Below are positions 1 through 33,003 of a DNA stretch of 33,003 nt, in pieces; position 1 is the first letter of the stretch; each line of letters opens with the position of its first letter. Where the stretch lies: NCBI GenBank assembly GCA_024278235.1, contig JAJRTO010000285.1:1-33003 (forward strand). The letters are read 5' to 3'. The translations under genes were made by a program, and so were the position numbers. The notes under the pieces were generated by a model. It worked only from the letters and a program-made list of their open reading frames with translations. It was not told the origin of the DNA and did no database searches. The DNA is from Candidatus Poribacteria bacterium (lineage in GTDB: Bacteria > Poribacteria > WGA-4E > JAJRTO01).

Positions 1-124
1 ATGGTGTCTGCGAGGTCTGTCATACGACGACGGCCTATCATCGCAATGATGCCACGGGTAACCATAGCCACAATGTGGGGACGAACTGTACCACCTGTCA
101 CCCCCATTCGGATGGGTTCGCGCC
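1..124 (+). repeat. Direct repeat copy 1, heme module (truncated by window edge)
   Basis: These 124 bases are identical to 1063-1186. The offset of 1062 bases is exactly 354 codons, so both copies are read in the same frame and encode a CEVCH...CTTCH two-heme module. Identity stops after position 124; the left limit is unknown because the window begins inside it. Confidence 0.95.
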
Positions 125-2024
125 AGGCATGGGAGGAGGTTCCCACACAACGCACGTCAACGCCACCTATGGCCCTCAGTTGGCCTGTTCGGCGTGTCAT
201 GGAAGCAATAGCCCACCGACACTCGCCGATGGCCAGAATCTCGCTGGCACGACCGTGTGCACAAATTGCCATTCATCGGATGGTGTTGCCAGTGCCAAGT
301 CCTACTGGAACAATCCCGGTTCGTCCGAAGGGACTGCGGGGAGTTGGGGAGTCGCAGCAGGGGAAGCCAGTTTCTGTGGAAGCTGTCACGATGCGACCCC
401 CGGAAACAGTGCTCAGGATGGCAGTGGCAACAATGCAACCAACATCATGGGAGATGGTTCCACCTATGGAGCCTACCAGACAGGTCACAGCAAGGCATCC
501 GGCAACTACACCAGACTTCCCTTCCAATCCGTATCTGCAACAGGGAATCCCGCAGCGAATCAGGCATGCTCTGGTTGCCACAATCAAACCTCCCAGCACT
601 TCAGTGCAACGAATCAGCGACTGAAGTCGGGGTTTGAGAATGACGCGAGCAACAGCAACTGTCAACAGTGCCACCCACCTGGAACGGTGGCAACGGCCGC
701 ACCGATAGACTACACGACATACGCTTACTTCCAGGCGACTCCGCATAGTGCGAGCAAGTGCTCCGACTGTCATGATGCACATGGCGCCACGGGTGCGTTT
801 GTGGGTATGACGAAATCTGGTTCAGGCACACGTTGCACGACGTGTCACAATGGGACCACAGCGACCGATGCAGCAACGCATCAGAGTCTGGACTGTGCAT
901 CTTGTCACAATCCTCATGCCCAGGAACAGGACAACGCCTATGGCACGACGTATGGGAAGCTGGTTCGGACGCAGGTGGAGACCCCGAACAGCGGCGCAAA
1001 GTCTGTCAAGTTCACGGGTGCGACAGGTACGAATTCCTTTGCGGATGGGGATGCGACGTATGATGGTGTCTGCGAGGTCTGTCATACGACGACGGCCTAT
1101 CATCGCAATGATGCCACGGGTAACCATAGCCACAATGTGGGGACGAACTGTACCACCTGTCACCCCCATTCGGATGGGTTCGCGCCTACCGGCGGGGATT
1201 GTACTGCCTGCCATAGTGCTCCACTGGTTCATGTTCGTCAGATCGTCGGTGCAGGTGGTGATTTTTCACAACCATCCCATCATGTCAATGGGACCATCCA
1301 GGCATCTGACTGCACTGTCTGTCATGACACATCGAACCATCAAGGCGGCACGGTCTATCTATTTAACGTCGATACGAGTGCGAGCATCGCCTATACAGGC
1401 CCCGCTTCGCTACAGCCCTTCTGCGCAAGCTGCCACGATGCAGATGGCGTCAATGGGGACACAACGCCCTTCTCGGATAATGTAACGGTTCCCAATATGG
1501 AGACACCGTTCAATTCCGGCAATCCCTCTTACCATCCGATACAGGCCCAGAGTCCGAATGCCGGCATCAATTCCGGTGCTTTCGTGAACGGATGGAGCCC
1601 CGGGGACACGATGTACTGTGTGGATTGCCACATGGGGCCCATCTCAGGCTCCCACGGTTCGCAGTACGGTTACATCCTGAAGAAGGACTATACGGCGAGC
1701 AGTGCCAAGCGCACGATGTCCTCTGCCGAACTCTGTTTCGATTGCCATAATTACAATACCTACGGTAAGGACCAGGGTGGCAACCCCAATCCCAAGGATT
1801 ACAGCCGCTTCAATAAGCATCTGAAACATGTGGACAAAAAACAGTATCCCTGCTACGCGTGCCACGACTCGCACGGTTCCACTTCTGAGACCCACTTGAT
1901 CATAACAGGGAGGAGCCCGGGGATAACGAGCTTTACTCCATCGCCGGATACGAGTACAAACGGTAGTTGCGCCGGTACCAGCGGGTGTCATGGGAATAAG
2001 AGCTACAAACTCAAATACAACTAA
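3..2024 (+). CDS. Multiheme c-type cytochrome, 5' partial
   Basis: The reading frame is open to the left edge, so the N-terminus and signal peptide are missing and the ATG at 75 is not a real start. The visible part is about 673 residues with 18 CXXCH motifs and, at the very C-terminus, one CAGTSGCH (CX5CH). There is no membrane helix or recognisable catalytic domain, which suggests an exported electron-transfer protein. The last third (from NPSYHP to GRSPGIT) is closely similar to the C-terminus of the second cytochrome at 5481-7736, so the two are paralogs. Spacing of paired CXXCH motifs resembles the Geobacter-type 'CXXCH/CxxxxCH' secreted cytochromes. A 124-bp stretch at its visible start recurs exactly 354 codons later. 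The adjacent NHL protein, second cytochrome and beta-barrel suggest periplasmic or extracellular electron transfer. Multiheme identity is certain from sequence; partner and acceptor are inferred. Confidence 0.93.
   Translation, partial: GVCEVCHTTTAYHRNDATGNHSHNVGTNCTTCHPHSDGFAPGMGGGSHTTHVNATYGPQLACSACHGSNSPPTLADGQNLAGTTVCTNCHSSDGVASAKSYWNNPGSSEGTAGSWGVAAGEASFCGSCHDATPGNSAQDGSGNNATNIMGDGSTYGAYQTGHSKASGNYTRLPFQSVSATGNPAANQACSGCHNQTSQHFSATNQRLKSGFENDASNSNCQQCHPPGTVATAAPIDYTTYAYFQATPHSASKCSDCHDAHGATGAFVGMTKSGSGTRCTTCHNGTTATDAATHQSLDCASCHNPHAQEQDNAYGTTYGKLVRTQVETPNSGAKSVKFTGATGTNSFADGDATYDGVCEVCHTTTAYHRNDATGNHSHNVGTNCTTCHPHSDGFAPTGGDCTACHSAPLVHVRQIVGAGGDFSQPSHHVNGTIQASDCTVCHDTSNHQGGTVYLFNVDTSASIAYTGPASLQPFCASCHDADGVNGDTTPFSDNVTVPNMETPFNSGNPSYHPIQAQSPNAGINSGAFVNGWSPGDTMYCVDCHMGPISGSHGSQYGYILKKDYTASSAKRTMSSAELCFDCHNYNTYGKDQGGNPNPKDYSRFNKHLKHVDKKQYPCYACHDSHGSTSETHLIITGRSPGITSFTPSPDTSTNGSCAGTSGCHGNKSYKLKYN
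1063..1186 (+). repeat. Direct repeat copy 2, heme module
   Basis: Second copy of the repeat at 1-124, with 100% identity over 124 bases. Zero divergence, including at silent positions, means a very recent duplication, gene conversion, or an assembly effect at a contig edge. Confidence 0.95.
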
Positions 2025-2101
2025 CCGGATGGGCTCGAAAAGTGTTATCGGAGATCGCAAATCGCTTAAGGATTGGCGAGAATAGAAAGGAGTTGCACAA
2101 C

Positions 2102-4240
2102 ATGTGGAGGAGATATCGTCATACCGGATTTCATCTAATATGGTTACTCCTGTTAGTCTTCCTGATTCGTTCGCTTGCGGCATCTGTCGAGCTGCCAAAC
2201 GCCACCTATCTCTCCAGTTTTTCTGAGGGGTTGTATGCTCCTATAAGAATTGCGACAGATGCCCAGGGGAATGCCTATGTCACGGAAACGCGTCGACATC
2301 GTGTATCTGTTCTTGATTCGTCTGGAAATCTGGTACGGATGATTTACGGGATACAATCTCCTCTGGGCATTGCTGTCGATAATCGTGGCAAACTCTATGT
2401 CGGAGACAGGGAAACGGGAAGTGTGACCATACTCAACCCGGATGGTTCATCCGCAGGTAAGCTGGGCATCGGAATCGGTCAATTCACCATGCCGGCGGAT
2501 ATTGCCATCGATTCACAGAACAAGATCTATGTGGTGGACAGTAAGGAGGACTGTGTCAAAGTCTTCGACCAAAACGGGAGCTACCTATCTCAGTTTGGTG
2601 ACTCAAAGCTTGTCTTCCCCACCGGAATTGCGATTGATGAAACCAATGATGCCATACTTGTCGGACAATATGGTGGACTGGAAGACGGGAAGAATGCCGC
2701 AAGGATCCAGATTTTTGACCGGAATGGAAACTGGAAGAAGAGCATCGGTCAATACGGGTCGAAGCCGGGAGAATTCACACGTATCCAGGGGCTGGCGGTC
2801 GATGGAAAAGGAAGGATCTATGTGACGGATTGCTTCCAATCAACCGTTCAGGTTGTCGATTATACGGGTCGGTCGCTTGCATTCATCGGGAACTATGGGA
2901 CCGGACCGGGACAGTTGCGGCTTCCGTCCGATGTCGCCCTTGATCGGTACAATAGACTCTGGATCACATCCTCTGACAATGGACGGGTCGAACTGTTTGG
3001 TATCGATGAGTTCAGTTTGCCAGGCGGTGAGTCATCGAGTGATACCGAAGGTAGCTTTGGCATGGAGTTGGGAGTTGGCGTCAATTTCATCTCTGTACCG
3101 TTGAAACCATCCACTGATTGGCATCTCAGTGACCTGGCCGCCCATATCGGTAGCGGTGTGGTCTCGATTCTCGCCTATTCCTCCGACGAAGGCAAGTTCG
3201 TGAACTACCTACCCAGTTTCACGGACGATGTCTCTGCGAATGTTCCCGTGACGGGAAGTGCGGCTTATATCATCGTGATGAGCGAAGCGAAAACGGTGAA
3301 GTTCCAGGGCACGGCATGGGAAAGGGAAGTCGACCTCCCCTCCGGCGTGAGCATGTTTGCCGTGCCACGACAGCCGAGCGGTGAGTGGAGATTGAGTGAT
3401 CTGGTGACGCACATCGGGGATGGATTGATCCATCTCATCACCTATAACCGATTCCGTCGACAATGCGAGGCCTACTTTCCCGGGGTTCGATCCTCACTGA
3501 ATACAACGGTAGAAGGTGGTGTCGGTTATCTGGCCGTTATGTCCCAACCCAAGAAAGTCTTGTTTGAGGGGGATGCCTGGCGTGATAGGCCGCTCATCCC
3601 CGCGGCACCCATAGTGGACGGTCCAGCACTATCGAACATCCCCGTGCTTGTCATCACTGGAGAAGCGCTGAATCTGGAAACCGGACAAACCCTCGAAAAG
3701 ATCAGCATCGAGATCAAGAACTCATATACGGATGTTACTCAGACAGTGACCACGAATTCTGATGGAGTCTATGTGGCAGCGTTCATCGATCTGGTCGATA
3801 ACCGAGCCGCGACTGTGGGGGATGTGCTTCAGATGAAAGCAACAGGCCCCCGGTGGCTGAGCAAAACGATAACCTACACACTGACTGCCGAAGACATTCA
3901 GAGGAATCATATCGAGCTTCCTCCTATGGAACTGGAAGCCATGCCGAGGGAATCCGTTCTGCTTCCTAGCTATCCGAATCCGGGCAACCCTGAGACATGG
4001 ATCCCCTTCCGCTTGAATGCGGATGCCGACGTGGTGGTCGAAATATACAATCTCTCCGGTCAACAGATCCGCACGCTCGCCCTCGGACAAAAATCGGCGG
4101 GTAACTACATCGACCGTCAGCGGGCAGCCCGCTGGGATGGAAAGAACAACGCTGGGGAGAGCGTCACCAGCGGCGTCTATTTCTACACACTCCGCGCCGG
4201 TACATTCGAGGCCACTCGCCGCATCGTCATTTTGAAGTGA
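2102..4240 (+). CDS. Secreted NHL-repeat beta-propeller protein with FlgD-like/sorting C-terminal domain
   Basis: 712 residues from the ATG at 2102, chosen because AAAGGAG sits at 2086-2092 and the protein then begins with a good signal peptide (WRRYRHTGF then a Leu/Val-rich core). Residues about 30-310 form roughly six NHL repeats (IRIATDAQGNAYVTE-like units), one beta-propeller. Residues about 320-510 hold two copies of a module starting FISVPLKPS / MFAVPRQPS and containing DWHLSDL / EWRLSDL. A carboxypeptidase-regulatory-like beta sandwich follows (about 520-615). The end (about 620-712) is a FlgD-Ig-like domain with YPNPGNPETWIPF, SGVYFYTLRAG and TRR. This C-terminal type is common on secreted proteins of Poribacteria-like and Bacteroidetes-related lineages, where it anchors or sorts the protein. 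It lies 77 bp after the first cytochrome and is probably co-transcribed. A scaffold or docking role near cytochromes is inference; no enzymatic motif is visible. Confidence 0.85.
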   Translation: MWRRYRHTGFHLIWLLLLVFLIRSLAASVELPNATYLSSFSEGLYAPIRIATDAQGNAYVTETRRHRVSVLDSSGNLVRMIYGIQSPLGIAVDNRGKLYVGDRETGSVTILNPDGSSAGKLGIGIGQFTMPADIAIDSQNKIYVVDSKEDCVKVFDQNGSYLSQFGDSKLVFPTGIAIDETNDAILVGQYGGLEDGKNAARIQIFDRNGNWKKSIGQYGSKPGEFTRIQGLAVDGKGRIYVTDCFQSTVQVVDYTGRSLAFIGNYGTGPGQLRLPSDVALDRYNRLWITSSDNGRVELFGIDEFSLPGGESSSDTEGSFGMELGVGVNFISVPLKPSTDWHLSDLAAHIGSGVVSILAYSSDEGKFVNYLPSFTDDVSANVPVTGSAAYIIVMSEAKTVKFQGTAWEREVDLPSGVSMFAVPRQPSGEWRLSDLVTHIGDGLIHLITYNRFRRQCEAYFPGVRSSLNTTVEGGVGYLAVMSQPKKVLFEGDAWRDRPLIPAAPIVDGPALSNIPVLVITGEALNLETGQTLEKISIEIKNSYTDVTQTVTTNSDGVYVAAFIDLVDNRAATVGDVLQMKATGPRWLSKTITYTLTAEDIQRNHIELPPMELEAMPRESVLLPSYPNPGNPETWIPFRLNADADVVVEIYNLSGQQIRTLALGQKSAGNYIDRQRAARWDGKNNAGESVTSGVYFYTLRAGTFEATRRIVILK

Positions 4241-4407
4241 GGCATATTGCATGTGCCCGTTGGACCTGTGAACTCGCATCCGCTCACAGGGATAGGAAAA
4301 CCCGCAAACTATCTTTTTAAGCTGCATTTGGTATAACAATAAGGGGGGGCTCCCAACTGTATCTTTGTCGGGGGCCCTTTCTCACGAATGCTGGTTGTTT
4401 TCTAACC

Positions 4408-4436
4408 TTGACAATCGCACACCAAACCGACATACT
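4408..4436 (+). promoter_or_regulatory. Candidate sigma70-type promoter before second NHL gene
   Basis: TTGACA (4408-4413, perfect -35), 17-bp spacer, CATACT (4431-4436, 4 of 6 to TATAAT). Transcription would begin about 35-40 bases before the ATG at 4480. It lies in a 239-bp gap, so the second NHL-cytochrome-barrel group may be transcribed separately from the first. Confidence 0.45.
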
Positions 4437-4479
4437 AATAAAACTGGCTCTTGTCCCCTTATTTTCACACAGAATTCTG

Positions 4480-5478
4480 ATGAACCATAAAACTGAGATC
4501 GGTATTGCCGTGATCTTCTCTCTTCGGATATTCATTGCATCCCTGCTCATCCTCGCCTCACCGATGACATATGCGGGAGTGGATGATAACGCTGCACAGC
4601 CATCTTCCGCGCAGAGCAAAGAAGTGTTCGTCGATGATGGCATTTCGATAACATTTCTATTCGCTATTGAACGGTTCTCGGACGATCAGAAACTCGTTAA
4701 GCCAATGGGCGTTTGGTACGATAAACATCATGATGAGATATATATCGCTGACACAGGAAACAACCGGGTCGTTGTGTTTGGTGTGGGCGGGGAACCGCGT
4801 TTTCAGATTCGTGGTATTCAGGGATTGAGTGAGCCACTCGACATTTTGGTCGATGCGGAGAGCCAGATCTATGTGAGCCAGATGGAAAAACGTAGCCTGC
4901 AGATCTTCGATTTTCGAGGGGAACACTTGATGGATCTGTATGCACCCGATGCGACTCCCTTCAAACCTGGAAGAATGTGCTTCGATGTCGATGGGAAATT
5001 GTACCTCGTTGACAGGGAAAACGCAAGAATCCTGGTGTACGATACGGAGGGTAACTTCCAGTTTCAGTTCGGTAGAAAAGGCACTGAAGAAGGCGAATTT
5101 CAACTCATATCGGGGATCGCCGTAGACAACGCAGGGCGGATCTACGTAGCTGATTCCAAACAATATCCCGTTCAGATCTTTGACAGAAGAGGTCGGTTCC
5201 TCTATACTTTTGGTGCTCGTGGCCCTCGCAAAGGGGAGTTCTCGTTTCCGGGAGGCATCTTCGTCGATACTCAGGGCAGGTTGTGGATCACAGACACTTT
5301 CAGACACCAGGTAAAAGTCTTCAAGACAGATGGGACCCACCTGTTTCAATTTGGCACCTTCGGATCAAGACCCGGACAGTTTTTCTTCCCGATTGACATT
5401 GCACTTGACGAAAATAACAGGATCTACGTCCTGGAAAAAGGAGCCAGCAGATTGCAGGTTCTCCGGATACAGGAATAA
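4480..5478 (+). CDS. Secreted NHL-repeat (6-bladed propeller) protein
   Basis: 332 residues from the ATG at 4480. The TTG at 4408 lies inside a -35 promoter hexamer and would add a non-signal extension, so it was not used; no strong Shine-Dalgarno precedes 4480. An N-terminal hydrophobic stretch (IAVIFSLRIFIASLLILA) ends in MTYA before GVDD, a plausible signal-peptidase site. The rest is about six NHL units such as GVWYDKHHDEIYIADTGNN, GIAVDNAGRIYVADS and GIFVDTQGRLWITDT, enough for one complete propeller and nothing else. It lacks the sandwich and sorting domains of the NHL protein at 2102-4240. The stop is followed two bases later by the start of the next cytochrome, so the pair is almost certainly one transcript. 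NHL proteins are often found next to extracellular cytochromes; a binding or assembly function is inferred. Confidence 0.87.
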   Translation: MNHKTEIGIAVIFSLRIFIASLLILASPMTYAGVDDNAAQPSSAQSKEVFVDDGISITFLFAIERFSDDQKLVKPMGVWYDKHHDEIYIADTGNNRVVVFGVGGEPRFQIRGIQGLSEPLDILVDAESQIYVSQMEKRSLQIFDFRGEHLMDLYAPDATPFKPGRMCFDVDGKLYLVDRENARILVYDTEGNFQFQFGRKGTEEGEFQLISGIAVDNAGRIYVADSKQYPVQIFDRRGRFLYTFGARGPRKGEFSFPGGIFVDTQGRLWITDTFRHQVKVFKTDGTHLFQFGTFGSRPGQFFFPIDIALDENNRIYVLEKGASRLQVLRIQE

Positions 5479-5480
5479 TC

Positions 5481-7736
5481 ATGTGCGACTTAAGGTACTG
5501 GATTCATACTATCTTCATCATTCTTTTCTGCACTGTCTCTATTGCTAAAGCGGGTACCTGGCATCAACCATCACAGATCATCTGCTCTGACTGCCATACG
5601 ATGCACTACAGCGAGGGTGGAATGATGCCTATGGATGCAGAAGCGGGTGGGCCTTTTCCTCGTCTGCTCCTGGCGAGCACAACAACCGCTCTGTGCCTTG
5701 CCTGCCACGACGGCACTGATACGGATGCTCCGGACGTCGTGTATCCGGTCACTTATACCCCCGATCCCGCAGCGGGATATTTTGCGAACTCCGGAGGTGC
5801 TGCGAGTGACAACGCCCACAACCTCGGTATGTCCACCGGGGAAATGCCACCGGGAGGAAGCGATAGCCTGATCCTGAGCTGTGCCTCCTGCCATGAGCCA
5901 CACGGCAGTGTCAACCACCGGAACCTACTACTCAACCCGGTGGGCAGTGGCAATAGCGCAAATGTTGGGGTTGTTGTAGCTCAGACAAAATCTGCAGATG
6001 GACCGGGTGGGAACACCCCTGCTGAAGTCTACACACCCGCGAATCTTCGCTACAAGAGTGGCATGAGCGACTGGTGCAATGATTGTCATACCAACTTCCA
6101 TGGATCCACTGAGACAGGTTCTCCGGAACCGTGGTTTCGCCATCCGCAGGATGTGACGATCTATGGACAGCAGTACACCGACTATAGTCACTGGAGTGGC
6201 TCTATCACTAATCGCATCGAGGTGGAGAGCCCGGATTCGATCATTCCTGGTCTGGATGATCAGGTGTTTTGTCTTTCCTGCCACAAAGCACATGGTTCTG
6301 CTAATCAATCCGGTCTGATCTTCGCGGATGGTTCCAGGATGCTCTCCACCTGTCAGCAGTGTCACAACAAGGTTTATGAATCCACCAAGCATGGTAATGC
6401 GCTGACTGGTGTCTATCGGGTTACAGGAGATCCGAAAGGAGATTGCACCCAGTGTCACGATCAGCATGCAAGTCGGGATAGTGTGCCGACGCAGGGTGGT
6501 CCTCATGACTATCTTCTGTTTGCCGGCAATGACAACAATCTCTGTTATGCGAACGATGGTGCTGGCCCCTGTCATGCTTCGACCAGTAGCAATGAAATCT
6601 ACCAGAGTTCAACGACCTACCAGAATTCCTCCCACGCAACCAGCACAAATATGTACTGGCCCGGGCCGACGCCTCCGGCGCGTCCGTTTTCCGATTATGG
6701 CGAATGCCTGAACTGTCATACACCCCACGGTTATGACGATGGTGGGGGACTGGTGCCGAGCCAGGCGATCTCCCGGGAGGAGAACCTCTGTGAAACATGT
6801 CATGATGGTTCTCCGGCAAGCAATGTGAAAAATGACATCATCAACACTTACCGTCATCCGGCCCATGATTACTCGGATCGACATGATCCAGCCGAGGGAG
6901 GAACGACGAGTAGTTTCGGAAGCGCAAATCGTCATGCCGAATGCACCGATTGTCACAATGCACACTATGCGAAGTCCGATGTGTTTACTCCACCGCATCC
7001 CGATGCCTCTGAGCGGATCAAAGGGGTCAGTGGTGTCGCCGTTCTGAACGGTGGAGCAGGAACCCAACCGACCTATACCTATCTCTCTCCCAGTGTGGGT
7101 ATTAAGTATGAATACCAGCTCTGCTTCAAGTGCCACTCGTCTTGGACCGTACAGCCAGGCTGGCAGCCTGACATGGCCAAACTGTTCAATACCAACAACC
7201 CCTCCTACCATCCCGTCGAAGCCCAGGGAACCAATTCGGGGATCGATTCCCGCTCTTTTGTCAATGGTTGGGCTCCCGGGGATACGATGTATTGCACCGA
7301 TTGCCACGGAAGTGATAGCTCCTTGCTGGAAGGACCACACGGTTCCCAGTACAATTACATCCTGAAGAAAGACTATGTGGCGAGTAGCAGTCAGCGTACT
7401 ATGTCATCCAACGAAATCTGCTTCGACTGCCACAACTATGATACATACGCCAATGATCAGACGAAAAAAACGGCCGGGAAATACAGCCGCTTTACGAAAC
7501 ACTCCAAGCATGTCGACAGGAAGCAGTATCCCTGTTATACCTGTCACGATTCGCATGGATCGACGGACCAGCCACATCTCATTGTGATCGGTAGAAGCCC
7601 CGGCATCACGGACTATATTGAATATCCGGACGGTGGCAACTGTAGTGGGTCAGGTGGAGGTGGAGGTATGGGAGGGGGAGGGGGAGGAATGGGATGCCAT
7701 GGTTATGAAAACTACACCGTTGAATATCCGAGGTAA
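5481..7736 (+). CDS. Secreted multiheme c-type cytochrome with expanded heme motifs
   Basis: 751 residues. The ATG at 5481 follows the previous stop by two bases and opens a signal peptide (WIHTIFIILFCTVSIAKAG). I count 14 CXXCH motifs. Two further positions look like variant heme sites: CYANDGAGPCH (CX8CH), and a terminal Cys separated by 17 mostly Gly/Met residues from Cys-His (CX17CH). The second aligns with CX5CH at the end of the cytochrome at 3-2024. The region from NPSYHPVEAQ through GRSPGIT is strongly similar between the two proteins, including CFDCHNY and KQYPCYTCHDSHGS. There is no membrane segment besides the signal peptide. It is sandwiched between an NHL protein and a beta-barrel, as expected for the cytochrome of an outer-membrane or extracellular electron conduit. 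Heme occupancy of the variant motifs is unproven. Confidence 0.93.
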   Translation: MCDLRYWIHTIFIILFCTVSIAKAGTWHQPSQIICSDCHTMHYSEGGMMPMDAEAGGPFPRLLLASTTTALCLACHDGTDTDAPDVVYPVTYTPDPAAGYFANSGGAASDNAHNLGMSTGEMPPGGSDSLILSCASCHEPHGSVNHRNLLLNPVGSGNSANVGVVVAQTKSADGPGGNTPAEVYTPANLRYKSGMSDWCNDCHTNFHGSTETGSPEPWFRHPQDVTIYGQQYTDYSHWSGSITNRIEVESPDSIIPGLDDQVFCLSCHKAHGSANQSGLIFADGSRMLSTCQQCHNKVYESTKHGNALTGVYRVTGDPKGDCTQCHDQHASRDSVPTQGGPHDYLLFAGNDNNLCYANDGAGPCHASTSSNEIYQSSTTYQNSSHATSTNMYWPGPTPPARPFSDYGECLNCHTPHGYDDGGGLVPSQAISREENLCETCHDGSPASNVKNDIINTYRHPAHDYSDRHDPAEGGTTSSFGSANRHAECTDCHNAHYAKSDVFTPPHPDASERIKGVSGVAVLNGGAGTQPTYTYLSPSVGIKYEYQLCFKCHSSWTVQPGWQPDMAKLFNTNNPSYHPVEAQGTNSGIDSRSFVNGWAPGDTMYCTDCHGSDSSLLEGPHGSQYNYILKKDYVASSSQRTMSSNEICFDCHNYDTYANDQTKKTAGKYSRFTKHSKHVDRKQYPCYTCHDSHGSTDQPHLIVIGRSPGITDYIEYPDGGNCSGSGGGGGMGGGGGGMGCHGYENYTVEYPR
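7644..7693 (+). repeat. In-frame GGA/GGT-rich microsatellite
   Basis: A purine-rich run of GGA, GGT, GGG and ATG codons encodes a Gly/Met stretch between the Cys and Cys-His of the last heme motif of the cytochrome. Length changes in multiples of three would alter only the loop length; the sister cytochrome has no such tract. Confidence 0.8.
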
Positions 7737-7862
7737 CCCTTGCGATCCTGTATGACACAAATACAGACGGTACTTCTGCATCACAACCGGAGGATCGAGG
7801 CGCCAGAAAGCCGGGGGGCTGGTTTTCCGGCCTTAACGACCGTTGGAGTCTAGCTTAAGCTG

Positions 7863-9499
7863 ATGCATAGTCTTCGTGGCAAACTCTTACTGGCTTTGTC
7901 CTTCTTTTTTTTTTCTGTTCGCTGACGAACCACCTGTGCGGGACAGCCAGTGCCCAAGTAAACACAACCACCTCGTTCTCCTATGATCTGATCAAGGCGG
8001 GGGGAGAATGGTCGAGAGAATCTGAGCAGCGCATCAACCTATCGCTCACAGGGAAAACCGGCCTGGCGAAATTGTTGGGCCTCAATGTTGGCGTCCTGCA
8101 AAGGGGCAAAGAACGGGATCTCCTGGGAGGATTCACGCCAACATACAACCTTAATTTGCAGGGGAAACACTATACGCTTGCCAGCGGCTATTCTGTACGC
8201 ACGTTCAGAGGGATGGTAAATCCACGCCTCTATGAGAATCTGACCGTTACTTTACCTGGATTGCCGACTTTCCGCATGGCTTACGCGAAACAAGATACAA
8301 GAGATACCGCAGAAGAACCCAAGATAAACTCCAGCAGAATCAACATGCAACTTGGACTGGAGGATGAGCTTGGACCCTTTCGCGTCCGGTTAGACAAGGT
8401 GGAATACACTTCAAAGGATCTGATCCGGGGACCCACTTACGACATCAAATCTTCCGATACCACTGGCGAAGCGATCTTCGCCTATTCCTACAGACGGTTA
8501 TTTTCTCTGAGTGGACAGTACAAGCTGGGAGAGCTTCGTACAGAACGAGCCACAACGGGGGAGACCTATGAGGAAACGCGGGATTTCTCTGCAGGATTTC
8601 GTATTAGCCCCGTACCCACTATCACACTGTCCGGAACGATGCTCGGACGGCAAGAACAGAGTAGTGGATTCACGGGGGATCTCACGATGGACTCACTGAC
8701 GAACCGGATCCAATTGATGCTTCAGCCATTGCGAGGTATTCTCATGAATACCACCTATTCCAAGAACGATATTTCTGAGAGCGAACAGCGTCCTGTTTTG
8801 AATGAGAGCTTGTCGGTGACGCTCTATGTGGAACCTCGACAAGGATTGGTGTTTTCCGGCTATGTCACCGCTCATGATTCCAGTGAAGACAGTCAGCGGC
8901 TGCTATCTCTCAGGAGAAGTTCCTTCGATTTACGAGCCGAACCCATTGAGGGGATCAACGTCATATCGCGTATCGATTCATCTGAGTCCACCAATTTCGT
9001 AAGTGATCTCCGCAACAGCAGGAACAATGTCGTCACAAGATTAGAAGCGATTCCCACAGCAAACTTGAGGACCGAAGTCAGTTATGACTGGCAGAGGTCG
9101 AGTCGGTGGTCACGCGGTCGAACTGACGATGAAACTCAGCACACACTTGCATTCGATTTGAATTATTCTTTCATTCGTATGTTGGATCTCAACCTCAGAT
9201 ACAGCAAGAACATATCAACCGCATGGGAGGGCAGCACAAATTCTCTGACATATGGTATCAACTATCAGAGAGACGGATCGAATATCTCTATCCGGTACAG
9301 TAAGACGGAAAGCCCTGAAATTGATCCTTTATCCCTGCGCAGGAAGCTTTCCGCAACCAATATTTTCACCAGTGAGATCAGACAAGAGATAAGCCGGGGC
9401 AATTATCTAAGTTTACGTTATGAAACCCGCTCCGACAACAGGCAGTTCGGCCCTGGTAAGACAACAAGGATCTCATTCCAGGGAAATCTCAGGTTTTGA
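7863..9499 (+). CDS. Outer-membrane beta-barrel (porin-like), signal peptide frameshifted at poly-T
   Basis: The downstream open frame begins formally at a TTG (8072) with no ribosome site and no signal peptide, but homology-free inspection shows the true beginning further left. An ATG at 7863 encodes HSLRGKLLLALSFFF, a classic n-region and hydrophobic core, then meets TGA. Shifting frame inside the T10 run (7905-7914) continues as CSLTNHLCGTASAQVNTTT, with ASA a signal-peptidase site. Eleven or eight T would restore one frame of about 545 residues. The mature protein is a long series of alternating beta-strand segments with many Arg/Asp/Ser turns and ends RISFQGNLRF, the C-terminal Phe typical of BAM-assembled barrels. 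It follows a multiheme cytochrome by 126 bp, fitting the porin of a porin-cytochrome conduit. Family assignment (MtrB/PioB/OmbB-like role) is inferred from context only. Confidence 0.72.
7905..7914 (+). repeat. Homopolymer T10 in signal-peptide codons
   Basis: Ten consecutive T inside the hydrophobic core of the beta-barrel signal peptide. The upstream ATG frame and the long downstream frame differ by one base across it. This is either a contingency (phase-variable) tract or a homopolymer length error. Confidence 0.85.
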
Positions 9500-9526
9500 T
9501 GGATGCCTTTGACTGGAGGCGCGACT

Positions 9527-12430
9527 ATGGTTGCTCTATCAGAAAGTCTCAATACAAAAATCATCCTTGCAGTTGTCCTCTCGCTCGCTATGATGCTGGC
9601 CGCTTCTTTTTATCTACTTGGTGAATACCAGAAGACGCAACTCATGAGGCATATGAAGGCTTACTCGAGCCAGCTCAACGAAGCGATCCGTCTTAACTTA
9701 GAACATAAGATGCTCAGAAACGAAGTGAAAGACATTTATAACAGCATTCGAGAATTGGAGGATCAACGGTATATCGAGAGGGTACGGGTCCTCGATACGG
9801 AGGGAAAGGTAGCCTTTTCTCCCAAGCAGGATGAGGGAGACAAAACATTGGAGACCTTCCTCCCGATGACCTATCGCCAGTTCTCTGATATGGAGACATC
9901 GGCTTCTCCCAGGCAAACAGTGTTTGAAAATCTGAAAAAACAGAGCATACTACGTAGCACTTACTACATCCCCAATCAAATCGAGTGCCAGACATGCCAT
10001 GCTAAAGAACAGAAGATACTTGGTACGTTGCTTATTGACACTTCGCTGACAGGGGTCGAGCGTGAGATGGCAAGTCTCTCCGGAATCATGTTTTTCGTGG
10101 GACTGGTCACTCTGCTCTCTGCTGCTTCTGTCATTATTGTCGTCCTTCGGAGATTAGTCATTAAACCGATTGAACTCTTGGCTCTTGGTACGCAGAAACT
10201 GGCGGATGGGGAACGGGATTATCGAATCCAGACTCAGGCAAAGGACGAAATTGGGAACCTGACGAACTCTTTCAACATGATGGCTGGCAAGCTGAAGGAC
10301 TCACAAGAGAAGCTTGAGAACTTTAACGAAGAACTTCAGCAGGAGGTGGAAAGAAAAACTCAGCAGATAAAGGCCAATGCTGATATGCTGCTGGCTGCAA
10401 CCCAAACGTTCAATGAATTGACCCTGGCTGCTCTGCACGATGACACCGAGGTGCTATTCGAGAATCCGCACCTGAGGAAGTGCTGGGAGGAACACAGTTG
10501 CAAGAAAACCGACTGTTCCGCATACGGCTCGGACGATCTCCGCTGCTGGCAAATTGCAGGAACATTCTGCGACGATGAAGTGACGGGGCATTTTGCCGTT
10601 GAACTGGGAGATTGCCGAAAGTGTCGGGTGTTTCAAGCGAGCATCGGGACGGAGCCCATCATCCAGATCGGTGAAAACTTCAACAACATGATGTATCACC
10701 TCAGAAGTCAGCAGCAGAAACTCATCGATTTCAGCGAGCAACTCCAGGAGAAAAACAGGGAACTCCTGCAACGGAACGCCGAGCTGGCCACCCTACTCGA
10801 TATCGGGGCAGAGTTCTCTCATTCCGTTGAATTCCAGCGTGTCATCGACAAGATTCTCATGAAGACCAACGAGTTCTTCGGTAGCCACTCTACCGTACTT
10901 TTCCTGCTGGACGAGGACAAAACCCAGTTTACCACATTTTCCATAGGATGGGAGGATGAGGAGGATGTCAGGGACAAACTCCCCGCTCATTGTGGTGTGC
11001 CCGGCTGGGTCGTCGCACATGGCCGACCCATGCTTATTCATGACACCACCGAAGATTCTCGGTTCAAACAGATATATCAAAAGCAGACAGTGCGTTCTAT
11101 TCTGATGGTACCGATAGGTGTCAACGGAAAAATCGTCGGCACTCTGGGTACGGCAAGCCTGGATACGAACTGCTACAACGAAGAGCAGATTGATTTCCTT
11201 ATGGCGATTGCAAACTATGCGGCAGTCGCCATGGAGAATGCGCAACTTTTCGAGCAGCAGAAACGCTCCTATAGTCAACTGGAAGAAGCGCATGAGCAGA
11301 TGATCCGCACGGAGAAGTTAGCGGCCTTGGGCGAAATGGTTTCAGGCATCGCCCATAATTTCAACAATATCCTGGCAGGAATATTGGGGTACACGCAGTT
11401 ACTGCAAACGAAGGTCAATGATCCACAGATACTGACCAAGCTCAATATCATCGAAAAGGCAACTTTGTCCGGTGCAGATACAGTGAAGCGCATGCGAGAT
11501 TTCGCAAGGAAAGCAGCATCGAGCGAGGAACTTTTTCCATTGAATATCAATGAAATCGTTGAATCTGCTCTGAAGCTCACGGAGGCATCATGGCGAAATG
11601 CGGCGCAGGAGAAGGGGATCAACATCGATGTGCACACGGATCTCGGAAAGGTAAGCCCTATCCTGGGCAATGCTGCGGAACTGCTTGAGACACTGAGCAA
11701 TATGATCCTGAATGCGGTCGATGCGATGCCGGAAGGTGGCGAGATCATGCTGAGGACGTTCTCCGATGCAAAATCCATCATGATTACGGTGACAGATACG
11801 GGTATCGGTATGTCCAATGAGATACAACGGAAGATCTTCGATCCGTTCTTCACGACGAAAGGCACCCAGGGAACGGGACTCGGGTTGAGTATCTCTCACT
11901 CGGCGATCCAACGGCACGGTGGTCGCATCAGCGTAGATAGCACAGAAGGCCAGGGCACGACTTTCACGATCACGCTTCCGATATCTGTGGATCGGCGTGA
12001 CACCGTGAAAGGGGAGGAGCCGGAAGTTGTCAAGCAGGAAGAACGGGTCCGAATCCTGGTTGTCGAAGATGACAACATGGTACGCAACGTTGTCACAAGT
12101 GTACTCACTGAGGATAGGCATGATGTCACAGCAGCCAGCAATGGAGATGAGGCCCTTGAATTCCTTCGGATCTCCAGTTATCATATTGTTCTGACGGACC
12201 TCGGCATGCCCGGAGTAACGGGTTGGGAGGTAGCTCGAGCTGCCAAGAACGCTTGCCCAGATACGCTTGTGATTATGCTTAGCGGTTATGGACTGGAAAT
12301 GTCCAAAGATGAACTTCGCGATAAATGCGTGGATATATCGCTAGACAAGCCCATCCAAATACAAAGATTGCGAAATATAATCAATGAAGTCATCTCCTCT
12401 ACGAATAACCATGAAGCGAACGCCCATTAG
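9527..12430 (+). CDS. Hybrid sensor histidine kinase with periplasmic heme-c site, two-CW, GAF and REC domains
   Basis: 967 residues from ATG 9527, which has GGAGG at 9515-9519; the earlier ATG (9503) lacks one. Order: TM1 (about 13-32), periplasmic domain with C154-Q-T-C157-H158, TM2 (about 190-210), HAMP, coiled coil, and a Cys-rich block with two CW pairs (C319-W320, C340-W341) and further cysteines, like the 'two-CW' domain seen in Geobacter-type sensors. A second coiled coil and a GAF domain (about 415-570) follow, then the HisKA H-box SGIAHNFNN (H610), HATPase with N-box NAVDAM, DTGIGM and GTGLGLS, and a C-terminal receiver with phosphoacceptor D891 (LTDLGMPG). The single CXXCH in the periplasm should bind heme c, suggesting redox, NO or O2 sensing. 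It starts 27 bases after the barrel gene and overlaps the next lipoprotein gene, so it probably senses conditions relevant to this cytochrome system. No separate DNA-binding output is encoded nearby. Confidence 0.93.
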   Translation: MVALSESLNTKIILAVVLSLAMMLAASFYLLGEYQKTQLMRHMKAYSSQLNEAIRLNLEHKMLRNEVKDIYNSIRELEDQRYIERVRVLDTEGKVAFSPKQDEGDKTLETFLPMTYRQFSDMETSASPRQTVFENLKKQSILRSTYYIPNQIECQTCHAKEQKILGTLLIDTSLTGVEREMASLSGIMFFVGLVTLLSAASVIIVVLRRLVIKPIELLALGTQKLADGERDYRIQTQAKDEIGNLTNSFNMMAGKLKDSQEKLENFNEELQQEVERKTQQIKANADMLLAATQTFNELTLAALHDDTEVLFENPHLRKCWEEHSCKKTDCSAYGSDDLRCWQIAGTFCDDEVTGHFAVELGDCRKCRVFQASIGTEPIIQIGENFNNMMYHLRSQQQKLIDFSEQLQEKNRELLQRNAELATLLDIGAEFSHSVEFQRVIDKILMKTNEFFGSHSTVLFLLDEDKTQFTTFSIGWEDEEDVRDKLPAHCGVPGWVVAHGRPMLIHDTTEDSRFKQIYQKQTVRSILMVPIGVNGKIVGTLGTASLDTNCYNEEQIDFLMAIANYAAVAMENAQLFEQQKRSYSQLEEAHEQMIRTEKLAALGEMVSGIAHNFNNILAGILGYTQLLQTKVNDPQILTKLNIIEKATLSGADTVKRMRDFARKAASSEELFPLNINEIVESALKLTEASWRNAAQEKGINIDVHTDLGKVSPILGNAAELLETLSNMILNAVDAMPEGGEIMLRTFSDAKSIMITVTDTGIGMSNEIQRKIFDPFFTTKGTQGTGLGLSISHSAIQRHGGRISVDSTEGQGTTFTITLPISVDRRDTVKGEEPEVVKQEERVRILVVEDDNMVRNVVTSVLTEDRHDVTAASNGDEALEFLRISSYHIVLTDLGMPGVTGWEVARAAKNACPDTLVIMLSGYGLEMSKDELRDKCVDISLDKPIQIQRLRNIINEVISSTNNHEANAH

Positions 12431-13058
12431 CAAGACGCCGGTGATATATTTCTTACTCGTATTGCTGGTCGCTGTCATCGTGGTGGGATGTGCGGGTCCT
12501 CATGTCTACATCCATCCCAGTCCGGGACTGGATAGAATCAAGCGGATCGCTGTCCTGCCGTTTGAGAACTTCTCGAAGGACGACAAAGCTGGTGACAAGG
12601 TACGGGTTACTTTTGTCATTGAACTCTTGATGGTCGGCAGTTTTGATGTGATGGATATTGGTGAAGTGGACAGGATACTCCAACAGAAAGGGCTCATATA
12701 TGGCAGGAGTTCAGGTATGCCTCCTACCATTAGTGCACCTGGAACAGAAGAACAATCGGTGACCACCGTGCCGCTCAGCAGGCAGATAGGAGAGGCACTG
12801 AATGTCCAGGCGATACTCCTCGGATCTGTCGAAGCCTATAATGCCGAGCGAGTTGCGGATCGTACCATCCCTGAGGTCAGTATTGCGGTGAGGTTGATCG
12901 ATGTCGATACCAATATCATCATCTGGGCAAGTACGCATACCCGACGGGGGAGCGCAGGAATCCCCATTCTTGGATGGGGAAAGATCAGTTCCCTGAGCAC
13001 ACTGTCTCAGCACGTTATTCAAGACATGGCCAACGCTTTAGCCAAATACACCCGTTGA
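12411..13058 (+). CDS. CsgG-like lipoprotein
   Basis: 215 residues from ATG 12411, which gives a standard lipoprotein leader (KRTPISK, hydrophobic core, VVGC lipobox, lipidated Cys27). The ATG at 12384 in the same frame would add nine non-leader residues. The gene overlaps the kinase by 20 bases and has no clear Shine-Dalgarno, so coupled translation is likely. The body begins RIAVLPFENFS, continues with a helix-rich part (VIELLMVGSFDVMDIGEVDRIL) and LLGSVEAY, and ends with VRLIDVDTNIIIWAS. This is the pattern of the CsgG/HfaB and related (GNA1162-like) outer-membrane or periplasmic lipoproteins. It lacks the full length of E. coli CsgG, so pore formation is uncertain. It is a clear paralog of the N-terminal half of the next gene. 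A role in envelope assembly or export of the cytochrome or propeller proteins is inference. Confidence 0.72.
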   Translation: MKRTPISKTPVIYFLLVLLVAVIVVGCAGPHVYIHPSPGLDRIKRIAVLPFENFSKDDKAGDKVRVTFVIELLMVGSFDVMDIGEVDRILQQKGLIYGRSSGMPPTISAPGTEEQSVTTVPLSRQIGEALNVQAILLGSVEAYNAERVADRTIPEVSIAVRLIDVDTNIIIWASTHTRRGSAGIPILGWGKISSLSTLSQHVIQDMANALAKYTR

Positions 13059-13091
13059 TACACGAGGAACCAGTATACCGAAAGGAACGCG

Positions 13092-14510
13092 GTGTTCGAT
13101 CTCATCGTTTCATTGGACCGAACAGCCCACTGGCAGAGGATAGCAGTGCTCTTGATGAGCATACTGCTTGGTGTATCCGGATGCGCAAAAGCCCCCGTAA
13201 GAGGATATCTCAAACGTGGTATAACACCCGCACATGTGGGTACTCTAGCGGTGCTTCCCTTCGACAATATCAGTGGTCATCCCGATGCCGGAAAAAAAGT
13301 CGTCAATCTTTTGCTGACGGAACTTGCTCGCGCTGAACTGTTTGAAATAGCGGAGGCCGGGGAGATCGAGAAATCGCTACGGCGCCTGAGGATCCGAACG
13401 ACAGCAGAACTCGATCTGGCTAAACTCCAAGAGTTGGGACAGCAGATCAATGCCCGGACGGTGATTGTTGGCTCCGTGGATGAGTACGAAGTACGTCAAG
13501 AGAGAGCCGAATCCATCCCTATCGTTGCCGTAAACGCCCGGATGCTCGACACTGAAACGGGAGACATCCTCTGGGCGGCCAGCCACGTGCATGATGGAGA
13601 CGATTGGGAAACAGTCTTTGGCTTTGGAAAGATCACCTCGCTGAGTCAACTCGCAAAGACCGTTATCTCAGAGATGGTGGAATCGTTGGTGCAGGGATTG
13701 ACAACACCACAAAGACCAGGTCAGCCAAGCATACCATACCGGAAAACAGGGAGACCGAGTTCGACAATAGGGCCTGTGTATCCAGAAGATCCGTATGCAG
13801 TACCCTCTTTGACGCTGGAGAAAAAGGTCACTCCGCCATCTATTGCCCTCGGTCAGACGGTCACATTCGACATCATCGTTTCCAATACTGGTAGAGGACG
13901 GGCCACGAATGTCGTTATCCTGGACAAGCTCCCACCCAGTTTGAAATATAAAAAAGCAACGGACAACGGGATCCTCGATGCCATCGGCCATGTAAGGTGG
14001 CAGATCGATGTGCTGCGACCGAATGAGACAAAGGAAGTGAAACTGACGGTGATGGGCTTTACAGCAGGGCGTCACCTCAATGAGGTGACGGTCTCAAGTC
14101 GAGAGGGAGCGAAAGCGATGGGCAATGCCATCGTCACCGTCGTTGCAAGACCTGCCATCCGGATGACCATGACGGTCAGACAAAACCTCATCTCCGTTGG
14201 CAAGAATACAACCTATGCTATTGTGGTGGAGAACAAGGGGGCAGGAGCTGCGACGGGCGTTCTTGTGGTGGATAGTGTCCCGAAGAAAATGAAGATCATA
14301 CAGGCTACCTCCAGTGTCGGAACATATACGATACAAGAGAACACCATCACCTTCAACATCGGGACGATAGAACCCGGGGAGAAAGTACTTCTCACTGTTC
14401 ACGTCAAGGCGATCGGAACCGGAAACGTCGTCAACAGTGCCGAATTGACATTGCATGAATTCAGATATCCCATGACGGTTGAGGAACCAACGACGATCTT
14501 CGAAGATTAA
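13092..14510 (+). CDS. CsgG-like lipoprotein fused to two DUF11-like domains
   Basis: 472 residues from GTG 13092, with AAAGGA at 13081-13086. The leader ends in GVSGC (Cys31), a lipobox. Residues about 50-210 repeat the CsgG-like fold of the preceding gene (LAVLPFDNIS, VGSVDEYEV, ARMLDTETGDILWAASH, GFGKITSLSQLAKTVISEM). After a Pro-rich linker there are two tandem DUF11-type Ig-like domains. The first starts LTLEKKVTPPSIALGQTVTF and the second TMTVRQNLISVGKNTTYAIV, each with the SNTGxGxATNV / ENKGAGAATGV signature. DUF11 domains are found in large surface proteins of many bacteria. The combination with a CsgG-like lipoprotein is unusual in my knowledge. It probably lies in the same operon as the kinase and the lipoprotein before it. 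Function unknown; a periplasm-spanning or surface-exposed scaffold is plausible. Confidence 0.75.
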   Translation: MFDLIVSLDRTAHWQRIAVLLMSILLGVSGCAKAPVRGYLKRGITPAHVGTLAVLPFDNISGHPDAGKKVVNLLLTELARAELFEIAEAGEIEKSLRRLRIRTTAELDLAKLQELGQQINARTVIVGSVDEYEVRQERAESIPIVAVNARMLDTETGDILWAASHVHDGDDWETVFGFGKITSLSQLAKTVISEMVESLVQGLTTPQRPGQPSIPYRKTGRPSSTIGPVYPEDPYAVPSLTLEKKVTPPSIALGQTVTFDIIVSNTGRGRATNVVILDKLPPSLKYKKATDNGILDAIGHVRWQIDVLRPNETKEVKLTVMGFTAGRHLNEVTVSSREGAKAMGNAIVTVVARPAIRMTMTVRQNLISVGKNTTYAIVVENKGAGAATGVLVVDSVPKKMKIIQATSSVGTYTIQENTITFNIGTIEPGEKVLLTVHVKAIGTGNVVNSAELTLHEFRYPMTVEEPTTIFED

Positions 14511-14512
14511 GC

Positions 14513-14547
14513 AGATTGAAGATTGAAGATTGAAGATTGAAGATTGG
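14513..14547 (+). repeat. Tandem heptamer AGATTGA x5
   Basis: Five consecutive 7-base units AGATTGA (last one AGATTGG) directly after the stop of the DUF11 lipoprotein gene. No gene or hairpin explains it; it lies in the 144-bp gap before the parvulin gene. Confidence 0.9.
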
Positions 14548-14654
14548 TAAAGCCCGATTATCACTGGTGTTTTTCGCCTCGAAAGTTCATGATCTCTTCT
14601 GAAACTTGCTTAAATCTGAAGATTAAAAAAACAAATTCAAGGAGTTAGAGACCG

Positions 14655-15641
14655 ATGAAACAGCAAATCAAACGCATACCCGCAAGCCTTGTCATCGACA
14701 TCGCAGGCACTTGCCTGATGACACTCTTGGTGGTCTTATTCCTGGCAGGTTGTGCCACAACGACTCAGGTAGTCAACGAAAATGCGGTATCCATCGCTGC
14801 TGATGGCGAGGCCACAGACAAATCGCCAGAGAAGGCTGAAACAGCGGAGCAGACAAATGCTGCAGAAGAGGTGGTTTTGGCAACGGTCAACGGTGAAACA
14901 ATCACCATCAAGGAGTACAACGAAAAACTGAAGCGGCTGTCCGCCTTTGAGAGAGCCAGATATCGTAGCGAAGCAGGACACAAGAACTTTCTAGATGCTC
15001 TGATTCTTCAGCTACTTATGGTACAGAAAGCAAAACAGATGGGGCTTGATCAAGACGAGGATGTCCGCAGCAAGATTGAGGCGCTCACACGGGAAGTGAC
15101 GGAACGCGTGTTGGCGGACGCATTGGTCGAGCGAGAAGTGATGGATAAAACCGTCGTAACGGATAAAGAGGCCAAAGAATACTATGCCAAACACAGGGAT
15201 GAGTTCGTAGAAAAAGAAAAGATAAGCGCGCGGCATATCCTGGTGGCAACAGAGGAAGAAGCCCAGGCCATCCTTGATGAACTCGCAAACGGGGCAGATT
15301 TTGCGAAGCTGGCAGAGGAGAAATCGAAGGATCGCGGTACGGCAAAGAAAGGTGGAGATCTGGGTTACTTTGAGCGTGGCAGTATGACACCTGACTTTGA
15401 GGAGGCGTGCCTCAGCTTACAGATTGGTGAGATCAGTGGCATCGTGAAAACCGTGTTTGGATACCACATCATAAAGCTGGAAGACAAAAAGGAAGCATCC
15501 CCCAAAGAGTTTTACGAAGTGACGGACGAAATCAAGAAGAAACTCATCGCTGACAAACGACGGGAGGCATATCAAAACTGGATCGAGCAGTTGAAAAAGG
15601 AAGCCAAGATAGAAAAAGATGAGGAATTCTTGACGCAGTGA
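14655..15641 (+). CDS. Parvulin-type peptidyl-prolyl isomerase lipoprotein (SurA/PrsA-like)
   Basis: 328 residues. ATG 14655 is preceded by AAGGAG at 14639-14644. The leader ends LFLAGC, with lipidation at Cys33. After a short low-complexity linker come a SurA-N-like helical chaperone part (ATVNGETITIKEYNEKLKRL, then LLMVQKAKQMGLDQDEDVRSKI) and a rotamase (parvulin) domain from about residue 188 to 280, with SARHILVATEEEA, GADFAKLAEEKSKD, KGGDLGYFERGSM and GYHIIKLED. A charged C-terminal helix follows. Family members catalyse cis-trans isomerisation of prolyl bonds and assist folding of exported proteins. Its position after the cytochrome, barrel and CsgG-like genes suggests it helps fold those clients at the periplasmic face of a membrane. 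The lipoprotein and PPIase calls are secure; the client is inferred. Confidence 0.92.
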   Translation: MKQQIKRIPASLVIDIAGTCLMTLLVVLFLAGCATTTQVVNENAVSIAADGEATDKSPEKAETAEQTNAAEEVVLATVNGETITIKEYNEKLKRLSAFERARYRSEAGHKNFLDALILQLLMVQKAKQMGLDQDEDVRSKIEALTREVTERVLADALVEREVMDKTVVTDKEAKEYYAKHRDEFVEKEKISARHILVATEEEAQAILDELANGADFAKLAEEKSKDRGTAKKGGDLGYFERGSMTPDFEEACLSLQIGEISGIVKTVFGYHIIKLEDKKEASPKEFYEVTDEIKKKLIADKRREAYQNWIEQLKKEAKIEKDEEFLTQ

Positions 15642-15665
15642 AACAAAAGGAAGATTGGGCGGATA

Positions 15666-15693
15666 GGCTTATGAGTTCATAGGCTCATAAGCC
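15666..15693 (+). terminator. Perfect 10-bp hairpin after parvulin gene, possible terminator
   Basis: GGCTTATGAG (15666-15675) and CTCATAAGCC (15684-15693) form a perfect stem around an 8-base loop. No T-run follows, so it may be a weak or factor-dependent terminator or an mRNA-stabilising element. Confidence 0.45.
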
Positions 15694-15766
15694 CGTCGAC
15701 CAAATTTACCTGGCCGATGACTGAAAGCTGGGCACTGAATACTATCACAAGATCAGAAAGGAGGCA

Positions 15767-15795
15767 TTGTCTCACATGTGATGGTGTGATATAAT
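15767..15795 (+). promoter_or_regulatory. Extended -10 promoter for the inner-membrane cytochrome operon
   Basis: TTGTCT (15767-15772), 17-bp spacer, TATAAT (15790-15795) preceded by TGA, giving an extended -10 (TGnTATAAT). It lies 75 bases before the start at 15870 in an otherwise gene-free 228-bp gap and should drive the three-gene cytochrome operon. Confidence 0.7.
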
Positions 15796-15869
15796 ACCTT
15801 CTGTCGTTCAAGATAGGTTGTGTTCAACAGTGTTCCATCTACTATGGGCGCGTTACATGGAAGGGAGAA

Positions 15870-17060
15870 ATGTCTACTCAATGCTGCTTTTTTAATGCTT
15901 TTCACCGTTTTCGTTTCACCTTAACCAACAGGCTTTATCCTACCATTTCTATTCTCTGTCGAACGGGTTTATCTCGTAGTTCATCCCACGGTTCACTCTT
16001 GGTTCTTCAGCTCGCCTGTGTACTCATCCTTTATTCTCTCGTGCTCCCATGCTTACCGGCGCTTGCTGATCCAGAGACCGACCGGGCCTGTCTATCGAAA
16101 TGTCATGGACAGCTAAAGCGTCAGGTTGAAATCCAGGGTAAGCTGGCGATGCACGTGGATGTGGCTGCACTCCGTAGCTCAATCCACCAACAGCTCTCCT
16201 GCCTTGACTGTCACCAGGCAATCGCGCAAATCCCTCATAAGGAACCCATTGCACCTGTCGACTGTGTGGATTGTCACTACAAGGGAAATCCGCGTCATGC
16301 TCCCGGGGGAGGGGAATACCGGGATTATGTGGAGAGTGTGCATGGTCAGATTCAAGAGGATGGCAAGAAAAGACCTCGCTGTATCGATTGTCATGGCACG
16401 CACGATATTCGGCCACCAAGCGATGAACAATCGCGGATCTACAAGATGCGTATTCCTGAGACTTGTGGCCAATGCCATACGGGGATTTACGAGGAATACG
16501 AGCAGAGCGTTCATGGACAGGGATTGCTCCGGGATCGTGTACTGGACGCGCCGGGTTGCGTGGATTGTCATGGGATTCACAGGATTCTATCACCTGAAGA
16601 TCCTCTGTCAAGTGTGTACCCTACTCATGTGAGTCAGACATGTGCTCACTGTCATGATGCCGTAGAGATTGTGGGGAAATATGGCGTCTCCACAGGACGT
16701 GTTGTTTCCTATCAGCAGAGCTACCATGGCCTGGCGAATAAATATGGAGTGCGCGCCATCGCTAATTGTGCGAGTTGTCACGGAGCCCATAATATTCTGC
16801 CGTCAACCGATCCAGCATCCTTGATTCATCCAGATAACCTACATCAAACCTGTGGTCAGGCAAATTGTCATCCCCAAGCGGTCGAATCCTTTGCTCTTGG
16901 TCCCGTTCATCTGGGAGTGGTGTCGCCTCCCTACGATATCGCCAAGTGGATTCAGAACGCGTATATAGCCCTGATCGTGCTGGTGATTGGTGGAATGCTA
17001 CTGCACAATATACTTGACTACATCAGCATACGTCGGAGGAAGAGGCATGGTTTCCACTGA
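15870..17060 (+). CDS. Membrane-anchored multiheme cytochrome c (about 9 hemes)
   Basis: 396 residues from ATG 15870 (GGGAGA just upstream). A long N-terminal part precedes a hydrophobic export segment (VLQLACVLILYSLVLPCLPALA) ending before DPETD. Seven CXXCH motifs are seen, plus CLSKCH (CX3CH) near the N-terminus and CGQANCH (CX4CH) near the end, so about nine hemes. Between them are repeated SVHG / SYHG elements whose His may be distal heme ligands. A C-terminal helix (AYIALIVLVIGGMLLHNIL) with a basic tail anchors it in the inner membrane with the hemes in the periplasm. The stop overlaps the start of the cytochrome b gene (17047). This arrangement matches menaquinol-oxidising cytochrome c/b pairs, for example Geobacter Cbc-type complexes. 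The N-terminal start is less certain than the rest. Confidence 0.9.
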   Translation: MSTQCCFFNAFHRFRFTLTNRLYPTISILCRTGLSRSSSHGSLLVLQLACVLILYSLVLPCLPALADPETDRACLSKCHGQLKRQVEIQGKLAMHVDVAALRSSIHQQLSCLDCHQAIAQIPHKEPIAPVDCVDCHYKGNPRHAPGGGEYRDYVESVHGQIQEDGKKRPRCIDCHGTHDIRPPSDEQSRIYKMRIPETCGQCHTGIYEEYEQSVHGQGLLRDRVLDAPGCVDCHGIHRILSPEDPLSSVYPTHVSQTCAHCHDAVEIVGKYGVSTGRVVSYQQSYHGLANKYGVRAIANCASCHGAHNILPSTDPASLIHPDNLHQTCGQANCHPQAVESFALGPVHLGVVSPPYDIAKWIQNAYIALIVLVIGGMLLHNILDYISIRRRKRHGFH

Positions 17061-17736
17061 ACCAATCATTGAACGCCTGAATCGCCAGGAACGGATTCAA
17101 CATATGGTGATGCTCCTGGCTTTTACCACATTGACTATCACCGGTTTTCTGGTTTTTCTGCCTGAGAGATATGTCACATTTATAGGAACACCTGCTGAAA
17201 GTTTCTTTCAATGGCGTGGTTACATCCATCGGTTCGCGGGACTACTCACGGTGCTCGTCAGCATTTATCATATTGGCTATATCATTTTCACGGAGCGTGG
17301 GCGATGGTGCCTTCGTGAGTTACTGCCCTGTAAGAGAGATCTCACCGACCTGTGGCAAATGATGCAACACTTTCTTGATCCCAAGAAACCGATCCCGCGG
17401 TTCGGTTGGTACAATTACGTATAAAAGGCAGAGTACTGGGCGTTAGTATGGGGGACAGTCGTCATGACATTGACAGGATTCCTGCTGTGGTTTGAATCCA
17501 TGGTTCCTAAGCTCTGGCTTGATATTGCGACTGTCGTCCACCGCTACGAAGCCATCTTAGCGGTGCTGGCTATCATCGTGTGGCATTTCTATCACGTCCA
17601 CTGGAAACCCGGAGTTTTTCCCATGAGTTCTGTATGGCTCACCGGTCGCATCTCAGAAGAGGAACTGCGCGATCATCATCCACTAGCTTATGAAACGGTG
17701 ATGAAGAAGCTGGGGAAGGAATCCAATGAGTCCTGA
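17047..17736 (+). CDS. Cytochrome b subunit of quinol oxidoreductase, interrupted by in-frame TAA
   Basis: ATG 17047 has GGAGG immediately upstream and overlaps the previous gene. A TAA at 17422-17424 ends the frame after 125 residues at YNYV. The same frame continues directly as KAEYWALVWGTVVM, which is the expected continuation of this family (usually an acidic or Gln residue in place of the stop). The full product would be about 229 residues with four or more membrane helices and paired His ligands (RIQHMVM, HRFAG...YHIGY, HRYEA...WHFYHVHW), typical of the formate-dehydrogenase-gamma / cytochrome b561-like di-heme subunits that oxidise quinol. The downstream half could only start at ATG 17464. 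It overlaps the next cytochrome gene by 11 bases. The TAA may be a sequence error, a variant, or a real knockout of the quinol-oxidising step. Confidence 0.88.
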
Positions 17737-19936
17737 AATTCGTCTACCTCGTCCTGGGAGACGTTTTGCTATGATTGCTGTGATCGTCAGTGCGGTGGTT
17801 CTCATCGGGACTGTGGTGTCCATAAAGGCAACGTCACGTCCCAAGTTCTGCCGAAGCTGTCACTTCATGGAAACCTACTATGATTCCTGGGCTCGCTCGA
17901 CTCACAATGAGACAGCATGCATCAAATGCCACTATCCGCCAGGGATTAAGGGGGTGGTGGCCAGGCAGTATAGAGCCGTCATAGGAATGGCGATGTTCAT
18001 AACGGGCCGCTACAGCGATGAACCACGCGCGGAAGTGTCGGATGCCAACTGTCTTGCCGATGGATGCCATGCTGGGCAGCTCGTCAACGATGAAGTGATC
18101 TACCGGGGAGTCGCTTTCAGTCACGATAGACATCTGACAGATGAGACACGTGGAAAGCATCTGCGCTGCACGAGTTGCCATTCACAGATTGTGCAGGGCG
18201 ATCATATGACGGTCACTGAAAACTCTTGTTTCTTGTGTCACTTCAAACGCACTGCAAATAATGGCTCGCTCTCCGGTGGTCCTTCATGTCACGCAGCTCC
18301 TCCGGATCCCGTACAATACCGTGGGATCCGCTTTACCCACGCGGATGTTCTGGGGAAGGGGGCTGATTGCCAGATGTGCCATGTCTCTGTGGTAGAAGGC
18401 GATGGTGTCGTTCCCCAGGAACGATGTTACACCTGCCATGATAAGCCCGAACGCATCGCTCAGTATGAAGTCAGTGATCTCCTGCATGAAAACCATGTGA
18501 CGAAACACGCGATTGACTGTTTGCAGTGTCACCTGCGAATCAAACATCAGAAGAAGGAGATCTTCGAGGCGCTATCGATTGATTGTCAGAAATGTCACCC
18601 AGACCACCACGCAGCTCAAAAAGAACTCTATATGGGTGTTGGTGGTAAGAATGTGGGATCTCAACCGGATGTGATGTTTCTTGCCCGGGTCAGTTGCCCC
18701 GGATGCCACGTTGTTCATGGAGGGGATGAAGTTCAGGGGGTCACGGAAGAGGCAACTGCGAAGTCATGTGCCATCTGTCATGGAGAGGGATATGCTCATA
18801 TGGAAGAGCAATGGAAGCAGGGATTGCAGCGTCTGTTGCAGCAGATCGAACCTTCCACGAAGATAGTCGCAGATGAATTGGCACGTCTTGGCCCTAATGT
18901 TCCTGCGGAGGCACAAGAACTGTTCCGTAATGCTTCCCATAATATTGAACTGGTGAGCTATGGTCGAGGGGTACACAACATCCAATACTCCCAACGTCTG
19001 CTGCTTCAGGCCAACGCGGACCTGGTCCGTGCCCTCGAGTTTGCTCGTTCATCCAGATCGCTTCCTCCTATCCAGCCGGTGAAGTATGAATCTGGGTGTA
19101 AGACCTGCCATTTCGGCATCGAGACCAAAGCTCTCGATGTTTATGGAAAGCGTTTTGAGCACGACTCGCACTTACTGGATGCCAACCTGAGCTGTGGTGC
19201 ATGTCATAGCAGCCAGCCTAAGGGGCAGCCGGGGCATGGTGAAACGCCGATCACAGCGGCGCAATGCATGCAGTGCCACCACCAGACAGACCAAGTGAGC
19301 TGTGCAACCTGCCATGAAGTGCTGCCGGCGGTTCTCGCCTATAGCAACAGTAGCTTCGACCATCGCGTACATGTGGAGAAGGCCAAGCTCACATGCACCA
19401 AATGTCATTCTACCGATGCACAGCGATCCTTTTTCGGGAATTGTTCCTCGTGTCACCATGATGCCTCTGTGATCGATGTGGAGGGACGCTGTACAAGCTG
19501 TCATAGAGCCCAGACAGCCATGTTCAAGGGAGATTCCTACCAGCGTCCAAGCGTCAAGTACGACATGGAACTGGAGTGTGTCGATTGCCACGCGGGGGAT
19601 GCCGGAGGGATTGAGCGTGCACAGCCTGAAAGATGTCTCTTCTGTCATACAGAAGATGATGGCTATGCAACCGTGACGGCCGCAATTCAGCAGCGTACAC
19701 AGGAGCGGATGATTCAGATAGACACGACATGGGGAAAAGTCCGGGCTTTGCTGAAGGCTATCGAGTCGCCTGAGATTTCTGCCAAGCTGGATGCCATTGT
19801 GAAGGATGTGACCTTTGTCAGACAGGACCGTAGCAACGGTCTCCACAATCCTGAACTCACCGATCAGCTACTCAGTGCTGCCCAAAATCAGCTTGACCAG
19901 TTGCTCAGAGAGATCACAGACGAAATTCAGCGTTAA
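17726..19936 (+). CDS. NapC/NirT-like membrane-anchored cytochrome c with about 20 hemes
   Basis: 736 residues starting at ATG 17726 within the end of the cytochrome b gene. An N-terminal helix (RFAMIAVIVSAVVLIGTVVSI) is followed by KFCRSCHFMETYYDSWARSTH and CIKCHYPPG, the NapC/NirT signature of quinol-linked cytochromes. I count 19 CXXCH and one CLADGCH (CX4CH). One further site reads GGPSCH, where a Cys at the second Gly would give CPSCH, so a heme site may have been lost. A heme-free helical stretch lies near the middle (EEQWKQGLQRLLQQIEP to LEFARSSRS), and the C-terminal about 90 residues are also helical and heme-free. Together with the two preceding genes it probably forms an inner-membrane quinol:cytochrome c complex that passes electrons along a long periplasmic heme wire. 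Multiheme and NapC-like features are seen; complex formation is inferred. Confidence 0.92.
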   Translation: MSPEIRLPRPGRRFAMIAVIVSAVVLIGTVVSIKATSRPKFCRSCHFMETYYDSWARSTHNETACIKCHYPPGIKGVVARQYRAVIGMAMFITGRYSDEPRAEVSDANCLADGCHAGQLVNDEVIYRGVAFSHDRHLTDETRGKHLRCTSCHSQIVQGDHMTVTENSCFLCHFKRTANNGSLSGGPSCHAAPPDPVQYRGIRFTHADVLGKGADCQMCHVSVVEGDGVVPQERCYTCHDKPERIAQYEVSDLLHENHVTKHAIDCLQCHLRIKHQKKEIFEALSIDCQKCHPDHHAAQKELYMGVGGKNVGSQPDVMFLARVSCPGCHVVHGGDEVQGVTEEATAKSCAICHGEGYAHMEEQWKQGLQRLLQQIEPSTKIVADELARLGPNVPAEAQELFRNASHNIELVSYGRGVHNIQYSQRLLLQANADLVRALEFARSSRSLPPIQPVKYESGCKTCHFGIETKALDVYGKRFEHDSHLLDANLSCGACHSSQPKGQPGHGETPITAAQCMQCHHQTDQVSCATCHEVLPAVLAYSNSSFDHRVHVEKAKLTCTKCHSTDAQRSFFGNCSSCHHDASVIDVEGRCTSCHRAQTAMFKGDSYQRPSVKYDMELECVDCHAGDAGGIERAQPERCLFCHTEDDGYATVTAAIQQRTQERMIQIDTTWGKVRALLKAIESPEISAKLDAIVKDVTFVRQDRSNGLHNPELTDQLLSAAQNQLDQLLREITDEIQR

Positions 19937-19969
19937 GGTAGGGTGCTTCGGGGCGGGAGGAATAACCAG

Positions 19970-19998
19970 AAACCCGTTTTCTTGGAGAAAACGGGTTT
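19970..19998. terminator. Bidirectional hairpin terminator between cytochrome operon and groEL
   Basis: A perfect 13-bp stem (19970-19982 with 19986-19998) closes a 3-base TGG loop. The stem carries CCCG/CGGG and A/T-rich ends, so each strand gives a T-rich tail. It sits 34 bases after the cytochrome stop and about 36 bases after the convergent groEL stop, and can serve both. Confidence 0.85.
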
Positions 19999-20034
19999 CT
20001 CATCCTGCATCAACCAAGATAATCTGACAGTATA

Positions 20035-21711
<1,677 letters not shown>

Positions 21712-21999
21712 TTATTCAATGACTGCCAGAATATCGCTCTCGCGCATGATCACGAGTTCTTCGTTCTCGACGGTCACTTCTGTTCCGGAGTACTTTCCAT
21801 AAAGTACCGTGTCTCCTACTTTGACGGTCATCGCAACCTGCTTGCCATCGTCATTTTTCTTACCAGGACCAATCGCAACCACCTTTCCCTCTGCGGGTTT
21901 CTCTTTCGCAGTATCGGGGATGATGATTGCACCGACTTTTTCTTCGACTTCTTCTTTCGGCTTAATCACAACACGATCAGCCAAAGGTTCCAAAGCCAT
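21712..21999 (-). CDS. groES: Co-chaperonin GroES
   Basis: 95 residues from the ATG at 21997-21999, with GGAGG on the minus strand (22008-22012). A longer in-frame extension to 22071 has no support. The sequence [40 protein letters not shown] contains the mobile-loop region ([13 protein letters not shown]), and [15 protein letters not shown] is the usual beta-barrel core. Family members form a heptameric lid on GroEL. It is the first gene of the groESL operon, downstream of a good promoter and a perfect CIRCE element, so heat-shock control by HrcA is expected. Nothing abnormal is seen in this gene, in contrast to groEL. Confidence 0.97.
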
Positions 22000-22106
22000 A
22001 ACTATATCCTCCAGGAACTTCTTCAGATTGAGAGCCTGCTTCAGGAGATGATCAGAAAGATCAGTTGGCAAACTCCCATCTCATAAACCATACATTGAAC
22101 GGGTTG

Positions 22107-22133
22107 TTAGCACTCGGAAGCTCCGAGTGCTAA
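22107..22133. promoter_or_regulatory. CIRCE operator (HrcA binding site)
   Basis: TTAGCACTC (22107-22115), 9-bp spacer, GAGTGCTAA (22125-22133): a perfect CIRCE inverted repeat. It begins 12 bases after the -10 box of the groES promoter, so bound HrcA would block transcription start. The spacer is itself nearly palindromic. Confidence 0.98.
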
Positions 22134-22144
22134 TAGCGGGGTAG

Positions 22145-22173
22145 ATTATAACATTGCAGATCAGGGAAGTCAA
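22145..22173 (-). promoter_or_regulatory. groESL promoter
   Basis: On the minus strand TTGACT (22168-22173), a 17-bp spacer and a perfect TATAAT (22145-22150). The CIRCE element follows directly downstream. Confidence 0.9.
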
Positions 22174-22219
22174 GGGCATTTTCAGGAATATTCATCGCTC
22201 TGGTGCCCACTAATAGGAC

Positions 22220-23962
22220 TCAGACATAGTAGGCTTTGGGCTCTGATTTTTTCTTCTTTCTCCTCTTTTTCCCTTTCTTACCTTGCACCTTTTTGGGCAG
22301 ACTTTCGGCTGGGGATTTCTTCTTCGTCGTGCGTGGATCCGCTGCTTTCCGCTCTTGTTCCCTGGCAAGTTTCTGTTCTTCGTAGCTTTGGTAGTTGCCG
22401 ATCCAAAGCGTCGTTGTACCACCCTCAAAGACAAGCACTTTGTTGATCAGCTTGTTCAGGAAGTACCTATCATGTGATATGATAAATATCGTGGCAGGAT
22501 ATTCAGCAAGTGCTTTTTCCAAAGCTTCACGCGCTGGGATGTCGAGATGATTGGTGGGCTCATCCATGAGAAGAACGTTCGCATTTTGCAGAAGCAACTT
22601 GGCCAACATGATGCGGCTTTGCTGGCCCCCGCTCAATTCACCCACCTGCTTGAACACATCATCGCCACTGAACAGAAACCTACCCAGGAAGGTTCGGACT
22701 TCTTCTTGTGTCCAGTCAGGGCGTAACTCCCAGATCTCTTCCATCAGCGTGTTTTCTCTGTTGATGCCGGTGTGTTCCTGATCATAATATCCAAAACGGA
22801 GATTATGCCCGATTTTGAGCATCCCCACGGTCGGTTGTTACTCGCCCAGGATCATCCGGAAGAGGGTCGTTTTGCCAGCACCGTTGGGACCGAGGATCCC
22901 CACGACATCCTTTCGGTAAATCTCGAAGTTCAGATCCTGAAAAACCTGCTTCTCACCATACGATTTGGAGAGATTCTTCACCTGTAGGATGTCGTTACCT
23001 CCCCGAATTTCAGGTGTAAATCGCAGGCGCATGGAGTTAGGTTCAGCGTCCGGTCGTTCAATACGCTCCATGCGATCCAGGAGTTTCTGACGCCCTTGTG
23101 CTTCTCGCGTGCGTTGCCCTGCCATATTGCGCCGGATGAACTCCTCATTATGTTCGATAAGACGCTGCTGCTGACGATACTGACGTTCCTGTGTGAGCCG
23201 TTCCGTTTGGCGAAGTTCGACATACTTATCGTAGTTCCCACGATACTCGTAGAGGCGATGTCTCCGGAGTTCCGCCGTCTTATGAGTCACCTTGTTCAGA
23301 AAGTACCGATCATGGGATACGATTACCGCGGCCCCTTTGTATTCGACATTGAGGAAGTTCTCTAGCCACTCAATCGCGCGGATGTCCAGATGATTTGTCG
23401 GTTCATCGAGAAGAAGCAAATCCGGCTCCTCCAACAGCAACTTGGCAAGTACTCCCCGGTTCTTTTGGCCTCCACTCAGTACCCCAATCGGTAGACGAAA
23501 ATCCTCCTCAGAAAATCCCAGTCCACCGAGGATGGAATCTACACGGTACTCATAAAGATAGCCGCCTTCGCGTTCATAGGTATCTTGGAGTCGGGCATAG
23601 CGTTCCAGCAGCACATCTGTATCGGCATCTGGTTGTGCCATCGCCTCTGTCGCATCTTCCATCTGCTGCTCCAGATCTTTCAGATGCCGAAAGACCTGGA
23701 GCATCTCCTCGCGCAATATAACATCGCCAGGAAGGCTTGGCTTCTGGCTAAGATAGCCGACACGCAGCCCACGAGCACGATTTACGGAACCACTGAAATC
23801 CTCCTGTATCCCAGCGATGATTTCAAGTAGGGTGGTCTTACCCGTTCCATTGGCACCGATCAAGCCGATGCGATCCTTCGCGTGGATCGACCATACGATG
23901 TCCTCAAGGATGAGATCCGGGTCATAATGCTTTGTGATATGGTTTATCTGCACAAGAGACAT
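22220..23962 (-). CDS. ABC-F family ATPase (ribosome-associated type), interrupted by in-frame TAA
   Basis: 580 codons plus one internal stop. ATG at 23962 has AAGGA just upstream. NBD1 has GANGTGKTT, LSGGQKNRGVLAKLL and LLLLDEPTNHLD; NBD2 has GPNGAGKTT, LSGGQQSRIMLAKLL and VLLMDEPTNHLD. An Arg/Gln-rich linker (QERQYRQQQRLIEHNEEFIRRNMAGQRTRE) lies between, and there are no membrane helices, the hallmark of ABC-F proteins that act on the ribosome E-site or give antibiotic protection. A TAA at 22838-22840, just after the NBD2 Walker A (FRMILGE), cuts the frame. QPTVGMLKIGHNLRFGYYDQEH continues in frame, so everything from there on would be lost. The literal pieces are 22838-23962 and 22220-22828. 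The C-terminus is a very Lys-rich tail (KGKKRRKKKKS). Subfamily (Uup, YfmR or YdiF-like) is not resolved. Confidence 0.93.
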
Positions 23963-24045
23963 GGGAATCCTTCTATACTTCTCTTTCTACAACCCAAATT
24001 TGCTCCCCACCATGATAGTAAGGACCTCGCTGGAAATCACCATAG

Positions 24046-25092
24046 TCATGATAGAGTTGCTGAAACAAACTCTCTTACGATAGTTCCTGTGCCTTTGCTT
24101 TGGAAGGCAACGAGCATCTCATAGGCTTCTTTATAAGCGGCATCCGTGACTTTCTGCTTCACCTCATCCGGCAATCCGAGTGTTTCTTCGAGGTAGACGG
24201 CATTGGCATATTCCATACCGAGCTTTTCAAGTCCCAATGCTTGCCTGCGTTCTTCGGCCCATGCTTCGTATTTTGCTTGAAGCCCATCGACATTATCGAG
24301 CAGGACATTCTGCCAGAGGGTTCCCACGTTCCCCTTCAGTACACCCACTTTGGCAAATTCAACAATCTGGTCCAGTGGTGTCCCTGTAATGCCATGTTGA
24401 GCGATCCGCAGCCCTGTGGCTTCATAAATCTCCTGGGTTCGGCCCGTCGCAACCTGGACGACCTCGCCAGGATCATAGTTCCCATGTTTACTGCCATTGT
24501 TGATCGCAAGCAGATCGGGTTGAATACCGGCGTCATTGAGACGTTTCTTGTATTCCACCGCTTCCTCGACAGTAGTATAGCCTTTTTCAGTCGTAATCTC
24601 TCCGAGTTCTGCCTCTAGACCAAGCTCAGCCTCGATGATAGGGCGTGCGACGGTCGTCATGAGTGCGACATTTTCGGGGATTGAGAGAAAGGATGGATCC
24701 ACTCCAAACGATGTGAAACCAGCTTCGATCTCAAGAGCGATCAGATCTTGTGCTTCCCAGATTTGCTGTTTGTTCACCTGCTTGAGTTGGATATGATCGC
24801 CGTGTAGAAAATAGAGTGCATCAGGGTAATCCTGGGCGTACTCATGGACGAACTTCGCATAGGATGCGGGGTCCATTCCCGAGAGACTATGGTCTCCATC
24901 AGGATACAACCCTTCGATGTTCGTGAGATAGATCTCGCGTTTAGACAATTCAAATGCCACGACAGCATCGAGTTCTTCGGCAGCTTTCAGAATCCCTGGA
25001 ATTACCAGTGGGTTACGAGTATTGCATGCCATAATGATCGAAGGCACATCTTGCAGTGCTTTCCATACATGTGCGCCATTTACAGCGGCCAT
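24046..25092 (-). CDS. Class II fructose-bisphosphate aldolase-like protein
   Basis: 348 residues from the ATG at 25090-25092, which has GGAGG upstream; the more upstream frame start at 25119 has none. The protein is a TIM-barrel of the class II (metal-dependent) aldolase type. Visible features are an N-terminal VPSIIMACNTRNPLVIPGILKAAEELDAVVAFELS, the metal-site region YFLHGDHIQL (usually HxDH), LLAINNGSKHGNYDPGEV (the GxxHG phosphate/metal loop) and IAQHGITGTPLDQI (a third His near a phosphate loop). The substrate would be fructose-1,6-bisphosphate or a related ketose bisphosphate, giving dihydroxyacetone phosphate plus an aldehyde in the cytoplasm. The sequence differs enough from standard Fba that the substrate is not certain. 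It stands alone between ABC-F and a divergent small gene and has its own promoter. Confidence 0.8.
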   Translation of the reverse strand: MAAVNGAHVWKALQDVPSIIMACNTRNPLVIPGILKAAEELDAVVAFELSKREIYLTNIEGLYPDGDHSLSGMDPASYAKFVHEYAQDYPDALYFLHGDHIQLKQVNKQQIWEAQDLIALEIEAGFTSFGVDPSFLSIPENVALMTTVARPIIEAELGLEAELGEITTEKGYTTVEEAVEYKKRLNDAGIQPDLLAINNGSKHGNYDPGEVVQVATGRTQEIYEATGLRIAQHGITGTPLDQIVEFAKVGVLKGNVGTLWQNVLLDNVDGLQAKYEAWAEERRQALGLEKLGMEYANAVYLEETLGLPDEVKQKVTDAAYKEAYEMLVAFQSKGTGTIVREFVSATLS

Positions 25093-25128
25093 AGAGATAT
25101 TCCTCCAGAAATCAGTCAAATTGCTATG

Positions 25129-25157
25129 AGTTTACAATAAGGGCAAAGACTTGTCAA
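25129..25157 (-). promoter_or_regulatory. Promoter of the aldolase gene
   Basis: On the minus strand a perfect TTGACA (25152-25157), a 17-bp spacer and TAAACT (25129-25134, 4 of 6). The start codon lies about 37 bases after the -10. Confidence 0.65.
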
Positions 25158-25240
25158 CGACTTCTGGGACTTCCCTGTAAGAATCCGGAGGTTCAGGTGA
25201 CCAATATCAAAGAACAACACTCGAAACTTAAAGAGGTCTC

Positions 25241-25561
25241 ATGATGAAAAAGCTAACGCAAGAAGAAAAAGAACTGTTGAGAGCAAAGATAGAGAACCAG
25301 CAGCAATACACGCGAAAAAAAGAACAGAGTCTCATTCGACTCAAACATCACCAGCATCGGACCAGTATTGTGCTCAGGAACTGGTTGCCGTCAGCAAATC
25401 TGATGTCACATCAGGGATATGCAAAGCGGCTTCGCGCGTCCAGGCGTAAAGAAGCTTTCTCTCACGTCTTTGACCGTGAGAAACCACTAAGGCATATTGA
25501 ATTGACAGATACGGAAAGGAAGCAGTTGAAAGAGCGACTGGATACTCATCTGGAACGGTAG
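25241..25561 (+). CDS. Small basic hypothetical protein
   Basis: 106 residues from ATG 25241 (a second ATG follows immediately), with AGAGG about 7 bases upstream. I do not recognise a family. It begins MMKKLTQEEKELLRAKIENQQQYTRKKEQ and ends ELTDTERKQLKERLDTHLER, two amphipathic charged helices that could pair or form a coiled coil, around a central basic stretch (RLKHHQHRTSIVLRNW, RLRASRRKEAF). Very Lys/Arg/Gln-rich and Cys-free, with no signal peptide or membrane segment. Cytoplasmic and possibly nucleic-acid-binding, but that is only inferred from composition. It is flanked by its own 148-bp upstream gap and by a promoter for the next gene, so it may be a one-gene unit. Confidence 0.55.
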   Translation: MMKKLTQEEKELLRAKIENQQQYTRKKEQSLIRLKHHQHRTSIVLRNWLPSANLMSHQGYAKRLRASRRKEAFSHVFDREKPLRHIELTDTERKQLKERLDTHLER

Positions 25562-25584
25562 ACGGCACGGAGCGACAGTTCTGT

Positions 25585-25613
25585 TTGCTCCCGGTAGGTG
25601 GGTGTGCTAGAAT
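25585..25613 (+). promoter_or_regulatory. Promoter of the amidohydrolase gene
   Basis: TTGCTC (25585-25590), 17-bp spacer, TAGAAT (25608-25613) with TGC before it (extended -10). It is 41 bases before the start codon at 25654. Confidence 0.65.
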
Positions 25614-25653
25614 AGGGGTATTTCATACTAACAGGGAAGACAGGTGGTGTTCC

Positions 25654-27159
25654 ATGTCGCGACAACGATACGTAGCAGACCGCATACTGACTATGGATGA
25701 GCAGACTCCCTATGTACGAGAACTGGTCGTCGAAGCAGATCGTATTTTAGCTATCGGGGATGAAGCGAGAGACATTCCCTGTGATGAAGTTTTTGAGATG
25801 AGAGATGGGGTGATTTTACCGGGTTTTATCGATGCCCATACGCATTTTTTGCAGATGGGAATCAAGCGAATGCAGGTTGACCTGCGAGGAACAACTTCCA
25901 TTGAAGAAGCTCTGGAGCGCGTTGCATATCGTATCCATGAGGTAGAGCCAGGATCATGGGTGGTGGGGAATCATTGGGATGAGAGTAAGTGGAAGGAACA
26001 GCGATACATCACTCGCCAGGATATTGATCGGGTCGCGCCCGAAAACCCCGTGATTCTGCGGCGCATGTGTGGGCATCTATGGGTTGCCAACACTCGAGCC
26101 CTGGAGCAAGTGGAGATCCCTCCTCATCACCAGCGTGGTCTGGATAAAGCAAACGGATTGCTACGTTGGGAGAGCAAGGACTATTTCTGGCCATATATGC
26201 AACTCCCTACTTCTCAATTGTCGCATGCCCTGCAGATCGCATCTGAGATGGCACTCGAGCTAGGGGTTACCTCCGTCCATGAATGGCATTCCGATTTCCA
26301 GACACTCTATGCTGCCGATAGAAGTCAACTGAGTGTCAAGGTTGTCGGTGGGCCCTCATCCGATATGCTCGATGCGTTATGTTCCCTCCAGCTTCCGATA
26401 GGTTTTGGCAACTCGTACACTCGGCTAGGGGCCGTCAAGTTCTTTGCAGATGGCTCCTTTGGTGCAAGAACAGCGGCACTCTATGATCCATACGAAGATT
26501 CGCCCCATACAAGCGGTGAACTCGTTTGGGATACCGATGAACTCACGAAATGCTTTACGAAGGCTCACCAACGAGGACTTCAGATAGCTGTTCATGCGAT
26601 TGGGGACAAAGGGATCGATGTCGCCCTTGCCGCTTTCCGGAAGGCCATTGACACAGACCCGGAGCGTCCCCATCGCCATCGGATCGAACATTGTGAGATG
26701 CCCAACCGATGGGCTATCGAGGAGATCGCAGCCCTGGGGATTATCGTGTCCGCTCAACCGAATTTCATTGGTGAATGGGGATTAGAAGGTGGGATGTACC
26801 AGCAAAGACTGGGTGAGGAGCGATTTCGTTTCTTGAATCCATTGGGAACCTTTCGGCGCAATGGTATCCGAATGGCATTTGGATCCGATTGCATGCCTAT
26901 GAACCCGATCTATGGTATCTGGTGTGCAGCTCGCCATCCAGTGCCTGAGGAACAGCTCCATCCAGAGCAGTCCATCCGGTATTACACAAGTGGTAGTGCT
27001 CATGCCGCGTTTGAAGAACAGGAGAAAGGCAAACTCATCCCCAATATGGCGGCAGATTTTATCGTACTGTCTGCGGATCCTACCCGTGTTCCCGTTGATC
27101 AGATCCGCGACATTGTTGTACTGATGACGGTTGTCGATGGGAAGCAGGTGTTTGTATGA
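25654..27159 (+). CDS. Amidohydrolase family protein (YtcJ-like)
   Basis: 501 residues from ATG 25654, preceded by AGGTGG; upstream in-frame codons overlap the promoter and were rejected. The N-terminal beta-sandwich (YVADRILTMDEQTPYVRELVVEADRILAIG) leads to GVILPGFIDAHTHF, whose HxH binds the metal. Later motifs are KFFADGSFGARTAAL, AVHAIGDKGIDVAL, HRIEHCEM and AFGSDCMPMNP, the ordered His/Asp ligands of this TIM-barrel superfamily. The C-terminal ADFIVLSADPTRVPVDQIRDIVVLMTVVDGKQV closes the composite domain. Members of the YtcJ / N-substituted formamide deformylase-like group hydrolyse amide or related bonds of small molecules in the cytoplasm. The exact substrate is unknown. No pathway partner is visible nearby; the fragment that follows belongs to another enzyme family. 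Confidence 0.88.
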   Translation: MSRQRYVADRILTMDEQTPYVRELVVEADRILAIGDEARDIPCDEVFEMRDGVILPGFIDAHTHFLQMGIKRMQVDLRGTTSIEEALERVAYRIHEVEPGSWVVGNHWDESKWKEQRYITRQDIDRVAPENPVILRRMCGHLWVANTRALEQVEIPPHHQRGLDKANGLLRWESKDYFWPYMQLPTSQLSHALQIASEMALELGVTSVHEWHSDFQTLYAADRSQLSVKVVGGPSSDMLDALCSLQLPIGFGNSYTRLGAVKFFADGSFGARTAALYDPYEDSPHTSGELVWDTDELTKCFTKAHQRGLQIAVHAIGDKGIDVALAAFRKAIDTDPERPHRHRIEHCEMPNRWAIEEIAALGIIVSAQPNFIGEWGLEGGMYQQRLGEERFRFLNPLGTFRRNGIRMAFGSDCMPMNPIYGIWCAARHPVPEEQLHPEQSIRYYTSGSAHAAFEEQEKGKLIPNMAADFIVLSADPTRVPVDQIRDIVVLMTVVDGKQVFV

Positions 27160-27168
27160 TAGGATTCA

Positions 27169-27408
27169 GTGCTTGGCGTTTCCGTGATCGCCGTGAATCA
27201 ACTCGACCGCGTGGATCGTGCCCTGGAGGTTCTGAACGAGGAGCGCGCCAGTCTCGTCGCCGTGGGTCGTGGTCTGATCGCTGACCCGGACTGGGCAAAC
27301 AAGGTGCGCGAAGGACGCCAAGAGGAGATTGTCGTCTGTGCGTACTGCAACCAGTGCTTCGACGATCTGAACCGAGATGTGCCCGTCGGTTGCAGCGAAT
27401 GGGAGTGA
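27169..27408 (+). pseudogene. C-terminal remnant of an NADH:flavin oxidoreductase (old yellow enzyme family)
   Basis: 79 codons encode VSVIAVNQLDRVDRALEVLN, ASLVAVGRGLIADPDWANKVREGR and VVCAYCNQCFDDL. These match the last beta/alpha units of the FMN-binding TIM barrel and the start of the Fe-S cysteine region in old-yellow-enzyme/2,4-dienoyl-CoA reductase-like proteins. A whole gene would be about 350-650 residues; about 280 N-terminal residues are missing, and stop codons (TGA and TAG) lie directly before the fragment. It starts 10 bases after the amidohydrolase stop. The Cys motif is incomplete and the frame ends at CSEWE. This looks like a deletion scar. A functional small protein is unlikely but not excluded. 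Confidence 0.7.
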
Positions 27409-27626
27409 ATCCATGATACTTCTATTCGCCATGACAATGACTCCCTGTATCTACTACCTGCTGCTGACGTTCCTGCTGCTCCAAGAACAAGCTGGGCAAG
27501 GACTTGAGAGCGTGCTTCTTCCACTGATCCACCTGGCTCGGGTGGACACCGTAGTTGCAGGTATAGCCTGTGGGTGGCGTTCATACATTTGGGGTCTTGC
27601 CTGATGGAATTTATTAGAAAAAAGGT
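27409..27626. other. Gene-poor stretch after the oxidoreductase remnant
   Basis: Together with the nrdR promoter region this gap exceeds 300 bases. Short open frames on both strands show no family resemblance, signal or ribosome site. It probably holds decayed sequence from the same event that left the oxidoreductase fragment. Confidence 0.5.
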
Positions 27627-27627
27627 G

Positions 27628-27656
27628 TTGACAGAGAACAAAAATTAGTGTATGAT
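27628..27656 (+). promoter_or_regulatory. nrdR promoter
   Basis: A perfect TTGACA (27628-27633), 17-bp spacer and TATGAT (27651-27656). Transcription would start near 27663, inside the first NrdR-box-like site. Confidence 0.8.
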
Positions 27657-27657
27657 A

Positions 27658-27673
27658 AATCAACATGTTGTGT
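27658..27673 (+). promoter_or_regulatory. NrdR-box-like site 1
   Basis: AATCAACATGTTGTGT matches 13 of 16 positions of a NrdR-box form (ACACAATATGTTGTGT). It lies immediately after the -10 box and 32 bases before site 2, the roughly three-turn spacing known for paired NrdR boxes. Confidence 0.6.
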
Positions 27674-27689
27674 GTGATGCGGCATGTGT

Positions 27690-27705
27690 GTACAATATGT
27701 TGTGT
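27690..27705 (+). promoter_or_regulatory. NrdR-box-like site 2
   Basis: GTACAATATGTTGTGT matches 14 of 16 positions of the NrdR-box form. It lies in the 5' leader of nrdR, on the same helical face as site 1. Confidence 0.65.
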
Positions 27706-27726
27706 TATTTGATAGGCGGGTGTATG

Positions 27727-28176
27727 ATGCGATGCCCTTATTGTGGAAGTCCGGAAAGCAAGGTGGTTGATAAGCGAGACACTGATACAACCACACGACG
27801 TCGCCGTGAATGTCTCGGCTGCACCAGACGTTTTACGACATATGAACGTGCAGAGGTTCTGGATCTGTATGTCATCAAGAAAGATGGACGTCGTGAAGCC
27901 TATGACCGGCAGAAATTACGCCAAGGCATCATCAAGGCTTGCGAGAAACGCCCTGTAGGTTTGCCTGAGATTGATGCACTGGTTAGCCAGATCGAACAGG
28001 AACTCCTGACGCGCCGTCGCACCGAAGTCTCCCACCAGTTTATTGGTGAATTGGTCATGGAGGCTCTTCGTAATGTCGATAACGTCGCCTACATCCGTTT
28101 TGCATCCGTCTACCGTGAATTCAAGGATGCCTCTGATTTCGAGCGTGAGATCCGTGAACTGAAGATTGAGGATTGA
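27727..28176 (+). CDS. nrdR: Transcriptional regulator NrdR
   Basis: 149 residues from ATG 27727 (an adjacent ATG at 27724 is the alternative; NrdR proteins normally begin MRCPxC). The N-terminal zinc ribbon has CPYC and CLGC and continues TRRFTTYERAE. The ATP-cone domain follows (VIKKDGRREAYDRQKLRQGIIKACEKRPV, then EALRNVDNVAYIRFASVYREFKDASDF). Length and motifs are entirely typical. NrdR binds ATP/dATP and represses ribonucleotide reductase genes by binding paired NrdR boxes. Here two such boxes lie at its own promoter, suggesting autoregulation. nrdJ follows by 186 bases, and co-transcription would bring the reductase under the same control. No clear NrdR box was found in the gap directly before nrdJ. 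Confidence 0.97.
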   Translation: MRCPYCGSPESKVVDKRDTDTTTRRRRECLGCTRRFTTYERAEVLDLYVIKKDGRREAYDRQKLRQGIIKACEKRPVGLPEIDALVSQIEQELLTRRRTEVSHQFIGELVMEALRNVDNVAYIRFASVYREFKDASDFEREIRELKIED

Positions 28177-28224
28177 ATAACTTACCCATTTAGCTCCCGC
28201 TGGATTGGAAAATTCACCGGCGAA

Positions 28225-28248
28225 GGCTTGGATTTGCCGATCCAGGCC
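28225..28248 (+). terminator. Hairpin between nrdR and nrdJ
   Basis: A 9-bp stem with one G-T pair (28225-28233 with 28240-28248) around a 6-base loop. No T-run follows; it may be a weak attenuator or RNA-stability element. TATAAT at 28261-28266 with TG just before could start an nrdJ transcript, but no convincing -35 box is present. Confidence 0.35.
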
Positions 28249-28362
28249 GAGCAGAATATGTATAATACCGTTTGAACGTCATTCCTTAAACACCTGAGGG
28301 CATAAACTGTAGGGCATGTAGACCCTCGAACTGAGCTTCCATGCTGTGGAGGAGATTGCTTA

Positions 28363-31300
28363 ATGATCCAAGTAGACGATAAGAACAAAACCGGGGATGA
28401 GAAGTTGATGGAACTTTCCCAGATAGGATTGACCATCCAGCGTTTACATACCAAACCGGAGATACATCCCTTCGATCAGATAGAGTGGACACAACGTTCG
28501 GCAACGATCACAAACGAGCGAGGAGAGGTGATCTTTGCGCAAGAGGATGTCACGGTACCACGAGAGTGGTCACAGCTTGCCACGGATATCGCCGTTTCCA
28601 AGTATTTTCGCAAATCAGGGGTTCCTGAGACAGGGTATGAGACGAGCGTCAAACAACTTGTCCATCGTGTGGCTCATACCATCCGCTGCGCAGGCGAGGA
28701 AGATGGTTACTTTGCCACAGCAGAAGACGCTGAGGCTTTTGAAGCAGAACTGGCTTATCTGCTGGTGACACAGCGTGGGGCTTTCAACTCACCTGTGTGG
28801 TTCAACTGTGGCCTTCATCGAGAATATGGCATTGTTGGCGGAGGTGGCAATTGGTGTTGGGACGAAGAACAGCAGAAGGCCGTTCGACTCGAAAACAACT
28901 ATGAACGTCCACAATGCTCGGCTTGTTTCATCCAGGGCGTCGATGATTCTCTGGAGTCGATGACGGAACTGCAGAAGAGTGAGGTACAGGTCTTTAAGTA
29001 TGGCAGTGGATCGGGCACGAATTTCAGTAGGGTTCGTGCCAAAGGCGAGGCCCTCTCCGGTGGCGGTGAGAGTTCCGGCGTTCTCTCTTTCCTGGAGGGC
29101 TTTGATCGCTGGGCAGGTAGCATCAAGAGCGGCGGAACAACGCGCCGCGCAGCCAAGATGGTATGTCTCGACATGGACCACCCGGAGATCGTGGATTTCA
29201 TCAACTGGAAGGTCAGAGAAGAGAAGAAGGTTGCGGCACTCGTTGCCGCTGGCTATCCGGCTGATTTCAATGGCGAAGCCTATCATACCGTCTCAGGTCA
29301 GAACTCCAATAACTCCGTCCGCATCCCGGATGCCTTCATGCAAGCGTATCTGAAGGATGAACAGTGGGAAACCTACCTGCGCACAACAGGTGACGTTTCT
29401 GAGACATTTCAGGCGCGAGATCTGATGCGCCAGATCGCCGAGGCCGCATGGACATGTGCAGACCCGGGCGTTCAGTTTGACACGACGATTAACGACTGGC
29501 ACACCTGTGCGAATACGGATAGGATTCGTGCATCGAACCCTTGTGCAGAATTCATGTTCCTGGATAATAGTGCGTGTAACCTGGCCTCCATCAATCTTAC
29601 CAAATACCTTGATACGGATGGGAACTTTGACACTGAGGGATTCCGACACGCTTGCCGTATCTTCTTTATTGCTCAGGATATCCTGGTGGATTTTTCCTCC
29701 TATCCTACAGAGTTGATCGCAACCAACAGCCACCTGTTTCGACCGCTTGGCCTCGGCTATGCGAATCTGGGGGCGATGCTCATGCGCAATGGGATTCCCT
29801 ATGACAGCCCCCGGGCATTCGCCGTCGGAGGTGCGATCACAGCGATCCTGTGTGGACATGCCTATCGAACTTCCGCAGAAATCGCCCAGTTCAAAGGGCC
29901 TTTTGAGGGTTTCGCGAAAAACAGAGCACCGATGATGCGGGTCATGAACAAACACCGAGCAGCGACCTACCGTCTCGATCCAGACTATTGCCCACCCCAG
30001 CTCTTGAAGGCAGCACAGAATGAATGGGATGAGGTCGTGCGCCAGGGGGAACTCCACGGCTACCGGAACGCGCAGGCAACTGTGCTGGCGCCCACAGGTT
30101 GTCTTGTAGGAAATACCCTTATCACAACGGATCGTGGGCTCTTACGATTGAAAATGCTTGGAGATCCCAAAGGTGAAAAATGGCAGGACGTTGCTTTCCA
30201 GGTCTACACCGATGAGGATATCCAGGAGGCAACGAAATTTTATATCAACGGGATGGCCCCGACGCGCCGGATTACCACAAAATGTGGCTATCAGATCCAG
30301 GGGACGCCCAACCATCAGCTCAAGATCCTGGATCCGGAAACAGGCCAACTTATCTGGAAACAACTGGCGGATCTGAGGCCAGACGATATTGTGCCGATGG
30401 TCATGGATGTGCTGATCGGCGAACCACGGCAGGTTCGACTGGCCCCCCTGGGTGAACTCTACTGGACCGGTGACTACGGGACGCGCGTACCGGAGACAAT
30501 GACTCCTGAATTGGCCTAATTGATTGGCTACTTCATGGGAAATGGTAGCCTACATAGTAAGGGTCTCCGCTTCCGTGTCGCCGATTGTGATGAGGATGTG
30601 GTGGAACATCTATGTGCTCTCATCGAGTCTCTCTTTAGCTTGCCTACGCACCGACGCCAGGCACATGGATCCCTGGAAGTTTCTGTGGACTCGGTTCCAC
30701 TGGTGCTCTGGTGGGAAACATGTGGCTTTGCGAAGAAGGGCCCCCATCCCCGGCATACGGGTAAGGGTTATCAACCCTATATTCCCGATGCCGTGCTATT
30801 CACAAATAGTAGGTGTGTCTATGCCGCCTTCCTGCATGGATTGTTTGAGGCGGATGGTGCCGTCGCAAATGGGACACCACGCTGGAGCACCACCCATGAG
30901 GAGTTCTCCCAGGAGATCAAAACTCTCCTGTTGGCTTTGGGATATCCGACCACCACAACGTTCGACCCATCGGATGCGTGGTGCCTGCATATTCGCAACG
31001 TTGCCGACAATACGCGTTTTCACCAGGAGATCGGGTTCCCGGGGCAACGTAAGAACACCGCCATCCAATGTGAGGCCAAGCAGACGGACCAGGGCGATTA
31101 TGTCTACTTGCAGGTCGATGTTCTCTCAGAACTTACCCCTGCCGGGAGCCGCCATCATCATGCAGTACAATGCTCCCTGGAGCGTCACGGCGCGATCCCA
31201 CGGCGGTTGGCTGAGGATATCTACGGCGACACAGCCGATGAACGTGTGGCCAATGCACTCCGGTTCCTCTATGATCGGGTGCAATGCAACGAAGATGGCG

Positions 31301-32748
31301 GGATGCAGCCCACCTATGATCTGTCGGTTCCTGCGAATGTCACCTATACAGCCAACAGTTTTTTGAGTCATAACACCATCGGTCTCCTCATGGACTGCGA
31401 CACCACAGGAGTCGAACCCGATTTCGCGCTCGTCAAGTTCAAGAAGCTTGCCGGCGGCGGCTCCTTCAAGATTGTCAATCAGTCTGTACCGCAAGCACTG
31501 CGAAACCTGGAATACACCGCTCAGCAAATTGAGGAGATCATCATCTATGCTCAAGGGACATTGAGCCTGGAGAATGCACCCCATATCAATCGCCAAAGCC
31601 TCCAATTGAAGGGATTGACGGCTGAGGATATGTCGCGGATTGAGGAAGCCCTGCCAAGTGCCTTTGAATTGAGGCATGCCTTCAACGTCCGTGTGCTTGG
31701 CACCGATGTCATGGAACGTCTCGGTATCCCCGAAGACGAATGCAGTTCGCCACAGTTCGATTTTCTGTCAAGACTGGGATTCACCATAGAACAGGTCGAG
31801 GAGGCCAACCGTGTGATCTGTGGTAGCATGACCGTCGAAGGAGCCCCGCACTTGAAAGAAACGGATCTCCCTGTATTCGATTGCGCGAACCGGTGTGGCT
31901 TTTATGGCAAGCGATTCATCGAACCACTCGGACATATCGGCATGATGGCCGCGGTCCAGCCTTTCCTGAGCGGTAGTATCTCGAAGACCATCAATGTCCC
32001 CAATGAGGCAACGGTCGAGGATATCGAGGGCCTTTATGTGGAGTCCTGGAGGATGGGACTCAAGGCGGTCGCGATCTATCGAGATGGCTCCAAACTTTCC
32101 CAGCCTCTCAGCGCGAAGTCAGATGAAGTCGAAGACACTGCGGAGGAAACCCGACCGCTGCGACGACATCTCCCTGATGAGCGCCAGTCGCTGACACACA
32201 AGTTCAGTGTGGGTGGCCATGAAGGTTATATGACAGTGGGGATGTATGAGGATGGCAGTCCTGGTGAAGTCTTCCTGCGTATGTCAAAGGAAGGATCGGT
32301 GATCTCCGGCCTGATGGACACCATCGCCACGATGACCTCGGTCGCGCTGCAATACGGTGTCCCACTTGAAGCACTCGTGCGTAAGTTCAGTCATATGCGC
32401 TTTGAGCCCTCGGGATTTACCAACAATCCCCAGATCCCCATTGCCAAGTCGATTGTGGATTATGTCTTTCGGTGGATGGGGATCAAGTTCCTGGAGCAAC
32501 CCGATCCCCTGACGGAAGAGGATCCGAGCTTGCTTCAGGATCAGGAGAACGGCGTACTCCCCCAAGCCCCGGGAATTTCACACATCGCCAGGAGGGCACT
32601 CCGAGGAGAAAAGTTGGTGGCTCAGGAACACCTTGTGCATAGCATGCAGTCGGATGCACCTGCATGTTTCGAGTGCGGGGCGATCATGGTGCGCAATGGG
32701 ACCTGCTATCGCTGCTTGAACTGTGGTGCTACCAGCGGTTGTTCGTAA
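28363..32748 (+). CDS. nrdJ: Vitamin B12-dependent (class II) ribonucleotide reductase NrdJ with intein, interrupted by in-frame TAA
   Basis: ATG 28363 has GGAGGAG at 28348-28354. The N-extein (579 residues) contains FNSPVWFNCG, GSGSGTNFS, GQNSNNSVRIPD, and SNPCAEFMFLDNSACNLASINL with the active-site NPCAE. The C-extein (457 residues) resumes at TIGLLMDCDTTGVEPDFALVKFKKL and ends with a Cys-rich ribbon (CFECG...CYRCLNCGATSGCS), expected for the redox-active/zinc C-terminus. The 425-residue intein sits between APTG and TIG, a known RNR insertion point. A TAA at 30517-30519 inside the intein splits the frame into 28363-30519 and 30520-32748. The enzyme makes deoxyribonucleotides using adenosylcobalamin and is oxygen-independent. 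No other reductase is visible here. If the stop is real and not read through, no functional NrdJ would form. Confidence 0.95.
30100..31374 (+). mobile_element. Intein with degenerate LAGLIDADG homing endonuclease
   Basis: 425 codons. Splicing blocks are intact: Cys1 at CLVGNTLITTDRG (block A), GTPNHQLKIL (block B, TxxH), DLSVPANVTYTANSFLSHN (blocks F and G, ending His-Asn), and extein Thr at +1. The two endonuclease motifs are ELA-stop-LIGYFMGNGSL (TAA at intein codon 140) and AAFLHGLFEADGAV. In the first the usual catalytic Asp of GDG is Asn (N148); the second Asp (D252) is kept. The endonuclease is therefore probably inactive even without the stop, a common late stage of the homing cycle. 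Splicing chemistry would still be possible if the stop were absent or suppressed. Confidence 0.93.
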
Positions 32749-32908
32749 AAGAAAATGCCGCCTGCCCTGAATTACGGAACGCATGGAAAAGCCGGAGATA
32801 TGGACACGCTTCCGTGCGTTCCGTTGCCTCCATGTTTCATGGCTCCCCAGCTTCACCCACAACTGATACCGTTTTCAGTTTAAGATTGCACCAACGCAGG
32901 GAGATCTC
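32749..32908. other. Non-coding downstream region of nrdJ
   Basis: No credible gene. A perfect 10-bp inverted repeat ACGGAACGCA / TGCGTTCCGT (32774-32783 and 32815-32824) with a 31-base loop could form a long-looped hairpin after the nrdJ stop. Confidence 0.5.
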
Positions 32909-32983
32909 AAATCCCCCCTAACCCCCCTTTTTCAAAGGGGGGAACCGCTTCCCCCTTTCGTAAAGGGGGATTGAGGGGGATTT
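32909..32983. repeat. C/G-rich palindromic dispersed-type repeat
   Basis: The element has imperfect outer arms (AAATCCCCCCTAA at 32909-32921 and TTGAGGGGGATTT at 32971-32983) enclosing two hairpins, CCCCCC-TTTTTCAAA-GGGGGG and TCCCCCTTT-CGT-AAAGGGGGA. Repeats of this style are scattered in intergenic DNA of many environmental bacteria and resemble small non-autonomous elements. It can also act as terminator for nrdJ. Only one copy lies in the window. Confidence 0.75.
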
Positions 32984-33003
32984 CTCAAAGCGGCAATTTT
33001 AAA

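Follow-up and report, generated by a model that had tools for sequence, protein, structure and literature searches.

Gene content and order of the locus

The stretch of DNA analyzed here (the window; 33,003 nt) is the whole of contig C208 of genome G000 and begins inside its first cytochrome gene. The original prediction had read positions 1 to 15641 as an ordered series on one strand: cytochrome, two NHL propellers, cytochrome, barrel, heme sensor kinase, two CsgG-like proteins, and parvulin. We found all of these genes, in that order and all on the plus strand, and an inner-membrane quinol module directly after the parvulin gene (15,870-19,936) (Table 1). Scanning the window for Rfam families and for tRNAs yielded no matches.

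Table 1. Genes and protein domains of the putative electron transfer locus
Feature	Position	Strand	Basis
Multiheme cytochrome with 18 or more CXXCH, truncated at the 5' end by the contig edge	3..2024	+	Motif count; Cytochrome_C7, Mtrc-MtrF domain
Six-bladed NHL beta-propeller, FlgD-Ig domain at the C-terminus	2042..4240	+	NHL 3e-25, FlgD_ig 1e-10
NHL beta-propeller	4408..5478	+	NHL domain; linkage
14-heme (14 CXXCH) fusion cytochrome	5481..7736	+	OmcS 6ef8 match; alignment; domains are separate genes elsewhere
OmcS-like hexaheme domain, aa ~25-297, preceded by a signal peptide	5553-6371	+	PDB phmmer 6ef8 E 1.2e-8
Octaheme module (CT), aa ~298-751	6372-7733	+	Separate neighboring gene in other genomes
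Outer-membrane beta-barrel, osc-locus (OscE-position) family, C-terminus ..GNLRF	7863..9499	+	hhalign; frame analysis
Hybrid sensor histidine kinase, one periplasmic CXXCH heme-c-type sensor; HAMP, GAF, HisKA, HATPase, receiver	9503..12430	+	PF21563 2.7e-7, HATPase 3e-27
CsgG/LpoB-like lipoprotein, OscF position	12411..13058	+	128.5 bits, profile built without the window
CsgG-like lipoprotein, OscG position, carrying two Ig-like DUF11 repeats	13092..14510	+	CsgG 1.4e-6, DUF11 1e-35; 133 bits, profile built without the window
Single-domain PPIC (parvulin) lipoprotein, SurA-like N-terminus, OscH position	14655..15641	+	Rotamase_3 6e-26; 126 bits to OscH-position profile built without the window
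c-type cytochrome, 7 CXXCH, transmembrane helix at the C-terminus	15870..17060	+	Motif count, domain search
Cytochrome b, inner membrane, in-frame TAA at 17422-17424	17047..17736	+	Frame analysis
19-CXXCH cytochrome, NapC/NrfH-type N-terminal membrane anchor, quinol-oxidizing side	17726..19936	+	NrfH 4e-14, Cytochrom_NNT 2e-8

The first cytochrome has its N-terminus off the contig, so that a lipoprotein signal is not visible there; in our alignment, its final ~170 residues form a C-terminal domain that is also found in the 14-heme protein. Both propellers are of the NHL type, and the type encoded by the second gene adjoins OmcS-like genes in other genomes. No DUF4382-YncE propeller, the type found at the OscD position, was detected in the window; it is present at three loci elsewhere (L026, L154, and L188).

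The kinase gene separates the barrel gene from the first of the CsgG-like genes, and in the whole genome this pair of CsgG-like genes gives the best matches to our profiles. The Pfam CsgG model matched one of their products at 1.4e-6, and the other fell below the cutoff. With one PPIC domain, the parvulin is shorter than the two-domain proteins that occupy the OscH position at other loci.

The 14-heme fusion cytochrome

Judged from sequence, the locus is distinctive in that a single protein joins an OmcS-like hexaheme domain with an octaheme module. The two parts are adjacent but separate genes in at least three clear cases (L026, L150, and L185), and also at L217 and L219. The fusion itself recurs: a similar one is found in another phylum (G777; L215), where the BLAST alignment with the 14-heme protein crosses the junction (E = 3e-48). 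Many apparent fusions of the two parts proved to be weak overlaps of a single heme region and were set aside; both stretches were matched only in the window protein and at L215.

The additional histidine of the CxxCHTMH motif (H18) is invariant in the nine OmcS-like rows that we aligned, the 14-heme protein among them. From the alignment with 6ef8, we take this residue to be the equivalent of OmcS His16, which in OmcS is a ligand to a heme in the subunit that follows. The 14-heme protein showed no lipobox. A 24-row alignment of this protein was dropped because its OmcS-like rows were misaligned, and AlphaFold prediction of the OmcS-like domain from nine rows reached a pLDDT of 31, giving no structural support.

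OmcS-like genes and their neighbors in this and other genomes

The genome carries five OmcS-like copies: the fused one in the window and four unfused ones, three on contig C258 and one on contig C527. A C258 copy matches PDB entry 6ef8 with a phmmer E value of 6e-11. With profiles built without the window, we found a 26-heme cytochrome on C349 (619 bits) and a 16-heme cytochrome on C258 (397 bits), which are OscI- and OscJ-like proteins. Both lie on contigs other than the window, and their adjacency to the isomerase gene in this genome is therefore outside the sequence at hand. The view of the locus as a self-contained conduit is not supported, because the 26-heme, 16-heme, and further OmcS-like members are on other contigs. 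The system also runs past 15,641, to 19,936.

In many genomes we found a recurrent cassette: barrel, CsgG, CsgG, PPIase, 26-heme cytochrome, 16-heme cytochrome, NHL protein, and OmcS-like cytochrome. It fits GSU2500-GSU2493 of Geobacter sulfurreducens in gene number and order, and also fits the functions given for OscE/F/G/H in the osc literature. In other bacteria, 23 of the 43 OmcS-like loci have CsgG-like genes, against none of the 81 control cytochrome loci (1.27 Mb), which indicates that the parts co-occur beyond chance. The refuting outcome attached to the original prediction, an absence of conserved linkage in other genomes, was therefore not what we observed, and the CsgG-like/DUF11 lipoproteins, the barrel, and the parvulin can be counted as parts of the locus. 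Among the ~85 related genomes of the phylum that were searched, none encodes an OmcS-like cytochrome, so the system appears to move between lineages or to be lost from them. These results now place a putative osc-type nanowire assembly system in the phylum of this genome.

Proposed function, alternatives, and known systems

Our analysis supports the earlier assignment of this region as an extracellular electron transfer locus, with putative nanowire-type (OmcS-like) cytochromes. We think it probable, from gene content and family membership, that we are dealing with a divergent operon of the osc (omcS-companion) type, coupled to an inner-membrane quinol-oxidizing module. The products of the operon would fold, export, and electrically connect filaments of OmcS-family cytochromes. 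In such a system, menaquinol would be oxidized by the cytochrome b/NapC-type multiheme pair (15,870-19,936), and electrons would pass through the large periplasmic cytochromes (the 16-heme protein of C258, the 26-heme protein of C349, and the window protein with at least 18 hemes). The PPIC lipoprotein would aid folding of the hexaheme OmcS-like subunits, the barrel and the two CsgG-like lipoproteins would form the outer-membrane exit, and the exported subunits (three from C258 and one from C527) would polymerize head to tail. Control of the operon, by redox state or by a ligand, probably falls to the heme-c sensor kinase. As for the 14-heme protein, we infer that it serves as the cap or root of the filament, linking it to the outer-membrane machinery, because it combines an OmcS-like head, carrying the inter-subunit histidine, with an octaheme tail that elsewhere is encoded by a neighboring cytochrome gene.

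A more specific version of this role, which we put forward tentatively and consider rather unlikely, is that a cytochrome nanowire has the fusion as its base (or cap): the head would dock the filament by inter-subunit heme ligation while the octaheme tail would be lodged in, or rest on, the barrel-CsgG export channel, so that a single structure would serve both assembly and electron entry. Octaheme genes that stand alone beside OmcS-like genes elsewhere would then be the same part before fusion. The way in which cytochrome nanowires get out of the cell and attach to its outer membrane has been described as speculative (PMC12307469); the fusion, a single gene at a locus with the putative export machinery, is a specific candidate for the wire's base at the nanowire-membrane junction.

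It is possible, although doubtful, that an osc-type system here exports OmcS-like cytochromes that act as monomers, whether soluble or bound to the surface, and that the 14-heme fusion is just a larger surface cytochrome. The octaheme module in cis could block polymerization, as has been suggested for the C-terminal domain of OmcZ before its cleavage. In addition, PMC12977616 credits only OmcS itself with wire formation in Geobacter, its homologs there not having been shown to form wires, and describes the block as also existing without omcS, with the OmcS-like GSU2501. Against monomers, the inter-subunit histidine of CxxCHTMH is kept in all OmcS-like copies, and four unfused OmcS-like genes are present in the genome.

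The barrel bears on a second alternative, a porin-cytochrome (PCC/Oet/Ext-type) conduit, in which the barrel would hold a periplasmic cytochrome that passes electrons to an outer one with no filament, and the CsgG-like proteins and parvulin would serve assembly only. The barrel gene does adjoin multiheme cytochrome genes, other phyla commonly show the NHL-cytochrome-barrel arrangement, and the octaheme family is widespread at such loci. However, hhalign comparisons grouped the barrel with those of osc loci (94.5%, E = 8e-8) rather than with a porin-cytochrome-type profile (6.1%, E = 0.006), a control that represents six NHL/cytochrome-linked barrels, with OmbB and ExtI themselves outside the comparison. 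That we saw no lipobox in the 14-heme protein also speaks against a conduit, although the first cytochrome starts off the contig, and so does the CsgG pair, which tracks OmcS-like genes rather than conduits; we regard this reading as quite improbable. BLAST-type searches of 59 relatives and 37 named genomes matched the barrel nowhere outside its own genome, the family being detectable only by gene position and profile, and AlphaFold prediction of the barrel alone (pLDDT of 31) gave no structural support. On present evidence, the barrel appears to belong to the osc-locus family, not to the porin-cytochrome type or to an unrelated transporter. Of the suggestion that the locus might be an undescribed porin-cytochrome or nanowire variant, the nanowire half agrees with the OmcS-like cytochromes, and the porin-cytochrome half is, on present evidence, not supported by the barrel family.

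Decay of the locus, with the barrel or cytochrome b no longer made, is very unlikely: the barrel signal peptide is split where its reading frame breaks, at a T10 run (~7902-7912; the ATG at 7863 is in another frame and the ORF is open from ~7871), and cytochrome b contains a TAA, but single in-frame stops also occur in housekeeping genes of the same contig (GroEL, ABC-F, and the ribonucleotide reductase intein), indicating assembly sequence errors, and the 14 heme motifs and long ORFs are intact. An altered genetic code as the source of these stops was not supported, all three stop codons being found at the candidate sites and the count depending on the threshold.

The osc-type operon that we favor can be set beside several known systems. 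Like the CsgG curli export channel, the window encodes CsgG-family domains with lipoprotein signals that would be accessory to an extracellular fiber, but Pfam scores are weak, the pair consists of distinct paralogs of which one carries DUF11 repeats, and pore formation is a prediction. It shares with the OetABI, Ext, and Omb conduits (PMC10553843) a barrel and multiheme cytochromes at one locus, but differs from them in barrel family, in the presence of the CsgG pair and PPIase, and in that no lipoprotein cytochrome was identified. OmcS (PDB 6ef8/6nef) and the window protein share a hexaheme domain with six heme motifs and the CHTMH, GH, RHP, and CNKCH-type positions; in the window, however, the match is an N-terminal domain (~275 aa versus 407 aa) of a 14-heme protein with a C-terminal octaheme module. 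The four core genes of an operon in SEEP-SRB1 and Desulfuromonadales (26-heme, 16-heme, propeller, and PPIase; PMC5539420) are all in this genome or window, but here they are spread over contigs, and the sections of that paper dealing with the operon give no function and describe no CsgG-like genes.

The closest counterpart is the osc (omcS companion) operon of G. sulfurreducens (GSU2501-GSU2493), which is reported to act in OmcS nanowire folding and secretion (Shen et al. 2025, as cited in PMC13194489 and PMC12977616). As described there, the operon matches the combination that the original prediction did not know from Geobacter, and CsgG with OmcS was accordingly dropped as a novelty; our mapping of Geobacter gene names onto window genes rests on secondary sources. 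Shared parts are an OmcS-like hexaheme gene, an outer-membrane barrel, CsgG-like lipoproteins, a PPIC isomerase, and an NHL propeller; the 26-heme and 16-heme cytochromes are encoded elsewhere in this genome. The window differs in its phylum, the octaheme module fused to its OmcS-like domain, the kinase between barrel and first CsgG-like gene, the DUF11 repeats on the second, the short single-domain parvulin lipoprotein, the lack of a visible DUF4382-YncE propeller, and the quinol-oxidizing module of its own that follows. On present evidence, the locus appears to be a new variant of the known osc machinery and not a new porin-cytochrome conduit.

Gene content and sequence quality of the locus

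The window is one complete contig of 33,003 bp from a 5.19-Mb genome in 536 contigs. The original prediction put cytochrome, NHL-propeller, barrel, kinase, CsgG-like, and parvulin genes on one strand, and this arrangement is real: all lie on the plus strand of positions 1 to 15,641, tightly packed and in places overlapping. Farther downstream, two cytochromes and a cytochrome b plausibly form a quinol-oxidizing module. About five copies of a short tandem repeat, GAAGATT, lie between the CsgG-DUF11 and parvulin genes (14510-14560).

Genes of the window and their in-frame stops
Feature	Position	Strand	Identified by
Cytochrome, at least 18 CXXCH, 5' end beyond contig edge	first gene of 1-15,641	+	motif count
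NHL propeller with FlgD-Ig tail	second gene	+	domain search
Second NHL propeller	third gene	+	domain search
14-CXXCH cytochrome	fourth gene, 5481-7736	+	motif count
Barrel-like protein, C terminus ..GNLRF	fifth gene, 7863-9499	+	
Hybrid histidine kinase, one CXXCH within PF21563 sensor domain	after barrel gene	+	domain search
CsgG/LpoB-like lipoprotein (CsgG1)	after kinase gene, 12411-13058	+	
CsgG-like protein, two DUF11 repeats (CsgG2)	after CsgG1, 13092-14510	+	domain search
PPIC parvulin lipoprotein	last gene before 15,641, 14655-15641	+	domain search
7-heme cytochrome, C-terminal membrane helix	downstream of 15,641		
Cytochrome b, in-frame TAA	after 7-heme cytochrome; stop 17422-17424		
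19-heme cytochrome, NapC/NrfH-type anchor	after cytochrome b		
GroEL, in-frame TGA	stop 20689-20691	-	
ABC-F ATPase, in-frame TAA	stop 22838	-	
Ribonucleotide reductase intein, in-frame TAA	stop 30517-30519		

Each in-frame stop is the only one in a gene that is otherwise intact and conserved. In a scan of a genome sample, a loose threshold yielded 18 candidate stop sites and a stricter one 3; a complete genome of the same class yielded 4 and 2, respectively. Because the counts depend on the threshold and all three stop codons are represented at candidate sites, errors in the sequence are a likelier cause than recoding. The barrel ATG and signal peptide lie in another frame (7863-7912), set apart by a run of about ten T; this may reflect an error in the sequence or, alternatively, an on/off tract prone to slippage. 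The B12-type ribonucleotide reductase gene is split by an intein (CLVGNTLITTDRG ... VPANVTYTANSFLSHN; 28363-32748).

A cassette recurring around OmcS-like genes

We examined 40 OmcS-like loci, fetched from the 48 OmcS-positive among 395 genomes of one phylum (that of genome G098), and another 10 from a domain-wide sample. A cassette recurs around these genes, in the order barrel, CsgG1, CsgG2 (in some cases a third CsgG-like gene), PPIase, 26-heme, 16-heme, NHL, OmcS-like. Linkage, whose absence would have refuted the original prediction, is conserved: of 43 OmcS-like loci, 23 have CsgG-like genes (22 of them at least two), against none of the 81 cytochrome loci, 1.27 Mb in all, that served as controls. 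The second CsgG commonly carries Ig/FlgD-like domains, comparable to the DUF11 repeats of the window's CsgG2, and a third carries an OmpA domain. In one osc-type cassette (L188:10375-11535, minus strand), a CsgG-like domain is fused with an OmpA peptidoglycan-binding domain, which suggests a cell-wall-anchored ring. Another fusion inside the cassette joins the 26-heme and 16-heme genes as a single 42-CXXCH protein (L150:3273-6524, minus strand; L217, L218, L221, and L223); such proteins match both profiles where these were run (L217, L218, L221, and L223).

Cassette profiles that excluded the window were searched against 277 kb of its genome. They recovered both of its CsgG-like proteins (128 and 133 bits), its parvulin (126 bits), and, on other contigs, one protein with 26 hemes (contig C349; 619 bits) and one with 16 (contig C258; 397 bits). 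In a whole-genome search, the window's two CsgG-like proteins took both top places (130 and 125 bits; next, 68). Judged from sequence, the CsgG-like proteins and the parvulin belong to an OmcS-linked system. In hhalign, the window barrel matches a profile made from 15 barrels of osc loci at 94.5% (E 8e-8; 194 N-terminal columns), whereas control barrels of CsgG-free NHL-cytochrome loci score 1.7% and 0.3% against that profile. A profile of six such control-type barrels reaches 6.1% (E 0.006) with the barrel of the window. These scores place the window barrel in the osc-locus family rather than among unrelated transporters. The locus originally proposed is real, and coherent beyond what was then seen. 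It is not self-contained: this genome's cassette is divided among several contigs, and cytochrome genes of the system continue past 15,641.

At the thresholds used, no OmcS-like cytochrome, 14-heme protein, or barrel was found in the nearest ~85 genomes (same class or phylum). FlgD-Ig tails of the NPETWIPF type, as found here, may point to Poribacteria. The window's own genome encodes many multiheme cytochromes; its contig C521 carries a fusion of an NrfD-like membrane protein with a 10-heme cytochrome (L137:2278-4542, minus strand), and close by are an NtrC-type regulator and a sensor kinase that has a CXXCH motif.

The OmcS-like/octaheme fusion and a proposed mechanism

The first ~300 residues of the 14-heme protein match OmcS, the Geobacter nanowire cytochrome (PDB 6ef8; E 1.2e-8). 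Stand-alone hexaheme genes, both in this genome (C258 has three and contig C527 has one) and in other genomes, align with this stretch at 32-44%. Invariant columns of the OmcS-like alignment include the extra His of CxxCHTMH, which we take to be OmcS residue 16 from the 6ef8 alignment. In OmcS and OmcE, one heme is ligated by a His of the neighboring subunit (PMC9473688).

Residues ~298-751 form a distinct, widespread octaheme module, CT. The two halves of the fusion are encoded elsewhere as neighboring genes: they overlap by 42 bp in genome G287 (L150), are 30 bp apart at L185, and are also in tandem at L217 and L219. In a groundwater deltaproteobacterium (L026), CT is a stand-alone protein, and a DUF4382-YncE propeller gene sits between the OmcS-like and CT genes. 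A 1,772-aa protein of genome G777, outside the window's phylum (L215:1676-6991, minus strand), runs from an OmcS-like domain through a CT-like domain to Ig/FnIII-like repeats that span about 1,000 aa; it looks like a surface-anchored wire subunit. Because its BLAST alignment with the window protein spans the OmcS-like/CT junction (E 3e-48), the fusion is not a lone assembly join.

We propose that the cytochrome b/NapC-type module would oxidize quinol and pass electrons to the large periplasmic cytochromes; the parvulin would aid folding of OmcS-like subunits, which would leave by the barrel and CsgG-like lipoproteins and polymerize outside the cell. The 14-heme protein may be a filament base or cap, since its OmcS-like head could engage the filament while its tail took the place of the partner cytochrome. 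This recurring fusion is the part of the locus most worth experimental attention. The kinase, with its heme-type sensor domain, is likely a redox regulator; related kinases adjoin CT-type clusters in Calditrichota and Neomarinimicrobiota and an OmcS-like cluster on C258. Electron uptake and outward flow are equally possible.

Comparison with the Geobacter osc operon

In Geobacter sulfurreducens, an eight-gene block beside the OmcS-like GSU2501, GSU2500-GSU2493, is described as linked to maturation and secretion of OmcS nanowires (PMC12977616). The account that names it osc assigns OscH to folding, OscE/F/G to secretion, and OscD to morphology, with OscI as GSU2495 (26 hemes) and OscJ as GSU2494 (PMC13194489). 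A core set of propeller, 16-heme, 26-heme, and PPIase proteins is noted earlier for ANME partners (PMC5539420). Because the cassette fits GSU2500-GSU2493 in number and order of genes, we infer from position and family, against the published descriptions, that the barrel corresponds to OscE, CsgG1 to OscF, CsgG2 to OscG, and the parvulin to OscH; no OscD-type propeller was found within the window. The same fit speaks against the idea that the combination of cytochromes with CsgG-like/DUF11 lipoproteins is foreign to Geobacter. We read the locus as a new form of the established osc machinery for nanowire assembly.

Follow-up and report, generated by a model that had tools for sequence, protein, structure and literature searches.

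Genes and features at the locus

The window, by which we mean the whole 33,003-nucleotide stretch of DNA analysed here, carries on its forward strand two genes for multihaem cytochromes, a frame for a putative outer-membrane barrel and a gene for a hybrid sensor kinase that is probably co-translated with the barrel (Table 1). As in MtrCAB-type clusters, cytochromes rich in CXXCH motifs (17 and 14) lie beside the barrel, and one of them is MtrC-like. The first 124 bases of the window exactly repeat positions 1063-1186, within the first of the multihaem cytochrome genes, and this repeat at the 5' end of the contig probably explains why the assembly stops there.

Table 1. Coordinates of the features around the split leader, in positions of the window.
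Feature	Position	Strand	Basis or remark
Multihaem cytochrome, 17 CXXCH, cut by contig end	75..2024	+	MtrC/MtrF domain II/IV match, PF22113 at 2e-18
14-haem CXXCH cytochrome, directly upstream of barrel	5481..7736	+	CXXCH count
Leader ORF, frame A = MHSLRGKLLLALSFFFFSVR, ends at TGA 7923-7925	7863..7925	+	translation
Frame B, open stop to stop	7871..9499	+	mature 'barrel' = 7955-9496, C-terminus ...GNLRF
T10 tract	7905-7914	+	longest homopolymer of assembly
Predicted signal-peptidase site TASA-Q in frame B, cleaved at 7954/7955	7943..7957	+	read from sequence
Hybrid sensor kinase, one CXXCH	9503..12430	+	starts 3 bases past barrel stop

A signal peptide divided between two frames

Frame A, opened by the ATG at 7863, supplies a charged n-region and a hydrophobic core, and read literally it ends after 20 codons at the TGA that follows the tract. 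The matching c-region lies in frame B, which reads ...CSLTNHLCGTASA up to the predicted cleavage site and QVNTTTSFSYDL... beyond it, indicating a single signal peptide that is split by the tract. The sequence-only reading had placed the leader and the cleavage site in different frames on either side of a run of ten T, and had proposed that eleven or eight T would fuse them into one gene; coordinates and translations agree with the first statement, and the second is borne out by the two reading frames. The repeat in the leader is of the kind on which slipped-strand mispairing can act, in that its length sets the frame. The earliest ATG, GTG or TTG of frame B is the TTG at 8072, past both the cleavage site and the mature N-terminus, and a search for another start among these three codons 5' of the T run yielded none. 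A reading of the run as a terminator was also considered and rejected. Beyond the tract the barrel frame is uninterrupted for 518 codons with a positive coding score, which suggests that the break arose recently, is carried by few cells or is circumvented.

This last observation bears on the proposal that the frame is truly broken and the gene dead, as in an early pseudogene. Such a gene would be expected to look as this one does at its 5' end, with a literal leader of 20 codons and a downstream ORF that has no start before 8072, but 518 further codons that hold neither a stop nor a second shift and still score as coding are difficult to reconcile with decay, and the case of prfA described below shows that taking an assembled frame at face value can be misleading here. 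We regard a pseudogene as quite improbable. Ribosomal frameshifting by -1 on U UUU UUU within the leader is extremely unlikely: the heptamer T TTT TTT is present at 7907-7913 in the right phase, and a -1 shift there would enter the barrel frame, but the downstream stimulatory structure of a programmed site is absent, folding here being not beyond chance (z +1.4 and +0.8).

Identity of the barrel

The product of frame B is probably a secreted, outer-membrane protein, to judge from its leader and terminal Phe, and a role as an electron conduit is plausible from the neighbouring genes. In this respect the locus resembles MtrCAB, PioAB and OmbB-OmaB-OmcB, since here too a signal-bearing probable barrel adjoins multihaem cytochromes, one of them MtrC-like. 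The likeness does not extend to the barrel itself, which matches neither MtrB/PioB nor any other family model or solved structure: comparisons with Pfam, NCBIfam and the PDB gave no match to an MtrB/PioB-type or other barrel family, and a PDB sequence search returned a chance antibody match only. An earlier description of the protein as an outer-membrane barrel and electron conduit thus draws its support from the 17- and 14-haem cytochromes and the MtrC-like domain next door, and gains none from family, PDB or structural comparison of the barrel. Relatives of the barrel were sought by tblastn in 98 genomes, most of them from the class, among plasmids, and as paralogues in its own genome at E values up to 10, and none was found; GTDB genome contigs, scanned with degenerate peptides of both the barrel and the cytochrome, likewise yielded no relatives. 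An AlphaFold2 single-sequence model of the barrel reached a pLDDT of 28 and was discarded.

Length of the tract against expectation

Within the window the tract is conspicuous, an order-1 model predicting about 0.015 T-runs of at least 10, and no other A/T run of at least 10 occurs in the entire assembly of 5.19 Mb in 536 contigs. Across that assembly, with overlapping matches merged by hand, A/T runs number 36 at length 8, 7 at length 9 and 1 at length 10, and G/C runs number 29 at length 8 and 9 at length 9, with none longer. The A/T tail of 36:7:1 predicts one run of 10, so the tract sits on the random tail of the distribution. Matches to T10 are also found in most relatives of the class, at several to dozens each.

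Its position within a leader can be accounted for in a similar way. Runs of at least six T occur at 3.9 per 10 kb in leader-like starts (n=201, from a sample enriched for contigs bearing runs of 8 or more) and at 0.87 per 10 kb in the remaining coding DNA, a 4.4-fold difference that arises because leaders are Phe-rich. With 42% of Phe codons being TTT, the chance of three consecutive TTT is about 0.07, and five Phe codons written TTC TTT TTT TTT TTC already make a run of 11 T, so that selection for the tract is not needed.

Frame breaks elsewhere in the assembly

As a calibration, every run of at least 8 was checked against a coding model, the sorting being partly by eye. G/C runs of 8-9 within genes, some thirty by a hand-sorted count, all keep frame, which argues against a general tendency of the assembly to indels at homopolymers. 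Most A/T runs that lie outside insertion sequences are in frame as well, the exceptions being the T10 of the window, an A9 on contig C418 and probably a T8 on contig C4. By this hand-sorted count about 3 of 21 coding A/T runs outside insertion sequences break the frame, against 0 of about 33 G/C runs (Fisher p about 0.05). At the T8 (L110, 2081-2088, minus strand) the gene for a membrane PAS kinase probably loses its frame near the N-terminus. Within insertion sequences, transposases of the IS3 type (A8 on C435, L082, and on C451, L085) and the IS630 type (A8 on C219, L041) have two frames that meet at an A8. An ab initio frameshift scan of 946 kb of assembly pieces, the window included, found only about 3 clear frameshifts, so lesions of this kind are rare; two lie away from homopolymers, in a TPR-like gene (C490, L141) and a histidine kinase (C38, L128).

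The A9 on C418 (L080:2050-2058, L151:3149-3157) breaks the frame of the essential prfA, the sole copy of the gene for RF1 in this genome. Positions 1-101 and 99-194 of the PCRF profile are encoded in different frames, with the A9 at their junction, and each half is closer to RF1 than to RF2. The only other PCRF gene (C492; L153 about 13250-13600) has prfB as its best match and carries the classic RF2 site, CTTAGGGGG...CTTTGAC, with its programmed +1 frameshift. In nearly all of 58 relatives RF1 is read in a single frame (the gene is split in G013 too and partial in G009, and G004 gave a weak match only). Because TAG accounts for 30% of the stop codons of sampled long ORFs, RF1 must work, and the break at the A9 cannot simply mean that the gene is off. 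A gene of this assembly that loses its frame at an A/T run need not on that ground be inactive: either the allele in use differs in length from the assembled one, or the break is circumvented during expression.

In two pairs of contig ends the overlap is exactly 141 bases. Common short-read metagenome assemblers use 141 as their largest k, and this, together with the 124-base repeat at the 5' end of the window, suggests that the data are probably of the Illumina type, in which T10 is usually called correctly. Pure base-calling error is thereby weakened as an explanation of the break, whereas real length variants and slippage at the RNA level can still be accommodated. Homopolymer compression in long reads was considered as a cause of the T10 and is unlikely, given that exact 141-base overlaps are those of short-read de Bruijn assembly.

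Origin of the frame break

If T10 is the true genomic length, RNA polymerase may slip on the tract and produce mixed mRNA, of which the fraction with 11 (or 8) U would encode the full pre-protein; the conduit would then always be made, at a reduced level, without any switch in the DNA. A/T runs of at least 9 are established slippage sites (Baranov 2005, PMC1088944; PMC4256274; PMC3017870), and at this locus a run of that order (at least about 9) is followed by 1.59 kb of open alternative frame. Slippage at about 20% at the A11 of Citrobacter rodentium tssM and at 20-30% in Shigella mxiE is cited in PMC4256274. In these genes and in IS elements, as it would here, one base inserted at an A/T run of at least 9 restores the frame; slippage there was demonstrated by mass spectrometry of mRNA and by protein blots, whereas at the T10 of the window it is suggested by the sequence. 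A second parallel comes from Blochmannia and Buchnera, where otherwise intact and even essential genes (the latter in Blochmannia) are frame-broken at poly-A/T runs (PMC3017870), although such runs abound in those extremely AT-rich genomes, whereas the present genome has about 51% GC (window) and a single T10. Slippage would also fit the confinement of breaks, that of prfA included, to A/T rather than G/C runs, and the transposases that join frames at an A8. The numbers behind that confinement are small, however, and in most other genes A/T runs of 8-9 are in frame, as if slippage were avoided rather than used. We consider slippage a credible but unlikely explanation.

The sequence-only reading had gone further and suggested slipped-strand phase variation, possibly turning the electron conduit on and off. 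In such a scheme replication would lengthen and shorten the tract, and cells in the ON state (T8, T11) and the OFF state would be mixed and maintained by selection as a form of bet-hedging. The switch would act on the surface conduit and, by translational coupling, on the kinase 3 bases downstream. The anatomy is correct for such a switch, in that a leader, probably of a surface protein, contains the genome's longest homopolymer, but support for the proposal ends with the anatomy: the run lies where the run-length tail predicts one, Phe codons suffice to produce it, and the A9 of prfA breaks in the same manner in a gene where a switch would be senseless. Moreover, the frame is kept in another leader, which has a T9 (C434, ...SLPAFFFFSAFILVFILPPCSSDAQ), G/C runs of at least 10 are absent from the genome, which shows no set of contingency loci, and the searches of the 98 genomes, GTDB contigs, own genome and plasmids yielded no relatives of the barrel.

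The closest layout we have found is that of the sortase-dependent pilus loci bbr_0113 and bbr_1889 of Bifidobacterium breve, where a G tract of variable length stands between one ORF with the Sec signal and another with the remainder of the protein, and a change of one base fuses them (PMC9187656). In B. breve, by contrast, length variation was measured, changes in vivo and involves tracts that recur in related loci; here the comparison is with a T tract in an assembled sequence. Within the texts that it returned, a full-text literature search for 'porin-cytochrome' with 'phase variation' found nothing of the kind. A genuine switch would rank among the early examples of phase variation acting on an electron conduit. 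On these observations a phase switch is a possible reading of the tract but not the simplest. We judge it distinctly unlikely, and a shade less probable again is its fullest form, in which replication slippage would switch the conduit for extracellular electron transfer and the downstream haem-bearing sensor kinase together.

The explanation that we favour, while giving it slightly less than an even chance, is that this is an ordinary gene for a secreted protein whose Phe-rich signal peptide is encoded across a long T run. The working allele would be T11, with the five Phe codons given above, and the assembled sequence would represent a slip of it, one base shorter, either as a length variant among the cells sampled, neutral or slightly deleterious, or as a slip of the consensus. 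We infer that the working or predominant allele is most likely T11, and that T10 is most likely incidental rather than selected as a switch. An incidental slip is consistent with the intact 518 codons downstream, the position of the T10 on the run-length tail, the density of T runs in leaders and the ready chance of three TTT in succession, and apparent lesions occur elsewhere in the assembly: in the sole prfA, though RF1 must work, probably at the T8 of the membrane kinase, and in a ribonucleotide reductase intein (below). Less easily accommodated are the probable Illumina origin of the data and the approximately 30 G/C runs of 8-9 in genes, all of which are in frame; nor did a T11 allele turn up in the data analysed. 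In a metagenome-type assembly, a frame break at a homopolymer is not in itself evidence of a switch; the warning case is that the same assembly 'breaks' RF1, on which about 30% of stop codons depend.

The only ribonucleotide reductase found in the assembly, a class II enzyme, is encoded in the window at 28363-32748 (+) and contains a LAGLIDADG intein. Inside the intein lies an in-frame TAA (30517-30519) with a TTG directly after it (GCC TAA TTG), which may be a nonsense lesion, an assembly error or the stop and start of a split intein; alongside the A9 of prfA, it is another apparent lesion in an essential gene.
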